NCBI GenBank assembly: GCA_016932505.1
Contig: JAFGCT010000033.1
Span: 1-64,000, forward strand
DNA length: 64,000 nt
Direction of reading: 5' to 3'
DNA from: Candidatus Peregrinibacteria bacterium
Lineage (GTDB): Bacteria > Patescibacteriota > Gracilibacteria > UM-FILTER-43-11
Part shown: in pieces, positions 1-64,000 of the stretch
How positions within the stretch are numbered: position 1 is the first letter of the stretch
Layout of the letters: each line of letters begins with the position of its first letter
Notes under the pieces: model-generated
Told to the model about the DNA's origin: nothing
Database searches by the model: none
The model's input: the letters and a program-made list of their open reading frames with translations, nothing else
Program-made: the position numbers and the translations under genes

Positions 1-3000
1 AACAGTACCGCTGGAAGTAAAATTAAGTGCACCTGCTACAACATTATCCCTCGTTTCACTAAGGTAGTCTGTTAAAGGCGTAAGTAAATCCGGAGAAGAC
101 ACTCCGAACAATGCTCCGCTAATAAGTCTGAATGCATCTGCGGCTGTTGCCCAACTTGTAGCTGAGCTAACATTAGTAAATGGATCTGCGGAGGCAATGA
201 AGTTATTACCTGTTCCCCAGTCTGCAGCTGTTTGGCCGGTTAGTGGACTTGGTGTAGCTATGTCATTAACAGTAATGCCACCATTATAATTAAATGTTTC
301 TGAGCCCAAATTGTTATAGACAAGGTTTTGTTTAACTGTAGCACCAGGAGAAACAATGTGTATGTCTGCATAGCTTCCGCCTAAACTAGTATTATTATTA
401 TATAACGTATTATTAATAATTGTATTATTACTGCTTCCAACATAATAGATAGCACTATAACGGGAATTACTTATAATATTATTATAAATATCCTTACCAC
501 TTCCAGTTATATATAATGCATACCCATTAATACCATTTATGTAATTATTATAAATATTATGATTACTGCCATACATATAAATTCCAGATAAACCGTGGAT
601 ATAGCTATCTTTCAAAGTAAAATCATTACCATATATATAAACTCCATTCGTAATTTCAAATCCTTGTACTGTGACATTTGGTATATATACATATAAACTA
701 CTGATAATAACAGGTAGGGCATCCCCCCATGGTTGAATAGTAATAGTGCTAAAAGTAGTTGGGTCACCTGTCATATTATTTATGATTGGAGAACCGACAC
801 CATTTCCTCTTACATATACATCAAGATGAGAATAAGCATTTCTATTATTTAATTCCCTAAAGGCAATAGAATCCCAATGTGACCCCATTAAATTATATAA
901 ATTGTCGCATGGGTTAGTCTCAGTACACTCATGGTTATTTGTACCTGTTTCACCGTCAAAGTAAAGCTGTGGACCTCGGCAGTAAATATCCGCACTATCT
1001 ATAAGTCCATCATCATCGTCATCTATACCATTTGTACAATCTTCATAATTAATATTATGAATCACGGTTGCACCTGCACCTCTTAATATTCCTATCTCAT
1101 TCATTGCAGATTCAGCAACACCTGCGCTATAAGTATCATTATTTGTCCATGTAAGAGTAAGGCCAGGAGCAAAGCCTGCAAGATCAGAATTTCCAGAACC
1201 GAGTCCGGTTATACTGTTACAGCTTCCATACGGACCACTTGGAGTAAGAGTAAGACTTGTTAGATTTGTTAAATATGCGGCATCATTACCTGTAATTCCA
1301 CCGCTAAAACCCGTTGTATCACAACTTAGAGTAGTAAGAGCTAATGTTTCTGGTGCATATAGCCAATGATAGTCACCTGTAGTTACGCTTGCTACACAGT
1401 TCTTCAAGCCGGAAAATTCCGGACTAATATTATCTATATAGTTATAACTATAGGCCGAACCAGAACTATCTCCATTATCGTCATCAAGATAAGAGCCTAC
1501 AATCAAATTAGCATCACCGATTGCAACGTTTCTACCGAAGCGGTCTCCACTAGCCGAATCAACACCGGCAAAATAAAATAGCTCTCCCCAGTCTGAACTT
1601 ACATCATCTTTTTTAAATAAGTAAGAATAGCCACTATAATAGTAATATGCTCCTACAAGAAGATAATCTCCTCTTATTGCAACTGAATGACCAAAGTAAT
1701 AATTACTACCTAGATAATTAGGAAGAATTTTTGTTTCTGTGTCCCAAGTGCCACCATTTCTTTCATATAAATAAATTGCACCTGCGTTTGTACCTTCTAC
1801 ATTATCATCATAAAATGCACCTACAACCGCATAGTTTCCATCAATAGCAACGGAAACCCCGAACCAGTCATTAGCCAGTCCATCACTGGCAGTTAATTTT
1901 GATCTTTGTCCCCATGCATCTGCACTTGGATAGTCTTTTTCAAAAATATATGCTGAACCGGAACTTGAACCGTTATCGTCATCTCCATATGCACCGACAA
2001 TTGCGTAATCACCATCCGTAGAAACCGAATAACCAAAAAAGTCATCACCCGCGGCATCACTAGCAGTTAGTTTTGCAACTTGATTCCAAGCTGAACCTGT
2101 TCTTTCAAAAATATAAGCAGCTCCAGAACTGCCTCCAGCATCGTCGTTATAAGGGTTACCTACAATAATATAATCACCTCTAATAGAAACCGAATAACCA
2201 AAATAATCCCATATATTTGCATCACTTGAAATAAGTGTGGACTGAAGGCCCCAATTACCTATACCACCTTCATCCTTATAATAAACAAAAGCTGCACCAT
2301 AATCTGAACCGATTACATCGCTAAATTGGGAACCAACCACAATATAGTCTCCATCTATCGCAACACTGGCACCATACTGGTCACCGGCCGCATTTCCTAT
2401 ATGCTTTTTTACCTGAACCCAATAATTCCCGGATTTTCTGAATATATAAGCAGCACCGCTATCAGTTCCCGCATCATCATCATAATTTGCTCCTACAACT
2501 GCGTAATCACCACTAACTGCAACACCATATCCAAACTGGTCATCAGCTTCACCATCGCAAGGAAGCATTTTGCCATAGGTACTGCTGTATTTATAGCACA
2601 TACTTGTAGCAATGCTTTCCTGGCTTGTTACACTATTATATGAAGTTAGCCAGAAGTAATTTGGATTAGTATCTGAAATTGTAACTGCCTGACTTTCCGC
2701 ATTTGCTGCAGTTGTGTAATCCACACTCCCTTGGGTTGAATCTGTGGATTGGTAAATCCTGAATTCTGTTTCATCGCTGGAATTATCATCCCATGTAAGA
2801 GTAGCAGTTGTACTTGTTATATTAGTAATTCCAAAATTCGAAGGTGAAACGGGCGGAACATCAAAAAAATATATAGAACCGGCATCAACTCCATTATAAT
2901 TATCATCCGTAACTGAACCAACAATCGCATAAGCCCCATCTATCGCAACGGAACCAAAACTATCTTCTGATGCTCCGTCACTTGGAACAAGTTTTGCTAA

Positions 3001-4086
3001 TTGTCCCCAACTATTAGTCCCACCTTGATCTTTGTGAAAAATATATGCCGAACCTATTCCATCATCTCCAGGTGAGCCTACTATTGCATAATTTCCATTT
3101 ATTATAAGTCCAGTTCCAAAATGGTCACCACTTTCGCCATCGTTTGCAACCAACTTTTTTACTTCACCCCAATTGTCTGTACCACCTTCATCTTTATTAA
3201 ATATATATGCTGAATCAACTTCTGTTCCTACTATCACATTATTTCCGCTTATATCAACAACGGCTCCAAATACATCATCAACAGCTCCATCACTTGCTGT
3301 AATCTTTTTTACTTCAGACCAAGTTCCACCTGAGTTATGAAATATATATGCGGCACCTATGTAATTTTCATCTCCTAATGCACCAACTACAGCATAATCT
3401 CCACTTATAGAAACGGAACATCCAAATTCATCATCAGGGACACCATCGCTGGCAGTAAGCTTAGTTACTTCACCCCATGCATCAGGACCGTCTTGATCTT
3501 TGTAATAAATATAAGCCGCTCCGGTATAAGAATCATTGCGACTTGTTCCTACTATCGCATAATCACCATCAATTGAAGAAGTAAGTCCAAACCAGTCACT
3601 CGCGGCACCATCGCTGGCAAGTAGCTTAGCTACTTCTCCCCAAGCGTCAGGTCCGCCTTCATTCCTGCTAAAAATATAAGCTGAACCAGAGAAACTTCCA
3701 TTATCATCATCTCCATGACCGCCAACTACAGCATAATCACCACTTATAGAAACTGATCGGCCAAAATAATCAAAAGCTTCTCCATCACTAGCAGTTAATT
3801 TTGCCTGCTGACTCCACGTCTCTCCTAAATTATAAAATATATAAGCTGAACCCGAACTTGTTCCATCATCGTCATCATAAATAGCACTCACTATCGCAGT
3901 GTTACCATCTATATCAACAGCACCTCCAAATAAGTCACCTGCAGCATTGTCATTTGAGAAGACAACAAAATATTCATTAATGTCAGCTTTAGTAAAACCC
4001 TCTTTTATTTGGGCGGCAACAATAATTGCAACTACAAATACAACTAGCAGACTTGTATAAGTTTTAAGATATTTTTTAGGAATCAT
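1..4086 (-). CDS. Giant FG-GAP repeat / beta-helix surface protein, C-terminus beyond window
   Basis: The reading frame is open from ATG at 4086 to the window edge, about 1362 codons, and its C-terminus is missing. An N-terminal hydrophobic segment (about residues 9-25) could be a signal peptide or anchor. There follow about 13 FG-GAP-like units of roughly 55-65 residues, each with the pattern D-x-FG-x-S-V-S-I-x-GDYAIVG, then Asp-rich DDDNG, then GSAYIF. They are interrupted near residues 400-460 by a fibronectin type III-like segment. After about residue 950 the protein becomes Asn/Tyr/Ile-rich with NosD-like right-handed beta-helix repeats. The DDDNG loops resemble integrin-type calcium sites. 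Known FG-GAP proteins are extracellular, so a surface adhesin or decorating protein is likely; the ligand is unknown. No Shine-Dalgarno precedes the start. Confidence 0.85.
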   Translation of the reverse strand, partial: MIPKKYLKTYTSLLVVFVVAIIVAAQIKEGFTKADINEYFVVFSNDNAAGDLFGGAVDIDGNTAIVSAIYDDDDGTSSGSAYIFYNLGETWSQQAKLTASDGEAFDYFGRSVSISGDYAVVGGHGDDDNGSFSGSAYIFSRNEGGPDAWGEVAKLLASDGAASDWFGLTSSIDGDYAIVGTSRNDSYTGAAYIYYKDQDGPDAWGEVTKLTASDGVPDDEFGCSVSISGDYAVVGALGDENYIGAAYIFHNSGGTWSEVKKITASDGAVDDVFGAVVDISGNNVIVGTEVDSAYIFNKDEGGTDNWGEVKKLVANDGESGDHFGTGLIINGNYAIVGSPGDDGIGSAYIFHKDQGGTNSWGQLAKLVPSDGASEDSFGSVAIDGAYAIVGSVTDDNYNGVDAGSIYFFDVPPVSPSNFGITNITSTTATLTWDDNSSDETEFRIYQSTDSTQGSVDYTTAANAESQAVTISDTNPNYFWLTSYNSVTSQESIATSMCYKYSSTYGKMLPCDGEADDQFGYGVAVSGDYAVVGANYDDDAGTDSGAAYIFRKSGNYWVQVKKHIGNAAGDQYGASVAIDGDYIVVGSQFSDVIGSDYGAAFVYYKDEGGIGNWGLQSTLISSDANIWDYFGYSVSIRGDYIIVGNPYNDDAGGSSGAAYIFERTGSAWNQVAKLTASDAAGDDFFGYSVSTDGDYAIVGAYGDDDNGSSSGSAYIFEKDYPSADAWGQRSKLTASDGLANDWFGVSVAIDGNYAVVGAFYDDNVEGTNAGAIYLYERNGGTWDTETKILPNYLGSNYYFGHSVAIRGDYLLVGAYYYYSGYSYLFKKDDVSSDWGELFYFAGVDSASGDRFGRNVAIGDANLIVGSYLDDDNGDSSGSAYSYNYIDNISPEFSGLKNCVASVTTGDYHWLYAPETLALTTLSCDTTGFSGGITGNDAAYLTNLTSLTLTPSGPYGSCNSITGLGSGNSDLAGFAPGLTLTWTNNDTYSAGVAESAMNEIGILRGAGATVIHNINYEDCTNGIDDDDDGLIDSADIYCRGPQLYFDGETGTNNHECTETNPCDNLYNLMGSHWDSIAFRELNNRNAYSHLDVYVRGNGVGSPIINNMTGDPTTFSTITIQPWGDALPVIISSLYVYIPNVTVQGFEITNGVYIYGNDFTLKDSYIHGLSGIYMYGSNHNIYNNYINGINGYALYITGSGKDIYNNIISNSRYSAIYYVGSSNNTIINNTLYNNNTSLGGSYADIHIVSPGATVKQNLVYNNLGSETFNYNGGITVNDIATPSPLTGQTAADWGTGNNFIASADPFTNVSSATSWATAADAFRLISGALFGVSSPDLLTPLTDYLSETRDNVVAGALNFTSSGTV

Positions 4087-4174
4087 TTTTTGTTTTTTTT
4101 ATGTTTTCTCCACATTATACCATATTTAATATATTTATGCAAGTATCAAAAATACCACAGTTTACACGTACATT

Positions 4175-4318
4175 GTCTGAACTGTGATTTCTTATGATTT
4201 AAGTGATTAATTCAAATGATTTTAATCCGATTATTAACTGAACATTACAAGTTGAAATTTATGGATTGTTGATAATCATAGACAGAATCATTCCAATCAC
4301 ATAAATCACAGTTCAGAC
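4175..4318. repeat. ORF-less inverted-repeat element (GTCTGAACTGTGATTT family), copy A
   Basis: GTCTGAACTGTGATTT at 4175 is mirrored by AAATCACAGTTCAGAC ending at 4318. Both arms continue inward as imperfect TGATT-type words. The right end overlaps the 3' end of purD and supplies its TGA stop. The same termini flank the GxxExxY gene at 31546-32063 and recur at 22478-22605. The element sits between two leftward genes, in a 226-bp gap with no other feature. Confidence 0.85.
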
Positions 4319-5620
4319 TTTCCTAATCTCATCCATCATATCAACTCTCTTTTGAATTAGTTCTTTTGTTCCAATGTCTTTTCTATGAAAAACAGGACCT
4401 TTAACAGAATTAACACCTTGCTCGGCAAGTCTTTCAGCATCTTCTATAGTGTCTCCGATTCCAACAAAGGCGACAGTTCGTGAACCGCCCATAATTAGTT
4501 TTCCATCAACTTCATTTACCGATGCATAATACATTTTCACCCCATCTGGCAATTCACCGATAGTAATCTCGGTTCCCTTTGTTGGGTTAGTCGGATACCC
4601 CTCTGGTACTGCATATTTAACAACAGTGGCTTTTCCGGCAAATCGAATATCTAATTTATCAAGTGTACCGTCAATAATTGCCTTACAGATATCCACATAA
4701 TCGGTTTGTAAAATACTAAGTGCATTCATAGCTTCCGGGTCACCAAGTCTCGCATTATATTCAATTAACTTAACCCCGTTTTTTGTAACAATAAAACCGC
4801 CGTACATAATTCCCTTAAAAGGTATACCAAGCTCCTCTTTAATAGCCTTAGCAGTCTGAACTGTAATTTCATGAGCATCCACTAAATCCTGTTCAACTAA
4901 AAAAGGAAGATTTCCTGGATAATTGTAACAACCCATACCACCGGTGTTTGGCCCAGTATCACCCTCAAAAGCTCTTTTGTGATCCTGAATAGGCGGCATA
5001 TCTACGACATGTTCTCCATCTACAAAACTCATCAGGCTAAACTCTTGTCCAACAAATTTTTCTTCAATAACAACTTTTCCATCCGATTCAAGACAGCTCT
5101 TTGCATATTCAATACCTTCTTCAATTGTATTAAAGTGATCACCCTGTACATGAACGCCCTTTCCGCCGGTAAGTCCATCCGCTTTTACTACAATTTCACC
5201 AAGTCCTTTTGCATATTCCAGCATTCCTTCTTCACTTGTAAAAGTTTTAAAGTCCGGATTCCCCGGAATATTATATTTTTTTAATAAGTCACGTGTAAAT
5301 GATTTTGAGCTCTCAAGCTGAGCACATTTGCTAACGGGTGAAGCCGAAGGTATTCCAATTTCCGCGAGTTTATCACCAGCGCCATCTGCAATTGGGTTAT
5401 CCGGACCCACCACAGCAAAATCGGGCTTCTGTTCTTTAGCAAAATCCTGTATCGCCTGCATGTCCGCAAGGCTACCAACCCTATAAGCAGAAGTAAGTTT
5501 TTTTATACCGGGATTTACCGCACTAGCGTAAACAATCAGTTCAGTACATTTTGGTGACTCTGCCAATTTCTCCGCCATTATATGCTCTCGAGCACCATTT
5601 CCAACTAAAAGAATTTTCAT
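4313..5620 (-). CDS. purD: Phosphoribosylamine--glycine ligase (GAR synthetase)
   Basis: PurD makes glycinamide ribonucleotide from phosphoribosylamine, glycine and ATP, the second step of purine synthesis. The start is placed at MKILLVGNGAREH, the family N-terminus; a longer frame to 5710 adds 30 residues unlike the family. ATP-grasp features follow in order: VGPDNPIADG, KADGLTGGKGVHV, EEKFVGQEFSLMSF, a glycine-rich TGPNTGGMG and EYNARLGDPEAMN near the C-terminus. Its 435 residues match the usual length of about 430. It lies downstream of purF, which makes its substrate, in the same orientation. The last codons (AAA GTC TGA) run into the adjacent inverted-repeat element, which provides the stop. 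Confidence 0.96.
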   Translation of the reverse strand: MKILLVGNGAREHIMAEKLAESPKCTELIVYASAVNPGIKKLTSAYRVGSLADMQAIQDFAKEQKPDFAVVGPDNPIADGAGDKLAEIGIPSASPVSKCAQLESSKSFTRDLLKKYNIPGNPDFKTFTSEEGMLEYAKGLGEIVVKADGLTGGKGVHVQGDHFNTIEEGIEYAKSCLESDGKVVIEEKFVGQEFSLMSFVDGEHVVDMPPIQDHKRAFEGDTGPNTGGMGCYNYPGNLPFLVEQDLVDAHEITVQTAKAIKEELGIPFKGIMYGGFIVTKNGVKLIEYNARLGDPEAMNALSILQTDYVDICKAIIDGTLDKLDIRFAGKATVVKYAVPEGYPTNPTKGTEITIGELPDGVKMYYASVNEVDGKLIMGGSRTVAFVGIGDTIEDAERLAEQGVNSVKGPVFHRKDIGTKELIQKRVDMMDEIRKV

Positions 5621-5676
5621 TATTAACTTTATTACTGATATAAAATAGCCGAGCGATGAATTTGTGAGCGCGCGTA

Positions 5677-5723
5677 GTTTCGACGCCGCTTTGGGTCTTG
5701 TGGGTCCCAAAGTTAGACGAAAC
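5677..5723. repeat. Nested hairpin upstream of purD
   Basis: CTTTGGG (5689-5695) pairs with CCCAAAG (5706-5712), and an outer GTTTCG (5677-5682) pairs with CGAAAC (5718-5723). It lies in the purF-purD spacer and would be part of the purD leader. It has no U-tract on either strand, so it is more likely a repeat or leader structure than a terminator. Confidence 0.6.
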
Positions 5724-5774
5724 GAGCCTAAGCGAACGAATGAAGAGTGAGATCAGATATTTTGGAGGTACTGG

Positions 5775-5792
5775 AACCTTTTTTAAAGGTTT
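5775..5792. terminator. Small A/T-rich hairpin just after purF
   Basis: AACCTTT and AAAGGTT pair immediately 3' of the purF stop. The stem is short and no long U-run follows on the minus strand, so this is a weak terminator candidate. Confidence 0.3.
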
Positions 5793-5800
5793 CAGAGAAG

Positions 5801-7300
5801 TTATACTAGATTTAATTGTTCCTCTTCTTCCTCACCCTCCACATAAGCACAAGACCTCTGAGTACGGCGAGATACAGCATTTGATAGAAGTATTTCTTTA
5901 GTAACATTTTTACATTTATACTCACCATCAAAACATGCCATACACATATCTTTAAGCTTTGGATTACCGGTAATGCACGCCTTTTTAACATCATCAATTT
6001 CACCGTAAAAAAGTTTATCCGCACCAATCCATTTTCTAATTTCTTCAATTGAACTATCGGAAGCAATTAGTTCTTGTGGTGTAGGAATATCGATTCCAAA
6101 TAAACAAGGAAATTTAACAGGCGGAGCATAGGAGGCAAAATATATTTTTTTTGCACCAGCATCTTTCATAACCTGAATAATTTTTTTTGAAGTGTTGCCT
6201 CTTACAATACTGTCATCTACAAGCAGAATTTTTTTCCCATCAATCTCCATTTTCATTGGATTCAGCTTGTATCTGATAGATTTTTTACGGATTTCTTGCC
6301 CTGGCATAATAAATGTTCTTCCTATATATCTGTTTTTTATAAGACCTTCACGATAAGGAAGACCTAATTCTTCCGACATAGCCATTGCGGCAGTTCTTGC
6401 AGAATCAGGAACTGGCATTACTACATCAATATCAATATTTTCTTTTTTAATTCTTTTAGCTAAATATTTCCCCATTCTTATTCTTGCCTTATAAACAGAT
6501 ATTTCATCCAAAACAGAATCAGGTCGGGCAAAATAGATGTGCTCAAATATACATGGAGTGTGATTGGATTTTGTAATAACTTTTGAACTGATTTTTCTGG
6601 TTTTTTCATCTACAAAAATAGCTTCACCAGCACCGACATCTCCTTCTAATTTATATCCAAGTAAATGAAGAGCAATAGATTCAGAAGCAAATATATAATC
6701 AGGCCTTAATCCAACCATTTTTTTACCATACTGAAGAGGTCTAATTCCGTGTGGATCACGAAAAGCAACCATACCGTAACCCGCAATGTAAACAACAACA
6801 CTATAAGCTCCTTTAGCTCTTTTATGGACACTTTCAACAGCATCCCATATATGCTTGCTTTCTAGCTTATCAATATTCTGCCTGCTTAGACTTTTTGTAA
6901 AAAGGTTAAGCAGTACCTCAGCATCAGAATCAGAATTAATTAATCTGTGATCTTTTTCAAAAAGTTCCTTTTTAAGCTCCGGAGAATTAAAAATATTTCC
7001 GTTGAAACTTAAAATTACACCAAACGGTGACTGCCCCAAAAATGGCTGGCATTCATTTGGATCCCCCGAACCCATTGTGGAATATCTGGTATGTCCCAAT
7101 CCTATATTACCGGTAAGTTTACTCATGTGTCTTGTATGAAACACATCCCGAATCAAACCAAGGTTTTTACGGATATGGAATTTTCCGTCATAAGTCATTA
7201 TTCCGGCCGCATCCTGCCCGCGATGCTGCATCGTCATAAGACCGTCATATAAATCCTGCGCAACAGGACTATCGCTAATTATTCCGATTACTCCACACAT
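5801..7300 (-). CDS. purF: Amidophosphoribosyltransferase
   Basis: PurF transfers glutamine-derived ammonia to PRPP, the first committed step of purine synthesis. The N-terminal class II glutaminase domain starts MCGVIGI, so Cys2 becomes the catalytic nucleophile directly, without the 11-residue propeptide of the Bacillus enzyme. Glutaminase motifs MQHRGQDAAG and GHTRYST follow. The phosphoribosyltransferase domain has KKILLVDDSIVRGNTSKK (PRPP loop). Cysteines in TPCIFEHIYFARPDS, FPCLFGID and DMCMAC match the [4Fe-4S]-type family rather than the cluster-free E. coli type. The acidic C-terminal tail (GEEEEEQLNLV) is unusual. It is 499 aa, upstream of purD on the same strand, with no Shine-Dalgarno. 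Confidence 0.97.
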   Translation of the reverse strand: MCGVIGIISDSPVAQDLYDGLMTMQHRGQDAAGIMTYDGKFHIRKNLGLIRDVFHTRHMSKLTGNIGLGHTRYSTMGSGDPNECQPFLGQSPFGVILSFNGNIFNSPELKKELFEKDHRLINSDSDAEVLLNLFTKSLSRQNIDKLESKHIWDAVESVHKRAKGAYSVVVYIAGYGMVAFRDPHGIRPLQYGKKMVGLRPDYIFASESIALHLLGYKLEGDVGAGEAIFVDEKTRKISSKVITKSNHTPCIFEHIYFARPDSVLDEISVYKARIRMGKYLAKRIKKENIDIDVVMPVPDSARTAAMAMSEELGLPYREGLIKNRYIGRTFIMPGQEIRKKSIRYKLNPMKMEIDGKKILLVDDSIVRGNTSKKIIQVMKDAGAKKIYFASYAPPVKFPCLFGIDIPTPQELIASDSSIEEIRKWIGADKLFYGEIDDVKKACITGNPKLKDMCMACFDGEYKCKNVTKEILLSNAVSRRTQRSCAYVEGEEEEEQLNLV

Positions 7301-7330
7301 TTGAAAAATTTTATGAAATAAAATTTTTTA

Positions 7331-7396
7331 CATTTAACATGTAACATTTAACATTTAACATTTAAGTCAAAGGTCAAATGTCAAAGGTCAAATGTT
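7331..7396. repeat. Short-word inverted array between purF and folD
   Basis: Tandem CATTTAA copies (7331-7364) are followed by GTCAAAGGTCAAATGT words (7365-7396), which include the complementary sense. The array fills the spacer and overlaps the last codons of folD: Asn-Ile-stop is encoded by the word AACATTTGA. Confidence 0.75.
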
Positions 7397-8227
7397 GCGC
7401 TGGCGCTCAGTAGCTCTTATGGTGTTAAGGATCAAAGCGGCAACGGTCATAGGGCCAACGCCACCTGGAACAGGGGTTATATAGCTAGCTTTTTTGCTGA
7501 CATTCGGGTAGTCCACATCGCCACATAATTTGCCTTTACTATTACGATTCATACCTACATCAACAACAATTACTCCATCTTTAACCATATCCGCAGTAAT
7601 CAGATTTTCCTTTCCAACGGCTACTATTAAAATATCCGCACGTTTGGTGTGAGCGGATAAATCTTTTGTATAAATATGACATGTTGTAACAGTCGCGTTG
7701 CGGTTTAGCATCATCATAGAAATTGGTTTTCCTACAATATTGCTATGACCTACAACAACAACTTCTTTGCCCTGAATAGGAATATTATAATGGTCGAGTA
7801 GTTTTACAATTCCAAGTGGTGTAGCTGGTGGTAAATCTTCAAATTCAGGACTTAAAAACATTTTACCAATATTATAAGCATGAAAACCATCAACATCCTT
7901 TTCTGGTGTAACGGCCCTAATAACATCAGGTACATAAATATGGTCAGGCAAAGGTAGCTGAACAATTAATCCATTAACCGTTTCATCCTTATTTAATTCA
8001 TCGATTTTTTTAAGAATCTCTTCCTGTGTGATTGAAGTGGAGAAGTTATATTCGACATATTCAATTCCAGACCTTTCACATGCTTTCTTTTTATTTCTAA
8101 CGTATGCCATTGAAGCCGGATTTTCGCCCACCAAAATCACTGCCAACTTTGGCTTTAATTTTTCAGCTTTTTCCTTAACTGAATCTATAAGCTGTTCCGA
8201 CAATGCTTTACCGTCCAAAATTGTCAT
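7388..8227 (-). CDS. folD: Methylene-THF dehydrogenase / methenyl-THF cyclohydrolase
   Basis: FolD interconverts 5,10-methylene-, methenyl- and 10-formyl-tetrahydrofolate. It can supply formyl groups for purine synthesis and for initiator Met-tRNA. The start at MTILDGKALS fits the family; a longer frame to 8257 adds only MRAIFYFPPP. Visible motifs are YVRNKKKACE with the catalytic lysine region, VQLPLP, the Rossmann dinucleotide region VVVGHSNIVGKP and the C-terminal PVPGGVGPMTVA. The length is 279 aa, typical. It clusters with purF and purD on the minus strand. A pyrimidine-rich stretch, not a Shine-Dalgarno, precedes the start. The stop codon lies in a repeat word. Confidence 0.96.
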   Translation of the reverse strand: MTILDGKALSEQLIDSVKEKAEKLKPKLAVILVGENPASMAYVRNKKKACERSGIEYVEYNFSTSITQEEILKKIDELNKDETVNGLIVQLPLPDHIYVPDVIRAVTPEKDVDGFHAYNIGKMFLSPEFEDLPPATPLGIVKLLDHYNIPIQGKEVVVVGHSNIVGKPISMMMLNRNATVTTCHIYTKDLSAHTKRADILIVAVGKENLITADMVKDGVIVVDVGMNRNSKGKLCGDVDYPNVSKKASYITPVPGGVGPMTVAALILNTIRATERQRNI

Positions 8228-8317
8228 AGGAGGGGGGAAATAAAAAATTGCCCTCAAAAGGCTAAATTCAGTATATCAGAAAGAAAAATAAACAAAAGAA
8301 AATATTATACTGATTTA

Positions 8318-8346
8318 TTGACATAAATAAAAATATATTGTATAAT
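8318..8346 (+). promoter_or_regulatory. Consensus sigma70-type promoter
   Basis: TTGACA (8318-8323), a 17-bp spacer and TATAAT (8341-8346) are perfect consensus boxes. The ATG of the next gene is 27 bp downstream of the -10 box, leaving a leader of about 20 nt without a Shine-Dalgarno. Confidence 0.9.
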
Positions 8347-8372
8347 TAAAACATAAAAAATAAAAAAATAAA

Positions 8373-8867
8373 ATGAATCAAGCTCAAACATCACAACTAG
8401 AATCAAATAAACAGCCAGGTTTTGATACAATAATCAGAAATCTGAAGGAAAAAGGAACACCTGATGCAGTAAGGCTTGCTGGTGATATTGAACATAATAG
8501 AAATCGTGCAGTAGATTTAATATCCGGTAAATCCGAAAGGGCTCGAGAGGTAAAAGAAGAAGCAAGGAGAAAGTTCATTATAAATTTGGCTTATCGGGAT
8601 GGCGATATGACAAAGGGGTATAAAGAAGCGATTTATCTGACAAAAGAGAAACAAGATGAAATGAGTAAGCTTGGTATAAATTATAAATATGAAACTGATG
8701 TTACTGTTATAGGTAGTATTCAGGGTGATTCCATACCATTCATAACGAATGAAGGTCATACGGGGTTTTTGTATATTAAAGCGAATGCTGAAGACGGTAC
8801 ATTTATTTTTACATTAAGAAAAAGCATGAAAAGAGATGAAGATGAAACTCAGATAAATGCCGCTTAG
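8373..8867 (+). CDS. Uncharacterised 164-aa protein
   Basis: I do not recognise this protein. It is soluble, charged and predicted helical in its first half (EARRKFIINLAYRDGDMTKGYKEAIYLTKEKQDEM), then has an alternating beta-like segment (VTVIGSIQGDSIPFITNEGHTGFLYIKA). There is no signal peptide or membrane segment. It is expressed from its own consensus promoter, which suggests strong transcription. It is convergent with tmk, whose stop lies 3 bp away. Reality as a gene is supported by the promoter, A-rich start context and ordinary codon use. Confidence 0.75.
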   Translation: MNQAQTSQLESNKQPGFDTIIRNLKEKGTPDAVRLAGDIEHNRNRAVDLISGKSERAREVKEEARRKFIINLAYRDGDMTKGYKEAIYLTKEKQDEMSKLGINYKYETDVTVIGSIQGDSIPFITNEGHTGFLYIKANAEDGTFIFTLRKSMKRDEDETQINAA

Positions 8868-8870
8868 CTC

Positions 8871-9455
8871 TTAAATCTTTCCTGAAACAACCCCCCAAAT
8901 CTCCTCATCACAAACAGGAATACTTCTACTTGAATCTAGTAAATAAAAGTTTGGATATTCTTCGGAAAGTTCGTGATAGTTTTTGCCGATTTTAATTAAT
9001 TTTTCCCTTTTTTCAAATAATTCAGGTGTTTCACCTCTTCCTCCAATTCTATTTAAACAAGTATCCGTGTCACATTCACAAAGAATTGTTAGGTCGGGAA
9101 TCGGAAAGTTTTTACTTACTTCTTTTAGCCAATCAACATCCACGCTTAATCCGCCGTATGCCAGTGTAGAAAAAAAGTATCTATCGGTAATAACTATCTT
9201 ATCTTCTGCAAGCGCAGGTAGAATCTTATTTTTTAAATGGTCAGCCCTATCTGCGGAAAATAAAAGCTGAAGGCTTTCAGCGGATATTTCATATTTATGT
9301 TGTAGAACATCACGTATTAATGTTCCTATTGGTTCACTACCCGTTGGTTCATTCGTTAAAAGAACAGAATGTCCTTCTGCTTCAAGTCTTTCTGCCAGAT
9401 GTTTTGAATGTGTTGTGGTACCTGCACCATCTAAACCCTCGAATGCGATGAACAT
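8871..9455 (-). CDS. tmk: Thymidylate kinase with Lys-less P-loop
   Basis: Tmk phosphorylates dTMP to dTDP. The N-terminus MFIAFEGLDGAGTTTHSKHL matches the family P-loop, except that the usual GAGK(S/T) lysine is Thr13. NEPTGSEPIGTLIR corresponds to the family's (R/N)EP-G motif, and TDRYFFSTLAYGG is the DRYxxS-AY motif. LID-like residues and GGRGETPELFEKRE follow. The 194-aa length is slightly short. Everything else looks intact, so this is probably an active variant and not a pseudogene. A 15-bp tandem repeat lies directly upstream. Confidence 0.92.
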   Translation of the reverse strand: MFIAFEGLDGAGTTTHSKHLAERLEAEGHSVLLTNEPTGSEPIGTLIRDVLQHKYEISAESLQLLFSADRADHLKNKILPALAEDKIVITDRYFFSTLAYGGLSVDVDWLKEVSKNFPIPDLTILCECDTDTCLNRIGGRGETPELFEKREKLIKIGKNYHELSEEYPNFYLLDSSRSIPVCDEEIWGVVSGKI

Positions 9456-9460
9456 AATTT

Positions 9461-9604
9461 ATTACAAGATTAATTATTACAAGATTAATTATTACAAAAT
9501 TATTTTATACGATGATTGGTAAAACTCCAATCAAATCCGATTTTTTCCTCCGATTAATCTTGTAATTTTCAATCTTCAATTTTCAATCTTCAATTATTTG
9601 TAAT
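9461..9604. repeat. 15-bp tandem repeat with inverted right half
   Basis: ATTACAAGATTA occurs at 9461 and 9476 and as ATTACAAAATTA at 9491, with a 15-bp period. The complementary words (GATTAATCTTGTAAT, then TCAATCTTCAATTT copies) occupy 9552-9604. The array fills the divergent tmk/lipoprotein spacer and so contains both promoters. TATAAT at 9604-9609 is a likely -10 box for the rightward gene. Confidence 0.8.
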
Positions 9605-9633
9605 ATAATGCAAAGCACTTAAACTAAAGAACT

Positions 9634-11253
9634 ATGAAAAAATTACTATCCCTTGCTTTATTCTTTTCTTTTGCCTTTGCTTTATCTGGTTGCGGAAATA
9701 ATCCTCCAAGCTTGGAAGACCGCGTTGCTAGCGAATTGCAGGACGGAGAAATTTCGTATGATGGAATAATTGAACCTTTGGAAATTGATGTATATCAGCA
9801 GGGTACGCACCAAATTAGAACAGAGGGTAATGAACTTGTAATAATTCAGAGTCAGAGTTACGACCTAAATAAATTCCTTGATAAACAAGTAAAAATAAAA
9901 GGTAATTTGGCAGAACAGAAAGGTAACGCAGAACCTGTCTTAAATGTTACCGAGGTAAAATTGGAAGACGGTGAGCTGGTAGGGGAATTGGAGACATATG
10001 ATAATAGCCTTTATGGATTTAGTTTCGAATATCCAAAAATTTGGGAACTAGAAAGCATCTCTGGTGGGGTTTCTTTGGTAGATGAAGACTATGAATGGGT
10101 AAAAATAGAAGTGTTTAGCGATAAGGCGGATTTAGATAGTTTCGTTAATACTCAGGAAAACGAAGAAGGGACTTCCGTAACGATTGCTACACAGAGATCG
10201 ATAAGATTCTCAGATGGAGAAACTCTTAGAATCTATATTCCAAATCCTCCAAAAAAGAAGGTTTATAGAGTTGTGTTCAATGGTGACAAAAGAGATTCAG
10301 ACGGTAATAAGGAACTTTTCTATAATTTACTTGAAAGCTTCAATCTGATTTACAAAACAGTTCGCACTGGTGATAAATGTGGAGGGAAAGACAATATAAA
10401 ATGTGGAGAGGGGTATATATGTGAATTAAGCAGTGCGGAGGTAGATGCATCCGGTGTATGTGTATTGGTTGACGATGAACAAAACAAGGATTGTCCGATG
10501 ATTCCGCCACCTCTTGAATGTGAAGATTACAGAGTATCTGAATACAGCAAAACAACTGGTTGCCCATCACGATATGAATGTACTGATGATGGCATTAGCT
10601 CATTTCAGGATGAAAATAAATACGTCGATATAGATTCGCTTATTGGTACCATAGAAGAATATCAGGATAAAATTCTGCCGGTAAGTGATGTTACAATTAT
10701 TCAATATGAAATTTCTGAAAATGAATCTTTAATTGCAGTTGTTTATGGAAATGAAGAAATGGAGTATAAAACTCTTTATTCTTTTGCACCTTCTGCCAGT
10801 GAATATAATTTTATTGAAAAAGCACATTTTGAAGAAGGCGAAGGTGGAGGTTGGAGGCTTATTTCGGGAAAAGATGTACAGAGCGGTCTTAATAAAGATG
10901 TAGTTAAAGCTGAAGGCACTATAAAAGATTCAGCTCCAAGAGAAGTAAGTAGCGATATGAGCTTGTATGAAAATCAATTCAAAGAATTCACAATGGAATA
11001 TCCGAAAAATTGGTATTACAGAAGTTTTGGGGCAATAAATAATACCCGTTGGATTGTGGGTTTTGCCGAAAATGAGGTTGAGAATCTAAGTGATGCTGAT
11101 ATTACTGTTAGTATCCTGGATGAAAAACCGGAAAATACCCCAAGCGGGATGTATTTAACCGTGAAAAATAGAGATGACGACACTATTTACGTTGTAGAAG
11201 GTCCAATTGATTTAAAGGATACAATTAATAAAATGGCAGATTCGATTGAATGA
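9634..11253 (+). CDS. Lipoprotein with two PsbP-like segments and a Cys-rich linker
   Basis: The N-terminus is a signal peptide ending in the lipobox LSGC (Cys20), so it is probably membrane-anchored and outward-facing. Residues 125-235 (SLYGFSFEYPKIWEL...) and 445-538 (NQFKEFTMEYPKNWYY...) have the aromatic 'F-x-YP-x-W' pattern seen in PsbP-like or DUF-type lipoproteins. Between them lies a cysteine-rich stretch (about residues 248-318) with about ten Cys, probably disulphide-bonded. Acidic throughout. It is transcribed alone between tmk (divergent) and infB. The molecular role is unknown. Confidence 0.8.
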   Translation: MKKLLSLALFFSFAFALSGCGNNPPSLEDRVASELQDGEISYDGIIEPLEIDVYQQGTHQIRTEGNELVIIQSQSYDLNKFLDKQVKIKGNLAEQKGNAEPVLNVTEVKLEDGELVGELETYDNSLYGFSFEYPKIWELESISGGVSLVDEDYEWVKIEVFSDKADLDSFVNTQENEEGTSVTIATQRSIRFSDGETLRIYIPNPPKKKVYRVVFNGDKRDSDGNKELFYNLLESFNLIYKTVRTGDKCGGKDNIKCGEGYICELSSAEVDASGVCVLVDDEQNKDCPMIPPPLECEDYRVSEYSKTTGCPSRYECTDDGISSFQDENKYVDIDSLIGTIEEYQDKILPVSDVTIIQYEISENESLIAVVYGNEEMEYKTLYSFAPSASEYNFIEKAHFEEGEGGGWRLISGKDVQSGLNKDVVKAEGTIKDSAPREVSSDMSLYENQFKEFTMEYPKNWYYRSFGAINNTRWIVGFAENEVENLSDADITVSILDEKPENTPSGMYLTVKNRDDDTIYVVEGPIDLKDTINKMADSIE

Positions 11254-11355
11254 TTAATGATACAATCGAAGATTCATAATTGGAATTAATCTTTACTTTA
11301 ATTTATTCAAGTGATACTCTTTTTGAGCTTATCCAACATATAAGCGAGTTAAACT

Positions 11356-13923
11356 ATGCATTTAAACGAAATCGCCAGAGAGTTACGAATTACGACACAA
11401 GAATTGCGTCGGGAACTTGCGAAAACAAATTTTGGGATAAGTCCTACGGCTCATGAAATTGACGACGCCCTTGCTACAGGGGTTACTCGCTTTTTAAAAG
11501 GGAAAATCAAGCCAACTTTAAAGGCAAGAAAAGTTGCAGTTATTGGTAAAGACGGAAGTGTTAAAGAAGAGGTAAAAAAAGATGAGGAGGGAAATGCTGA
11601 TGAGGAGGGTGAAAGAAAGGAAATAATTATTGAAAAAAAACAGGAGAAGAAAAAACCGCCAGTAAAAAAGGCTATGACAAAGAAAGAAAAAGAGGAAATC
11701 GAAAGAAAAGAAAAAGAAGCTGAGCTAGAAAAATTAAGAAAAGAAGGAAAATTAGTTGAACAAGATAGAAGTCATGTTCCGAAAAATGAAGACAGAAGAC
11801 CAAGCGAAGGGGCGGCCTTACCTGTTTCAAGAAGAATCGAAGTTGAAGAGGGGGAAAAAGGTGGTGTAGATAATCAGGATTTACCGAAGCATTATTATAA
11901 ATCCAAAAAAAGGAAGAAAAAGAAAGGTAAGCAGGCGGAAGAGGATTTAGTACTTGAAACAATGCAGAGGCATCCGGGAAGAAAAGTTCGAATTGCAAAG
12001 GTAAGTTATGAAGAGGAAAACGCAGATGGAATGAGTGCCGAAGAAATTGCAGTAGCTAAAGAAATGGATCGTGAAGCTTTCAGAGCGCAAAAGAAGGGTC
12101 GTGCAATCAGTCAAAAAAGAGGTCCAAAAGAGCAACCTCAAATAAAAGCTAAAACCGGAACAATCGAAATCCCAACAATTATTAGTGTTAAAGAATTTTC
12201 AGAAAAATGTGGAATACCAGTGCCTAGTGTAATCGCATGTTTGTTTAGAAACGGTATTATGGCCACTATTAACCAGAAGCTTGATTTTGAAACAGCTGAA
12301 ATCATTGCAGATGAGCTTGGTGTAAAAGTTAAGAAAAAAGAGGAGGAGGCAAGGGCTGAAGATCTGCTCGAAGGGGATATGGCAATTCTTCTTAAGGATA
12401 GTAAATCAAAACTTAAAACACGTCCTCCTATTGTGAGTATTATGGGGCACGTTGACCATGGTAAAACAAAAATCCTCGATTACATTCGTAAAGCAAACGT
12501 GGTTGCAACGGAAGCAGGAGGTATTACTCAGCACATTGGAGCTTATCAGGTAGAAAAAGATGGAAATAAGATTACTTTTTTGGATACTCCTGGTCATGAA
12601 GCCTTTACTTCAATGCGTGCACGTGGTGCAAAGGCTACTGATATTGCAATTCTCGTTGTAGCGGCAGATGAAGGTGTAAAACCACAAACAATTGAAGCTA
12701 TTAATCATGCAAAGGAGGCCGGAATTCCGATAATCGTAGCAATTAATAAAATTGATAAACCGAATGCAAATCCAGACAAAGTAAAAGGCGAACTTGTTGA
12801 ATATGGTCTACAGTCTGAAGATTGGGGAGGGAAAACAATTATGGTTCCTTGTTCCGCAATAACAGGTGAAGGAATGGATAAGCTTCTTGAAATGATTTTA
12901 CTTGTTGCCGAGATGGAAGATTTAAAGGCAAATCCAAATCGTCTTGCTGTAGGTACTGTTGTGGAATCTCATCTTGATAAATCTCTTGGTCCTGTTGCCA
13001 CAATTCTTGTAAATACCGGTACACTTGAAGTTGGAGACAATATAGTAGTAGGAACAGCGCTAGGCCGTGTTAAAGCAATGCACGACCACAGAGGTAGAAT
13101 TCTAACTAAAGTACCGCCATCTGGTGCAGTTAGAATTTCAGGTCTTTCCGAAGTTCCTCAGGCAGGTGATATTGTTCAAGCATTTAAAACTGAAAAAACT
13201 GCAAAAGATCGTGCAGCTGAACTGACAAAGGTAATGGCAGAGCGTAAAGAAAGCATGGGCGGTTCAATGGTTGAGCGTATTGTTTCTCAAATAAGCAGTG
13301 GTGAAATGAAATTCCTTAAAATTGTACTTAAGGCAGATACCAAGGGTTCTCTTGAGGCAATTATGCAGGCTCTTCAAAAAATTAAATCAGATGATGTTGC
13401 TGTTAAGGTAATTCACTTTGGAGTAGGAAACATTACCGATACGGATGTTATTATGGCTTCAGCTAGTCAGGCATTACTTTTCGGCTTCCATATTAGCCCT
13501 ACCGCACATGTAAAAAAGATTGGAGAAAGAGAGGGGATTGAAGTTAAAAACTACACAATCATCTATAAACTAATAGAGGATGTTAAGGCTATTATTTCCG
13601 GAATGATGGCACCAGAGATTAAAGTTGTAGAGCTTGGAAATATTGAAATTAAAGAAATATTCCTTAATAAAAAATCATGGGTTATTGCCGGAGGAAAGGT
13701 TACAAAAGGAACAGTTGAATCCAAATCTATGGCTCGCGTTACTCGCAAAGGTGAATTATTGTTTGAGACTGAGCTTGAGTCACTAAAACATGTAAAGGAA
13801 GACGTATCCGAGCTTGAAAAAGGCTCAGACTGCGGTGTTAAAATAAAAACACCAGTTCCTGTTGAACCAGGTGACGTTCTTGAAGTGTTTAAGATTGAAA
13901 AGATAGAGAGGTCACTGGATTAA
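11356..13923 (+). CDS. infB: Translation initiation factor IF-2
   Basis: IF-2 is the GTPase that places fMet-tRNA on the 30S subunit and promotes 50S joining. An N-terminal IF2_N-like helix-turn motif ([20 protein letters not shown]) is followed by a long Lys/Glu-rich linker (about residues 65-270) and a second IF2_N copy ([28 protein letters not shown]). The G domain starts near residue 356 with GHVDHGKT (G1), DTPGHEAF (G3, near 412) and NKID (G4, near 465). Domains II-IV follow to residue 855. In most bacteria infB follows nusA; here nusA lies over 30 kb away on the other strand. No Shine-Dalgarno is present. Confidence 0.97.
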
Positions 13924-13935
13924 TTGTTGGAATGA

Positions 13936-14025
13936 GTTACAACTAGTTTCTACCGAAAATATGTCCGATAACATACCTATTCTTGTTATAAATCGGGAAT
14001 AATGTCCGTTAGAAACGAGTTGTAC
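13936..14025. repeat. Long imperfect palindrome downstream of infB
   Basis: GTTACAACTAGTTTCTA (13936-13952) mirrors TAGAAACGAGTTGTAC (14010-14025). An inner CCGATAACA (from 13965) mirrors TGTTAT and ATCGG (13984-13996). The result is a 90-bp multi-step hairpin right after the infB stop. It lacks a terminal U-run and resembles an element end more than a terminator. Confidence 0.7.
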
Positions 14026-14100
14026 GAAATACTGCCCACTTTTCTTTAGAACGATGTATAATACTAAAGGAACTTTTAGAACATTTTTTAAGCAAAAAGA

Positions 14101-14925
14101 ATGAAAACAGATAATGAATTTCAATTATTTGAAAAAAACGACAATGGATTTATTGAATTAATTTATCCACCCAACAATGGAATGAGTGCAAAGGATGTTG
14201 GTGAAGCAATATTAGGTATGCAATTATGCTTAGCTGAAATTGCTAGGGTTAGTGGTATTAATAACATTGAAATTATTGTTTACCCCATAGAGAAGGGGTC
14301 ATTAAAAACTATTTTTGCCTATGTTAAAAAAGATGGATGGAAAATAGTAGTAGGAATAGATATTGTCTTTAATTTGATTAACAATGGATTTGGGGTAATT
14401 GAAAATTTTGGTGCAAATAAAGCTCACAATCTTACAACAGAAGTTATACAATCCGTGAAAGACCTTAAAGTATTGGAACTCTGCAAGAGTAAGAATTTTA
14501 TATATGGTGGACAAAAGATTGTTCAACCATTAAAAGAAAATATCCAAAGCGTTAAAATACAATATGGCAAAGATAATTTTGAAATTGAATGTGAAAATAA
14601 ACAAAAATTTTACGAAGATTTGATTATCGAACCAATATTCCCAGAATTAGAAAATGGTAAAGAGATAACAATTGTGGGTGAAATTACCAGAATGAACAAG
14701 GGCTATGGTGATTTGGGTTTTCAATATAAAAACCGAACTTTAAAATGTGTACCTTGGGACATCAGAACAAGTGTTACTCAATATCATGAGTATATTGAAG
14801 AAAACCAAGTTCAATTAAAAGGCATAGTAAGTAGGTCAAGTATTTTTGACGTTCCAGAAATTAGTATAATATCGATTCAAAGAATTGAACCAAATCAATC
14901 AACGTTATTTGAAGAAGGTAAATAA
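14101..14925 (+). CDS. Uncharacterised 274-aa protein inside inverted repeats
   Basis: I do not recognise this protein with confidence. The N-terminal half (about residues 1-110) is mixed alpha/beta with NGMSAKDVGEAILGMQLCLAEIARVSG and GSLKTIFAYVKKDGWK. One hydrophobic stretch near residue 80 (IVVGIDIVFNLINNGFGVI) may be buried or membrane-associated. The C-terminal half is beta-rich, with an OB-like segment (KEITIVGEITRMNKGYGDLGFQYKNRTLKCVPW). No catalytic motif is evident. It begins right after the left arm of a perfect 15-bp inverted repeat, within a bounded segment, which suggests horizontal origin. Its style (an accessory gene with long uncharacterised domains) would fit a defence or mobile-element cargo protein, but that is only a guess. 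Confidence 0.7.
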   Translation: MKTDNEFQLFEKNDNGFIELIYPPNNGMSAKDVGEAILGMQLCLAEIARVSGINNIEIIVYPIEKGSLKTIFAYVKKDGWKIVVGIDIVFNLINNGFGVIENFGANKAHNLTTEVIQSVKDLKVLELCKSKNFIYGGQKIVQPLKENIQSVKIQYGKDNFEIECENKQKFYEDLIIEPIFPELENGKEITIVGEITRMNKGYGDLGFQYKNRTLKCVPWDIRTSVTQYHEYIEENQVQLKGIVSRSSIFDVPEISIISIQRIEPNQSTLFEEGK

Positions 14926-15084
14926 TAATATTTGTTCATTAAAATGGAGGCATAAGTTCTTTGTTGCCAGTAAATTGTGGTTTAATTAACAACTAGCAAT
15001 TACTCGTTCCATATGCTTAGTATTTTTAGTAGGCATTTGGGACGTAGTAATTCTACGTTCGTTTATTTCTTAACCACCATTCAC

Positions 15085-15198
15085 ATGGCTAAAACCAAGA
15101 AGGGTAAAAAGATAGTTGAGACACGTTCTCATTATCGTACACTCAAAAATGGCAAACGAGTTCTTGTAAGAGAGCATCGCAAGTCAACACCTAATTAA
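15085..15198 (+). CDS. Small basic 37-aa protein (RSHYRxLxNGKRVxVRxHxR)
   Basis: The peptide MAKTKKGKKIVETRSHYRTLKNGKRVLVREHRKSTPN has a Lys/Arg-rich pattern seen in many tiny conserved proteins of CPR and other bacteria. Such proteins are proposed to bind nucleic acid or ribosomes, but their function is unknown. The start is chosen at the AKTKKG methionine; the longer frame from 15013 adds 24 residues that look like translated spacer. It lies inside the bounded segment described above, 160 bp after the 274-aa gene. Confidence 0.55.
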   Translation: MAKTKKGKKIVETRSHYRTLKNGKRVLVREHRKSTPN

Positions 15199-15321
15199 TA
15201 GTTAGGATAACCTTATGTCTCCTTTTTAGTGAATAGAGAAAGATAAAATGTTCTAAAAGGCTTTATTAGATTGAAAAATGGGCATTACTACGTACAACAC
15301 GGGCTATAAGATTTGCTCGCT

Positions 15322-15903
15322 AAATAAAATTAATTTAAAATTCCATGGATTATCTAATCGTATTACTTAAAATACTCACACCTTTTATATTAGGCTTATT
15401 AGCCTACAGATTCCTTCCTTCATATGTAGAACAAAAAGGTAAAAATTTAGCCACAAAAGAAGATATTGGTAAAATTACTGACGAAATCGAAAGTGTGAAA
15501 AATTTATATAAACAACATTACGATCTTTCAAAAACCGAAAGGGCTTTTTATGATGAAATGATTAAGGCAATTTATAATTTTGTCGCAGAAATTAAAAAAT
15601 ATGAATATGAAAATGGAAAGGATTCTGCAACAAAAGAAGTAATGAAAGGGGACGAGGATTTACGTAATAAATTTTTCGAATTTGTAAATGCAGCTAATGA
15701 GATTTTAGCAAAAGCTTTTGTATTTTTAAAAGAAGAGAATTATATGCTCCTGAAAGAAGCATTGAAGGTAGACAATAGCTTCGCCGCCATGACACGAAAT
15801 TTATTGTATGCTATGAGAAAGTCTATTCATCCCAACACAAAATTAAGCGCTGAAACAGACACTAGGGAAATAAGTTATTAGAAATTTTGAATTAATTTTA
15901 TTT
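15322..15903. repeat. 22-bp inverted repeat tightly bracketing one ORF
   Basis: AAATAAAATTAATTTAAAATT ends 2 nt before the ATG at 15345, and its mirror (15882-15903) begins one base after the TAG stop. About 20 of 22 positions match. The arms are A/T-rich, so chance is a concern, but their exact placement at both ends of the ORF is notable. Confidence 0.6.
15345..15881 (+). CDS. Membrane-anchored coiled-coil protein, 178 aa
   Basis: One N-terminal transmembrane helix (about residues 4-22, LIVLLKILTPFILGLLAYRFL) is followed by VEQKGKNLATKEDIGKITDEIESVKNLYKQ. That motif occurs in a widespread family of small single-pass proteins in accessory regions. The rest is predicted all-helical and charged, with a Phe/Tyr-rich mid section. 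No enzyme motif is visible. The gene is framed by inverted repeats directly at start and stop, next to another repeat-bounded segment. A link to mobile or defence functions is possible but unproven. Confidence 0.7.
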   Translation: MDYLIVLLKILTPFILGLLAYRFLPSYVEQKGKNLATKEDIGKITDEIESVKNLYKQHYDLSKTERAFYDEMIKAIYNFVAEIKKYEYENGKDSATKEVMKGDEDLRNKFFEFVNAANEILAKAFVFLKEENYMLLKEALKVDNSFAAMTRNLLYAMRKSIHPNTKLSAETDTREISY

Positions 15904-15936
15904 TTAAACGCTCGCTCATACAAATTCGGTAGCGAT

Positions 15937-15949
15937 GCGGCGTTGCCGC
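15937..15949. terminator. GC-rich hairpin between converging genes
   Basis: GCGGC and GCCGC pair around a GTT loop between the 178-aa gene and yggS, which converge here. There is no strong U-tract; it could act bidirectionally. Confidence 0.4.
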
Positions 15950-16000
15950 GATATTATACCATCACAAAACTTCGCCCAAACAGAAACGTTATACCCTCGC

Positions 16001-16639
16001 TCACCCAAACAACCCCTTTCCAATTCGCACCATAGTCGATCCTTCCTCAATCGCAATTTTGTAATCACCACTCATACCCATGGAAAGATATGTGATTTGT
16101 GAATTGTGATTTTTGATTTGGTCAAATATCTGTTTGAGTAATTTAAAACACTTACGGATTTTTTCTTCATCGTTAGATTTCACTCCAATCGTCATTAAAC
16201 CGATTAATTTAATATTTGGTAACTTGGATACCTTATTAATTAAAGAAATAGCCTCATGTGGCGATACACCGCTTTTTTGTGCTTCTCCGGATGTATTTAC
16301 CTGAATCATGATTTCCATCGTCTTATTTAGCTTCTTACACTCCTCATTAATCATTTCTGCCAGCTTAAGGGTATCAACACTCTGAATAACATCAAAATGC
16401 TCTACAACGTCCTTAACTTTGTTAGACTGCAGATGCCCGATGAAGTGTTTAGTGGCAAATGGGGGAATAAGGGGGATTTTCTCTTTAGCTTCCTGCCACT
16501 TACTTTCCCCAATATTAATAATCCCATTATTAATTACCAGCTTTATATCTTCAGCTGTTTGATTTTTTGTTACTGCAACAATGACAACGGATTCTTTTAC
16601 ATCTGATTTTATTCTTTGAATATTCTCGTAAATGCTCAT
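16001..16639 (-). CDS. yggS: YggS/PLPBP-family pyridoxal-phosphate homeostasis protein
   Basis: This family binds PLP without catalysing a known reaction and affects vitamin B6 and amino-acid homeostasis. Visible motifs are VAVTKNQ with the PLP lysine, INIGESKWQE (family: GENYVQE), FIGHLQSNK, IQVNTSGEAQKSG, LIGLMTIG and the C-terminal LSMGMSGDYKIAIEEGSTMVRIGKGLFG. The length is 212 aa, slightly short. Two loops are odd: KIPLIPPFATK is encoded by a CCCCCTTATTCCCCC word, and KNHNSQITY by AAATCACAATTCACAAATC, the same heptad word that fills intergenic spacers elsewhere. This suggests repeat capture in surface loops. Confidence 0.93.
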   Translation of the reverse strand: MSIYENIQRIKSDVKESVVIVAVTKNQTAEDIKLVINNGIINIGESKWQEAKEKIPLIPPFATKHFIGHLQSNKVKDVVEHFDVIQSVDTLKLAEMINEECKKLNKTMEIMIQVNTSGEAQKSGVSPHEAISLINKVSKLPNIKLIGLMTIGVKSNDEEKIRKCFKLLKQIFDQIKNHNSQITYLSMGMSGDYKIAIEEGSTMVRIGKGLFG

Positions 16640-16726
16640 GTATTAAGCTTATAGGTTTAGAGTAATAATAACAAGGTGTTAAAATAGTATTAAAACATAT
16701 AAAAATAATACGTCAACAGTAGTAAG

Positions 16727-16754
16727 TTGACAAAAACACAAAAACATTTACAAT
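16727..16754 (+). promoter_or_regulatory. Sigma70-type promoter
   Basis: TTGACA (16727-16732), a 16-bp spacer and TACAAT (16749-16754) precede the ATG at 16778 by 23 bp, leaving a very short leader without a Shine-Dalgarno. Confidence 0.8.
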
Positions 16755-16777
16755 AATATCCATTTTCAAGAATTATC

Positions 16778-17050
16778 ATGTCGATTGAAACATCGAAAGC
16801 GCAGGAAGTAGAGAACAAACCTTCATCTAAGGCGGTTTTGCTATTCAGGAGTATGTTTGCAGTAATGTGTGCACTTGGGTTATCTGCGGACTGTGCAGGT
16901 TCTAATAATTCCGATAGAAATCAGCCTATAAGTGATACGATTCAAGATGATTCTGAGCCAAGTTATAGGGTAGTACCGGATTCAACGCCTATAAAAAGAG
17001 ATGTTGATAACAATGCAGTTGAAGTCCCTTGTGACGGGCAAATAGCATAA
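16778..17050 (+). CDS. Small secreted or lipoprotein-like protein, 90 aa
   Basis: Residues 18-38 (KAVLLFRSMFAVMCALGLSAD) form a hydrophobic signal-like segment ending near Cys39 (SADC, a poor lipobox). The mature part is Asp/Pro/Ser-rich and probably unstructured, and ends in VPCDGQIA. Two cysteines in the mature region could pair. I recognise no family. A good promoter directly upstream supports expression. Confidence 0.6.
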   Translation: MSIETSKAQEVENKPSSKAVLLFRSMFAVMCALGLSADCAGSNNSDRNQPISDTIQDDSEPSYRVVPDSTPIKRDVDNNAVEVPCDGQIA

Positions 17051-17076
17051 TTACAACTGTAAAAGGTAGTTTATAC

Positions 17077-17105
17077 TTGATATCTATCAGTTTTTTTGGT
17101 ATAAT
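17077..17105 (+). promoter_or_regulatory. Sigma70-type promoter for the 17.2-18.1 kb gene pair
   Basis: TTGATA (17077-17082), a 17-bp spacer and TATAAT (17100-17105) lie about 125 bp upstream of the next ATG. The leader is made of the repeat words at 17118-17228. Confidence 0.8.
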
Positions 17106-17117
17106 ATTATGAAGAGG

Positions 17118-17228
17118 ATAAATGTAATAAGAGGGATAAACAGGATTGGCTGGGAATGTAACTGGTTACAATCCATCCATCCTATTCATCCCACAAATCC
17201 CATTAATCCCACAAATACCACAAGAAAT
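17118..17228. repeat. Inverted word array in a leader (GGATAAACAGG / ATCCCACAAATCC)
   Basis: GAGGGATAAACAGGATTGG (17125 on) is answered by inverse words CCATCCATCC, TATTCATCCC, ACAAATCCC, ATTAATCCC and ACAAATACC. It occupies the transcribed leader of the next gene. A similar AATAATCCC array is at 58267-58370. Confidence 0.7.
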
Positions 17229-17229
17229 T

Positions 17230-17547
17230 ATGAAAAACGAAATATTCCTAAAAGAACTGGTTAAATATCAAATGTATCTAAAGCCTCAGCTTTATAATGT
17301 GCTTGTAAATGTTGGCGAAGTTTTTACTGAGGAAATGAGAATGGAATTAATAAATGAACTTGAGAAGGCTGATTTAAAAATGGAGAAATTGGCAATATAT
17401 GAAAAGAAGAGGGAGGGGATTATAAAAAGAGGTATTAATACTCTTAAGGAACTTTACAACAAAGCAAAAGCAAGTCTTGAAAAGGAAAAGGCAGATGATG
17501 AGGATCTGGACAGAGCTAAGGCTGAAGAAATAATCGCTAACATATAA
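17230..17547 (+). CDS. Uncharacterised helical protein, 105 aa
   Basis: The chosen start is MKNEIFLKELVKYQ. A longer TTG-initiated frame from 17146 would translate the repeat array (PQIPLIPQIPQE) and is rejected. The protein is highly charged and helical throughout (LINELEKADLKMEKLAIYEKKREG...LKELYNKAKASLEKEKAD), probably coiled-coil, with no membrane segment. The next gene starts 4 bp after its stop, so the two are probably co-transcribed and functionally linked. No family recognised. Confidence 0.7.
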   Translation: MKNEIFLKELVKYQMYLKPQLYNVLVNVGEVFTEEMRMELINELEKADLKMEKLAIYEKKREGIIKRGINTLKELYNKAKASLEKEKADDEDLDRAKAEEIIANI

Positions 17548-17551
17548 TATA

Positions 17552-18112
17552 ATGGGATTTGACGCATTTAAAGCAACGAATGAAGCAGTTGCAGTAAACA
17601 AAGAAGCCTTTGCAAAAGATGGTGAAATCGGGCAATCCGCAGAAGATGAACTAAATAAGGTTCAGGGTGAGCTGAATAAGGTTACTAAAAAACTAAAAAG
17701 CGATTTAAACAAAAACGAAATCAAATTGGCGACTCTCGCTATTGAAAGAGAGTTGGAAAATGAAATGCCTGATGATTTTAAAATGTATTATGACAGAGCT
17801 AAAGATTGGACAGAGGCAGCAAGCGAGATTACCAGTAGTGTACTTAGCAGAGTGCAGAATTTTGTAACAGGAAGGCTTGAAAAAGTTGTAAGTATTGTTG
17901 ATGAAGAATCTTGGACTGATAATTTGGATAAAGGAGAAGTAGAAGATGTATTGAAGGAATTAGATCCAAATATATCAAGTGCAGAAATTGAACAGTTATA
18001 TTCAAAATGGAGTGGTAAAAAAACGGACGCTCTAACGAAAGGTAAGAACGCAGCACTTGCACTGGGAAGTAGATATGAACAGGATATGGCATATATAAAC
18101 CAGAACAAGTAA
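17552..18112 (+). CDS. Uncharacterised helical protein, 186 aa
   Basis: It starts 4 bp after the preceding gene. The sequence is soluble and helical, with a coiled-coil-like segment near residues 30-70 (AEDELNKVQGELNKVTKKLKSDLNKNE) and a central amphipathic part (ASEITSSVLSRVQNFVTGRLEKVVSIV). No known motif is apparent. Pairing with the upstream helical protein suggests a two-component structural unit, which is inference only. Confidence 0.7.
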   Translation: MGFDAFKATNEAVAVNKEAFAKDGEIGQSAEDELNKVQGELNKVTKKLKSDLNKNEIKLATLAIERELENEMPDDFKMYYDRAKDWTEAASEITSSVLSRVQNFVTGRLEKVVSIVDEESWTDNLDKGEVEDVLKELDPNISSAEIEQLYSKWSGKKTDALTKGKNAALALGSRYEQDMAYINQNK

Positions 18113-18180
18113 GCTTTTAATTTGTGAATAGTGTCTAAAATATGGTATATTCACAGAAGGTATAATATAAAAATAAAATC

Positions 18181-18444
18181 ATGCGTACATTATATTTAGT
18201 CAGCTCAATAGTAATAGGGGTATTAATATTAATACTTGCATCAGCACAATTTGGTGCAACATGTACATGGTATTTAATAGGTCCAACTACTCCTGCTTTT
18301 CTTGTGATAATGTGGGCAGCAGGTTTAGGTGCTGCAATGGGTGGATGTTTGATTATGTTCTGGAAGTCCCCGGTAAAATCAGAAGACGATGATGATGTCG
18401 AACTTGAAGATAATTCAGACGTTAAAGACGACAAGACTGTATAA
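18181..18444 (+). CDS. Small two-helix membrane protein (LapA-like shape)
   Basis: Two transmembrane helices (about residues 5-24 and 35-58, the second Gly/Ala/Met-rich) precede a short acidic tail (EDDDDVELEDNSDVKDDKTV). The layout resembles LapA/DUF1049-type proteins, but similarity is only in shape. TATAAT at 18161-18166 is a probable -10 box close upstream. Confidence 0.6.
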   Translation: MRTLYLVSSIVIGVLILILASAQFGATCTWYLIGPTTPAFLVIMWAAGLGAAMGGCLIMFWKSPVKSEDDDDVELEDNSDVKDDKTV

Positions 18445-18764
18445 AAAATGTGTTCAAGATAAGAACAAATAACGTACCCATGAGCAAAAAATCAGTTCTC
18501 TCTATACAATAGTTAGATTATTTGTCAATGGTAAATATTCGCTTGTATAAGCCAATATTTTTTTTAAATAATTAAATCTAATTAAAAGACCTTGCAAAGG
18601 AAAAGCTCAATCTGTATAAATATTTTGCACATGAGAGAACACAAAGTGATCTCAGACAACTTAGACAAAAAAACGAAAACGAAAAGCGATTATCAATAAA
18701 ATATAAATATAAAAGTTAATATAAATTGTTTCGTTGTTTTGTTATTTCGTCATTTATAAGTAAT
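18445..18764. other. 320-bp gap without a convincing gene
   Basis: This is A/T-rich and holds no long ORF on either strand. A 22-codon frame begins at 18630 (MREHKVISDN...) but has no supporting features. The right end carries a TTTCGTTGTTTTGTTATTTC-like word (from 18728) resembling the TCATTTCGTCA words of other spacers. I see no clear RNA structure. Confidence 0.5.
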
Positions 18765-19337
18765 ATGTTAAAAGCTTTATTTAGTTCTAATACCAGAATA
18801 AAATTACTCAATACTTTTCTGCTTAATACAGAAGAGGAATTTTTTATTCGTGAACTTACACGTAAATTGGATGAGCAGATAAATTCCATTAGGCGTGAAT
18901 TAGATAACCTTAAAAAAATCGGATTACTAAGAAGCAAAGTAAGAAACAGAAAAAAGTATTACTATGTTAATAAAGAATTTGTTATTTTTGAGGAGCTTAG
19001 GGATATTCTTATTAAAGCGAGTAGTAACGATGAGCAACTAGCCAGAAAAATAGCAAAGATGGGAAATGTCGACTTCATGCTTCTTTCCGGATTATTTATA
19101 GGAAAAGAATCTGCAGTTGATTTATTAATTGTAGGTGATGTTGATAAAGATAAATTGAAAAATTATCTACTTAAATCTTCGAACGACAAAAAAGATGTTA
19201 AGTTTACAATTATATCCAAGAAAGACTTTTTATACCGCTTGGAATGCAAGGATAAATTTGTTTATGATATGATTAGAAACCTCAAAAATATAATTGTCGT
19301 GAATAAGCTTAAGAAGGAATTGGATAGATACATATAA
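18765..19337 (+). CDS. Winged-helix protein with nucleotidyltransferase-like domain
   Basis: The start at MLKALFSSNTRIKLLNTFLL is preferred over an upstream in-frame methionine at 18726. Residues 1-75 form a winged-helix DNA-binding domain (FFIRELTRKLDEQINSIRRELDNLKKIGLLRSKVRNRKKYYYVN), of the type that senses or represses. The C-terminal part (LSGLFIGKESAVDLLIVGDVDKDKL) has the spacing of a minimal nucleotidyltransferase fold, but lacks the usual GSxAxG-D-x-D catalytic signature. This architecture is common in CPR and archaea and is annotated only as a transcriptional regulator. The target is unknown. Confidence 0.75.
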   Translation: MLKALFSSNTRIKLLNTFLLNTEEEFFIRELTRKLDEQINSIRRELDNLKKIGLLRSKVRNRKKYYYVNKEFVIFEELRDILIKASSNDEQLARKIAKMGNVDFMLLSGLFIGKESAVDLLIVGDVDKDKLKNYLLKSSNDKKDVKFTIISKKDFLYRLECKDKFVYDMIRNLKNIIVVNKLKKELDRYI

Positions 19338-19354
19338 TATATATTAAAATTAAC

Positions 19355-19383
19355 TTGCATAATTTTAAAATGGTATATAAAGT
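19355..19383 (+). promoter_or_regulatory. Possible promoter for rplS
   Basis: TTGCAT (19355-19360), a 17-bp spacer and TAAAGT (19378-19383) lie about 80 bp upstream of rplS. Both boxes are partial matches. Confidence 0.4.
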
Positions 19384-19462
19384 GTATAGGCAATTTTTCG
19401 AATGAATTAATAAATTAATAAAATTCGTAATTAGTAAATAATAATTCTTAATTAACAAAGAA

Positions 19463-20203
19463 ATGCATCCGCTAATCCGAGAAGAGCAAAAAAAGCAATT
19501 AAATAAAATACCTGAAATTAAAGCAGGTTATACTGTTCGTGTAAGTCAAAGAATCAAAGAAGGTACAAAAGAGAGAATCCAGAATTTCGAAGGTCTTGTT
19601 ATTAAAGTTGGGCATGGCGAAGGTGTTGAAAAAACTTTCACAGTTAGAAAGATAGTTGAAGGTATTGGTGTTGAGAAAATTTTCCCTATACATTCTCCAA
19701 ATATCAAAAAATTAGTTGTTATTAAAAAAGCTAAAGTCCGCCGTGCAAAACTATATTATATGCGTCAGCGTTCAGGTAAGTCAGCCCGCTTAACAGAAAG
19801 GCATGTTACTGATGAAGAGAGAGCTAACGAAGAAGCTAAGATGGATGCGCTTATACAAGAGGCAGTAAAGGCTGAGGAAAAGCGTAAGAAGGAAGAAGAG
19901 GCTAATAATCCTGTAGAAGAAACTGTTGCTGATGAAACAACTGAGGAAGTAGTAGAAGAGGCAACTGAGGAAGTAGTTGAAGATGCTGCAGAAAAAGCTG
20001 AAGAGACCGAAACCAACGCAGAGACACAAGCAGAATCCGACGTAGAGACACAAGTAGAATCTGACGTAGAGGCGAAGGTAGAATCCGACGTAGAGACACA
20101 AGCAGAATCTGACGTAGAGACGCAAGCAGAATCCGACGTAGAGGCGAAGGTAGAATCCGACGTAGAGACGCAAGATCTTGCGTCTAAGGAGGAAGCTGCT
20201 TAA
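19463..20203 (+). CDS. rplS: Ribosomal protein L19 with a long acidic repeat tail
   Basis: The first ~115 residues are canonical bL19 ([46 protein letters not shown], then [18 protein letters not shown]), which sits at the 30S-50S interface. The usual length is about 115 aa; this frame is 246 aa. The extension is Glu/Ala/Val-rich and ends in six copies of an 8-residue unit (A/V)ESDVE(T/A)(Q/K). Codon use stays in frame throughout. The tail probably projects from the ribosome or is removed; no function is known. Confidence 0.95.
20030..20185 (+). repeat. Six 24-bp coding repeats ending in a 20-bp perfect palindrome
   Basis: Six 24-bp units occupy 20030-20173 in the rplS tail. They run into AGACGCAAGATCTTGCGTCT (20166-20185), which is perfectly self-complementary. 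The unit end (GTAGAGACGCAAG) is identical to the left half of the palindrome, so tail units and palindrome share an origin. Similar GTAGAGACGCAAGAT palindromes are, to my knowledge, dispersed repeats in other bacteria. Confidence 0.85.
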
Positions 20204-20346
20204 TAAAATAAGTCTTAAGCCTATCTATTACTAGGTAGATTCCCAGTTTTAAATTCCAATATTCAAGTTTCAGATATACAATGTTCACTTGATTTTTCAT
20301 TGAAAATATCGCAATATAATCGTACTAAATATTAATTTTGATTGGT

Positions 20347-20997
20347 ATGAAGAAAGCTGTAAAAAGAGTCATTACATCTCTCACTGTGTTTTTTATAACA
20401 CTATTTACATTACAAGTAGTTTTTGCCGGCACATTTGGCGACGTTGTCCCAGGGGATTGGTATTATGATGCGGTAGAACAGCTTGCTGTAGACGGTGTAT
20501 TTGATGCAAAGGATCAATTTAGGCCAAACGATACAGTAAATCGAGCTGAGCTTGTTAAAATTGTAATGCTGGCAATAGACGGAATGCGTAATTTTGAAGC
20601 TCCAGAAGCACCGACCTTTAAGGATGTTCCAAAAGATGCTTGGTATTATGATTATGTGGAGGCAGCCGTTAGTTTTGATGTGATAGATGGCTATGCAGAT
20701 AAAAACGGAAATCCAACTGGATATTTTGGCCCTGGTGATAAGGTAACAAGATCTCAGGCTGCTAAAATTCTTGTTGAGGCTTTTGCTTATCCGGATAATT
20801 TGAATATTATTTTCTCTTTTGCGGATGTAAATAGAGGTGATTGGTTTTATGAATATGTAACTACCGCATACAACTATCATTTATTTGATGGCTACGGTAA
20901 CGGTTACTTTGGACCAAACGACAACATAACTCGAGCTCAAATGGCAAAGGTAACTTTTCAAGGAATGAAAGAGGCGGAGGTAAGATTTTCAAAATAA
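20347..20997 (+). CDS. Secreted protein of three S-layer homology (SLH) domains
   Basis: The signal peptide (MKKAVKRVITSLTVFFITLFTLQVVFAG) is followed by three SLH units beginning near residues 30, 95 and 155. Each has the DVPxDxWYYDYVE start and an NRAELVKI / TRSQAAKI / TRAQMAKV end. SLH domains bind pyruvylated cell-wall polymers, so this 216-aa protein consists almost wholly of anchor. The ATG at 20347 is chosen over an upstream TTG. The pyruvyltransferase gene csaB starts 9 bp downstream, a direct functional match. TATAAT at 20315-20320 is a probable -10 box. Confidence 0.92.
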   Translation: MKKAVKRVITSLTVFFITLFTLQVVFAGTFGDVVPGDWYYDAVEQLAVDGVFDAKDQFRPNDTVNRAELVKIVMLAIDGMRNFEAPEAPTFKDVPKDAWYYDYVEAAVSFDVIDGYADKNGNPTGYFGPGDKVTRSQAAKILVEAFAYPDNLNIIFSFADVNRGDWFYEYVTTAYNYHLFDGYGNGYFGPNDNITRAQMAKVTFQGMKEAEVRFSK

Positions 20998-21006
20998 GTA
21001 ATCACT

Positions 21007-22095
21007 ATGAAGATTGGTATTATAGGTAATTATGGAGCAACTAATGTTGGTGATGACGCAATACTGACTGCAATTTTAAAAACTTTTTCAGGTCATGATG
21101 TTACGGTATTTTCGGCAAATCCAGATGAAACCCGAAGGGAATTTGGAATAAAGACTGCACCTTTATTTCCTTTAGGATTTAGGTCTTTGTTTAAAATAGG
21201 TTTCAGAAAATCAATTAAGGCAATGAATAGTGTGGATTTTGTAGTAGTCGGAGGTGGCGGACTTTTTCAGGATAATTACATTTATGCATGCTTTATATGG
21301 GCTTGGCAGATATTTTGGGCAGATTACTTTAGACGGCCGATATTCATTTATGGTACAGGCATTGGGCCACTAAAAACCCGCATTGGAAAGTTCCTGACCA
21401 AGTGGGCATATAACAAGGCTGAGGTTGTCACTGTGCGTGACCACTATTCCAAGGACATACTGACCAAAATCGGCATTCATGAACAAAAAATTTATACAAC
21501 AGCTGATCCGGCTTTTTTGTACAGAAGTTCAGGTATAATCAAGGAACGAACAAAAAATGTGTTCATAATATCTCTTAGGCCTTGGCTGAAGTACAATTCT
21601 AGGATAATTAGTACTTTTTCATCATTTTTGGAAAAACTGAAAAAGGAAAAAAATGCGGAATTCATTTTTACCTCAATGCAGCAAATAAAAGAGCATGACC
21701 AGCGAGTGATAGATGCGGTATGTAAAAAAGTTGGTGGTGAGCTCTATATTCCAAGAAATTTCTCCGACCTTGTACAAACAATGCAATCGGCAGAATACGC
21801 CATTGGAATGCGTTATCACTTTTTAATCGCCGCATTACTTACCGAGACACCTTTAATACCCATAAGTTATAGCCCAAAAATTGATGAATTATTTAAGGGT
21901 ACTCATATGGAATCATATATTGTTCCCGTAAATCATCTTTCTGCAGATATATTAAATGAAAAGCTAAAAAGACTTTCAGTTGATTATAATAATGTAAAAA
22001 TATTTGAGAAAATTCAGAAAGGTAAATTATGTGAATTGGCAGAGAAAAACGCTGATTTATTTGATGATTTCACAAAAACATTTGACCAAGAGTAG
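21007..22095 (+). CDS. csaB: Polysaccharide pyruvyl transferase (CsaB-like)
   Basis: CsaB-type enzymes transfer pyruvate ketal from PEP to a secondary cell-wall polymer, creating the ligand for SLH domains. The N-terminus MKIGIIGNYGATNVGDDAIL is the family signature (G-N-x-G-D-E/D). The Gly-rich VVVGGGGLFQDN, YGTGIGPLKT, CysteineE-free VTVRDHYSKDIL and GMRYHFLIAALLTETPLIPISYSPKIDEL are all typical. It is 362 aa, full length, cytoplasmic, with no signal. It probably shares an operon with the SLH protein 9 bp upstream. Confidence 0.92.
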   Translation: MKIGIIGNYGATNVGDDAILTAILKTFSGHDVTVFSANPDETRREFGIKTAPLFPLGFRSLFKIGFRKSIKAMNSVDFVVVGGGGLFQDNYIYACFIWAWQIFWADYFRRPIFIYGTGIGPLKTRIGKFLTKWAYNKAEVVTVRDHYSKDILTKIGIHEQKIYTTADPAFLYRSSGIIKERTKNVFIISLRPWLKYNSRIISTFSSFLEKLKKEKNAEFIFTSMQQIKEHDQRVIDAVCKKVGGELYIPRNFSDLVQTMQSAEYAIGMRYHFLIAALLTETPLIPISYSPKIDELFKGTHMESYIVPVNHLSADILNEKLKRLSVDYNNVKIFEKIQKGKLCELAEKNADLFDDFTKTFDQE

Positions 22096-22163
22096 ATTGA
22101 GTGATAAAGTACGTCAGCAAAAAGTAATTTTGTAATCTTCTAATAATTAATCTTGAAATAACC

Positions 22164-22475
22164 ATGTTTGCAATCGTTGAAATCGCAGGAAAACAATTTA
22201 AAGTCTCTGCAGGAGATAAAATTGAAGTACCTAAACTTAAAGATAATAATGAGGGTGATAAAGTTAAAACTGAAAAAGTCCTACTTAATTCAAATGAAGG
22301 GAAGACAAACATAGGAGCTCCTTATGTTGCTGGAGCATCAGTTGAATTTACAGTATTGAGCCATGGAAAAGGTGATAAAATCCGTGTATTTAAAAAGAAA
22401 TCCAAGAAAAGATTCGAAAAGACTCAAGGGCATCGTCAACAGTTTACAAAAATTGAAGTAACGGCAGTTAAATAA
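22164..22475 (+). CDS. rplU: Ribosomal protein L21
   Basis: MFAIVEIAGKQFKVSAGDKIEVPKL is the bL21 N-terminus, and the C-terminal RVFKKKSKKRFEKTQGHRQQFTKIEVTAVK matches the rRNA-binding end. The length is 103 aa, standard. Usually rpmA (L27) follows, but here the repeat element at 22478 and the converging rluD come next. The spacer upstream carries the word TAATTTTGTAATCTTCTAAT that also precedes the LCP gene at 26994. Confidence 0.96.
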   Translation: MFAIVEIAGKQFKVSAGDKIEVPKLKDNNEGDKVKTEKVLLNSNEGKTNIGAPYVAGASVEFTVLSHGKGDKIRVFKKKSKKRFEKTQGHRQQFTKIEVTAVK

Positions 22476-22477
22476 AT

Positions 22478-22605
22478 GTCTGAACTATGATTTTCGTATG
22501 ATTTATCTGATGGGCATGATTTTTTGTCGTATATGAATTTTGTGGTACAACAAAATAACAATATCACATAAATCATTCAAATCATTTGAAAATCACAGTT
22601 CAGAC
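22478..22605. repeat. ORF-less inverted-repeat element (GTCTGAAC family), copy B
   Basis: GTCTGAACTATGATTT at 22478 mirrors AAAATCACAGTTCAGAC ending at 22605, with TGATTT words inside both arms. It begins 2 bp after the rplU stop and overlaps the last four codons of the converging rluD, giving Ser-Glu-Leu-stop. It may double as a bidirectional 3'-end structure. Confidence 0.85.
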
Positions 22606-23516
22606 AGTACTTTTTCCAAATCATCCGCAAGTGGCGCACTGAGTTTAATCAGTTCGTCGTTTTTTGGTAGTTTAAAAACCAGTTCCTTTGCATGTAAAAA
22701 TTGTCTTTTTAACCCTAAATCTTCCAATTTTGCATTTAGATCTTTATCCCCATACATTTTGTCACCACATACTGGATGACCGATTGCAGAAAAGTGTACA
22801 CGTATTTGATGAGTTCTTCCTGTAACTATCTGCACCTCCACAAGACTGTAATCTCCGACATATCTAATTACTTTGTAATGAGTAAGGGCATACTTGGCAT
22901 TCTTAGCTCCAGAAACCTTCATATCCTTGTCTCCATGGGTTTTTTCCAGTGGAGATTCAATACTTCCTTCATTCGGGCTTAAATGGCCCTTTAAAAGCGT
23001 TATATATTTCTTTTTTACCTTTCTGTCATGTATTTGTTTTGATATATAGTTGTGAGCTTTATCATTTTTCGCAGAAATAATAAGTCCAGATGTGTCTTTA
23101 TCCAGTCTATGAACTATTCCCGGTCTTTTTTCTCCGCCTATTCCGCTCAAATCTTTACAGTAGTACATCAAGGCATTAACTAGTGTTCCAGAGACATGGG
23201 CGCCATGATCCGTTGGGTGTACAACCATTCCTGCAGGCTTATTTGTAACTACAATATCAGAATCTTCATAAACAATATTCAGTGGAATATTTTCGGCAAC
23301 CACACCTACTTCTTTAATCGAAGGAATATCCACAATTAGCTCATCATTCTCTTTTAGCTTATATGAGGCTTTGGTGGCCTTTTTGTTATTTACAAAAACA
23401 TGACCACCTTTAATTAATTTTTGAATGAAAGCACGAGTTAAATCTGGTTTAACCTTTGTAAGGTATTGGTCAAGCCGAAGAGAATTCTCCTGTGATGTAA
23501 CTGTATAGTGTCGCAT
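22593..23516 (-). CDS. rluD: RluA/RluD-family 23S rRNA pseudouridine synthase
   Basis: An N-terminal S4 RNA-binding domain (SLRLDQYLTKVKPDLTRAFIQKLIKGGHVFVNNKK) precedes the catalytic domain, with HRLDKDTSGLIISAKND carrying the catalytic aspartate. KKKYITLLKG and GRTHQIRVHFSAIGHPVCGDKMYG follow. The start MRHYTVTSQENSLR is preferred; the longer frame adds MTLFRHLVISFY from a TCATTTCGTCA word. It is 307 aa, normal for the family. RluD versus RluC/RluA specificity is not settled by sequence reading alone. Confidence 0.93.
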   Translation of the reverse strand: MRHYTVTSQENSLRLDQYLTKVKPDLTRAFIQKLIKGGHVFVNNKKATKASYKLKENDELIVDIPSIKEVGVVAENIPLNIVYEDSDIVVTNKPAGMVVHPTDHGAHVSGTLVNALMYYCKDLSGIGGEKRPGIVHRLDKDTSGLIISAKNDKAHNYISKQIHDRKVKKKYITLLKGHLSPNEGSIESPLEKTHGDKDMKVSGAKNAKYALTHYKVIRYVGDYSLVEVQIVTGRTHQIRVHFSAIGHPVCGDKMYGDKDLNAKLEDLGLKRQFLHAKELVFKLPKNDELIKLSAPLADDLEKVLSEL

Positions 23517-23523
23517 ATAAAAC

Positions 23524-23614
23524 GAAATGACGAGATGACGAAACAGCGTCATTATACATTATAAAGGCATCTCGTCACTACATCACTACATCATTTTATA
23601 AAGTCATTTCGTCA
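23524..23614. repeat. Inverted word array (GAAATGACGAGATGACGA / TCATTTCGTCA)
   Basis: GAAATGACGAGATGACGAAA (from 23524) is mirrored by CATCTCGTCAC, TACATCACTACATCA and AGTCATTTCGTC up to 23614. It fills the divergent rluD/SGNH spacer. The same word occurs at 47866-47898 and near 55140-55200. Confidence 0.8.
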
Positions 23615-23685
23615 AAAATCAGTAAGGAATTGACTTTTTGGTTAGCGAGTGGTTAAATGTTCCCTCCTAACCCTCCAAATTTTCA

Positions 23686-24612
23686 ATGTCTCCGGAAAAT
23701 CCAAAATCAAATAATGAGAAAAAGTCTAGTAATAGTATTTTTCGAAATGCACGTTTTTTAATGACACTTTCCGTGCTTGCTGTTCTTGGGTCTGGATGTA
23801 AAGAAGCTAATAGTAAAGAATTGGAAGTTTCCGATAGAGATCTAGTAGCTTTAAAGGAAGATCCTACCAAAGATGAAGGATTAGTCAGCATACCAATATC
23901 TGAACCCAAAAAAGATATAGAGATACCGCAGAATAAAGAGATGCTAGATTCTGATGAAATAGCAGAAGAAGATACTGAGAGTTTTGAAGATTTGGTAAAA
24001 AGAGTGGATAAAATTCTTAAGGCAGGAGTGCCTTATCAGCTTGAAGAGAAAATTGACCCCGTGCCCAAAGGTAGAGTCTATTATGTTGGGGATTCATATA
24101 TGGTTGGAATAACAGAAAATGCGGGGAGCGCTGTATGGAGAGAAAATGTAGATGCAAAATTAGGTCGATTTTTAGTAACTGATGGTAATAGTTGGGTGGG
24201 AAGTGATATAGAAACAGAAGTTACAAACGCGATTAATAACCCGCAATGCAAATTACTTATTATAAATGGAGGGTTAAATGATTTTATGAACGATGATTCA
24301 GAAGAGGCATTAGAAAGGGTAATTGATGCCTACAAAAGAATAATAGATAAAATTAGCGAAAGGAATACTGTTGATGAAGGACAGTTTCAGGCAATGATCT
24401 ATGACATTCCATTAATAGGAAGGACTGGGGATGGCATGTCTCAGCTTAGATTTTTAGCGAGAAAACTGAATATTTTTCTAAAAGAACAGAGTGGTTTTAA
24501 GCTTATTGAAACAACACCATGCGTAAAGGAGGAAAACAGAAATAAAGTGCATCCAAAAGTGGTAGATTATAAAAATCTATTTAGCCAAATTGAAAAGTAT
24601 ATAAGAAGATAA
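23686..24612 (+). CDS. SGNH-hydrolase-like lipoprotein
   Basis: A signal segment (residues 20-37) ends in the lipobox GSGC (Cys38). After an acidic linker (about 40-125) comes an SGNH/GDSL-type domain: GDSYMVG with Ser137 as the candidate nucleophile, IINGGLNDF with Asn198 in the block III position, and a late VHP (near residue 289) as the catalytic histidine. DIPLIGRTGDGMS and IETTPCV fit the fold. Such enzymes often act on acetylated glycans, but the substrate is unknown. A strong terminator follows at 24746. Confidence 0.8.
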   Translation: MSPENPKSNNEKKSSNSIFRNARFLMTLSVLAVLGSGCKEANSKELEVSDRDLVALKEDPTKDEGLVSIPISEPKKDIEIPQNKEMLDSDEIAEEDTESFEDLVKRVDKILKAGVPYQLEEKIDPVPKGRVYYVGDSYMVGITENAGSAVWRENVDAKLGRFLVTDGNSWVGSDIETEVTNAINNPQCKLLIINGGLNDFMNDDSEEALERVIDAYKRIIDKISERNTVDEGQFQAMIYDIPLIGRTGDGMSQLRFLARKLNIFLKEQSGFKLIETTPCVKEENRNKVHPKVVDYKNLFSQIEKYIRR

Positions 24613-24745
24613 AACTTGATTAATAGATTTTTTTTTATTAAAATTACAGACGATGAAAACATTCGCACAAAACATTATCATTATTATTGAAAATTCTGCC
24701 TAGGCGGATAGTTTTGTGAAAATCCCAAATTCATCAATTACTTCT

Positions 24746-24767
24746 CCGCCAATTGGCGGTTTTTTTA
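24746..24767 (+). terminator. Rho-independent terminator
   Basis: The perfect CCGCCAATTGGCGG stem-loop is followed by seven or more T. It ends the SGNH-lipoprotein transcript; the next ATG is 19 bp beyond, so a TTG start inside the hairpin (24753) is rejected. Confidence 0.9.
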
Positions 24768-24785
24768 TTTAATAAACAATATTTC

Positions 24786-25283
24786 ATGAATGCCGAAAGA
24801 CAAGTTACAGCTACACATCTTTTTGAAGATGATGAATGGACATGTAAAAGAGACGAAGGAGGTAATTTGGTGAGAGTATTAACATACGAACCACCTGAAC
24901 CAGATCAAACAAAAACTCCTGATTTTCACACAAAAACCCCCTGGGAAAGTGCTGCAATGGAATTACTTGCAGAGATGCGTACGCTTTGCATTGATTCAAT
25001 ATCTTGTAATGGTACAAGGACGACAATTGAAGGTGGGAGATTAAATGGAATTAAACCTGTTGTTGTGACTCTTTCTAAGGGTGATAAACGAAGAAGGTTT
25101 GCTGATGAACAATGGACATCTCCGGTTAGCACATGTTTTGTTTCGGCTATTGCGGATAAATACGGCGTAAATTTTACCTTTGAGGCACAAGGTGGGGATA
25201 CAAGTATAAAAGGAAGAGATATATCATCAGTATTCCTCGATAATAGAATGCTGATTTCTGTAGTGTTTACAAAAAAAAGTTAG
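24786..25283 (+). CDS. Uncharacterised 165-aa protein
   Basis: I do not recognise it. It is soluble, with an acidic aromatic N-terminus (ATHLFEDDEWTCKRDEGGNLVRVLTYEPPEPDQ), a helix near residue 60 (WESAAMELLAEMRTLC) and a beta-rich C-terminal half. No signal peptide or catalytic motif. It sits alone between a terminator and the rplJ promoter region. Its start is taken at MNAERQV because the upstream TTG lies in the terminator stem. Confidence 0.6.
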   Translation: MNAERQVTATHLFEDDEWTCKRDEGGNLVRVLTYEPPEPDQTKTPDFHTKTPWESAAMELLAEMRTLCIDSISCNGTRTTIEGGRLNGIKPVVVTLSKGDKRRRFADEQWTSPVSTCFVSAIADKYGVNFTFEAQGGDTSIKGRDISSVFLDNRMLISVVFTKKS

Positions 25284-25489
25284 CTATGATTTTCTTTCTT
25301 TGTATATTTTCTTTCTTACCCCTCATTGATACCTTTCCCACTAACCCCGTATTGAAAGAAGGGGGATGTGTACGCACGCAATAGGGAAAACCTCAAAAAT
25401 GTTTAGATTTGCTCTGCTGAGCTTCGCAGGTCTTGCACATTTTTGCTTACTACGTTCAGACCGGTTTTCTCGCTACTCACAAAAAAAGT
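25284..25489. other. Spacer upstream of the rplJ promoter
   Basis: No convincing gene is present; a 61-codon frame at 25366 has no protein-like character. A nested inverted repeat is visible: GAAAACC (about 25386) with GGTTTTC (about 25463), enclosing AAAAATGT (25397) with ACATTTTT (25438). This makes an imperfect hairpin of about 85 nt. Confidence 0.5.
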
Positions 25490-25517
25490 TTGACATCCCG
25501 TCCAACATCAGTATAAT
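25490..25517 (+). promoter_or_regulatory. Promoter of the rplJ-rplL operon
   Basis: TTGACA (25490-25495), a 16-bp spacer and TATAAT (25512-25517) are perfect boxes. The transcript would start near 25523, directly before the L10 leader fold. Confidence 0.9.
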
Positions 25518-25520
25518 TCA

Positions 25521-25570
25521 TACGCGTCATAGACAGCAGGCCAGTAAATAAGCCCTGCCGAGACACGTAA
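25521..25570 (+). ncRNA. Ribosomal protein L10 leader
   Basis: AGACAGCAGG (25531-25540), a short AT-rich loop and CCCTGCCGAGACACG (25553-25567) form the L10 leader core. Its two stems are CGCGT with ACACG and CAGG with CCTG, and the intervening asymmetric nucleotides form the L10(L12)4-binding kink-turn. It is followed by an intrinsic terminator at 25608, so free L10 can stop transcription of rplJL. Recognition is from the known leader pattern; covariance scoring was not possible. Confidence 0.85.
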
Positions 25571-25607
25571 AATTGGTCATTGGAGGTTAATCCATTGGTC
25601 ATTGTAA

Positions 25608-25639
25608 AGTCTCAAGTCTATATGCATTGAGATTTTTTT
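25608..25639 (+). terminator. Attenuator terminator in the rplJ leader
   Basis: TCTCAA (25610-25615) pairs with TTGAGA (25627-25632), followed by seven T. It lies between the L10-binding fold and the rplJ start. Two direct copies of ATTGGTCATTG (near 25571 and 25593) lie between the leader fold and this hairpin and may take part in antitermination. Confidence 0.8.
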
Positions 25640-25692
25640 AACTGTTATAAATCGAAGAATCTCCAATCTTTAATCATTAATATCCAATTAAA

Positions 25693-26409
25693 ATGCCTAT
25701 AACACGTCAAAAAAAAGAAGTACTGCTTCAGGAATTAATCGATAAATTCTCAAAATGTAATTCAGTTGTATTTGCAGATTATAGAGGGTTAGACGTTGCA
25801 GGTATCTCTGATTTACGCAAAAAGTTAAGAGAACAAAATGCCGAAATGAAAGTGGCAAAAAAGACTCTTATCGGTATTGCTGCTAAAGAGCAGAAAATCG
25901 ACAACCTAGATGAATCTGGAATGGAAGGTCCTGTTGCTGCAACTTTTTCATATGAAGATCCGCTTGCAGGTATTAAAGTGCTTTTTAACTTCTCTAAACA
26001 GAACGATAATCTAAAATTACTTGGAGGAGTAATTGATGGAAAAGCGGTTAGTCCTGAAGTAATTGAGAAATATGCAAAACTACCTGGAAAAGAAGAGCTC
26101 CTTGCAAAACTTATCGGTTCTATGAACGCTCCTGTATCTGGTTTTGTTGGTGTGTTGGGTAATTTGATAAGCGGTTTTGTAAGAGTGGTATCTGCATATA
26201 AAGATACATTACCTGCCGAAGCTGCTCCAGCTCCTGTTAAAGAGGACAAACCTGCTGAAGTTGCAGAAACAGCTGCTCCTGTTGAGGTTGTAGAAGATAC
26301 TCCAGCTGAAGATACTCCAGCTGAAGATACTCCAGCTGAAGAAAAACCAGTCGAAGAAGTACAAGAAGAGGCTCCAGCTGAAGATGAGAATAAGGAAGAG
26401 GCTGCTTAA
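25693..26409 (+). CDS. rplJ: Ribosomal protein L10 with Ala/Pro/Glu tail
   Basis: uL10 anchors L7/L12 to the large subunit as the base of the stalk. Residues 1-170 are canonical (VLLQELIDKFSKCNSVVFADYRGLDVAGISDLRKKLREQNAEMKVAKKTL). The L12-binding C-terminal helix should lie around residues 135-170. A further ~65 residues are low-complexity, with EDTPAEDTPAEDTPAEEKP repeats, beyond the usual ~170 aa. Autoregulation through the leader upstream is expected. rplL follows by 42 bp. Confidence 0.96.
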   Translation: MPITRQKKEVLLQELIDKFSKCNSVVFADYRGLDVAGISDLRKKLREQNAEMKVAKKTLIGIAAKEQKIDNLDESGMEGPVAATFSYEDPLAGIKVLFNFSKQNDNLKLLGGVIDGKAVSPEVIEKYAKLPGKEELLAKLIGSMNAPVSGFVGVLGNLISGFVRVVSAYKDTLPAEAAPAPVKEDKPAEVAETAAPVEVVEDTPAEDTPAEDTPAEEKPVEEVQEEAPAEDENKEEAA

Positions 26410-26451
26410 TTAATTCATTTTTTAATTTTTTTAATTTTTAATAATAATATT

Positions 26452-26844
26452 ATGTCTGACGATATTAAATTATCAAAAGCCGCTCAAGGAATTCTTGATG
26501 AGGTTAAAAAGTTACCAGTTCTTGAATTAGCTGATTTAGTAAAGGCTATGGAAGAAGAATTTGGTGTTTCTGCTGCTGCTCCTGTTGCTGTAGCTGCTGC
26601 TGGCGGTGCTGCTACTGCTGAAGCAGAGGAAAAAGACAGTTTTGATGTTCAGCTTACTTCTGCTGGTAGTCAAAAGATTCCTGTAATTAAGGTTGTACGT
26701 GAAATCACAGGTCTTGGTCTTAAAGAAGCAAAAGATCTAGTAGATGGTGCACCAAAGATGGTAAAAGAAGGTGTTAAAAAAGAAGATGCAGAAAAGATTA
26801 AAGCTCAGCTTGAAGAAGTTGGAGCTACTGTTGAACTTAAATAG
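26452..26844 (+). CDS. rplL: Ribosomal protein L7/L12
   Basis: The N-terminal dimerisation part ([24 protein letters not shown]), Ala-rich hinge ([18 protein letters not shown]) and C-terminal factor-binding domain ([67 protein letters not shown]) are all present. The length is 130 aa, normal. It is the second gene of the rplJ-rplL operon, under the L10 leader. Confidence 0.98.
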
Positions 26845-26975
26845 TATCTTATTACAAAATTACGAAGATACGTCCATTCAAAATGGGCTAACTGTTAAAA
26901 ATTACAAGATTATTTTTTCCAGTAAGTGTATTATAAGACAAGAACATAATCAGTGACGTAATTTTGTAATCTTCT
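26845..26975. repeat. Inverted word pair between rplL and the LCP gene
   Basis: TTATTACAAAATTACG (26851 on) is mirrored by CGTAATTTTGTAATCTTC (26957 on), with a further TTACAAGATTA inside. GTATCTT/AAGATAC also forms a small hairpin at the rplL 3' end. It belongs to the same word family as 9461-9604 and the rplU leader. Confidence 0.7.
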
Positions 26976-26993
26976 AATCTTGCAATAAGCAAT

Positions 26994-28436
26994 ATGGCTT
27001 TTAAAACTAGACAAATACGAAAAAAACCACCAATCAAACCTTTTAAGAAATTAAAGAGTTTTGGTGGTTTTATTGTAAAAACATCTGCCAAATCAACACC
27101 AAAGCAGAGAAGCTACATAATGGGTGCAATACTTATTGTTTTATCTGTATTTATCGTAGGAAAGGTTATGGCTTCTGCATATAATTTTATAAAAGGTTTC
27201 GACCCGAAGGATATGGTGTTTGCACTTGGTTCCGAGTTATTACAGGATGAAAATGGATATACAAATATAGTTTTGTTGGGTGATGGTGGTCATGTACGTG
27301 ATGGCGCAGATCTTATTGATACAATCATAGTAGCCAGTATTGATTTCAAGAAAAATGCCGTTACGTTGCTTTCAATACCACGTGATTACTATATAAAAGA
27401 TGCAACTTGGCCTGGAAAGATTAATGAATTATATAGAAATCATAAATTTACATATGACAATGATGAAGAAAAGCTTTATGGTCTTTTCCAGGAAGTCGCT
27501 GGCGAAATAGCCAATCTAGATATCCATTATTATGCTCGTGTTAATTTTAATGCTTTTGTTGAAATAGTGGATAGTCTTGGAGGTATTACAGTTGAAGTGG
27601 AAAATTCAATCTATGATCCTTTTTATCCAAATGAAACCGATAACGGTTATACTGTGTTTAGTGTAGATAAGGGGATTCAGGAAATGGACGGTGAAACAGC
27701 GTTGAAATTTGTAAGGAGTAGAAAAACAACATCTGATTTCGATAGAGCATTCCGTCAGCAACAGGTTATTGAATCTATGAGGGAAAAGGCATTATCAAAG
27801 GACATTCTTACTAATCCAAAAGCACTTAAAAGTATATTCGACGCAGTTAGTTCAAATACCAATACCAATCTTTCAATCAGAGAGATAATTGCATTAGGTG
27901 GTTTTGCAAATCATTTTGATCGTAGTCATCTTATTTCAAAAGTACTTCATGATGACCCAGGTCAGGATGGAGGTTTTTTATATACTCCAGAAAGGGAATT
28001 GTATGATGGATTATTTGTATTGGTGCCATTTGGAAATAATCTTGATTTAATTCATAAATACGCTGATTACATTTTTAATTATCGTGAAGCATTCTGGAAT
28101 CCACCAAAAATTGAAGTACTTAATGCTACAAAGTATTCAGGTATAGCCAGAAATGTAGCCTATCAAATGAATCGTTTTGGGTTCAATATTTCAAATATAG
28201 ATAATTATTACGATAAAAATGGCGATAAGAAATATCTGGATAAAAGTATAATTTTATATTATGACTGGGAAGAGGATAAAGATCTTAACGTAAAACCTCT
28301 TTATCAGCCTACATTAAATGCATTATCTACTTTTGTTAAAGCTAGTGCTATGCCAGAAAGTAGGACATCATTTACGCCGGATGTGGACATTTCCATAGTG
28401 CTTGGTGATGACTATGATGTATTTAATGTGAATTAG
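26994..28436 (+). CDS. LytR-CpsA-Psr (LCP) family protein with LytR_C domain
   Basis: LCP enzymes transfer lipid-linked glycopolymers to peptidoglycan. A cytoplasmic basic N-terminus precedes one transmembrane helix (about residues 41-60). The LCP domain follows: NIVLLGDGG, DTIIVASIDFKKNAVTLLSIPRDYYI, PGKINELY, VDSLGGITVEVEN, DGETALKFVRSRKTTSDFDRAFRQQQVI. The arginine and aspartate residues that bind the pyrophosphate lipid are visible. A C-terminal LytR_C domain is at about 370-435 (IEVLNATKYSGIARNVAYQMNRFGF). It is 480 aa and could attach the polymer recognised by the SLH protein at 20347, though this is inference. Confidence 0.92.
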   Translation: MAFKTRQIRKKPPIKPFKKLKSFGGFIVKTSAKSTPKQRSYIMGAILIVLSVFIVGKVMASAYNFIKGFDPKDMVFALGSELLQDENGYTNIVLLGDGGHVRDGADLIDTIIVASIDFKKNAVTLLSIPRDYYIKDATWPGKINELYRNHKFTYDNDEEKLYGLFQEVAGEIANLDIHYYARVNFNAFVEIVDSLGGITVEVENSIYDPFYPNETDNGYTVFSVDKGIQEMDGETALKFVRSRKTTSDFDRAFRQQQVIESMREKALSKDILTNPKALKSIFDAVSSNTNTNLSIREIIALGGFANHFDRSHLISKVLHDDPGQDGGFLYTPERELYDGLFVLVPFGNNLDLIHKYADYIFNYREAFWNPPKIEVLNATKYSGIARNVAYQMNRFGFNISNIDNYYDKNGDKKYLDKSIILYYDWEEDKDLNVKPLYQPTLNALSTFVKASAMPESRTSFTPDVDISIVLGDDYDVFNVN

Positions 28437-28493
28437 CTTGCCAAGAATCATTTTTTACCCTAAAATACCTCAGCAAATTAAATCCGTAATCAT

Positions 28494-28530
28494 GCCTGTT
28501 GGTAAGCAGGCCTCAATTCTTAATTTTTAA
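28494..28530 (+). terminator. Weak hairpin downstream of the LCP gene
   Basis: GCCTG (28494-28498) and CAGGC (28507-28511) pair, followed by a mixed AT/T-rich stretch. It lies just upstream of rpsT and may instead be part of its leader. Confidence 0.35.
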
Positions 28531-28540
28531 TTAAAAGAAA

Positions 28541-28879
28541 ATGCCAGTAATCAAATCAGCAATCAAAAGAATGAAACAGAATAAGGTGCGACACGACCGA
28601 AATCGCCATTATTCAAGTCATATGAAATCAATGATTAAATTGCTTTTGGAATATGTAAAAAAAGGTGATTTGGAAAAAGCTAATAAAATTATGCCTAAAG
28701 TTGTAAGCGCAATTGATGTAGCTTCAAAGAAGAAATTAATTCACAAAAACAACGCTTCCAATAAAAAATCCCGAATCGCCAGAGTAATGAAAAATACTGA
28801 AGGGAAAGAAATTAAAAAGGAAGTAAAGAAGGAGACTCCAAAGAAGGAAGTAGCTGAAAAGAAAGAAGAAAAGAAATAA
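28541..28879 (+). CDS. rpsT: Ribosomal protein S20
   Basis: MPVIKSAIKRMKQNKVRHDRNRHYSSHMKSMIKLLLEYVKKGDLEKANKIMPKVVSAIDVASKKKLIHKNNASNKKSRIARVM matches the three-helix bS20, which binds 16S rRNA helix 44 and the body. A Lys/Glu-rich C-terminal tail (KKEVKKETPKKEVAEKKEEKK) extends it to 112 aa, against the usual ~88. ruvX follows 38 bp later on the same strand. Confidence 0.94.
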   Translation: MPVIKSAIKRMKQNKVRHDRNRHYSSHMKSMIKLLLEYVKKGDLEKANKIMPKVVSAIDVASKKKLIHKNNASNKKSRIARVMKNTEGKEIKKEVKKETPKKEVAEKKEEKK

Positions 28880-28917
28880 GACTAAGTATTTAGTCTTTAA
28901 TTCTTAGTCCTAATAAA

Positions 28918-29337
28918 ATGAACAAAGGAAAATATCTCGGTATAGATTATGGTGATAGACGAGTTGGAATTGCTGTATCTGATTTTAATAAAGAAATTGC
29001 ATTTCCGCGTGATTTTTTGGAATTCAAAAGTATAAATAGTTTAATTCAGCAAATAAGAGACATATGTGAAGAAGAACAGATATGCAAAATAGTATTAGGT
29101 CTTCCTATACAAATGGATGGAACATTTGGCGATAGGGCAATTGAGACTCAAAAATTTTTTGATGAATTAAAACAGAACCTTCCAGAGATTGGAGTGGATT
29201 TTTTTGACGAACGGTTAAGTACTGAATATGCAAAAAAAGCCTTAGGTATGCAGGGGATTAAATCTAAAGATCAAAAAGGCAAACGCGACGCACTATCTGC
29301 CCAAATCATTTTACAGAATTATTTGAATAGCCTTTAA
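28918..29337 (+). CDS. ruvX: Putative pre-16S rRNA nuclease / Holliday junction resolvase-like YqgF
   Basis: YqgF/RuvX proteins have an RNase H fold and process the 5' end of 16S rRNA. The start YLGIDYGDRRVGIAVSD carries the first catalytic Asp; KIVLGLPIQMDGTFG and DERLSTEYAKKAL carry the further acidic residues; KRDALSAQIILQNYL is the typical end. The length is 139 aa, standard. The gene is followed at once by the GTGATTT heptad array. Confidence 0.94.
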   Translation: MNKGKYLGIDYGDRRVGIAVSDFNKEIAFPRDFLEFKSINSLIQQIRDICEEEQICKIVLGLPIQMDGTFGDRAIETQKFFDELKQNLPEIGVDFFDERLSTEYAKKALGMQGIKSKDQKGKRDALSAQIILQNYLNSL

Positions 29338-29340
29338 ATA

Positions 29341-29447
29341 TTTGTGATTTGTGATTTGTGAATTTTGAATCTCAAATCACAAGTCACAAATCTCAAATCA
29401 CAAACCTTGCCTACCGGCAGGCAGGTCTCAAGTCACAAATCTCAAAT
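29341..29447. repeat. Heptad inverted array with central palindrome (copy 1)
   Basis: GTGATTT words (29344-29362) are followed by the inverse AAATCAC and AAATCTC words (29374-29404). Then comes a near-palindrome TTGCCTACCGGCAGGCAGG (29408-29426), then more AAATCTC. The core CAAACCTTGCCTACCGGC and its continuation are identical at 52966-52994. The right end supplies the nadE stop. It lies between converging ruvX and nadE. Confidence 0.85.
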
Positions 29448-30152
29448 AGTAGGTGGTACCTCCCCCTTGTGTTTATTTGCGTTAATCCTATTCCAAATCA
29501 ATTTCTCATTATTTGTTTCAGGTTCTTTACCTTGTTCAAACTTTTTCAGAATCTCGTCTATTTCCGCATAACTAACGCCTATCTCAGCTTCATCCGTTTG
29601 TCCATCTGCTAATTGTGCAGAAGGGGATTTAGATATTATTTTTTCAGGAAGTCCAAGTTCTTTGGCTGATTCCCAAACCTCTGTTTTATATAAACTGCCA
29701 ATCACTTCGCAGTCACAGGCTCCATCTCCGAATTTGGTAAAGTAACCCAAAGCTAATTCAGTCTTGTTGCTAGTTCCTAATACCAAGGCATCGTGGGAAT
29801 TTGCGTAATGATACAAAATGCAGGCTCTGGCTCTTGATTGTATATTCATATTCGCAATCTTAGACGCTTCCCATGGCAGTTCAGAGAATTTGGAAACAAA
29901 CTCATCAATTGCTATTACTTCAAACTTAATTCCAAGATCTTTTGCAAAGTTTAAGGCATCAGTGACCTCCTCGGATTGATTAAGATTGTTGTTTGGTAAT
30001 ATCAAAGCTGTAACGTTTTCCGCTCCTAATGCCATAACTGCGATTTTAGCAGTAAGAGCGCTGTCTATTCCACCACTTAAGCCAAGTACAGCCTTCTGTT
30101 TGCCGGATTTTAGGAAGAATTGCTTAAGATTTGAAACTATATTATTAATCAT
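29442..30152 (-). CDS. nadE: NH3-dependent NAD+ synthetase
   Basis: NadE amidates nicotinic acid adenine dinucleotide to NAD+ using ATP and ammonia. The ATP pyrophosphatase P-loop SGGIDSALTAKIA is near residue 27. QSRARACILYHYAN, GTSNKTELALGYFTKFGDGACDCEVIGSLYKTEVW and KSPSAQLADGQTDEAEIGVSYAEID are family motifs. At 236 aa with no glutaminase domain it must use free ammonia. The stop TGA falls within the word ATTTGAGATTTG of the adjacent heptad array. Confidence 0.95.
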   Translation of the reverse strand: MINNIVSNLKQFFLKSGKQKAVLGLSGGIDSALTAKIAVMALGAENVTALILPNNNLNQSEEVTDALNFAKDLGIKFEVIAIDEFVSKFSELPWEASKIANMNIQSRARACILYHYANSHDALVLGTSNKTELALGYFTKFGDGACDCEVIGSLYKTEVWESAKELGLPEKIISKSPSAQLADGQTDEAEIGVSYAEIDEILKKFEQGKEPETNNEKLIWNRINANKHKGEVPPTI

Positions 30153-30229
30153 TGGTTTCGTTCATTGCTTATTAATAGAAGCATAATACTGCAATCTAAT
30201 TATTTTGAAAACTAAAGACGACGAATAAC

Positions 30230-30258
30230 TTGACAAAAAGCCAATAAACTCGTAGAAT
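30230..30258 (+). promoter_or_regulatory. Sigma70-type promoter of the atypical lipoprotein gene
   Basis: TTGACA (30230-30235), a 17-bp spacer and TAGAAT (30253-30258) give a leader of about 135 nt before the ATG at 30400. Confidence 0.8.
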
Positions 30259-30340
30259 ATACCACTACCATTGCGATTATATATGTGCAATTTTAGGAAT
30301 ATGATCTTAGAAAATTAGGAATTAATAACAAATTTTAAAC

Positions 30341-30378
30341 TAACCACGGTTGTGGTTAAAAATAGTCACAAAAGTGAC
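30341..30378 (+). promoter_or_regulatory. Two tandem hairpins in the 5' leader
   Basis: TAACCAC-GGTT-GTGGTTA (30341-30358) and GTCAC-AAAA-GTGAC (30365-30378) are perfect stem-loops just upstream of the Shine-Dalgarno at 30388-30394. They could protect the mRNA, control translation, or be operator palindromes in DNA. Confidence 0.65.
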
Positions 30379-30399
30379 ACATGCCATAAGGAGGCACAA

Positions 30400-31443
30400 A
30401 TGAAAAACGTAGTATTAACAGCAATCAGTCTTTTGGTTTTCGGGTGTGCCTATCACGGGCAGATCATTGCATCTTCCGAAGGTGCTCCATCACCACCAGC
30501 AAATATCGATCACGAAATGGCTTGCCCTAATAGTTCTGTCGGTAATGACGAAGAACGACTTGAGGCAGTTAAACGATGTGGTGACAAGAAAGTGTTGTTC
30601 GAAATGGCTAGTTTCGACTCATCTAAAACAGTAAGAGTTGAGGCCTCAAAGCGGATACTTGATATCAAGATGATTATTAAGCTTTACCAATCTATTCCCG
30701 ATGATCCTGATTTGACTGAAGAAGAAAAAAGTAAGTTCAGAGCTTACCTAAAAAAGAAGTTCGAGTTGCTTAAGGAGTGTCCGGGATTAGGATATTCTGA
30801 CGCGACGAAGCGTGAATACGCTATCAGACAGTGTGGTAACAATCAGTTACTTGTTATGGTTGCCCGGTACGATCCTGATGATGGTCTCCGCTATATTGCT
30901 GCGACCAGCATAACTGATGTTAACAGGTTGAAGGAACTCTGGCCGGAAATCAGGGCTGACGATACATTGTCTTTCGACGTTAAGAGGGACTTTCAGCGGG
31001 GAATTGTTGAAAGAGCTAAGGAGTTATCACAAGTCCCCAAAGAAAGACCCCCTGAAGAAAACACGTCAGATAGAGGTAGGCTTTTTACAGAGGACGGAGA
31101 GCTGATTATAAGACAGCCAGCCAAAAAGGAGCCTTATAGTCCTCCTTCGGAACCTGAAACTGCTAATCTCAATGTCGAGAATTCTGTCGGAGCAAAAGTT
31201 AGGGCAATTGCAAAGACTTGCTACGACGGAGCTCTTAAAAGAAATCCCCAAATAGAAGGAAGGATGAAGGTCAGGCTTAATATCGGTAAAAACGGGAAGG
31301 TGTCGAAGGCATTTTTGTCAGAAAACACTACCGAAAGTGAAAGTCTGGCAAAATGTGTTTTAAACCGGGTGAAGTCGACAGAATTTTACGGATTCAAAGG
31401 TGGAAAGGTGGAAATACCCGTGGTTCTTATAAACCCGAAATGA
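30400..31443 (+). CDS. Lipoprotein with HEAT-like repeats and AgmX/TonB-like C-terminus
   Basis: Unlike almost all neighbours, this gene has a strong Shine-Dalgarno (AAGGAGG, 30388-30394), which fixes the start; a longer frame to 30352 is rejected. The signal peptide ends in VFGC (Cys16). Two related helical units follow: ERLEAVKRCGDKKVLFEMASFDSSKTVRVEASKRI and TKREYAIRQCGNNQLLVMVARYDPDDGLRYIAATSI. The C-terminal ~85 residues (CYDGALKRNPQIEGRMKVRLNIGKNGKVSKAFL...LAKCVLNRVKSTEF) resemble the AgmX/PglI C-terminal (TonB-like) domain best known from Myxococcota. GC is visibly higher than in flanking genes. The repeat unit is shared with the CAP protein at 46621-47739. Probably transferred. Confidence 0.85.
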   Translation: MKNVVLTAISLLVFGCAYHGQIIASSEGAPSPPANIDHEMACPNSSVGNDEERLEAVKRCGDKKVLFEMASFDSSKTVRVEASKRILDIKMIIKLYQSIPDDPDLTEEEKSKFRAYLKKKFELLKECPGLGYSDATKREYAIRQCGNNQLLVMVARYDPDDGLRYIAATSITDVNRLKELWPEIRADDTLSFDVKRDFQRGIVERAKELSQVPKERPPEENTSDRGRLFTEDGELIIRQPAKKEPYSPPSEPETANLNVENSVGAKVRAIAKTCYDGALKRNPQIEGRMKVRLNIGKNGKVSKAFLSENTTESESLAKCVLNRVKSTEFYGFKGGKVEIPVVLINPK

Positions 31444-31471
31444 GTTATTAGTTCTTAGTTTGATCGCTTAA

Positions 31472-31505
31472 GGCTCGCTGGATTCGTTCAGCGGGCCGCT
31501 TTTTA
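31472..31505 (+). terminator. Rho-independent terminator
   Basis: GGCTCGCTG and CAGCGGGCC form a GC-rich stem (one G-T pair) followed by CGCTTTTT. It closes the transcript of the lipoprotein gene. Confidence 0.8.
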
Positions 31506-31513
31506 AAATTCTC

Positions 31514-31542
31514 TTGACTGGTGAACAAACGTTTACTATAAT
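31514..31542 (+). promoter_or_regulatory. Promoter abutting the GxxExxY element
   Basis: TTGACT (31514-31519), a 17-bp spacer and TATAAT (31537-31542) end 3 bp before the left terminal repeat, so transcription would start inside that repeat. Confidence 0.8.
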
Positions 31543-31545
31543 TCT

Positions 31546-32063
31546 GTCTGAACTGTGATTTATGTGATTAAATTGATTCTCTTATGATTAAAAACAATTA
31601 TAAATATTCCGATATAACAGAAAAAATAATAGGCTGTGCAATGAAAGTGCATTCAAAATTAGGGAATGGATTTCAGGAAGTTGTATATCAAAGAGCTTTG
31701 GAAATGGAATTCTGGAGTTCGGGTTTAAATTTCGAACGTGAAAAAGAAATGCCTATTGTTTACAATGGCAGACAAATTGGTACGCGAAGAGTAGATTTTT
31801 ACGTTGAAGATTCAATTATGGTCGAATTAAAAGCATTAGTAGAATTAGAAAAGGTACACTTATCACAAGCTATTAATTATCTAGAGGTATATGATGTTGA
31901 AATAGGTTTATTGATTAATTTTGGTTCGACAAGCCTGGAATTCAAAAGATTGAGTAGAATAAGGAAATTATCAACTGTCTGACTAAAATAATTATTTATT
32001 TATTCGGATGAGTGAAAATCATCCATAAAATCAATTAAATCATATGAAAATCACAGTTCAGAC
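31546..32063 (+). mobile_element. GxxExxY element with terminal inverted repeats
   Basis: The left arm GTCTGAACTGTGATTT (31546) continues ATGTGATTAAATTGATT. The right arm is its mirror, ending GAAAATCACAGTTCAGAC at 32063, and is also preceded by ATCAATTAAATCAT. The arms enclose only the 132-aa GxxExxY gene. Two ORF-less relatives occur at 4175-4318 and 22478-22605. The exact symmetry and repeated occurrence suggest a small mobile or domesticated element; no transposase is visible. Confidence 0.7.
31584..31982 (+). CDS. GxxExxY protein (PD-(D/E)XK nuclease-like)
   Basis: The family signature is seen in LGNGFQEVVYQRALEMEF (G-F-Q-E-V-V-Y). A PD-(D/E)XK-like core follows: RRVDFYVEDSIMVELKAL with Asp, Glu and Lys in catalytic spacing, then LSQAINYLEVYDVEIGLLINFGSTSLEFKRL. 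The family (PF13366-type) is abundant in environmental bacteria and its function is unknown; the fold implies DNA or RNA cleavage. The ATG lies within the left inverted-repeat region, and the stop lies in a TGTCTGA word. Full length at 132 aa. Confidence 0.92.
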   Translation: MIKNNYKYSDITEKIIGCAMKVHSKLGNGFQEVVYQRALEMEFWSSGLNFEREKEMPIVYNGRQIGTRRVDFYVEDSIMVELKALVELEKVHLSQAINYLEVYDVEIGLLINFGSTSLEFKRLSRIRKLSTV

Positions 32064-32083
32064 AATTACTTAATAAAAAGAAT

Positions 32084-33394
32084 ATGAAACTAAAACAAAT
32101 CTACTTCTGTACAAAATGCAACGCAGAATCAAGCAAGTGGTCTGGTCAATGTTACAAATGTAATAGCTGGAATACACTTGTTGAGGATGTTGTTAATGTT
32201 GGAAAGCAAAGTTCAGGCGGTAATCTTTCCAAAACACGCATTAAACCAATTATATCTCTATCTGATATCGAATTTACTGAAAAACGCCTTAAAACCGAAG
32301 TGGGGGAGTTTGATAGGGTTCTTGGAGGCGGATTCATGGAAGATTCTGTGGTGTTGCTTGTTGGTGATCCAGGAATAGGAAAATCCACACTTACTATACA
32401 AATCTGTAATCAAATGGCAAAAAGTAGGTCAGTGCTTTATTTTTCAGGCGAAGAGTCTATTCAGCAGATTACTTCTCGCGCCAGACGTCTGAATCTACAA
32501 AATCCTATTTCAATCGCGAATATCAACAATCTGGAATCGATTTTAACAACAATCGAATCCGAAAAGCCGGGTTTTGTAGTTGTAGATTCGGTGCAGGTTA
32601 TGGCAAGTGATGAGATTCCAGGTCAGGCAGGCTCAGTTTCTCAGGTTCGCTATGTTACGGAAATGCTAATGCAGACGGCCAAGTCAAAAAAAATTCCAAT
32701 ACTTCTAATTGGTCATGTAACAAAAGAAGGTCAACTTGCAGGCCCACAAGTGCTTACACATTTAGTTGATACGGTTCTTTATTTAGAAGGGGATAATCAT
32801 CATCAGTTTCGTTTGCTCCGAACAACCAAAAACCGCTTTGGCGCAATAGACGAAGTTGGAGTTTTTAGTATGGAAGAAAAAGGTCTTACGGAAGTAAAAA
32901 ACCCATCGGCTTTATTCCTCGATGGTCGTGCAGAAAATCCAATAGGCTCTGTAATTGTACCTATACTGGAAGGAACTCGAACATTCCTTGTCGAAGTGCA
33001 GGCGCTTACTTCCTACACTCAATTTGGCTATCCAAAACGCACATCAAGTGGGTTTGATACAAGAAGGCTGGATATAATAATAGCCGTACTAACACGCTAT
33101 GCAGGCATAAAACTGGATTCATCTGATGTTTATGTAAATGTGGTAGGTGGACTAAAACTCTCTGAGCCGGCAGCCGATCTCGCTATCGCAATGGCAATCG
33201 CAAGTTCCAAACTTCAAAAGCCACTTCCACCCGAAATGGTTATTATGGGTGAAGTAGGTTTAAGTGGCGAGGTGCGTAATGTAAGTCAAATGAAACAAAG
33301 GCTTAAAGAAACTGAAAAACTAGGATTTAAGCATGTTTTATCTTCAGAAAAGGTAAAAACAGTTGGTGAAGCCGTGAAAAAATATTTTGGGTAA
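32084..33394 (+). CDS. radA: DNA repair protein RadA
   Basis: RadA (Sms) is a RecA-like helicase that extends branches in recombination. The N-terminal zinc finger has two CxxC pairs (FCTKCNAESSKWSGQCYKCNSWNT). Walker A VGDPGIGKST is near residue 95, Walker B VVVDSVQVM near 165, and the RadA-specific TKNRFGAIDEVGVF near 248. The C-terminal Lon-like domain follows (VNVVGGLKLSEPAADLAIAMAIASS). Its 436-aa length is close to the standard ~455. It starts 20 bp after the right end of the GxxExxY element, so the element lies in its promoter region. Confidence 0.97.
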   Translation: MKLKQIYFCTKCNAESSKWSGQCYKCNSWNTLVEDVVNVGKQSSGGNLSKTRIKPIISLSDIEFTEKRLKTEVGEFDRVLGGGFMEDSVVLLVGDPGIGKSTLTIQICNQMAKSRSVLYFSGEESIQQITSRARRLNLQNPISIANINNLESILTTIESEKPGFVVVDSVQVMASDEIPGQAGSVSQVRYVTEMLMQTAKSKKIPILLIGHVTKEGQLAGPQVLTHLVDTVLYLEGDNHHQFRLLRTTKNRFGAIDEVGVFSMEEKGLTEVKNPSALFLDGRAENPIGSVIVPILEGTRTFLVEVQALTSYTQFGYPKRTSSGFDTRRLDIIIAVLTRYAGIKLDSSDVYVNVVGGLKLSEPAADLAIAMAIASSKLQKPLPPEMVIMGEVGLSGEVRNVSQMKQRLKETEKLGFKHVLSSEKVKTVGEAVKKYFG

Positions 33395-33396
33395 AC

Positions 33397-34161
33397 TCAA
33401 ATCCCAAAAAACCTCTCCGCATTCGCTGTCGTAATCCGGGTAACTTCCTCAACCGGTACATCCTTAATATCTGCCACAGTTTTTGCAATACTTGCTACAT
33501 CTGAAGGCTCTTTTGAAATATATGGACTATCTGTCTCCAACATCACCCTATCAAGTGGAATATCCCTTAAAACTTCACGCAGTTCCTCATTTTGTTCGTA
33601 AGAAATAATATTCGTAAAACTAATCATTAAGCCCATATCAAGCAGTTTTTCTGCCTCAACTTTATTACCGCTAAAGCAATGAACCACTCCATTATTAAAA
33701 TTCTCCCGTTCCAGTATCTGAATCATATCTATAAACGCCTGCTCATTTTCTCCAGGATTTTTACCGCCTCTGCAATGAATAATTGCAGGCTTATTCAATT
33801 GTTTTGAAATATTAAGCTGTCCAATAAAATACTCAGCCTGCAATTTGTGCTCTGATGTATCATGATAATAATCCAGACCAATCTCTCCTATCGCAACAAT
33901 TTTCTGCTCATTTTTTGCGTATTCAAATACCTTTTCCAGCTCATGTTCAATGTTTCCAGAAAGTTGGGTCGGATGAATGCCTACTGTCGTCCAGATAAAG
34001 TCATATTCATCAGATATAGGTAGGCACTCGCCCACTTCATCCAATGTACAGGAAACAGTAATTAATTTTTCGATATTTGCATTTTTTGCACGTTCAATTA
34101 CTGCTGGTATATCAGTTTTTTTAATATGACTTAAATGACAATGAGTATCAATTAAATGCAT
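33397..34161 (-). CDS. tatD: TatD-family metal-dependent DNase
   Basis: TatD proteins are TIM-barrel hydrolases with 3'-5' nuclease activity. IDTHCHLSH holds the first metal ligands; VAIGEIGLDYYHD, PAIIHCRGG, VVHCFSG and MLETDSPYIS carry the remaining His, Glu and Asp ligands. The length is 254 aa, standard. Its ATG overlaps the stop of the upstream bactofilin-like gene by 1 nt (TAATG), indicating translational coupling. It converges with radA with a 2-bp gap. Confidence 0.95.
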   Translation of the reverse strand: MHLIDTHCHLSHIKKTDIPAVIERAKNANIEKLITVSCTLDEVGECLPISDEYDFIWTTVGIHPTQLSGNIEHELEKVFEYAKNEQKIVAIGEIGLDYYHDTSEHKLQAEYFIGQLNISKQLNKPAIIHCRGGKNPGENEQAFIDMIQILERENFNNGVVHCFSGNKVEAEKLLDMGLMISFTNIISYEQNEELREVLRDIPLDRVMLETDSPYISKEPSDVASIAKTVADIKDVPVEEVTRITTANAERFFGI

Positions 34162-35306
34162 TAAATTAATTTCTTTTTAATAAGCGAGTTATGTAACTCA
34201 TAGCAAGTTATTATTACTGCTCCAAGTGCTATTAATATTGCAACAAATTTAGCCAGCCAACCTACTATAGGGATTACAATTAATAGGGAATAAATCAGTG
34301 CGCCTAATGCAAATCCACCATAAAGCCTTCCAAAACCTTTCTTTTCTTTCACTTTAATTAACTGCCATCCTATTATCATAGAAGCGAAAACTTTTCCGAG
34401 CATAAGAAGGATAATCCACGATAGAAGTGTAATAAATGCTAGAGGAAGTCCAATAACAGTAACAAATAATATTAATACGGAAATTGGAACAATTATTAAA
34501 GCTAGTAAACCAATACCAAGGCTCTTGAAAGGAGATTTATATGCTGTTTTAGTTACAGAAATCGAATAAGTTCGATACATCAATAGTATTACTAGTCCAA
34601 GTAGCAAACTTGCAAGAAGACTAAATATAGAATATCCAGCAAGAATGCCACCAGCCATCCACTTTGCATTTTTAACTGTAGCCTCTCTTTTAATTTGATT
34701 AAATATTACTCCGCCCTCAACAACCCCTTCTTCAATTTTTGCTTCTTTGGTGCTTCTGTATTCCAAACTTCCTTTAATTTTTGCATTAGGTCCGAATGTA
34801 ATTTTTTCGGCATTGAATATCTTAACATTGCCGATTACTTCTCCATTAATGTTGATATTGCCACCAGCTCCTACAATGTTTCCATTTACACCTCCGTCCA
34901 AAAATACATTGCCTCCTCCAAAAATCAAATCACCACCAACAAAACTGGTATCTGATAAATTAACATTTCCTGCTCCAACAAATAAATCATCTTTAATAAT
35001 AGAGTTAATTACAATGTTTCCGCCACCTACTCTCATATCATCACCAACTTCTCCATTAATCACCATATCACCACCACCTACAGTTAAATCTTGTGAAACA
35101 TTTGAATTAATTAAAATTCTTCCTCCACCTAACATAAGGTCACCGTTAATATTTTCACTAACCCTAACAGTACCGCCAGCTATGTAGGCGTCTTCATTTA
35201 TTTCCTCATCAACAAAAACTTCTTCACCAGCTTTAAAAGAAGCTGCCGAAGTTATTGATGGAAAAACCAACAAAGAGAAAAGTAAAATAAGTACAAATTT
35301 TTTCAT
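34161..35306 (-). CDS. Bactofilin-like polymer-forming membrane protein
   Basis: The start at MKKFVLILLFSLLVFPSITSAAS gives a signal peptide; a longer frame from 35354 lacks this logic. Residues 25-190 are a parallel beta-helix of short units (INGDLMLGGGRILINSNVSQDLTVGGGDMVINGEVGDDMRVGGG...), the pattern of polymer-forming bactofilin/CcmA domains. Four or more transmembrane helices fill the C-terminal half. The domain would thus face outside, unlike cytoplasmic bactofilins, implying an extracytoplasmic scaffold. It overlaps tatD by 1 nt. Confidence 0.82.
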   Translation of the reverse strand: MKKFVLILLFSLLVFPSITSAASFKAGEEVFVDEEINEDAYIAGGTVRVSENINGDLMLGGGRILINSNVSQDLTVGGGDMVINGEVGDDMRVGGGNIVINSIIKDDLFVGAGNVNLSDTSFVGGDLIFGGGNVFLDGGVNGNIVGAGGNININGEVIGNVKIFNAEKITFGPNAKIKGSLEYRSTKEAKIEEGVVEGGVIFNQIKREATVKNAKWMAGGILAGYSIFSLLASLLLGLVILLMYRTYSISVTKTAYKSPFKSLGIGLLALIIVPISVLILFVTVIGLPLAFITLLSWIILLMLGKVFASMIIGWQLIKVKEKKGFGRLYGGFALGALIYSLLIVIPIVGWLAKFVAILIALGAVIITCYELHNSLIKKKLI

Positions 35307-35331
35307 TTTAATCAGTTGGTTAATAATAAAA

Positions 35332-35871
35332 TTATTTAATAATTGGAAATGCATATAATATTACCCCTTTGTCATAATCGTATATTTCATAAGCAGGGGC
35401 ATTCTTATAACCTTTCATATCCATATAATCAGAAAGAGCTGGGTAAGCTTTTTTGACCCCTATAATAATGGAAAGCATATTTTTCAAAGGAAACTCCACA
35501 GTTACAGCGTTAAATTTATCAACGGTCATTATTTTGTGCTTAAGACCTCTTCCATCAATTTGAAAAGCCTGTTCTTCTGAAACAATCGCTCCGACTCTGC
35601 TCTTTAAATTTTCTTTCATAACCACTTCTGGGTCATCGTAATAAATTCCAAGCCCTTGTGAGGTTTCAACGCCATTTAAAAGTAGATTGTCATTTATTTC
35701 ATCAAAAACAGGACCGGTCTTTGCATAATCACCTACAAAATCTTCATAAGCAAATATATATGGTCCAACCTCTTTTTCAACTACATTAATATCACCAAAA
35801 AGGCCCATATAACCCAAAAAACCAATTGCTAATAAAATAATAAATACAATGATTGATATTATTTTTCTCAT
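35332..35871 (-). CDS. Membrane-anchored GyrI-like ligand-binding domain protein
   Basis: The start MRKIISIIVFIILLAIGFLGYMGLF gives one N-terminal membrane helix. The remainder resembles a GyrI-like/SOUL-type small-molecule-binding fold: VVEKEVGPYIFAYEDFVGDYAKTGPVFDEIND, QGLGIYYDDPE, then PAYEIYDYDKGVILYAFPI. Full length is 179 aa. It is upstream of the bactofilin-like gene on the same strand by 25 bp, so possibly one operon with tatD. The ligand is unknown. Confidence 0.75.
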   Translation of the reverse strand: MRKIISIIVFIILLAIGFLGYMGLFGDINVVEKEVGPYIFAYEDFVGDYAKTGPVFDEINDNLLLNGVETSQGLGIYYDDPEVVMKENLKSRVGAIVSEEQAFQIDGRGLKHKIMTVDKFNAVTVEFPLKNMLSIIIGVKKAYPALSDYMDMKGYKNAPAYEIYDYDKGVILYAFPIIK

Positions 35872-35966
35872 TAATTTTAATTTAATTAATACAAGCAATC
35901 AGAGTATATCAAAAAATCGAAATAAAATCGCTATTCTTAAATCGTTAATTAAAAAAATTTTTGTAG

Positions 35967-36051
35967 TGGTGCCCAGGAAAGGACTTGAACCTTCACGCCG
36001 CAAGGCACTGGTTCCTAAGACCAGCGTGTATACCAATTTCACCACCTGGGC
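35967..36051 (-). tRNA. tRNA-Leu (TAG anticodon)
   Basis: On the minus strand the acceptor stem GCCCAGG pairs with CCTGGGC, followed by A and an encoded CCA. The anticodon arm CTGGT-CTTAGGA-ACCAG gives anticodon TAG (reads CUA). A type II variable arm (TGCCTTGCGGCG) and the T arm (AAGGTTCAAGTCCTT) are intact. It is 85 nt including CCA and lies between def and the GyrI-like gene. Confidence 0.96.
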
Positions 36052-36099
36052 ACACTAAAGAGCACAGACATTTTATTTGAGTAATCAATTTGATGCAAG

Positions 36100-36597
36100 C
36101 TAAATTTTCTCAACTTCATTTTGTGAGGTCAAGATATCAAGAGTTATATCGTTTTCATCTAGGTAATCTGTAAATAAAACACCATCTAAATGATCGATTT
36201 CATGCTGAAGCTCAACTGCTTCAAACCCGTTGAATTTCATTACTATTTTTTGATTCTTGGTGTTAAAGAATTCAACAGTAACCTCCTTTGACCTTCGTAC
36301 CTTACCCCATTCGCCTGGTAAGCTTAAACATCCCTCTTCACTTACAGCTGTCGCATCTGAAAAAGCGACAATTTTAGGATTTATTAGGTGAAGGAACTTT
36401 TTATTGTCTAATGTAATAATTACAATTCTTTCATTAATACCAACTTGCGGTGCGGCCAGCCCTACTCCTTTAGATACAATCATTGTTTCTTCCATATCTT
36501 TTATCAGCTTCACAGTCTTTTTGGTGATTTCACGAACATTGTCCGATTTTTTTCGAAGTATTGGATTATCCCTGCCTGTTTCAATTTGTAGAATCAT
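36100..36597 (-). CDS. def: Peptide deformylase
   Basis: Def removes the N-formyl group from new proteins. Its three diagnostic motifs are present: GVGLAAPQVG, EEGCLSLPG (metal-ligand Cys) and QHEIDHLDGVLF (HExxH-type metal ligands and catalytic Glu). The length is 165 aa, standard. It lies 39 bp downstream of prfB on the same strand. Confidence 0.97.
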   Translation of the reverse strand: MILQIETGRDNPILRKKSDNVREITKKTVKLIKDMEETMIVSKGVGLAAPQVGINERIVIITLDNKKFLHLINPKIVAFSDATAVSEEGCLSLPGEWGKVRRSKEVTVEFFNTKNQKIVMKFNGFEAVELQHEIDHLDGVLFTDYLDENDITLDILTSQNEVEKI

Positions 36598-36636
36598 AGA
36601 TTTGAGAGCAAGTGTAAGTAAATAGAGCAGATATAA

Positions 36637-37735
36637 TTATACACTCTTACTCTTACTCTTGTCACTCGAACTTAGTAAATAGGCCTCAATAAACATATCT
36701 AAATCTCCATCCATTACTTCTTGTACCTGACTGGTTTCGGCATTTGTTCTGTGGTCTTTTACCATAGTATATGGCTGAAATACATATGATCTTATCTGAT
36801 TACCCCATGCGGCCTCCTTATATCCTCCTTTTAAGTCAGATATCTGCTCCTTTTTTTCCTCAATCAATCTCTGGGTAAGTCGTCCACGAAGCACATTCAT
36901 AGCCTGCGCTCTGTTTTGTATCTGACTGCGCTCACTTTGACATGTAACAACCAAGCCTGTTGGAATATGAGTGATTCTTACTGCGGAGTCCGTAGTGTTT
37001 ACATGCTGTCCGCCTGCACCACTGGATCTATAAGTATCAATTCGTAAATCTTTTTCATCTATTTCAATATTGTCATCTTCCGGAATTACTGGTAGTACCT
37101 CTACTAAAGCAAAGGAGGTTTGTCTTAAATTTTTAGCATTAAAAGGTGATAATCGCACTAATCTATGAGTGCCATGTTCCGCCTTTAAAAAGCCGTATGC
37201 CATTATTCCACTAATTTCTATTGTAGCACTTTTTATTCCAGCTTCTTCTCCAATATTTTTATCGGTTACATTCACTTTCCACCCTTTTTTTTCAAAATAT
37301 CTTAAATACATTCTAAGTAACATTTCCGCCCAGTCCTGAGCCTCAACTCCTCCTGTACCGGATGAAATTACCATAATGGCATCATTTTTATCATATTTTC
37401 CACCTAAAACGAGTTCCACATGAGCTTTCTGAAAAATGCTTTGTAGATTTTTGTAATCTTTTTCAAGCTCCGATAACTCTTCTTTTTTACTTTGGTCTAT
37501 CATATCGAGTAGCTCATCAAGGTCTTCTGACTTTTGTTTAATTTCTTTCCATTTATTATTAAAGTCACTCCAGTACTTTAACTCTTTTAAAATTACCTCA
37601 GCTTTTTTTGGGTTATCCCAAAGGTCAGAGGCGGTACTTTTCTCTTCTGCATTTTTGATTTTTTTATCTAGTTCAAGTCCGTCAAACGTATCGAAGGTCC
37701 TTCTGAATTTTATCTATAAGTTCTTTAATATCCAT
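36637..37735 (-). CDS. prfB: Peptide chain release factor 2, programmed +1 frameshift
   Basis: RF2 ends translation at UGA and UAA. The first 17 codons run from ATG at 37735 (MDIKELIDKIQKDLRYV) to an in-frame TGA at 37684-37682. Skipping one T puts GAC GGA CTT in frame and continues DGLELDKKIKNAEEKS... without interruption to the stop at 36637. The whole is about 365 aa, the RF2 norm. The RF2 codon-recognition tripeptide SPF (RLVRLSPFNAKNLRQTSFA) and the catalytic GGQ (SSGAGGQHVNTTDSAVRI) are present. The frame starting at 37503 alone would lack the N-terminal domain. Confidence 0.95.
37682..37690 (-). promoter_or_regulatory. RF2 autoregulatory frameshift site, SD-less
   Basis: On the minus strand the site reads TAC GTT TGA C. 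The usual bacterial site is an AGGGGG Shine-Dalgarno-like stimulator 3 nt before CTT TGA C. Here the slip codon is GTT, and no purine-rich stimulator lies at the right distance; the nearest (AAGGA) is about 10 nt upstream. The in-frame TGA followed by C is preserved. Confidence 0.85.
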
Positions 37736-37807
37736 TGTGTCCTTCGTGGTTATTTTGTAACAAACGTATTTTTACCATTATTTTAACAGCAATGCAAATT
37801 AACATCA

Positions 37808-37836
37808 TTGACTTTTTGCTCAGGAAATGATAAAAT
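37808..37836 (+). promoter_or_regulatory. Promoter of the type IV pilus block
   Basis: TTGACT (37808-37813), a 17-bp spacer and TAAAAT (37831-37836) lie 25 bp upstream of the first ATG of the pilus genes. Confidence 0.8.
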
Positions 37837-37861
37837 AATGAGATAAATAAAACAAATAACC

Positions 37862-39817
37862 ATGTCAGAAAACAACGAAAACAATAAAGACAAAATAAAA
37901 CAGCTTGAAAAAGACTTAAAATCAGCTTTTAAAGAAGAAAGTTTTGATGCTGTGTCTAAGCTTATTGAAGAGGTCAAAGCAATTGATCCTGAAAATAGGT
38001 TTGCCATAAAAATTATGGAAAAATTGGAAAAGGCCAAGTCTGATGCTAAGAAAAAGGAAAATGCTGAGAAAATCAAACAGTATCAAGAAATGATAAAAAA
38101 GATGTTCAAGGAAGGTAATTTGGAAAATGTTCGAAAATTATCAGGTGAATTAAAGGAATTTGATGAAAAATCAGCAGAAAAATGGGTTCAGCAAGTTGAT
38201 AAAATTGAAGCGGACGTAAAAAGAAAACAAAATGCAGAACAGATAAAATCTATTTCAAGTGATATTAAAACCGCTTTTAAAGAAGGAAACTTTAGTCAGG
38301 TTGAAAAATTCTGTGCTAAGTTAAAAGAGCTTGATCCGGAGGACAAGACATCCGATAAATGGCTTGAGGCGGTAAAAAAAGCAAAAAGTGCCGAGTTAAG
38401 AAAGGTAAACGCGGAAAAAATCAAAGAGCTCGAGACTCAAATTAAAGGTTCTTTTAAAGAAGGAAACTTTAGTCAGGTTGAAAAATTATGTACTCAGTTA
38501 AAAGAGCTAGACCCTGAGGATAAAACTTCTGAAACATGGCTTAGTAAAGTTGAGAAATCAAAAAACGCTGAATCAAGAAAAGCCAACGCGGAAAAAATCA
38601 AAGAACTTGAAACTCAAATTAAAGATGCTTTTAAAGAAGAGCGGTATGATATTGCAAAGAAATCTATTCAGGAGCTAGTTGAATTGGATTCAGAAAGTTC
38701 TCTTGCAGAAAAATTCATGAAGAAGATTGCAAAAGCAACAGGAGAAGAGGTTGTTTTAAAAAGTGCTGAGCAGGTACAGCCTGTTTCACAAGACATTCCA
38801 GTATCAAAAACAACACCTGATACAGAACCTGTGCAGAGCGCAGAGGTAAATACCGAAAGTGCATTAGCAGTTGAAAATAAGCAGGAAGAGACAGTACAAG
38901 AACCAGTTCAGGCTACAGAGGAAACCGCTAGTCAAACAAATGTTTTTGCTCCAGTTACTCCAGTTATTCCAGAAGCTAAGGGGCAGGCTGAACCTGAACC
39001 TGTTACTCAAAAAAGCGACGAACAAGCTGAAAGTAAAGGTAATGTATTCACCAGAATGTTTAAAGGAAAAGAGGAGTTAGAGAGCTCATCAAAATCAATC
39101 ATAGATACAATAGTTGAAAAATCAGATAAAAATGAGAAAAAAGAAGATGTTGCTGAAGAAAAAACAAAAAAAGGAGAGGGGATAATGTTTTTGAAATTTT
39201 CAAAGGCTTTTATGCAATTCTCAATTGCATTTGTAGTTTTAAGCGCTGGGTTTTTCTATGTTGAGAATATCGATATAAATAACACAGTTCTTGGACTTTT
39301 TAATATTGAGGAGAACAACGCCAGCAGGCTCCATGCCGCAAGCACACTGCTTGAAGAAAAGAAAAGCGAAGAAGCTGAACTTACAAAAGAAAATAATAAT
39401 TATCAGCAGGGGTATAGCAATAGATACGAAGAAACAATAAATAAAATTATAGAAAACCGTCTTAACTGGCCGGATATACTAGCTAAAATTAATGAAGTTG
39501 CTGACTATATATATGAAAGAAATGAGATTTCTCAGTATATAAAATTCAACAATTTTTCTTTTGATGCGGAAAAAAGAACGGTAACAGTTGGTGGCTCTCT
39601 TAGTGATCCGCTTGGCAAAAACCTTACAAAAATGATCGAGCTAGAAGAAGCATTCAGATATTATCCAAAGGATAGAACAAACCCAGATGACAAAACTGAA
39701 CCGTATTTCAAGGAATTTAAAGAATTCAACTCTTTAAGTAAGTCTTTGGATAAAAAGACAGGAAAATACACATCAAATTTTCAGCTTTCTTTTGAGCTTA
39801 ATCCCTCAAGTGAGTAA
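37862..39817 (+). CDS. PilN-like pilus assembly protein with five cytoplasmic helical repeats
   Basis: Residues 1-295 hold five tandem repeats of about 58 residues. Each has the pattern NAEKIKELE...FKEGNFSQVEKLC..LKELDPE.........K, predicted helical hairpins resembling TPRs. A Pro/Glu/Val-rich linker follows, then one transmembrane helix (about 447-467) and a periplasmic coiled coil plus ferredoxin-like domain typical of PilN. It is first in the pilN-pilO-pilB-pilC block. The standard PilN has only a short cytoplasmic tail; the ~440-residue extension may dock the ATPase or replace PilM, which is absent here. That role is inferred. Confidence 0.8.
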   Translation: MSENNENNKDKIKQLEKDLKSAFKEESFDAVSKLIEEVKAIDPENRFAIKIMEKLEKAKSDAKKKENAEKIKQYQEMIKKMFKEGNLENVRKLSGELKEFDEKSAEKWVQQVDKIEADVKRKQNAEQIKSISSDIKTAFKEGNFSQVEKFCAKLKELDPEDKTSDKWLEAVKKAKSAELRKVNAEKIKELETQIKGSFKEGNFSQVEKLCTQLKELDPEDKTSETWLSKVEKSKNAESRKANAEKIKELETQIKDAFKEERYDIAKKSIQELVELDSESSLAEKFMKKIAKATGEEVVLKSAEQVQPVSQDIPVSKTTPDTEPVQSAEVNTESALAVENKQEETVQEPVQATEETASQTNVFAPVTPVIPEAKGQAEPEPVTQKSDEQAESKGNVFTRMFKGKEELESSSKSIIDTIVEKSDKNEKKEDVAEEKTKKGEGIMFLKFSKAFMQFSIAFVVLSAGFFYVENIDINNTVLGLFNIEENNASRLHAASTLLEEKKSEEAELTKENNNYQQGYSNRYEETINKIIENRLNWPDILAKINEVADYIYERNEISQYIKFNNFSFDAEKRTVTVGGSLSDPLGKNLTKMIELEEAFRYYPKDRTNPDDKTEPYFKEFKEFNSLSKSLDKKTGKYTSNFQLSFELNPSSE

Positions 39818-39846
39818 TAAAAAATAAATAATAAAATTATAAGGTT

Positions 39847-40548
39847 ATGGTAACACTTAATACAACAGCTACAAATCAAATCAAAAATATATTCAAAAGG
39901 CCCATTGCAGGTGCAAATGCAATGCAGGAAAAACGTTATGAGGAAAAACGAAAAAAGAATATGAATATGGGTTATATTTATCTAGTTTTATCTGCGGTAA
40001 TCCTAATTGCTTATTCTATTCTATTTTTATATCCTCAGTTGAATATATATATGAAGGCTTCAGTTAATTTGGACGAAATAAATGAAGAGATAATGAATTA
40101 CGATAATGTAATTTTACCTAGCCTTGAAGAGGCAAATACTTTGCATAAATCAGCATATGAAGATGAATACAAAGAAGTTGAAGATGCTCTTTCGATTGTA
40201 TTCCCCGAAGACATAGACAAGCTCGGAATAGTATCAAGACTTGAAAATTTTGCTACTTCCATTAATGCAAAAAATCCTCCTTTTGAATTTAATTCAATGA
40301 CCTTTGGTAATCCTGAGGTTGTAAATGGATATACAATCCTTCCTATATCAACAACTATTTCATCAAGTAAAACAAACTTTGATCGTTTTATACAGCTTAT
40401 TAACTTGTCTGGATACATAAAAAGCGAAATCCCTATTCGTTTAATGGAAATTTCAAATGTAAGTATTAGATATAAAGGTATTGATGAAAAAACGGGTGAA
40501 GACAAAGGGGTGGATTTTACCGTTAAATTAAATGCTTTCTCAAGATAA
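39847..40548 (+). CDS. pilO: PilO-like pilus assembly protein
   Basis: A basic cytoplasmic N-terminus (QEKRYEEKRKKN) precedes one transmembrane helix (about residues 40-60), a coiled-coil segment, and a C-terminal ferredoxin-like domain (FPEDIDKLGIVSRLENFATSINAKNPPFEF, then VSIRYKGIDEKTGEDKGVDFTVKLNAFSR). This is the PilO layout, forming the inner-membrane alignment subcomplex with PilN. It lies 29 bp after the PilN-like gene and 32 bp before pilB. Confidence 0.82.
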   Translation: MVTLNTTATNQIKNIFKRPIAGANAMQEKRYEEKRKKNMNMGYIYLVLSAVILIAYSILFLYPQLNIYMKASVNLDEINEEIMNYDNVILPSLEEANTLHKSAYEDEYKEVEDALSIVFPEDIDKLGIVSRLENFATSINAKNPPFEFNSMTFGNPEVVNGYTILPISTTISSSKTNFDRFIQLINLSGYIKSEIPIRLMEISNVSIRYKGIDEKTGEDKGVDFTVKLNAFSR

Positions 40549-40580
40549 TAACCAGATAATTATATAAATATTAACCCGAT

Positions 40581-42062
40581 ATGCTAGAAGAAGACACTTT
40601 ACAATCATCATCAGGTACGGCAGTAATTGAACCGTCTGCAGAAGACGGTGAAAATGTCGAATCTACTCAGGGAATAAAAGGTTCTCCGGTTAGGGAGTTA
40701 GCTACGGCTACTTCTGTGGATACAGATCAGATTGAACCTTCACAAGGTACTGAACAGGTTACACCGCCACCAGTTGTAGTAGATGCCACCCCTAAAACTC
40801 CTGCACCAGCAGCACAAATAGGTGACAATTCAAATGGTCAGGACCAACAAAAACTTCAAGATGCGATTATTGCGGGTAATATTCCACAAATAGTTTTATA
40901 TGCAATTAGTAGTGCTCTTCATATGGGAGCGTCTGATGTTCATATTGAACCCGAAGAAAAAACTATTCGTTTAAGATTTAGAGTAGATGGTGTACTAAGA
41001 CATATAATAGAGTATCCGGTAAATATTCATCCCGCAGTTATCTCTCGTGTAAAAATCATGTCTAATCTTAAAATTGATGAACAACGTATTCCTCAAGATG
41101 GACGAACGCAAGTGACAACTGAAGATAATCGTGCAATCGACCTTCGTGTTTCCAGCCTTCCTACTGTTAATGGTGAAAAGATTGTTATGCGTTTGCAAGA
41201 CAAGACAAAATCAATCCCTGATCTTCCAGACCTTGGTTTGGATGGAACTATGCTGGAAAAAATGGAAAGATTCACGAAATTGGCAAATGGAATTATATTG
41301 GTTACAGGTCCTACAGGTAGTGGTAAAACAAATACTTTGTATTCAACTCTCCATCGTCTTAATCAGGTGGGGGTAAATATTATGACATTTGAGGATCCGG
41401 TCGAGTATCAAATGGACGGACTTAACCAAAGTCAGGTACATCCAGAAATCAAATACGACTTTGCAATGGGGCTAAGAACTGCCCTTCGTCAAGATCCGGA
41501 TATTATAATGGTGGGGGAAATTCGTGATGAAGAAACAATTGAAATCGCTATACGTGCAGCCCTTACAGGTCACTTGGTGCTTTCTACAATACATACAAAT
41601 AGTGCAGTAGGTACTCTTACTCGTATTACAGATATGGGTGTAAAGCCTTTCCTAATTACATCTTCTATTCGTGGTATTATTTCTCAGCGACTTGTAAGAA
41701 AAATTTGTGAGAATTGTAAGGAAGAATACACTCCGGAAAAACCAGTAGCAGATGAAATTCTAAAAGAATTAGAGGATATTAGCGAAAAAGATATTGATCC
41801 AAAGCTAGTTCAGGGGATGAAATTATATAAAGGAAAAGGGTGTGAGGTTTGCAATAACCTTGGTTACAAAGGTCGAGCCGGTGTTTTTGAAATATTAGAA
41901 ATGGATAGAGGTGTTGCGGAACTCGTACTTAAAAACGCTCCAGATGACCAAATGATGGAAGCCGCAAAGAAAGGCGGAATGATTACATTAAAACAAGATG
42001 GCTTTATTAAAGCATTAAAAGGAATTACTTCAATTGAAGAGGTATTCCGAATTGTACAATAA
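40581..42062 (+). CDS. pilB: Type IV pilus assembly ATPase PilB/GspE family
   Basis: The hexameric ATPase drives pilin polymerisation. A variable N-terminus without a clear MshEN domain (residues 1-90, Pro/Thr-rich) leads to GASDVHIEPEEKTIRLRFRVDG. Walker A GPTGSGKTNTLYSTL is near residue 243, the Asp box EDPVEYQMDGLNQ near 272, Walker B DPDIIMVGEIRDEET near 305, and the His box TGHLVLSTIHTNSA. A zinc tetracysteine motif (CENCKEEY...CEVCNNLGYKGRAGVFE) marks PilB/GspE rather than PilT. It is 493 aa. No pilT gene is visible in the window. Confidence 0.95.
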   Translation: MLEEDTLQSSSGTAVIEPSAEDGENVESTQGIKGSPVRELATATSVDTDQIEPSQGTEQVTPPPVVVDATPKTPAPAAQIGDNSNGQDQQKLQDAIIAGNIPQIVLYAISSALHMGASDVHIEPEEKTIRLRFRVDGVLRHIIEYPVNIHPAVISRVKIMSNLKIDEQRIPQDGRTQVTTEDNRAIDLRVSSLPTVNGEKIVMRLQDKTKSIPDLPDLGLDGTMLEKMERFTKLANGIILVTGPTGSGKTNTLYSTLHRLNQVGVNIMTFEDPVEYQMDGLNQSQVHPEIKYDFAMGLRTALRQDPDIIMVGEIRDEETIEIAIRAALTGHLVLSTIHTNSAVGTLTRITDMGVKPFLITSSIRGIISQRLVRKICENCKEEYTPEKPVADEILKELEDISEKDIDPKLVQGMKLYKGKGCEVCNNLGYKGRAGVFEILEMDRGVAELVLKNAPDDQMMEAAKKGGMITLKQDGFIKALKGITSIEEVFRIVQ

Positions 42063-42065
42063 CCC

Positions 42066-42168
42066 AAATAGAAGATCGGATAGATAATCGAATAGAGGCT
42101 CGAATAAATATGAGCGCATCAATTTGATCTCCAATTCGATCCTCAATAAGATAATCAATACGAAAAAT
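42066..42168. repeat. Inverted word array (GATCGAATAGAGG / CTCCAATTCGATC)
   Basis: AATAGAAGATCGGATAGATAATCGAATAG words (42066 on) are mirrored by CTCCAATTCGATCCTCAATAAG up to the pilC ATG. The same family occupies 58828-58932 between other genes. A TTG start at 42124 would translate the array and is rejected. Confidence 0.8.
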
Positions 42169-43374
42169 ATGTCAGAGCAATCAACTATACATATAGGTGC
42201 AAAAGAAACTGCTATACCTCAGGCACAACAGCCTGTAAAACAGCAGGTAAAAAAAGCGAAGTCAAAAAACATAATTGAACAGTTAAATATCTATTTAGCT
42301 AAACTTTCTAAAGTAAAAACTTCAGACAAAGTAACCTTTTTCCGATTGCTTGCAACTATGATTAACGCAGGTATTTCAATCGTAAAAGCTTTAAACATTC
42401 TTGCTGACCAGACCGAAAACCCTGCTATGAAAACAATTGACCTGGAGCTTGCCAATAGTATTGAATCAGGAAAAAGTTTTTCAGAAGCACTTAAGGATTT
42501 TCCAAAAGTATTTTCAGATGCACAAGTTGGTATGGTAGAAGCAGGTGAAGCTTCCGGACGTTTAAATCAGACATTACTAGAGATAGCAGGAGAAACTGAA
42601 AAATCAGCAGCTCTTATGTCAAAAATTAAAGGAGCAATGATTTATCCAATCGTAGTTATCTTTATTATGTTAGGTGCCGGTTTTGCTGTAATGACATTCG
42701 TAATGCCGAAAATCAAAGAGATGTTTGAAAGTCTTGGTGGTGAACTTCCTCCAATGACAATGGCGCTTATAAATGCCAGTGATTTTATGGTTGGTTCAAC
42801 AATTGGTATACCTAATGCTTTATGGGTAGTTATTGCATTAATAGCTTTTGTTACAGTATTTACTATTTGGAAAAGAACTGATTCCGGAAAATACTTATGG
42901 GCTCAGGCTGTTTTTTATATCCCTGTATTCGGAAAACTTTCCAAAAAAGTAGCTATCGCCCGCTTTTGTAGAGGTTTAAGTACAATGATTTCCAGTGGTA
43001 TTTCAATACTAAAAGCTTTAAATATTACAGCAGCCAGTGTAGGTAATGCTGTTTATGAAAAAAGAATTCTGCAAATTGCTGATGATGTAAGACAAGGTAT
43101 TACAATGGCAGAAAATATGAAAGACGATGAAGAGCACTTCCCAAGTATGGTTGTGGGTATGATAGGCGTTGCTGAACAAACTGCACAAATCGATCAAATA
43201 TCTTCAAAGCTCGCAGATTTTTATGAAGAAGAAGTAAATGATATGGTAAAGGGGCTTTCTTCATTACTTGAACCAATAATTATAGTAGTTCTTGGTGGTG
43301 CCGTAGCATTTTTGGTAATTGCGGTAATGATGCCGATTTTAAGTGTATCGGATTTAGCATCTTCAGCAACTTAA
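42169..43374 (+). CDS. pilC: Type IV pilus inner-membrane platform protein PilC
   Basis: Two T2SSF domains are visible. The first begins FFRLLATMINAGISIVKALNILADQTENPAMKTIDLELANSIESGKSFSEAL; the second begins RFCRGLSTMISSGISILKALNITAASVGNAVY. Transmembrane helices lie at about 170-195, 217-240 and 370-395. The typical end LEPIIIVVLGGAVAFLVIAVMMPILSVSDL is present. It is 401 aa, full length. PilC is the static platform on which PilB acts; the gene follows pilB. Confidence 0.95.
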   Translation: MSEQSTIHIGAKETAIPQAQQPVKQQVKKAKSKNIIEQLNIYLAKLSKVKTSDKVTFFRLLATMINAGISIVKALNILADQTENPAMKTIDLELANSIESGKSFSEALKDFPKVFSDAQVGMVEAGEASGRLNQTLLEIAGETEKSAALMSKIKGAMIYPIVVIFIMLGAGFAVMTFVMPKIKEMFESLGGELPPMTMALINASDFMVGSTIGIPNALWVVIALIAFVTVFTIWKRTDSGKYLWAQAVFYIPVFGKLSKKVAIARFCRGLSTMISSGISILKALNITAASVGNAVYEKRILQIADDVRQGITMAENMKDDEEHFPSMVVGMIGVAEQTAQIDQISSKLADFYEEEVNDMVKGLSSLLEPIIIVVLGGAVAFLVIAVMMPILSVSDLASSAT

Positions 43375-43386
43375 CTTGTAATTAAC

Positions 43387-43526
43387 TAGATTCCTCAACT
43401 CTCTCCGTTCACTCGGAATGACGAACACATTCTTTTGGGAAGGCGAATTTTTCTTATGAAAAATTCGCCTTCCCCTCTATTGCCAATCGTCATTCCGAGT
43501 GGAGTTTACGTAGCCGAGGAATCTAA
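43387..43526. repeat. MITE-like 140-bp palindrome with a nested perfect hairpin
   Basis: The outer arms TAGATTCCTC...ACTCGGAATGACGA (43387-43424) and TCGTCATTCCGAGT...GAGGAATCTA (43488-43526) are imperfect mirrors. At the centre GGGAAGGCGAATTTTTC (43437-43453) and GAAAAATTCGCCTTCCC (43458-43474) form a perfect 17-bp stem with a TTAT loop. It lies between pilC and the pilin gene, and has no ORF. Confidence 0.85.
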
Positions 43527-43611
43527 TCTACTACATACAAATTTTTACTAATTATATAATTAGTATAGTTTATGGCTTTTTTAAGGTATAAACTTTTTGT
43601 AAAAAAAACTC

Positions 43612-43640
43612 TTGCATACATTTTTTATACATGATAAACT
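43612..43640 (+). promoter_or_regulatory. Promoter of the major pilin gene
   Basis: TTGCAT (43612-43617), a 17-bp spacer and an extended -10 TGA-TAAACT (43635-43640) lie 32 bp before the pilin ATG. A separate promoter fits high pilin expression. Confidence 0.7.
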
Positions 43641-43672
43641 CAAATTAGTTTAATACTTAAAACAAAAACAAA

Positions 43673-44257
43673 ATGAAAAAAGAAATCTTCAAAAAAGGTT
43701 TTACACTCATCGAGTTAATGATTGTTATTGTCATCCTCGGTGTTCTTATGGGTACAATTTTACCACGTTTAACCGGTGCACAGGCTCGTGCTCGTGATAC
43801 AGGAAGAGTTGCAGATATGAATACAATTTCCCAAGCACTAGAAACATATTACGATGATTATGGTTATTATGTTGGTGGTGCAACAGGTTCAGGAATTACA
43901 GTAGGTGATATTGTCTGCCTGTCTCCAAATGATACAGGTACAGGTGCAAATACAATTACTGCTCTTGAGGATTATGTTGATGATTTTCCTTTCCCACCTT
44001 CAGCAAGTCAGGAAACAAGTAGTTGTATAGGTGGTTATGTTTACATTCCTTTAACAAGTAAAGGTCTTGATTTTAACGGTTATGTTCTTGCTTCAGATAT
44101 GGAGACTTATCAGAAGGCAAACGCAATCGCAGATGCTGATATTGAAGGTGATAATGCTGAGGATATTAGAACTACATATTTAAATGAAGATCTTACTGAA
44201 TTAAAAACTGCTGATGATGATGATGAGTCAACAACTATTTATATGATTATTAAATAA
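43673..44257 (+). CDS. Type IV prepilin-like protein (major pilin candidate)
   Basis: The prepilin signature KKGFTLIELMIVIVILGVLMGTILPRL starts at residue 7: a short basic leader, cleavage after Gly9, then Phe1 and Glu5 of the mature pilin. The helix continues with ARARDTGRVADMNTISQALETYYDDYGYY, the standard alpha1-C segment. The C-terminal region has two Cys (IVCLS, SSCIGGYVYIP) that could form a D-loop-like disulphide, and ends in a very acidic stretch. It is 194 aa, followed by a terminator. A prepilin peptidase (PilD) is not in the window. Confidence 0.92.
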   Translation: MKKEIFKKGFTLIELMIVIVILGVLMGTILPRLTGAQARARDTGRVADMNTISQALETYYDDYGYYVGGATGSGITVGDIVCLSPNDTGTGANTITALEDYVDDFPFPPSASQETSSCIGGYVYIPLTSKGLDFNGYVLASDMETYQKANAIADADIEGDNAEDIRTTYLNEDLTELKTADDDDESTTIYMIIK

Positions 44258-44281
44258 TTGAGGTTCAGAAAAGAATTAATT

Positions 44282-44317
44282 AAACCCTTCTCTGCTTTAG
44301 GCGGTGGAGGGTTTTTT
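44282..44317 (+). terminator. Rho-independent terminator after the pilin gene
   Basis: AAACCCT (44282-44288) pairs with AGGGTTT (44308-44314), followed by TTTT. The 19-nt loop is long. Confidence 0.75.
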
Positions 44318-44356
44318 GTTATCTTATGATTGAGCTATGATTAATGGTTAACCAAA

Positions 44357-44396
44357 AAACCGTAGGGACACGCCATGGCGTGTACCTACGGGGTTT
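44357..44396. repeat. 40-bp palindrome (GTAGGGACACGCCATGGCGTG type)
   Basis: AAACCGTAGG-ACACGCCAT mirrors ATGGCGTGT-CCTACG-GTTT with one internal mismatch. It lies between the pilin and nusA 3' ends. GTAGGGACACGCCATGGCGT palindromes are, to my knowledge, scattered repeats in several unrelated bacteria. Confidence 0.8.
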
Positions 44397-44428
44397 AATC
44401 GTTAATCGTACAACGTAAATCGTTAACT
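44396..44428. repeat. TAATCGT word array at the nusA 3' end
   Basis: TAATCGTTAATCGTACAACG and TAAATCGTTAAC occupy the spacer up to the nusA stop. The nearly identical array AAATCGTTAATCGTATAACG (46017-46046) ends at the recX stop, so the same word marks the 3' ends of two leftward genes. Confidence 0.7.
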
Positions 44429-45761
44429 ACAGTTCCGATTCTATCTTTTTCGCACTTACTTTTCCTATTCCTTCAATTCCCTCAAGGTCTTTCAGGCTCA
44501 TTCCTTTTAAATCTTCAAGGCTGTTATAGCCGGCAGCTTCAAGCTTTTTAGTAACAGCAGCTGTCAAAGAGCCCCAATCAGCACCTTCCTCGCTTTTTAA
44601 AGATTTCTCAGCAGCTTCAAGTTCTTTTTCAGCAGAAGGGGATTCAAGGTCTTTGTCGTCAATACGTCGTGTAGTTTTCATCATTTCCTGTACCTTTTCC
44701 TTAAATGCAGGTAATTGTTCTAAGTTGTATAAATCAAGTTCATAGCCGGTAAGGTCGGAAGCAAGGCGAACGTTCTGACCACGTTTACCAATTGCCATTG
44801 GACGCTCTTCTTCTTCTACGAATACAGCGGCTCTTTTGCGTACTTTTTCGTCTTCACCGGAATTAACAATAATAACCTCAGCGATTTTAGCTGGCTGAAG
44901 AGAGGTAGCAATAAATTCTTTAGGGTCTTTAGTCCATTCAATAATATCTACACGTTCTCCATTTAGTTCGTTCATTACACTCTGAATACGAACACCTTTT
45001 TGACCGATACAAGCTCCAACTGGGTCGATTTTTTCGTCTTCCGCAAAAACTGCAACTTTGCTTCTTGTTCCTGGGTCGCGCGCAATTGATTTTACTTGAA
45101 CTTCACCTTCTGCAATTTCAGGAATTTCCATTTCAAGTAAACGAACAACAAGGTTAGGATGAGTTCGTGAAATAGAAAGTTGAGGACCTTTATTTGTATG
45201 AATTACTTTATCCAAATAAACCTTCATACGTTTGCCGTTGTAATACTTTTCGTCAGGAATCTGATCTTTTGGCCCAAGTGAAACATTATGTTTTTCAATC
45301 TGAATATGAACATTACCACCTTCAATACGCATAACCTGAGCCGACATAATTTCATTCTCACGGTTCTTAAACATTTCATATGTAGAATCTCTTTCAGCCT
45401 CCTGTAATCGTTGCAAAATTACCTGTTTAGCGGATTGCGCAGCAATACGACCATATTCAAGAGGTGTAACATCAATTTTAATTATGTCGCCAGTCTCAAC
45501 ATCTTTCTTCATTTTTTGAGCTTCAGCAAGAGAAATCTCAATATTAGGATTTTCAACATCTTCAACAACTTCTTTAACAAGAAGAACTGTTGCAATGTCG
45601 GAATCTTCGGAAAGAATTATTTCTACTTCCTGTTCTTTATTACCGAAATCCTTACGATAAGCGGTAGCAAGAGCAGCTTTTATAGTTTCTATAACTCTTT
45701 CATATGGAATGTTTTTTTCATCACATATTTGATGAATTGCAGCAAAGAATTGTGGTTTCAT
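44427..45761 (-). CDS. nusA: Transcription termination/antitermination factor NusA
   Basis: The NusA N-terminal RNA-polymerase-binding domain (residues 1-125, AIHQICDEKNIPYERVIETIKAALATAYRKDFG) is followed by S1 (about 135-205), KH1 (DPVGACIGQKGVRIQSVMNELNGERVDIIEW) and KH2 (ERPMAIGKRGQNVRLASDLTGYELDLY). A Glu-rich linker and a C-terminal helix-hairpin-helix (LKGMSLKDLEGIEGIGKVSAKKIESEL) end the protein. It is 444 aa. Neither rimP nor infB is adjacent, unlike the usual nus operon. The ~180-nt leader is strongly structured. Confidence 0.97.
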   Translation of the reverse strand: MKPQFFAAIHQICDEKNIPYERVIETIKAALATAYRKDFGNKEQEVEIILSEDSDIATVLLVKEVVEDVENPNIEISLAEAQKMKKDVETGDIIKIDVTPLEYGRIAAQSAKQVILQRLQEAERDSTYEMFKNRENEIMSAQVMRIEGGNVHIQIEKHNVSLGPKDQIPDEKYYNGKRMKVYLDKVIHTNKGPQLSISRTHPNLVVRLLEMEIPEIAEGEVQVKSIARDPGTRSKVAVFAEDEKIDPVGACIGQKGVRIQSVMNELNGERVDIIEWTKDPKEFIATSLQPAKIAEVIIVNSGEDEKVRKRAAVFVEEEERPMAIGKRGQNVRLASDLTGYELDLYNLEQLPAFKEKVQEMMKTTRRIDDKDLESPSAEKELEAAEKSLKSEEGADWGSLTAAVTKKLEAAGYNSLEDLKGMSLKDLEGIEGIGKVSAKKIESEL

Positions 45762-45942
45762 GGGAAGTAGCGAGTTACGCGTTCCGAGCGGAACGCAGGT
45801 CGTAAGACCAAGTAAAGTGAGGATGAATCACGATGATTTTACGAAGTTAAATTAAGTGATTCAAGCGTAACCCTATTGCAATTCAGTATTAAATTATTCA
45901 AGGGTTTTCTTATGAAAACGCAGACCCGTTTCGGCTCTGCTT
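45762..45942 (-). promoter_or_regulatory. Structured nusA leader with overlapping alternative hairpins
   Basis: Reading from the start site (about 45942) there are: GCAGA-CCG/CGG-TCTGC (45940-45920); GTTTTC/GAAAAC (45919-45904); AACCCT with AGGGTT (45906-45869), which overlaps and excludes the previous stem; GAATCAC/GTGATTC (45862-45825); GGTC/GACC (45809-45798); and the perfect GCGTTCCG/CGGAACGC (45796-45779), 17 nt before the ATG. The mutually exclusive stems suggest a switch. I do not recognise a known class. Confidence 0.6.
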
Positions 45943-45948
45943 GTATAC

Positions 45949-45976
45949 ATTATATCAAATCTGGGATTATTTGCAA
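45949..45976 (-). promoter_or_regulatory. Promoter of nusA
   Basis: On the minus strand TTGCAA (45976-45971), a 16-bp spacer and a perfect TATAAT (45954-45949) precede the structured nusA leader. Confidence 0.8.
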
Positions 45977-46043
45977 GAAAAAAAGTCAGAATCGTGATTT
46001 GATTGATTAATATGATAAATCGTTAATCGTATAACGTTAATCG

Positions 46044-46493
46044 TTATTCTTTAAGACATCCATAAATCACAGAATCTTTAAATCCACGATTCCTTAAAAA
46101 ATTAATTAGCTTCATTTTTCTCTTCCTTTCATCTTTTTCATTCAGAGTCCTTTGTTTTTCTTCTAAGGCTTTTTTTAAACTCTCCTTTTCACTCCAGTTC
46201 TCATTTTCAAGAATCTGATCCACTAAATCTTCATCCAGTCCCTTTCTTCGAGTTTCAATCATTATTTTCATTCTGCCAATTGGTTTTTGAATTAAATGGT
46301 GAACAAATTCTTCAGCAAAACGCCTGTCGCTGAGCAATTGAACTCGTTCCATTTCATCAATCACTCTGATAATTTCGCCTTCTTCATCAGGGAATTTTTT
46401 AAGTAATTTTTGTCGCATCTCAAAAGTACTATTGATTCTTACTTCAATAATTCTTAATGCGGATTCCCAAATTTGGTCATGTATGGATTTCAT
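46044..46493 (-). CDS. recX: RecX-family regulatory protein
   Basis: RecX proteins inhibit RecA filaments. Three RecX-type three-helix repeats are visible: ALRIIEVRINSTFEMRQKLLKKFPDEEGEIIRVIDEMERVQLLSDRRFAEEFVHHLI, then RMKIMIETRRKGLDEDLVDQILENENWSE, then KRKMKLINFLRNRGFKDSVIYGCLKE. The R-F-A-E motif fits the family. It is 149 aa. No recA is nearby. The stop TAA lies at the start of a TAACGATTAACG word array. Confidence 0.88.
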   Translation of the reverse strand: MKSIHDQIWESALRIIEVRINSTFEMRQKLLKKFPDEEGEIIRVIDEMERVQLLSDRRFAEEFVHHLIQKPIGRMKIMIETRRKGLDEDLVDQILENENWSEKESLKKALEEKQRTLNEKDERKRKMKLINFLRNRGFKDSVIYGCLKE

Positions 46494-46559
46494 ACATATA
46501 TAATACCATTACAATTTATAATTTAAAATTTGCAATAAAAAATTGGGCAAGTAGAAGAG

Positions 46560-46579
46560 CCCCCGATGTGCATCGGGGG
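46560..46579 (-). terminator. GC-rich hairpin downstream of the CAP gene
   Basis: CCCCCGAT and ATCGGGGG form a perfect 8-bp stem with a 4-nt loop. On the minus strand it is followed by a pyrimidine-rich but not pure-U stretch. It probably ends the CAP transcript. Confidence 0.55.
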
Positions 46580-46620
46580 ACTCGACTAGTAAGTAAACCT
46601 CCTTTCTTTTGTAACAATTT

Positions 46621-47739
46621 TTATTCGGTTTCTGGCATCGCGAACACCTGCGCGCAGACATACTCGGTGAGTCCGCCTTTTGCGTATGGCGCATACACAC
46701 AGGCAACGCCCATTTTCGTCCAGTCGCCATCGAGCATATTCTCACGATGTGACTCGGAACTGAGCCAATCGGTGAATACCACACGTGCATTGGACATAAT
46801 GGGGCGAGCCAGATTCTCACCGGCGCCGTCGGTCTGGAATCCGGATGCAAGTACGCGCTTTTTGGGCGTACTTCCCTTACGTTTGTGAGTAAGGGCAGGC
46901 AGCTGTTTCTCAAAGTGCATTTTTGCCCACCCCAGAGCAGCCGCGTCAAGGCGTTCGTCGTAGCCCTCAATGGGGTCGAGGTTGTTTTCGGCACGGAGCT
47001 TGTTTACTTCTTCAAGCAAAAGCTCACGGTCGATGTATGCCTCTTCTCCAGGCTCTGGACTGAGCTGAACTTCCATTTTGCGAAGTTCAGCGAGTAACTC
47101 CTCCTTTCCCTCAATCGCCTTGAGTTTTTCGATAAGGGGGATAGCCTTAATCACTACCGCTCTTATTTTCTCCAGATTTTCCCTGCTCTTTTCCGCTTCG
47201 GTCGCATCGCATTTGTCAGGCGCGACACAATCGATAAACGAAAAAATGTCGACAACGCGTTTAACCGCAGCAAGCCTGACTTCGAAAGACTGGCTACCGT
47301 TGAATATCTTCGAGAGCTGACCGATGTCAGTCATCTTCCTAATATCCGCTACGGAAATCGGAGCTTCCTTTTTGACTGCTTTTTTCTTGCCGATTTTCTG
47401 CTCAAGAAGCTTCAGCAGGTGGGGCTTCATCTTCTTGTCGAAAGCCGTTTTAGGCTTGATTTTTTCAACCAGCGCTCTGACTTTCTCAAGAATATTCTTG
47501 TCTTTGAGCCTCTTTACCGCGTGGAAGCGAGTTCCGAGGTCGGGGTGGTACAGAGCAGTTGCTTCGAGCACGGCGAGATTACCGCACATCGTAATAGCAC
47601 TCCTGCTAACTTTCACATCCTCGGAATCCACGCCCCTGCAGGGCGTATTGACTCGTCGGATTCTGTCCATACCGTCTGCGAGCAGAATGGTGGGAACGCA
47701 AAGAACTACTGCTAAAACTATCGATACTACCTTTTTCAT
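46621..47739 (-). CDS. Secreted CAP/SCP-domain protein with HEAT-like repeats
   Basis: A signal peptide (MKKVVSIVLAVVLCVPTILLADG) is followed by helical repeat units (SAITMCGNLAVLEATALYHPDLGTRFHAVKRLKDKNILEKV and later FNGSQSFEVRLAAVKRVVDI). They are related to those of the lipoprotein at 30400-31443. The C-terminal ~135 residues are a CAP (SCP/PR-1) domain: LLLEEVNKLRAENNLDPIEGYDERLDAAALGWAKMH, LTHKRKG, GENLA, WLSSESHRENMLDGDWTKMGVACVYA. Unlike neighbours it has GGAGG 7 nt before the ATG and visibly higher GC, suggesting transfer. The function of bacterial CAP proteins is mostly unknown. Confidence 0.88.
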   Translation of the reverse strand: MKKVVSIVLAVVLCVPTILLADGMDRIRRVNTPCRGVDSEDVKVSRSAITMCGNLAVLEATALYHPDLGTRFHAVKRLKDKNILEKVRALVEKIKPKTAFDKKMKPHLLKLLEQKIGKKKAVKKEAPISVADIRKMTDIGQLSKIFNGSQSFEVRLAAVKRVVDIFSFIDCVAPDKCDATEAEKSRENLEKIRAVVIKAIPLIEKLKAIEGKEELLAELRKMEVQLSPEPGEEAYIDRELLLEEVNKLRAENNLDPIEGYDERLDAAALGWAKMHFEKQLPALTHKRKGSTPKKRVLASGFQTDGAGENLARPIMSNARVVFTDWLSSESHRENMLDGDWTKMGVACVYAPYAKGGLTEYVCAQVFAMPETE

Positions 47740-47742
47740 GAC

Positions 47743-47757
47743 TTACCTCCAGGTAAA
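47743..47757 (-). promoter_or_regulatory. Hairpin enclosing the Shine-Dalgarno of the CAP gene
   Basis: TTACC and GGTAA pair, with TGGA in the loop, so part of the GGAGG ribosome-binding site (47750-47746) is in the loop and part in the stem. This could limit translation initiation. Confidence 0.5.
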
Positions 47758-47818
47758 ATTGTTTCTTGGGTTTGGTGGTTTATAAGAACACTTAAGTTAC
47801 TTAACTTACTAGGATAAA

Positions 47819-47847
47819 ACTATACAACAATTATAGTAAAATGTCAA
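47819..47847 (-). promoter_or_regulatory. Promoter of the CAP gene
   Basis: On the minus strand TTGACA (47847-47842), a 17-bp spacer and TATAGT (47824-47819) precede a ~75-nt leader. Confidence 0.85.
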
Positions 47848-47913
47848 GCTAAGATACAGTCATAAAGTCATCTCGTCATCTCCTCATCTCGTCATTTTTG
47901 ATACAATGTTCTT

Positions 47914-49953
47914 ATGAAGCAAAAGAAGAAAAAAAGCGGTATAAAATTAAGTCCACTTGGTGGCCGTTTTTTTGACATTAAACCCCCAAAAGACGGTAGC
48001 AGATTGCCATTTAATACTAAATATAAAGGATTTTGGCGGTTTTTCTGGATAGCTCTGGCAATATTTGCGATTCTAAACATTTCAAATATATTTATGCGTG
48101 GCAGGGATGTTGCGGTTACAAGTCAGGACACTGCAATGGCGGGGTATGACTATCTCAACAAAGCTATCGCATCACTTGAAAAACAGGATTTAAAGGAAGC
48201 TAATTTAATGTTTAAAAGTGCGGAAATAAAATTCACAGAGCTTTCTAAAGATACGGAGCACTTATTCTTAAAGGGGGATAGCTTATTTGATAAAGGCACT
48301 TATTTGGAAACAGCAAGAAAGCTTTTAGAAAGCGGTATTTCTGTGGCACAAATAGGCCAAAAATTGATTGTTCTTCAAAAGGAGGCTTCGGATATTCCAC
48401 GGATTTTTGTAAGCGGTTATGCAGAAACGGCAGGTGAAATTCCAAGTCTTACAACAATAATAAAAGAGGAAAACGAAAAGTTTAAAGAGATATCCGCTGA
48501 TACGGTTAAAATTCAGAACAACTTAACAACTCTTAATAGCAGTATTCTTCCCACAGATCTTCAGGAAAAAATCAAAAAAGGTCAGGAGCAAATAGCTTCA
48601 ATCATTGCTGTTATAAGAGAGGTGAATTTGAATTTTCAAGTTTTATTAAAGTTGCTTGGAGACAATACTCCACATACTTATTTAGTCCTTTTCCAGAATA
48701 ATCACGAACTTCGCGCTACGGGCGGGTTTATAGGTTCTTATATGTTAATAGATGTAAATGACGGACTGATTACGAAAATGGAAGCAAAAGACGTTTATGA
48801 AAGCGACGGACAACTTACAGAAATAGTATTGTCACCACCAGGAATAGACAAGGTTTCGGAGAGATTATTTATGAGGGATGCGAATTACAGCACTGATTTC
48901 CCGGAGTCCGCGGAAAGAATCATGTGGTTTTTAGAACACAGTAGACAGCCATCCGTTGATACTGTAATTGCAATCGACCAAACGCTAGTTGAGGGCATTT
49001 TGGAGCTTACAGGTCCGCTTACACTTGAACATTTTCCGTTTCAAATAAAAGCGGATAATTTTAATAAACTGATGTCTTATTATATTGAATCAAAAATCAG
49101 TGAATCATCTACGCCAAAACAGCTTTTATTTGATTTTATTCCCGTTTTTCAGGAAAAGCTTCTTTCTATGGAAAATCTTACAGGTCTCGCAAAACTTATA
49201 AAGGAAAAAATTACCAGCCGTCATATACAGGCTTATTCTAAAGATGCAGATATTCAGAGGCTAATTGAAAGGTTTGATATGGATGGAAGAATAATTAAGC
49301 CAGAAAATAAAACGGATTTCCTTTCAGTTATTTCAACAAACATAGGCGGAAACAAGTCAGACGAATACATTAAGACCAACATCGAACATCATACAGATAT
49401 TACCAGATCCGGTTTTATATCGGATCAACTTGCTATAACCAAAACGCATACATGGGAAGAAAAGAATTTTGATGACTGGAAGACAATGATTGAAAGATAT
49501 GGCACAGGGGAAGCCAGTCTTGAAACACTTAAATTTATTTTAGGTGGAGGAAGAAATCTGGATTATATGAAAATCTACGTTCCTAAAGATAGTCAGATAA
49601 CTGCAGTCGAAGGAATATCTCTGGAAGATATATCAGTCGGAGAAGAATTGGGTTATACATTTTTTGAATTTAACTTTGGTGAGGTTAATGCAGGGGAGAG
49701 TAAAACAGTAAAAATTAGTTACGACCTTCCTTTCATTCTTTCGTTTTTCCCATCCGATAACTATAAATTCATAGCACAAAAACAAGCAGGGGCAGAAAAT
49801 CAGATACTGAAAAAAACTCTATTGGCAGATGAATATCTGGATATTATAAAAACATTCCCTTCATCTACTGATTGGTTTTCTATAATGCCAATTGTAGAAA
49901 CGGCTTTTGATAGAAATCAGATATTTGTAACTGCGTTAAAGAAGGAGTTTTAA
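47914..49953 (+). CDS. DUF4012 membrane-anchored protein
   Basis: A basic cytoplasmic N-terminus and one transmembrane helix (about residues 43-60) lead to a large outside domain. A helical part (about 75-235, SQDTAMAGYDYLNKAIASLEKQDLKEANLMFKSAEIKF) is followed by the DUF4012 core (HTYLVLFQNNHELRATGGFIGSYMLIDVNDGLITKMEAKDVYESDGQL...FPESAERIMWFLEHS). DUF4012 proteins are common in CPR and Actinobacteria, near polysaccharide genes; the fold is LCP-like in parts and the function is unknown. A TACAAT box 7 bp before the ATG (47902-47907) suggests a leaderless mRNA. The 3' end overlaps nth by 4 nt. Confidence 0.88.
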   Translation: MKQKKKKSGIKLSPLGGRFFDIKPPKDGSRLPFNTKYKGFWRFFWIALAIFAILNISNIFMRGRDVAVTSQDTAMAGYDYLNKAIASLEKQDLKEANLMFKSAEIKFTELSKDTEHLFLKGDSLFDKGTYLETARKLLESGISVAQIGQKLIVLQKEASDIPRIFVSGYAETAGEIPSLTTIIKEENEKFKEISADTVKIQNNLTTLNSSILPTDLQEKIKKGQEQIASIIAVIREVNLNFQVLLKLLGDNTPHTYLVLFQNNHELRATGGFIGSYMLIDVNDGLITKMEAKDVYESDGQLTEIVLSPPGIDKVSERLFMRDANYSTDFPESAERIMWFLEHSRQPSVDTVIAIDQTLVEGILELTGPLTLEHFPFQIKADNFNKLMSYYIESKISESSTPKQLLFDFIPVFQEKLLSMENLTGLAKLIKEKITSRHIQAYSKDADIQRLIERFDMDGRIIKPENKTDFLSVISTNIGGNKSDEYIKTNIEHHTDITRSGFISDQLAITKTHTWEEKNFDDWKTMIERYGTGEASLETLKFILGGGRNLDYMKIYVPKDSQITAVEGISLEDISVGEELGYTFFEFNFGEVNAGESKTVKISYDLPFILSFFPSDNYKFIAQKQAGAENQILKKTLLADEYLDIIKTFPSSTDWFSIMPIVETAFDRNQIFVTALKKEF

Positions 49954-50564
49954 AATAAACTACAAATTGGACATTTCTTTTTATCATGACCTCTTGCAGG
50001 GCAGAATTCACGACCAAAAAATATCATTTGCAGGTGTAACTTGTTCCACCTTTCTTTTGGGAATAATCTTTTTAAATCCTTTTCTGTTTGCACTACATTT
50101 TTTCCGCTACTTAAACCCCAGCGCTTTGCAAGGCGATGGATATGAGTATCAATAGGAAAGGCTGAATGCCCAAAGGCCTGGGACATAACAACTGACGCGG
50201 TTTTGTGTCCTACACCAGGAAGCGACTCTAAATCTTCAAAATTATCCGGCACAAACCCTCCGAATCTTTTTACTAAAATCTGAGATAAGGCTTTAATGTT
50301 TTTAGATTTAGTAGGGGATAGTCCTACGGGTTTAATAATATCTCTGATTTGTTTAACAGAAAGCTTAGACATTTTCTCCGCAGTACCACCAATTTTAAAA
50401 AGCGCAGGAGTAACTTTGTTTACCGATACATCCGTCGACTGCCCGGAAAGCAAAACCGCAACAAGCAACGTAAAAGCATCCTTATGTTTAAGGGGAATTG
50501 GGGTTTTTGGGTATAGTTTATCTAGAATTTTTGTGATGGCTTGAATTTTTTCTTGTTGTTTCAT
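49950..50564 (-). CDS. nth: Endonuclease III-like DNA glycosylase with incomplete FeS motif
   Basis: Nth removes oxidised pyrimidines. The start MKQQEKIQAITKILDKLYP is chosen over an upstream frame made of spacer words. The HhH motif LESLPGVGHKTASVVM contains the catalytic Lys, and FPIDTHIHRLAKR the catalytic Asp. The usual C-terminal cluster pattern is C-x6-C-x2-C-x5-C. Here it reads C-PARGHDKKK-C-PI-C-SLF and stops, so the fourth Cys is missing and the first spacing is enlarged. It is 204 aa, slightly short. The cluster may be lost or completed differently. Confidence 0.92.
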   Translation of the reverse strand: MKQQEKIQAITKILDKLYPKTPIPLKHKDAFTLLVAVLLSGQSTDVSVNKVTPALFKIGGTAEKMSKLSVKQIRDIIKPVGLSPTKSKNIKALSQILVKRFGGFVPDNFEDLESLPGVGHKTASVVMSQAFGHSAFPIDTHIHRLAKRWGLSSGKNVVQTEKDLKRLFPKERWNKLHLQMIFFGREFCPARGHDKKKCPICSLF

Positions 50565-50567
50565 ACT

Positions 50568-50642
50568 TTGAAAATATGGAAATGTGAAAATGTGAAAACG
50601 CAAAAGTAGCGCAATATTCATTTTCAAGTTTTCAAATTTTCA
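50568..50642. repeat. Inverted array of TGAAAAT words between nth and aroE
   Basis: TGAAAATATGGAAATGTGAAAATGTG (50569 on) is mirrored by CATTTTCAAGTTTTCAAATTTTCA up to 50642. It includes the last codons and stop of aroE (Asn-Leu-Lys-Thr-stop). The same kind of word flanks coaE at 59497-59570. Confidence 0.75.
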
Positions 50643-51442
50643 TATAATGCTTTCTCCATCACCTCAATCGGAGCGCTTTTTCCAAACCAAATTTCAAATT
50701 GTCCACAAGCTTGATGAAGTAGCATTCTTGCACCTGTAATTGTTTCTGCGCCGGCTTTTTCCGCTTCTTTTAGTAATTGAGTTTTAATAGGATTAGTAAT
50801 TATATCCATTACAACCTTAACTCCTTTTAATTGGTCAGCGTGTAACAAGCTCTCATTTGAATTTGGAGACATTCCAACTGGCGTAGTGTTAATAACAATG
50901 TCAAAATCGGCTTCAGGTATTTGTCTAAAATCAATCGTTTCGATATTAAATTCTTTTGCAAGTTCATCTGCTTTTCCTTTAGTGCGATTAAAAACATAAA
51001 CATCGGCACCATATTCGTTAAGACCATAACAAATTGCCCTAGCGGCACCACCGGCACCTAGTACCAATACTTTTTTACCTTTAATATCAGATTTTTCCTT
51101 AAGGGCCTGTACTGCTCCCGTTACATCAGTATTATAACCATTTAATACCGAATCAGCATTTTCAACCGTGTTTACTGAGCCGACTATTTTAGAGATAGGG
51201 TCATAATTATCCATATATTTCATTATCTCGAGTTTATACGGCATTGTTACGCTAAAACCCGCTATATTATTAAGTTCAGTTTCATAACAAAAATTAGCCA
51301 GATTCTCTTCATTAGAAGGATCAATATCAAAAACTTTATATTCGGCATCAATCCCTTCCGATTTAAATGCAGCATTGTGCATAACAGGGCTGAGTGAATG
51401 TTTAACTGGATGCCCTACTATTCCGTATACTTTCTTCTTCAT
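50624..51442 (-). CDS. aroE: Shikimate dehydrogenase
   Basis: AroE reduces 3-dehydroshikimate with NADPH in aromatic amino acid synthesis. The N-terminus YGIVGHPVKHSLSPVMHNAAF holds the substrate-binding SLSP motif; SVTMPYKLEIM carries the catalytic Lys; GYNTDVTG the Asp. The NADP Rossmann motif is VLVLGAGGAARAICYGL, with NRTKGKA after it. It is 272 aa. No other aro gene is in the window. The stop codon lies in a repeat word. Confidence 0.96.
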   Translation of the reverse strand: MKKKVYGIVGHPVKHSLSPVMHNAAFKSEGIDAEYKVFDIDPSNEENLANFCYETELNNIAGFSVTMPYKLEIMKYMDNYDPISKIVGSVNTVENADSVLNGYNTDVTGAVQALKEKSDIKGKKVLVLGAGGAARAICYGLNEYGADVYVFNRTKGKADELAKEFNIETIDFRQIPEADFDIVINTTPVGMSPNSNESLLHADQLKGVKVVMDIITNPIKTQLLKEAEKAGAETITGARMLLHQACGQFEIWFGKSAPIEVMEKALYENLKT

Positions 51443-51518
51443 AAATTAAAAATTTAGCATTTCGTATTTCTGATTTCGTATTCAAATGTAAAATGGCAAA
51501 TTTGAAATGCGAAATGTT

Positions 51519-52829
51519 TTATTCTTCCCAAAGTTTTTTATTAGCTAGTGGATTCTTGCCAAGAAGCTCCACCATTTTATCTACAATGCCTTCATAAGAA
51601 ACTGTTTCCTGACTTCCCTTTTTCATATCCCTAAGAATTATAGTTCCTTCCTGAACTTCAATTTGACCGAGTATAAGCGAGTATTGTGCTCCAAGCCTAT
51701 CTGCAAGCCCCATTTGAGATTTCATAGAATCCTTTCCTACTGCACCGACAACATTAAGACCCTGATCACGTAATTTATTAATAAGAGTCAATGATTTCTT
51801 TTTTGCAACAAGGCCAAGCTGAGCAACAAATATTGCAACAGCATCCTTATTAGGAGGTCTTATTCCAGCCTCTTTCATATATTCTATTGTTCGCTCAATT
51901 CCTGCTGCAAAACCTACCGCAGGCGTTGGTTGACCACCCATAATTTCAATAAGTCCGTCATACCTTCCACCACCACCAGTTGCGTTTTGTGAACCTTCTT
52001 TCTTACTCCAGAATTCAAAAACTGTATGAGTATAGTAGTCGAGCCCACGTACAAGAAGGGGATTTAATTCATAAGGAACGTTTAATTCTTCAAGATATTC
52101 TTTTAGTATTTCAAAATGCTCTTTGGACTCATTACATATTACATTTTCAAATTTTGGAGCCATAGAAGCTAGTATTTGGCAGTCTTCCTCTTTACAGTCG
52201 AGTAGTCTTAGGGGATTTTCTAGCATACGTCTTTTGCAATCTTCACAAAGACTTCTTTCTTTTCCAGTATAGAAGTTTATAAGGTCTTCTTTAAATTTCA
52301 CCCTGTCTTCCATAGAACCAATCGTATTAAGCTGAAGAGAAAGTCTGTCAGCGATTCCAAGGTCCTGATTTATTCGGTAGGCAAGGTATATGACCTGAGC
52401 ATCAACGGCAGGATCACTTTCGCCGATAACTTCACATCCAAATTGATGGAATTGCCTGTATCTTCCTTTTTGAGGACGATTATATCTAAAATGAGGCTCT
52501 ATGTAGTAAAGTTCTACAGGTTTTGGCATCTGTTGCATACCATGTTCTAGATACGCTCTTACAACCCCGGCAGTTCCTTCAGGCTTTAAAGCGTATTTTT
52601 TCCCGCTTTTACTTTCAAGAGTAAACATTTCTTTCTCAACAATGTCGGATGTACCACCAATACTTCTAGTAAAAACTTCAATATCTTCAAAAATTGGTGT
52701 GCTTATTCTTCTGTATCCCGCACGTCTGCAATGATGACGAACCACCTTTTTTATAAACGAAAAATACAAGTGATCATCTGGTAAAACATCATGAACTCCT
52801 TTAGGTGATTGGTATAATGGCGCAGACAT
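51519..52829 (-). CDS. hisS: Histidyl-tRNA synthetase
   Basis: Class II synthetase: motif 1 around HHCRRAGYRRISTPIFEDIEVFTRSIGGTSDIVEKEMFTL, motif 2 ELYYIEPHFRYNRPQKGRYRQFHQFGCEVIG, the His-specific LVRGLDYYTHTVFEFW and motif 3 GFAAGIERTIEYM. The C-terminal anticodon-binding domain (AIFVAQLGLVAKKKSLTLINKLRDQGLNV) is complete. Four Cys in CEDCKRRMLENPLRLLDCKEEDC form an insert common in such enzymes. It is 436 aa. Confidence 0.97.
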   Translation of the reverse strand: MSAPLYQSPKGVHDVLPDDHLYFSFIKKVVRHHCRRAGYRRISTPIFEDIEVFTRSIGGTSDIVEKEMFTLESKSGKKYALKPEGTAGVVRAYLEHGMQQMPKPVELYYIEPHFRYNRPQKGRYRQFHQFGCEVIGESDPAVDAQVIYLAYRINQDLGIADRLSLQLNTIGSMEDRVKFKEDLINFYTGKERSLCEDCKRRMLENPLRLLDCKEEDCQILASMAPKFENVICNESKEHFEILKEYLEELNVPYELNPLLVRGLDYYTHTVFEFWSKKEGSQNATGGGGRYDGLIEIMGGQPTPAVGFAAGIERTIEYMKEAGIRPPNKDAVAIFVAQLGLVAKKKSLTLINKLRDQGLNVVGAVGKDSMKSQMGLADRLGAQYSLILGQIEVQEGTIILRDMKKGSQETVSYEGIVDKMVELLGKNPLANKKLWEE

Positions 52830-52923
52830 ATAAAAAAAATTAATGAATAAGAGAATAACTAAAGTTTACTGTATCATCAAAAATAAAAGTGTGCAATGCA
52901 ATTATCGTGTCTAAATGTTAGTA

Positions 52924-53046
52924 AATCTCAAATCTCAAATCTCAAATCTCAAATCTCAAATCTCAAACCTTGCCTACCGGCAGGCAGGTCTCAAATCACA
53001 AATCACAAATCACAAATCACAAATCACAAATCACAAATCACAAATC
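52924..53046. repeat. Heptad array with central palindrome (copy 2)
   Basis: Six AAATCTC heptads (52924-52965) precede the near-palindrome TTGCCTACCGGCAGGCAGG (52970-52988), which is followed by about eight AAATCAC heptads to 53046. Centre and junctions are identical to the copy at 29341-29447. Here both sides are in the same orientation and almost perfect, so the array looks recently expanded. It is not a CRISPR: the 7-bp unit has no spacers. Confidence 0.9.
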
Positions 53047-53054
53047 CTTACCTC

Positions 53055-53642
53055 CTAAATACATCCTGCTTTTATATAGTCTTTGTCATTGTAGGTTTTT
53101 CCAATTTTTAACTTATTCATAAAAAGCTCAAGCTCTTCGGCATTAGATGTACAAGTTTCAGTCGGAGACACAAGAATACTCTTCTTAATAAGATTTTCCG
53201 CTTTTTTCTGTTTTTCTAAAATATCATCTGTAATATCGCCTTGAAAGCTACTATTAATATTAACCTGAAAATCAGTCGTAGTCATTACTAGTGTGCATTC
53301 ATTATTTTTACCTCTATTTAATTTTAAATCCTTAATTGTCTTGCTTGAAAACATAGAATATAAATCACCCATAAACGACATATCAGAATTTTCAGTATAA
53401 GTCATGTGTGCCGGTGAACAGCTTTTAGCAGATTTGATAAAACAATCAATATCCATACCACATTCTAAGAACATATTTTCAATTTTCTCTTCCTCAGGTG
53501 GTAAATCAGGAATTTTAGGTAAATCATTTGATTCCTGAATTGATATTTCAGGGATTATTTCTTCGTTAGTAATAGAACCACAGGAAGAAAGAATGGATGT
53601 CATTAGGATAATAACTATGATTATTGCAGATATATTTTTCAT
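53055..53642 (-). CDS. Small lipoprotein, 195 aa
   Basis: The signal segment MKNISAIIIVIILMTSILSSC ends with a lipobox-like ILSSC (Cys21). A Pro/Glu-rich linker precedes a domain with six Cys (CGMDIDC, SCSPAHM, NECTL, TETCTSN, AGC), probably disulphide-stabilised outside the cell. No family recognised. It is downstream by 6 bp of the SBP_bac_5 gene on the same strand, so the two are probably co-expressed. Confidence 0.75.
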   Translation of the reverse strand: MKNISAIIIVIILMTSILSSCGSITNEEIIPEISIQESNDLPKIPDLPPEEEKIENMFLECGMDIDCFIKSAKSCSPAHMTYTENSDMSFMGDLYSMFSSKTIKDLKLNRGKNNECTLVMTTTDFQVNINSSFQGDITDDILEKQKKAENLIKKSILVSPTETCTSNAEELELFMNKLKIGKTYNDKDYIKAGCI

Positions 53643-53648
53643 ATTAAA

Positions 53649-55109
53649 TTATTTAACTTCGGTGGCAAGAACTAAACCATCTAATCTTGGTTCCCACTCT
53701 ACATTTGGCTGAACTGCATAAAGCCGGGAAGACTCAAACAACGGTATTCCTATTAGGTCTTCGTCAATTTTCAGCATGATGTCCTGTAATAATGATAATC
53801 TCTTTTGAGGATCCATTTCCATTCTAGCTTCATCTATCATTTTATCGACTTCTTCATTTTTGTAGCGTCCATTATTAAACTCTCCTTCGCTATAAATAAA
53901 AGCATCCAAAAATCCTCCAGCATCTCCATCTTCAGCTTGCCATCCAATTAGGAATAATTGTGAGTTATTATTTTTTATCGCATCTAAAAGTGCTTCAGGA
54001 GAAGTAGGATTGCTTTTAACTGAAAAACCGGCTTCTCTGAGTTGTTTAACAAGGTATTCACTTAGTGTTTTATAGCTACTCAGGTAATCAAATTTAATTT
54101 TTTCTAAATGGTCTTTGAAAATATTCTGTGCCCTTTTTTCTTCGCTGTATACAAAGCGAGGTATATCTGAATTGTAGCCATAAACACCAGGTGCAATAAA
54201 TTGAGTGGCTTGGCGTACAAAAGAATTTCCAATTGATTCAATTTGCTTAGGGTCAAAAATTGACCTAATCGCTTCACGGACTTCTTTTTTCCCTATGATT
54301 TCATCATCAAGTTTAAACATCAGAAAATTTACCTCAAGGCTATAGCTTGTTTTAATTTGTTCAGCGGGAAGCTCAAGAGCTTGTTCCTGAGGGACTGCTA
54401 CCAAAATATCAGTTTTACCTTCTTCAAAATCATTTTTTCTAAGTGTTTTATTCAAAGTAACGATATATTCCGCGTTTCTATATAAAGGTTGGCGCCCCCA
54501 GTAATCGGTAAAAGCAGTAAGATCAAGTTTTGCCCCCTGAGTCCATTCACGTATTTTATAAGGACCTGTACCCATATTTCCTGGCCGACTTATAAAAAAT
54601 TTAGTTAGTTTTGAAAGCAGAAGTGGATCAGGAGTTTTTGTAATTATCTGAATATTATAGTCATCTATAACCTTAATATCCTCAATTGTTTTTATATAAG
54701 TAGAAATCAGACTGTTTTTTGCTTCCTTCGCAGAGTTAAAACTATCAACAACACTTTTTGCGTTAAACGAACTTCTATCGTGGAATTTTACATTCTTCCG
54801 AAGTTTGAATTCCCATGTTGTGGGATCTACATTACCCCATGAAACAGCAAGTGCAGGTGTTAATTTTAAGTTTCTGTCAAAAGTAACAAGACCTTCATAA
54901 ATATTTCCAGTACGAATAATATTGTTTAAATTCAGGGCATAAGGTGAAATATCGGTAGCAGATTCATTTAATACAATAGTCAGCACATCTTCTTTATATT
55001 CTGCACCGCCAAAAATCAACTCTTTTCCTTTATCTATTACAAAGTCTTTTTTAATGTATCCAATAAGAGCTATTACTATTAAGAAGCCGATAATAATATT
55101 CTTTTTCAT
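53649..55109 (-). CDS. Extracellular solute-binding protein, family 5 (SBP_bac_5)
   Basis: Periplasmic oligopeptide/dipeptide-type binding protein: ALNLNNIIRTGNIYEGLVTFDRNLKLTPALAVSW, WEFKLRKNVKFHDRSSFNAKSVVDSF and GTGPYKIREWTQGAKLDLTAFTDYWGRQP are family hallmarks. The N-terminal hydrophobic helix (residues 4-20) has no lipobox, so it is membrane-anchored rather than lipidated. It is 486 aa. No ABC permease or ATPase is nearby, which is odd for a transporter part; a sensing or scavenging role with distant permeases is possible. Confidence 0.92.
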   Translation of the reverse strand: MKKNIIIGFLIVIALIGYIKKDFVIDKGKELIFGGAEYKEDVLTIVLNESATDISPYALNLNNIIRTGNIYEGLVTFDRNLKLTPALAVSWGNVDPTTWEFKLRKNVKFHDRSSFNAKSVVDSFNSAKEAKNSLISTYIKTIEDIKVIDDYNIQIITKTPDPLLLSKLTKFFISRPGNMGTGPYKIREWTQGAKLDLTAFTDYWGRQPLYRNAEYIVTLNKTLRKNDFEEGKTDILVAVPQEQALELPAEQIKTSYSLEVNFLMFKLDDEIIGKKEVREAIRSIFDPKQIESIGNSFVRQATQFIAPGVYGYNSDIPRFVYSEEKRAQNIFKDHLEKIKFDYLSSYKTLSEYLVKQLREAGFSVKSNPTSPEALLDAIKNNNSQLFLIGWQAEDGDAGGFLDAFIYSEGEFNNGRYKNEEVDKMIDEARMEMDPQKRLSLLQDIMLKIDEDLIGIPLFESSRLYAVQPNVEWEPRLDGLVLATEVK

Positions 55110-55249
55110 TTATATTTAATTTACGAACTAACAATATAACGTAATGACGCCTTGATAATTATATAGGGTTTAAACTGTTTCGTCATCTCGTTATTTGATA
55201 GTTTCGCTGCCCAATTACCATAACCACTTGCAGGAGGGTTTTTAATAAA

Positions 55250-55276
55250 TAAAAAGACCCCGCAAAGCGAGGTCTC
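55250..55276 (-). terminator. Rho-independent terminator of the STAS gene
   Basis: On the minus strand AGACCTCGC-TTT-GCGGGGTCT is followed by TTTTTATTTATT: a GC-rich stem and a U-rich tail 35 bp after the STAS stop. Confidence 0.88.
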
Positions 55277-55310
55277 AATAATAAGATTTTCAATATGGCA
55301 CTTGAAATAA

Positions 55311-55778
55311 TTAAGCAGTTGGCGGAGTTGTAGGAGCCTGATTAACAGGAGCCTGCTGACTAGCAGCTGCAACAGGAGTCTCTGCAGCAGGTGCTGGAGT
55401 AGCTTCAGATGGAGCTGCGCCACTGAAGGCTGCCTTTGCTTCATCTAAATTTTCCAATGTATCGATTATTTGTGTAATTCCTACAACCTTCAAGATATCA
55501 AGAATATTTGCTCGAGGTCGTGCAATTACAATTTTACCGTTTTTAGCTGTAACTTGTGAATACCAGTCGGTTAGATAACCGATTGATTTTGAATTCATAT
55601 ATTCAAGACCTGCAAAGTCTAAAAGAATATTAGGCTCAGCCATCTCAGTTATTACCTGATATATTTTTTTAGCTTCACTATCAACATTGGTTTCATCAAG
55701 CTGGCCTTCGAATCCGATGAGTTTAATCATCTTTCCTGCCTGATCAATGTCCTGAAATGAAATATTAACTTGTGCCAT
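55311..55778 (-). CDS. STAS-domain anti-sigma-factor antagonist-like protein
   Basis: The first ~115 residues are a STAS domain (SFQDIDQAGKMIKLIGFEGQLDET, ILLDFAGLEYMNSKSIGYLTDWY). Ser63 is at the phosphorylation position of SpoIIAA/RsbV. The remaining ~40 residues are an Ala/Pro/Thr-rich low-complexity tail (AAPSEATPAPAAETPVAAASQ...). The gene directly follows the HATPase kinase gene by 42 bp, forming the core of a partner-switching module. No sigma factor or PP2C phosphatase gene is in the window. Confidence 0.88.
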   Translation of the reverse strand: MAQVNISFQDIDQAGKMIKLIGFEGQLDETNVDSEAKKIYQVITEMAEPNILLDFAGLEYMNSKSIGYLTDWYSQVTAKNGKIVIARPRANILDILKVVGITQIIDTLENLDEAKAAFSGAAPSEATPAPAAETPVAAASQQAPVNQAPTTPPTA

Positions 55779-55820
55779 CTTTTTTGTAATTAAAAATTGT
55801 AAATTGTAAATTAAAAATTG

Positions 55821-56396
55821 TTATAAAGCCTCTCCTTCGTCCAGATTTTTTATAACATGAACAGTGATTCCTCCTTTTTCATTTTCTTTAAATTCAAGGC
55901 TATCTGTCCACGCAGCAACTATTTGTGCAAGTCCTCTTCCACGTATACTTGTAATAGTGGTTGGGTCTGCATTTTTATGCTCTTCAACATAGGTTGCGAG
56001 CTCTTTAGCAGTTTTTTTATTAGGCCCTGTTCCGGTATCTTCCACAAACACTTCGATATATTTTCCTTTCTGACTCACAAAAGTAACTTTAATATCCTGA
56101 CCTGGAGCGGAACCAAATTCAATAGCATTATTTGTTAGTTCATCTACTACTGATTGAAAACGAAACGCCCATTGTTCCGAAAATCCTGTCATGTTTTGCA
56201 CAACAGTCATTGTAAAATCTCTGATTCCAGACATAAAATATGCGTTTGTCGGAAGAATTACTGAAATTTTTACTGGTTTTTCGGTAGAGTTAGCACTATT
56301 GCTTTTGCTTAGCACACTGTGTTCTGCAGGATGATTAGCATCAGAATGTACTATTGTTTCAGCGGTTGGAGCCGTTGGTGTTGTCGTACCTTCCAT
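55821..56396 (-). CDS. HATPase_c anti-sigma factor / serine kinase (RsbW-SpoIIAB type)
   Basis: A disordered N-terminus (residues 1-50, TTTPTAPTAETIVHSDANHP...) precedes a GHKL ATPase domain. The N box is FQSVVDELTNNAIEFGS (Glu and Asn ligands), the G1 box VEDTGTGP, and the G2-like part SIRGRGLAQIVAAWTDSLEFKENEKGGITVHV. There is no histidine-kinase dimerisation domain, so it is of the anti-sigma kinase type, expected to phosphorylate the STAS partner encoded next to it. The real output is unknown. Confidence 0.88.
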   Translation of the reverse strand: MEGTTTPTAPTAETIVHSDANHPAEHSVLSKSNSANSTEKPVKISVILPTNAYFMSGIRDFTMTVVQNMTGFSEQWAFRFQSVVDELTNNAIEFGSAPGQDIKVTFVSQKGKYIEVFVEDTGTGPNKKTAKELATYVEEHKNADPTTITSIRGRGLAQIVAAWTDSLEFKENEKGGITVHVIKNLDEGEAL

Positions 56397-56463
56397 TAGT
56401 TTTTTGATTATTTATCTTACTATTATAGCAAAAATCGCATTAAAAATCAAGTCTTATATGCCT

Positions 56464-56540
56464 AAATACTCAAGAACTTATAAACTGAAGAACTAATGTT
56501 TCTTAGTCTATAAGTTTACAAGTTTATAAGTCTAGAAGTT
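56464..56540. repeat. Word array (AGAACTTATAAACT / AGTTTATAAGT) after lepB
   Basis: CAAGAACTTATAAACTGAAGAAC (56466 on) is answered by inverse words TCTATAAGTTTACAAGTTTATAAGTC up to 56533. It lies directly downstream of lepB and upstream of the HATPase gene. Confidence 0.7.
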
Positions 56541-57530
56541 TTAATATTCTGCGCCTTTTATAAACCGAACATCAGAAAGTGGCCAAAGAACAACCAATAC
56601 CTTTCCATCTATATAATTTATGTCTACATAAGGTGTAAGCTCCTGATCAATAGGGGAATACCAGCTTCTTGAGTCGTTGCTGTGGTTGCGGTTATCGCCC
56701 AAAACAAAGTATCTGTTTTCCGGTACAATAAAGATATTACTTGCTACATCTTCTTTTTGATTGAAATAAGTGTTACCTGAATTTTCAGAATTAAGATAAG
56801 GTTCATTAATTTCAACAAAATTATCTTCTCCGGATTTCTTTAAGTACACTAAGCCATTTTCAATTTTTACCTGATCCCCAGGAATGCCGATAATCCTTTT
56901 AACAAAAAATTCAGGTCCGGTAGAGCTGTATATTCTAACTGCATATGATTGATTAGCATCTCCAACAAGTACCATTTCTTTATTCTTGATTTCCTCGTCA
57001 GTTATGTTTCTTTTTTCAGCACTATCCCAAGTAATTGCTGAGTTAATTTCCGGATTATTATTGCTTATAGGTCTGAAATACACTAAGTCATTTTTATTAA
57101 CTTTATCCTTACAAAACCAGAACTTTTTTACAAAATCATTTTGACAATAAATGACATTTTTAGAAGTTCTTAATTCGCTTAAATCAAGTTTTGCCACACC
57201 ATCTTCATCTGTTGTCATTGCTTCTTCGAATTTTGGAAGGTATTTTCTGGTAATTGGCGGTGTAAAAACAATAGGATCTCCTCTTTCCGGAGTACCTATA
57301 TTATAGCTAAGCTTATCAATTAATATAAATTCATTACTATGTAGAGTGTCTGACATTGAAGCTCCAATTACTCTAAAAGGTGATATAAGGAAGCTTCTTA
57401 TTAAAACAACTAACGCAATTATAATAACGGCATTATATAGAATATCTACTATAAAAAGACCGATTTCCTTGAATAATCTTTTGGCTTTATTACTATTAGG
57501 CTGAGGTATTTTATTGGTGTTTTGTTTCAT
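56541..57530 (-). CDS. lepB: Signal peptidase I with a ~100-residue insertion
   Basis: LepB removes signal peptides. One transmembrane helix (about residues 30-48) precedes the Ser motif GASMSDTL (Ser58). The Lys motif FFVKRIIGIPGDQV (Lys211) and the GDNRNHSNDSR box follow. In E. coli the catalytic Ser and Lys are 55 residues apart and in Bacillus about 40; here they are ~153 apart. The insertion (about residues 90-195) includes YCQNDFVKKFWFC with two Cys. The start at MKQNTNK is preferred to an upstream methionine. It is 329 aa, and the catalytic dyad is intact. Confidence 0.95.
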   Translation of the reverse strand: MKQNTNKIPQPNSNKAKRLFKEIGLFIVDILYNAVIIIALVVLIRSFLISPFRVIGASMSDTLHSNEFILIDKLSYNIGTPERGDPIVFTPPITRKYLPKFEEAMTTDEDGVAKLDLSELRTSKNVIYCQNDFVKKFWFCKDKVNKNDLVYFRPISNNNPEINSAITWDSAEKRNITDEEIKNKEMVLVGDANQSYAVRIYSSTGPEFFVKRIIGIPGDQVKIENGLVYLKKSGEDNFVEINEPYLNSENSGNTYFNQKEDVASNIFIVPENRYFVLGDNRNHSNDSRSWYSPIDQELTPYVDINYIDGKVLVVLWPLSDVRFIKGAEY

Positions 57531-57693
57531 TTCTAAGAATAAAAATAACAAAAATAGTTTAAAGTATTCAGGAATATTTACAAGGGATTATCGAAATTTG
57601 ATTTTTGAATAGTACAGTATCAAATTTCATACCTTTTTTATTTACAAACCACTCAATTTATGAAATAATGACTACGAAAACAAAAAACAAAAA

Positions 57694-58269
57694 ATGATCA
57701 TCGAGAAACTTATATTCAGCAAACACCTTGAAAAAGGTGAAAAGGTGCTATATTCAGTCCATAAACATTGGATTGATATTTTTAAATCTGTTTTAGAAAT
57801 ATCATTTTTTGGGTTGGTTATTCCATGGGGTTTCTATTTAATGGGATTCAATACAGAACTTTTCTTTTGGGTAGCTGTGGTGTGGTCAGGTATGGCTTAT
57901 TTACGTTTTTTATATTTATTGGTTGATTGGTATTCTGATGTTTGGCTTGTTACGTCAATGGGTATTATTACTGTGGAATGGCGTGGAATATTTAGTAATG
58001 CAGCAACTCGCCTTGGATATGAAGATATCGAAGGAGTCGGATATGATATAAACGGATTTTGGCCTACGGTACTCAGGTATGGAGATATGACATTGAAAGT
58101 TATGTCCGGAAATAATTTGGAGCTAAAAACTGCAAACAAACCACAAAAGGCAGAATTGGAAATAATGAGGTGTCAGGAATTATTTATGAATGATAAAGAA
58201 ATGCAAGATGCAGGAAATCTAAAAAACTTACTTTCCCAAATGGTTTCTCACCATATGAGGAATAAATGA
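57694..58269 (+). CDS. Membrane protein with bacterial PH-like (bPH2) domain
   Basis: Two transmembrane helices (about residues 32-50 and 54-74) are followed by a bPH2-type beta domain: DVWLVTSMGIITVEWRGIFSNAATRLGYEDIEGVGYDINGFWPTVLRYGDMTLKVMSGNNLELKTANKPQKAELEI. Such proteins are frequent in CPR and Firmicutes; function is unknown, possibly membrane or envelope homeostasis. It is 191 aa. It is preceded by lepB in divergent orientation. Confidence 0.85.
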   Translation: MIIEKLIFSKHLEKGEKVLYSVHKHWIDIFKSVLEISFFGLVIPWGFYLMGFNTELFFWVAVVWSGMAYLRFLYLLVDWYSDVWLVTSMGIITVEWRGIFSNAATRLGYEDIEGVGYDINGFWPTVLRYGDMTLKVMSGNNLELKTANKPQKAELEIMRCQELFMNDKEMQDAGNLKNLLSQMVSHHMRNK

Positions 58270-58370
58270 GTGAGATTATTGCGAAAAGTAGGATTATTAA
58301 GATTATTAAGAATATAATCGGCATTACCCCAATAATCCCAATAATCCTACAAATCCCACTCATCTCACAA
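58267..58370. repeat. Inverted word array (GGATTATTAAGATTATT / AATAATCCCAATAATCC)
   Basis: GTGAGATTATTG and GTAGGATTATTAAGATTATT (58272-58307) mirror CCAATAATCCCAATAATCCTAC and CTCATCTCAC (58328-58370). The outer GTGAGAT/ATCTCAC pair matches exactly. The left end overlaps the stop region of the PH gene. A TCCCG/CGGGA hairpin follows at 58404-58418. Confidence 0.8.
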
Positions 58371-58427
58371 AAAAATAAAAAACAAAAAACAAAAATAAAC
58401 AATCCCGTTTAAAGCGGGAACAAAAAC

Positions 58428-58829
58428 ATGAAATTTTTTCTGGCAATAGTGCTGGCTTTCGTTATCGTGGATGTAGTAATCGTCTTTTATGTAGTATATA
58501 AGCGTTCGCGAAAAAAGCTCTCAAAACAAATCAAAGATGAAATCTGTGATTCATGGAAGCAGATAATCCGTCAAAGTGATAAAAGTCATGCGATTATGAA
58601 TGCTGATAAATTACTGGACCATACACTTACTCAACTTGGATATAAAGGTAGTCTTGGTGCAAAGCTCAAAAAATCTCCACGACTTTTTAAAGATATAAAT
58701 TCAGTTTGGAGAGCTCATAAGGTAAGAAACAACATTGCTCACCAGATGAATTATAAAGTAACTGAAAAAGCATATAAGGATTCAATGTTAGCCTTTAAGC
58801 AGGCTTTTAAAGATTTGAAAATATTTTAA
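58428..58829 (+). CDS. Single-pass membrane protein, 133 aa, conserved-looking
   Basis: An N-terminal transmembrane helix (residues 3-24) is followed by a basic helical cytosolic domain (YKRSRKKLSKQIKDEICDSWKQIIRQSDKSHAIMNADKLLDHTLTQLGYKGSLGAKLKKSPRLFKDINSVWRAHKVRNNIAH). The RAHKVRNNIAH motif resembles HEPN-like or DUF-type segments in which R-x4-H lies near RNA-binding sites, but I cannot assign it. It is a probable CPR-conserved hypothetical. Confidence 0.7.
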   Translation: MKFFLAIVLAFVIVDVVIVFYVVYKRSRKKLSKQIKDEICDSWKQIIRQSDKSHAIMNADKLLDHTLTQLGYKGSLGAKLKKSPRLFKDINSVWRAHKVRNNIAHQMNYKVTEKAYKDSMLAFKQAFKDLKIF

Positions 58830-58932
58830 CCAAATAGAGGATCGAATAGTTGCTCGGATAGAGAATCGAATAGAATAATTTTTCTCCAATACGATCTCCA
58901 ATACGATCTCCAATACGATCTCCAATACGAAA
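58828..58932. repeat. Inverted word array (GATCGAATAG / CTCCAATACGAT)
   Basis: AATAGAGGATCGAATAGTTG and AATCGAATAG (58832-58873) are mirrored by four direct copies of CTCCAATACGAT (58882-58928). It directly abuts the coaE ATG, so the repeat forms the ribosome-binding region. It is related to 42066-42168. Confidence 0.85.
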
Positions 58933-58933
58933 T

Positions 58934-59506
58934 ATGATACTAGGAATAACAGGCATCAGCGGATCAGGAAAGCACACAGCGGCGGAATTTTTAAAGCAAA
59001 AAGGGTGGGTAATTTTAGATGCAGACAGAGTGGCTCACTATTTATATAGACCTTACACCGCTTTATGGAAAGCAATGACAACTGAATTCGGAGAAGGAAT
59101 TTTAGGTGTAAATGACAAAATTGACAGGCAGAAGCTCGCAAGTATTGTTTTTAACCCTGATAATACCGATGCGCTCGAAAGGCTTAATAAAATTACACAT
59201 CCTGAAATTAAAAGATATCTTAAAAACGAGATACATCATCTTCATCGTAGAGATCCGAATATTGCAATAGTTGCGGCATTGTGGGAGGGGGTTGGGCTTA
59301 CAGAAATATGTGATAAAACCCTTCTTATAAGAACGGATAAACAACTTGCTTATGAACGCATTAAAAAAAGAGATGGTATAGAAAATAACATTTATGATTT
59401 ACGGATAAAAAGTTATGTTGAAATTCCAAATCCTGATTACACAATTGAAAATAAAGGAGAATATAAGGAGTTTTACAGAGAAATTAAGGAGATATTGAAA
59501 ATCTGA
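58934..59506 (+). CDS. coaE: Dephospho-CoA kinase
   Basis: CoaE phosphorylates the 3'-OH of dephospho-CoA, the last step of CoA synthesis. P-loop GITGISGSGKHTAAEFL is near residue 9; LDADRVAHYLYRP is the substrate-binding DAD motif; INKITHPEI-type motif is seen in LNKITHPEIKRYL; the LID-like region contains RTDKQLAYERIKKRDGI. It is 190 aa, standard. The stop TGA (AAA ATC TGA) lies in the first TGAAAAT word of the following spacer. Confidence 0.93.
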   Translation: MILGITGISGSGKHTAAEFLKQKGWVILDADRVAHYLYRPYTALWKAMTTEFGEGILGVNDKIDRQKLASIVFNPDNTDALERLNKITHPEIKRYLKNEIHHLHRRDPNIAIVAALWEGVGLTEICDKTLLIRTDKQLAYERIKKRDGIENNIYDLRIKSYVEIPNPDYTIENKGEYKEFYREIKEILKI

Positions 59507-59608
59507 AAATTAAAAATACTTAGAATAAAGTTCTTAATTTTCACGTTTTCATTTTTTCATTTTTTCAAGTATAGTAATCACGTTATAAATCTAAAGTAAT
59601 TAAGTATT

Positions 59609-61036
59609 ATGGAATACGAAGCAGTCGTTGGACTTGAAATTCACTGTCGTATATCTAGCAAGACAAAGATGTTTTGCAGATGCAGTAATGATATTTTTAA
59701 CGAAAAACCGAATACTCACATTTGTCCTATTTGCACTGGTTTCCCAGGTATGCTTCCTTTAATGAATAAAGAAGCTCTTGAAAAAGGAGTAAGAGGTGCT
59801 TTGGCTTTAGGTTGCAATATTCCTGAGTATTCAAAAATGGACAGAAAGAGCTATTTTTATCCAGATTTACCTCTTGGTTATCAGATTTCTCAATACGATT
59901 TACCTGTTTCTGAAAAAGGAAATATTACAATTAAAAAAGAAGATGGAACTACAAAAGATATAGGTGTTACCAGGCTCCATCTGGAAAACGACGCAGGAAA
60001 GTTGACTCATACTGCAGGTGGTTCACTTGTGGATTTTAACCGCGCAGGAACACCTCTTGTTGAAATTGTTTCAGAACCGGACATGAGAACACGTGAGGAA
60101 GTAAGCCTTTACGCCCGTCAGATTCAAAAAATTATGCGTTATGTCGGAACATCAGATGCTGATATGGAAAAAGGCCAAATGCGCTTTGATTTAAACATTT
60201 CACTACGTCCGAAAGGACAAGAAGAATTTGGAATTCGCTCTGAGGTCAAAAACTTAAACTCTTTCCGTAGCTTAGAAAAAGCTTTTGATTATGAGTTTCA
60301 GCGCCAGTCAGAAATTCTGGATGGTGGGGGAAAGGTGGTGCAGGAAACACGAGGATGGGATGACAATAAAGAAATTACAACTTCTCAGCGAAGTAAAGAA
60401 GAAGCTGCAGATTACCGATATTTTCCTGAGCCGGACATTCCACCGATAATTATTACAAAAGAGATGATTGAGGAGATTAAGAAGGGGATTCCAGAGCTAC
60501 CTGAGGCTAAAGTTCAAAAATATATTGAGATGGGACTATCTGAAATTGATGCAAATAATATTGCAGCTGATTCACATTTGGCTGAATATTTTGAAAAGGC
60601 ATTTGGAATATCTGGTGATGCTAAAAAAACATCTAACTGGCTACTTTCTGAGCTTCTCGGTTTGATTAAGGCTGACGGACTTTCTATATCAGATAGTAAA
60701 TTAGCAGCAGAAAATCTCGGAAAATTGGTTAAATTGATAGTAGAAGGAGCTATTAACGGTAAAATTGCCAAAGATATTTTTGGAGAAATTTATTCCAACA
60801 ATCTTGATCCAGAAAAATATGTTGAGGAAAAGGGCTTAAAGGTCATGGAAGACACAGGTGAACTCGAAAGAATCTGTCAGGAAGTAATCGATCGTAATCC
60901 AGCTATCGTTGCAGATTATAAAGGCGGAAAAGAAAAAGCAATCGGTGGGCTAGTTGGTCAAATAATGGGCGCTACAAAAGGCTCTGCCAATCCAAAATCA
61001 GTTAACGAAATATTACGAAAACTTTTATCTAATTAA
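59609..61036 (+). CDS. gatB: Aspartyl/glutamyl-tRNA amidotransferase subunit B
   Basis: GatB binds misacylated tRNA and catalyses amidation in the GatCAB complex, making Gln-tRNA or Asn-tRNA. YEAVVGLEIHCRISSKTKMFCRCSND and HICPICTGFPGMLP hold the zinc-binding Cys pairs. KMDRKSYFYPDLPLGYQISQYDLP, RLHLENDAGKLTH and DFNRAGTPLVEIVSEPDMR are core motifs. A helical domain and the C-terminal YqeY-like tail (QIMGATKGSANPKSVNEILRKLL) are complete. It is 475 aa. gatA and gatC are not in the window. Confidence 0.97.
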   Translation: MEYEAVVGLEIHCRISSKTKMFCRCSNDIFNEKPNTHICPICTGFPGMLPLMNKEALEKGVRGALALGCNIPEYSKMDRKSYFYPDLPLGYQISQYDLPVSEKGNITIKKEDGTTKDIGVTRLHLENDAGKLTHTAGGSLVDFNRAGTPLVEIVSEPDMRTREEVSLYARQIQKIMRYVGTSDADMEKGQMRFDLNISLRPKGQEEFGIRSEVKNLNSFRSLEKAFDYEFQRQSEILDGGGKVVQETRGWDDNKEITTSQRSKEEAADYRYFPEPDIPPIIITKEMIEEIKKGIPELPEAKVQKYIEMGLSEIDANNIAADSHLAEYFEKAFGISGDAKKTSNWLLSELLGLIKADGLSISDSKLAAENLGKLVKLIVEGAINGKIAKDIFGEIYSNNLDPEKYVEEKGLKVMEDTGELERICQEVIDRNPAIVADYKGGKEKAIGGLVGQIMGATKGSANPKSVNEILRKLLSN

Positions 61037-61045
61037 TTCTTTTAT

Positions 61046-61276
61046 ATGAAAACAAGCTCAAGTTTATTGGTAAATGTAATATCAAAATCTCTTACCGCAG
61101 CAATAGCTGGTTTGGCAGCAGGATTGGTTTTAGGTTCATTGATCGGTTACCTGGGTGGAATGCTTTATACTGCGAATGACGTACCGCCTATGGAATTTGC
61201 AGCATTTTTCGGAATGGGTTTTGGGACTATAATAGGTGCCATATTTGGCGGAATTGTTGGATTAAAAGAAAAGTAG
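61046..61276 (+). CDS. Small glycine-zipper membrane protein, 76 aa
   Basis: Two transmembrane helices rich in small residues (about 15-40, AAIAGLAAGLVLGSLIGYLGG, and 50-72, FFGMGFGTIIGAIFGGIVG) follow a G-x3-G pattern typical of tightly packed membrane helices. It lies 9 bp after gatB. No family recognised. The frame and start look genuine. Confidence 0.65.
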   Translation: MKTSSSLLVNVISKSLTAAIAGLAAGLVLGSLIGYLGGMLYTANDVPPMEFAAFFGMGFGTIIGAIFGGIVGLKEK

Positions 61277-61384
61277 ATTTTGCGTAAATTATTCCATAAG
61301 TCAACTCTATAAACTCGCTTGTTAAAGCGAAAAATGTTATAATTAATAAGAAAATTAATCTTCAATATTTAATAAAACAAAAAT

Positions 61385-61972
61385 ATGCCAATTATTCCAA
61401 CTGTAATAGATAAAACACCACAGGGGGGTGAAAGAGTTTACGACATTTATTCACGCCTTCTTGAGGAACGTATAATCTTTTTAGGTTCTCAAATTAACGA
61501 TGAAGTTGCCAATGTTGTAATCGCACAGCTTCTATTTTTAGAAAAAGAAGATCCAACAAAAGATATCACTATTTATGTAAATTCTCCGGGTGGTTCTGTT
61601 ACTGCTACACTTGCAATGTACGACACAATGCAGTTAGTTAAATGCGATGTATCAACTGTTTGTTTGGGAATTGCCGCTTCTGGTGGTTCAATTATTTTAA
61701 TGGGTGGTACAAAAGGCAAACGCTTTATCTTGCCTCACTCTGAAGTAATGATTCATCAGCCTCTTGGTGGAACTGAAGGTCAGGCTACCGATATTGCAAT
61801 TCATGCAGACCACATAATCAAGACTAAAAAACTATTAAACGAAATGATTGCCCGCCACACAGGTCAAAAAATGGATAAAGTTGAAAAAGATACAGAGCGT
61901 GATTATTTCATGGATGCAAAGGCTTCACTTGCTTACGGAATTGTGGATAAGATTATTGAGTCAAAAAATTAG
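61385..61972 (+). CDS. clpP: ATP-dependent Clp protease proteolytic subunit
   Basis: ClpP forms a 14-mer chamber that degrades proteins delivered by Clp ATPases. The catalytic triad is visible as Ser99 (GIAASGGS; family GxAASMGA), His124 ([12 protein letters not shown]) and an Asp near residue 173. [14 protein letters not shown] and [20 protein letters not shown] are family motifs. It is 195 aa, full length. ASGG in place of the usual ASMG is a small change next to the active Ser. No clpX is adjacent. Confidence 0.96.
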
Positions 61973-61994
61973 TATCTATTAGCCTCTTGTTGAC

Positions 61995-62024
61995 TTGACT
62001 AATTAGCGTTTTTTGCTGTATTGT
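61995..62024 (+). promoter_or_regulatory. Promoter giving a probably leaderless mRNA
   Basis: TTGACT (61995-62000), an 18-bp spacer and TATTGT (62019-62024) end 7 bp before the ATG at 62032, so transcription would begin at or next to the start codon. Confidence 0.55.
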
Positions 62025-62031
62025 ACTTTCC

Positions 62032-63390
62032 ATGAATAAACAACCTCAAAAGCCAAGGGGAGGAACTACACGTCGAGAATTCTTTCAATTATCTGCAGCT
62101 GCAGCTATTGTTGCTCTTATTGGTGGCGATAAAGAAAAAAATAGAGGGGGAAGTGACGAAGTTAGGAATAGGACTGCTGATGTTTTGACTAAGCCTGAAT
62201 CAACGGCAAAATTACCTGAATACGACGAGTGGGCATCAAAAATTGAGTTGCCAACAGTAGAATTTGATACACAAAAGAAGATATGGAGCCAAGATGAAAT
62301 AATAAAGCATTTTATACCTGAAAATACTGATGCTGAGAAATTACAAAGTTTTTATGACATATTTGATCAGGCTTTATCAGTCGCAGTTGATACTTTTAAT
62401 GAATCATCGCCGAATATGCAGAGGCAGATTTTATTAGCTGACTTTTTCAAGAAATTAACTACGGCTTATGCAGAGATGACAGGTACTGCCCGGAATGAAA
62501 AAATAACAATTCCACGAATTATCCTTGATAAAATTAACCGATTACTTGTTCCACATGGTTATCATATTACCAAGGAAAAAAACGAAAAATATATTGCGAG
62601 AATTTACAAAATTGATTCGATTAAGTCAATTAAAATGAAAGCTGGAGACAGTGAATATGAACTTCCAGCGGCTTATTTAGGGGATAGATATGAGCTGAGC
62701 TTTGACAGAAATGGTTCCAATAATAAATCACAAATATCAGAAAGCCAAGCGTCTTATTTTGATTCTGGTAACTATATGGTTATAAAAGAGAGGTGGGCAG
62801 AAGAAATTAGCAGAAGATATGTAGAAAATATAAATACTTTTTTATCCGGTAGAGGTATGAAAGAAAAAATGATAAACCCAGACAGTGTTTCTGATTTTGG
62901 AGAGGGTGTAGCTGCTCATGAGGCCACGCACGCTTACTTGGAGAGAGTATTAAAAATTAGTGGTTTTGAAGAAACAGACAAGGGGTATAAAGACACTGAA
63001 AGCTCTATTAAAAAAAGATGTCCAATTAACATGGGTTTATATACTCTGGCACCAGAAGCATATGAACGAAGAAATAATATAAATCTTCACGAAATGATTA
63101 CTACGGGAGTACAATTAATGAATTCAGGTGAAATGGTATCAAAATACGTTTCTGAGATTTTTTCTGAACAAGGCAAAAATTATATTTTTGCTCGTGATAT
63201 GTTTGTTATGGAGTTAGTAAACTCACCAGCAATAGATGAAAAATTAAGAAGAGATTTAGCAAGTGGTACACAAAGGGGATATTTAGATATTGAAACGGTA
63301 CAGGGTATTTTGATAAATACTCCAAAAGAAGAGTTCTATCGCATAGGCGAAAGAATGGCAAAACTCGGAATTTATCTGACTCAGGAATAA
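62032..63390 (+). CDS. Twin-arginine-signal protein with HEATH metal-site motif
   Basis: The N-terminus GGTTRREFFQLSAAAAIVALIGG carries a twin-arginine motif and hydrophobic core, implying Tat export. The mature part is helical and charged. Near residue 300, GEGVAAHEATHAYLERVLK contains HEATH, an HExxH-type zinc-protease core, with a Glu-rich stretch afterwards (EMITTGVQLMNSGEMVSKYVSEIF) that might hold the third ligand. I do not recognise a defined peptidase family. It is 452 aa. Folded-state export of a metalloprotease by Tat would be consistent. Confidence 0.7.
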   Translation: MNKQPQKPRGGTTRREFFQLSAAAAIVALIGGDKEKNRGGSDEVRNRTADVLTKPESTAKLPEYDEWASKIELPTVEFDTQKKIWSQDEIIKHFIPENTDAEKLQSFYDIFDQALSVAVDTFNESSPNMQRQILLADFFKKLTTAYAEMTGTARNEKITIPRIILDKINRLLVPHGYHITKEKNEKYIARIYKIDSIKSIKMKAGDSEYELPAAYLGDRYELSFDRNGSNNKSQISESQASYFDSGNYMVIKERWAEEISRRYVENINTFLSGRGMKEKMINPDSVSDFGEGVAAHEATHAYLERVLKISGFEETDKGYKDTESSIKKRCPINMGLYTLAPEAYERRNNINLHEMITTGVQLMNSGEMVSKYVSEIFSEQGKNYIFARDMFVMELVNSPAIDEKLRRDLASGTQRGYLDIETVQGILINTPKEEFYRIGERMAKLGIYLTQE

Positions 63391-63441
63391 CCAATTATTT
63401 GTGATTTTAGATTTGTGATTTGTGATTTAATTGGTCATTGA

Positions 63442-64000
<559 letters not shown>

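Follow-up and report, generated by a model that had tools for sequence, protein, structure and literature searches.

The window, the whole stretch of 64,000 nucleotides analysed here, corresponds to the initial 64 kb of contig C2 in a Candidatus Peregrinibacteria genome of 1.35 Mb and 39 contigs. The locus of interest lies between infB, which is found in 19 of the 19 genomes searched, and a yggS-type gene, and comprises a palindrome, two nested pairs of inverted arms and several open reading frames (Table 1). The outer arms (14019-14038 and 15279-15298) match at 17 of 20 positions and, when extended to 14044 and 15273, at 22 of 26, while the inner arms match at all 15. These arms and the enclosed ORFs of 274 and 37 amino acids are all present as described in the initial annotation, which had taken them for a 1.28-kb segment ending at 15298.

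Table 1. Features of the infB-yggS locus; attI, attC, crossover and cassette-end labels are predictions.
Feature	Position	Strand	Basis or remark
infB	11356..13923	+	855-aa ORF; resident gene upstream of landing site
Landing-site hairpin (attI/attC-like palindrome)	13938..14024	+	DNA fold; homologous hairpins elsewhere
attI-like core TGTCCGTTAGAAACGAGTT	14003-14021		Right half of infB hairpin
Predicted left crossover G^TT, cassette start	14019..14020	+	Constant/variable break
Left outer arm, extended (R' cassette end)	14019..14044	+	22/26 against right arm
Left inner arm CTTTTAGAACATTTT	14073..14087	+	15/15 inverted repeat
274-aa cassette protein ORF	14101..14925	+	
37-aa basic protein ORF	15085..15198	+	
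Right inner arm	15245..15259	-	15/15 inverted repeat
Right outer arm, R'' box TACGTACAAC at end	15273..15298	-	
attC 5' half: spacer A, L'' CGGGCTATAAG, GCTCGC	15299..15320	+	
Gene-bearing internal attC branch	15321..15909	+	Inverted arms and flanking GCTCGC direct repeats, read from sequence
178-aa protein ORF, hydrophobic N-terminal stretch	15345..15881	+	
attC 3' half (terminal structure, L', R'), crossover G15988^TT	15910..15995	+	Covariance model R1
yggS-type gene (Ala_racemase_N)	16001..16639	-	Pfam E 1.8e-26; right flank of insertion

The 274-aa protein belongs to no Pfam or NCBIfam family in profile searches, in agreement with the initial annotation, and yields only weak PHROG matches (best E 3e-6) and a remote match in a Vibrio megaplasmid (E 3e-3). 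Pattern searches of genome and viral contigs return no relatives, and AlphaFold2, run without relatives, gives a mean pLDDT of 35. The 37-aa basic protein matches PHROG 21154, to which no function is assigned (E 3e-9), and the N-terminal third of the 178-aa protein has matches among hypothetical proteins encoded on plasmids of Vibrio, Burkholderia, Priestia and Sporolactobacillus. No function is assigned to either the 274-aa or the 178-aa protein by Pfam, NCBIfam, PADLOC or PHROGs.

Used as a query on the whole genome, the palindrome behind infB gives short strong matches on contigs C12, C30 and C24. Contig C24 encodes a divergent 271-aa tyrosine recombinase (12711-13526, minus strand), so that a recombinase, which the initial annotation could not recognise, exists in the same genome; its location on a different contig of a fragmented assembly counts against linking the two. 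The protein matches Phage_integrase (E 9e-41) and integrase_gron (E 2.9e-56, yet under that profile's cut-off), its best profile match being XerA_Arch at 215 bits (cut-off 220), and the TIGR02249 integron integrase profile aligns in two pieces at 191 bits (cut-off 265). Integrons are gene-capture systems defined in practice by an IntI carrying an extra domain, and it is in the region of this IntI-specific domain that about 43 residues are missing: recombinase residues 173-202 align to 176-248 of IntI4 (2a3v), 29 residues against 72, leaving the protein without the domain. From their protein sequences, we take its neighbours to be infA, rpsM, rpsK, rpsD, rpoA, rplQ, rplM and rpsI.

An attI-like site, CACGTCCGTTAGAAACTAG^TTAAATG, places its core 111 bp upstream of the integrase start codon. 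Beyond it extends a run of genes without known function, with attC-like sites between them, for example CCGCCAAC-A-GCGGTATAT...ATATACCGC-AAAC-GTTGTAC. The recombinase gene, an attI with cassettes leading from it, and attCs with both fold and G^TT are all found in this genome. Among the class genomes searched, about one in three encodes a close relative of the integrase (41-77% identity); a distinct Xer-like gene, less closely related, is found in most class genomes. The integrase family also extends to Moranbacteria, Nomurabacteria, Peregrinibacteria, Dojkabacteria, Wolfebacteria, WWE3, Magasanikbacteria and Gracilibacteria, and in some genomes of the window's class the integrase or Xer gene reads through TGA, as in Gracilibacteria; we take the window's genome to belong to Patescibacteria close to these. 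In genomes G007, G010, G012, G004 and G008 and in Peregrinibacteria, Dojkabacteria and WWE3 loci, the integrase start is preceded, at a distance of about 90-270 bp, by an attI-like sequence whose end is a core of the GAAACGAG^TT type. On C24, a second copy of the attI core with three mismatches is also observed at 13489-13506 (minus strand), within the first integrase codons (MAVRNELR) and inverted relative to attI.

The palindrome behind infB, which the initial annotation had placed just outside the segment, spans 87 nt and belongs to the predicted landing site. As single-stranded DNA it folds with -14.2 kcal/mol (z -3.4), pairing almost perfectly and lacking the asymmetric spacer of the array attCs, and may act as an attI, an attC or a site of another kind. 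The 19-bp core TGTCCGTTAGAAACGAGTT recurs exactly behind clpB (C12) and a glmU-like gene (C30) and differs from the C24 attI at two positions; specifically, the sequence at the crossover, TGTCCGTTAGAAACGAG^TT, is repeated behind clpB and glmU and nearly so at attI. The hairpin as a whole aligns with hairpins behind secA (C6; fold z -6.5) and in genome G011 (C57), with homologues also at clpB and glmU. At the infB, clpB, glmU and attI loci, the sequence is constant to the left of G^TT and cassette-specific to its right, which predicts a left crossover, and hence a cassette start, at G14019^TT. One cassette follows each of the clpB and secA hairpins, and no attC is found at the glmU hairpin, apparently an empty copy of the landing site. 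The dispersed copy in G007 is identical to the attI core of that same genome; core and integrase therefore seem to change together.

Relatives supply the corresponding state without a cassette. In G011, about 320 bp downstream of infB comes a yggS-type gene, as on the right side of the window segment, with no cassette between them, and the 274-aa gene stands behind infB in none of the family relatives inspected. An infB locus free of the cassette, of the sort that the initial annotation had proposed to look for, thus exists in G011, and the conserved infB-274-aa synteny without arms that would have spoken against a cassette is not seen. Integron cassettes can also enter non-classical attG sites, as reported in the portion of PMC12444791 that cites Loot 2024, and the left junction of the C8 cassette (GCGTATAATAACCA^GTT) is unlike attI; the window cassette could accordingly sit at a casual genomic site of this kind, with no dedicated landing hairpin. 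This is unlikely, however, given that the infB site has an exact 19-bp core in common with two other loci, that the overall hairpin is common to the infB, secA and G011 sites, and that the glmU site is apparently an empty copy. The infB hairpin is thus more probably a site dedicated to cassette landing than a casual site.

The attC sites define a family with a covarying fold. An alignment of 24 sites, taken from integrase-bearing CPR loci or from the window's own genome, has 93.9% of cells paired in the proposed R and L stems, with double changes in 12 of 16 pairs. The covariation score reaches 0.501 against 0.110 when shuffled (0 of 500 shuffles attain the former), and controls with slid partners stay at or below 0.075. 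A first, looser home-made detector performed no better than shuffles and was dropped for a stricter L-stem detector, which returns 3 matches in 226 kb of shuffled DNA. Covariance model R1, built from the 24 sites, identifies 12 sites in the window's own genome at E below 0.02, one of them in the window (15853-15995; 25.1 bits, E 0.0022 in 308 kb) and outside the training set. Across 98 class genomes, an attC at E 0.001 or better occurs in 30 of 34 with the integrase and 15 of 64 without it (Fisher p 4.5e-10), and the association persists when genomes that contributed training sites are removed (22 of 26 vs 15 of 64, p 1.3e-7). Two attC matches fall on the 4.7-kb contig C16 of G000, beside an IS110-like ORF and a glycoside hydrolase that looks to be of Bacteroidota type; C16 may reflect a binning error or contamination, and no conclusion rests on it.

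Within the window, the model finds only the 3' half of the putative attC; the 5' half lies at 15290-15320, with the 178-aa gene between the two. The right arm is followed by A-CGGGCTATAAG-ATTT-GCTCGC, inverted arms (TAAATAAAATTAATTTAAAATT.../...AATTTTGAATTAATTTTATTTTTA) around the 178-aa ORF, a second GCTCGC and a normal attC 3' half. Since the predicted cores are G14019^T and G15988^T, the unit would run to about 15990 and take in the 178-aa ORF, extending beyond the end assigned by the initial annotation. The attC resemblance suspected there was correct, with the qualification that the GTTA near 15200 is no recombination core.

The 5' half is nearly identical to that of an attC in G012 (CGGGCTATAAGATTCGCTCGC), whose L' pairs perfectly, and the R''-L'' sequence of the right outer arm recurs at C24:18258-18281. 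The window's own L'' (CGGGCTATAAG) and L' (GCCCAAACAG) pair poorly, which indicates that this attC is eroded or chimeric; with its L stem eroded, current mobility of the window cassette is doubtful. Attachment sites of similar construction occur elsewhere: a 289-nt attC on C13 of the same genome combines a perfect L stem with a small ORF inside, a 629-nt attC in G012 has a perfect L stem (CGGGCTATAA/TTATAGCCCG) and an internal lipoprotein-like ORF, and in a 562-nt attC of Wolfebacteria long inverted arms flank a 118-aa ORF. The control for this long-attC scan gave one shuffled match in 856 kb. On balance, the 178-aa gene is likely to be embedded in an internal branch of the attC. Its interpretation as a second ordinary cassette is less favoured, as its ends carry neither G^TT nor a complete attC and the C13 and G012 parallels favour embedding. 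The window contains one recognisable attC, against the two or more within 4 kb, without an integrase, that characterise a CALIN. On C12, a PhnA-domain (YjdM) gene (3690-4031) is located immediately 3' of the attC.

Cassettes of this kind start at G^TT and finish in ...AAC, and both ends carry inverted repeats longer than the seven bases of the classical R box. The ends read GTTATACGAAATACATGTTTT / AAAACATGTAAATCATATAAC for the C12 cassette, GTTATATGAAATAAACAAATTAA / TTAATTTGTTTATATCATATAAC for C8 and GTTAGCCGACATATTATG / CATAACACATCTGCTAAC for C24; judged by sequence, the window's outer arms (GTTGTACGAAATACTGCCCA / TGGGCATTACTACGTACAAC) are cassette ends of the same kind. The initial annotation had suggested searching for the arms elsewhere, and they prove not to be private to the segment, forming part of a cassette-end family spread over several genera. 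Exact matches to the pattern TGCCCAYTTTTC-N12..40-CTTTTAGAACATTTT number seven and are spread over five genera of the family (G000, G007, G010, G012 and G016), around different genes, while the reversed-pattern control gives 0; the inner box CTTTTAGAACATTTT is part of one particular family of cassette ends. In G012 this end family directly follows attI, with cargo including a NucC-like nuclease. In G007 (C48, about 2680-12720), a holA-like gene is followed directly by two cassette ends spaced about 10 kb from each other, which enclose an SNF2 helicase with a PLD domain, an Eco57I-type methylase, a PD-(D/E)XK nuclease and a reverse transcriptase/maturase. Separately, Candidatus Wolfebacteria CP011209 contains at 7700-10000 several copies of a repeat of about 190 bp (GTTACGCAAAATGTCGTTCGGC...AAAGCTCCACGTT), which resembles a short gene-less cassette with its own attC.

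The inverted repeats of about 70 bp at the segment's termini, in which two boxes are conserved, and the recurrence of the same ends around different cargo, once about 10 kb apart, would also suit a transposon or MITE-like element mobilised by a transposase in trans. Such an element is very improbable here, as the segment contains no transposase ORF, no target-site duplication is present at 14019/15298, and independent loci share the conserved left flank with its match to attI, a pattern not expected of a transposon target. In addition, at least four other cassettes of the same genome have unrelated ends, all starting at G^TT and finishing in AAC followed by attC. Each arm pair taken alone is only moderately improbable, since among 300 dinucleotide shuffles of the region 17/20 is reached six times and 22/26 and 15/15 once each; both termini aligned end to end outscore 2000 of 2000 shuffles, and the decisive reason to accept the arms as real is the recurrence of the end motif across genera. 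A reading as ordinary resident genes, in which the inverted repeats arose by chance and a transcription terminator follows infB, could appeal to the 1-6 hits per 300 shuffles but is scarcely credible when end motif, core and attC recur across loci and genera and the genes are missing behind infB in relatives.

The segment is very likely an integron gene cassette moved by a C24-type integrase, and the impression in the initial annotation that it behaves like a gene cassette is borne out by the attI-like core, the cassette ends and the attC family. The comparative evidence shows an integrase, an attI, an attC family with covariation, homologous landing sites and the absence of the cassette from relatives; we infer that this integrase moved this cassette, together with the choice of strand and the crossover point. 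In the proposed mechanism, the C24 integrase would act on a circular cassette, recombining its folded attC with the G^TT core in the landing hairpin. The outer and inner arms would represent the R' and R'' cassette ends, which would pair with each other in the circular form. By analogy with integron biology (PMC8946536), the folded bottom strand of attC would react with the landing core, allowing a single entry orientation. The cassette DNA would join to the right of the core with its TTGTACG end first, its attC remaining at the far end, so that cassette and attC would come to lie at one of the dispersed attI-like hairpins, with infB on one side and yggS on the other.

Like the sedentary chromosomal integrons of Vibrio, this system combines a divergent tyrosine recombinase with an attI upstream of its start, one-way cassettes, and imperfect palindromic attCs with R/L boxes, a G^TT core and an asymmetric spacer. 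It differs from them in a recombinase without some 43 residues around the IntI-specific domain, in cassettes dispersed behind housekeeping genes, in extended end repeats and in genes inside some attCs. In size and in its best profile match, the C24 integrase corresponds to the XerA (NF040815) recombinases. XerA acts in the resolution of chromosome dimers and is not known to use attC arrays, and integrase-bearing genomes hold a separate Xer-like gene as well. With CALINs and attG-inserted cassettes the window shares the lack of an adjoining integrase, whereas insertion occurs at a recurrent attI-like hairpin, not at scattered casual sites. The integrons of archaea resemble it in their uncultivated hosts, in recognition from attC structure and in many attCs lying apart from an integrase; unlike the C24 integrase, however, archaeal IntIs are reported to retain the IntI-specific domain (Ghaly 2022, PMC9668308). 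That paper makes no mention of Patescibacteria or CPR, and the literature searched, which included few subscription papers and preprints, yielded no account of integrons in CPR/Patescibacteria.

By its predicted architecture the system is an integron, lacking the IntI-specific domain as one of the defining features. This extra domain is held necessary for IntI activity in the passage of PMC8352920 that cites Messier and Roy 2001. If arrays of well-formed attCs do stand beside a domain-less integrase in several CPR lineages, folded-site cassette capture would not need the domain, and this would explain why domain-keyed searches overlook such systems. It is an evenly balanced question whether Patescibacteria harbour a distinct integron branch with a short integrase, several attI-like hairpins behind essential genes and gene-carrying attCs. 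Such a system would provide bacteria of reduced genome with a dedicated route of gene capture, and related cassettes carry restriction-modification and NucC-like nuclease genes.

In the window, Rfam matches comprise a tRNA only, and a promoter and terminator scan remains at chance level. A ribosomal protein L19-like ORF at 19463-20203 bears a long C-terminal tail of imperfect AESDVETQ repeats.
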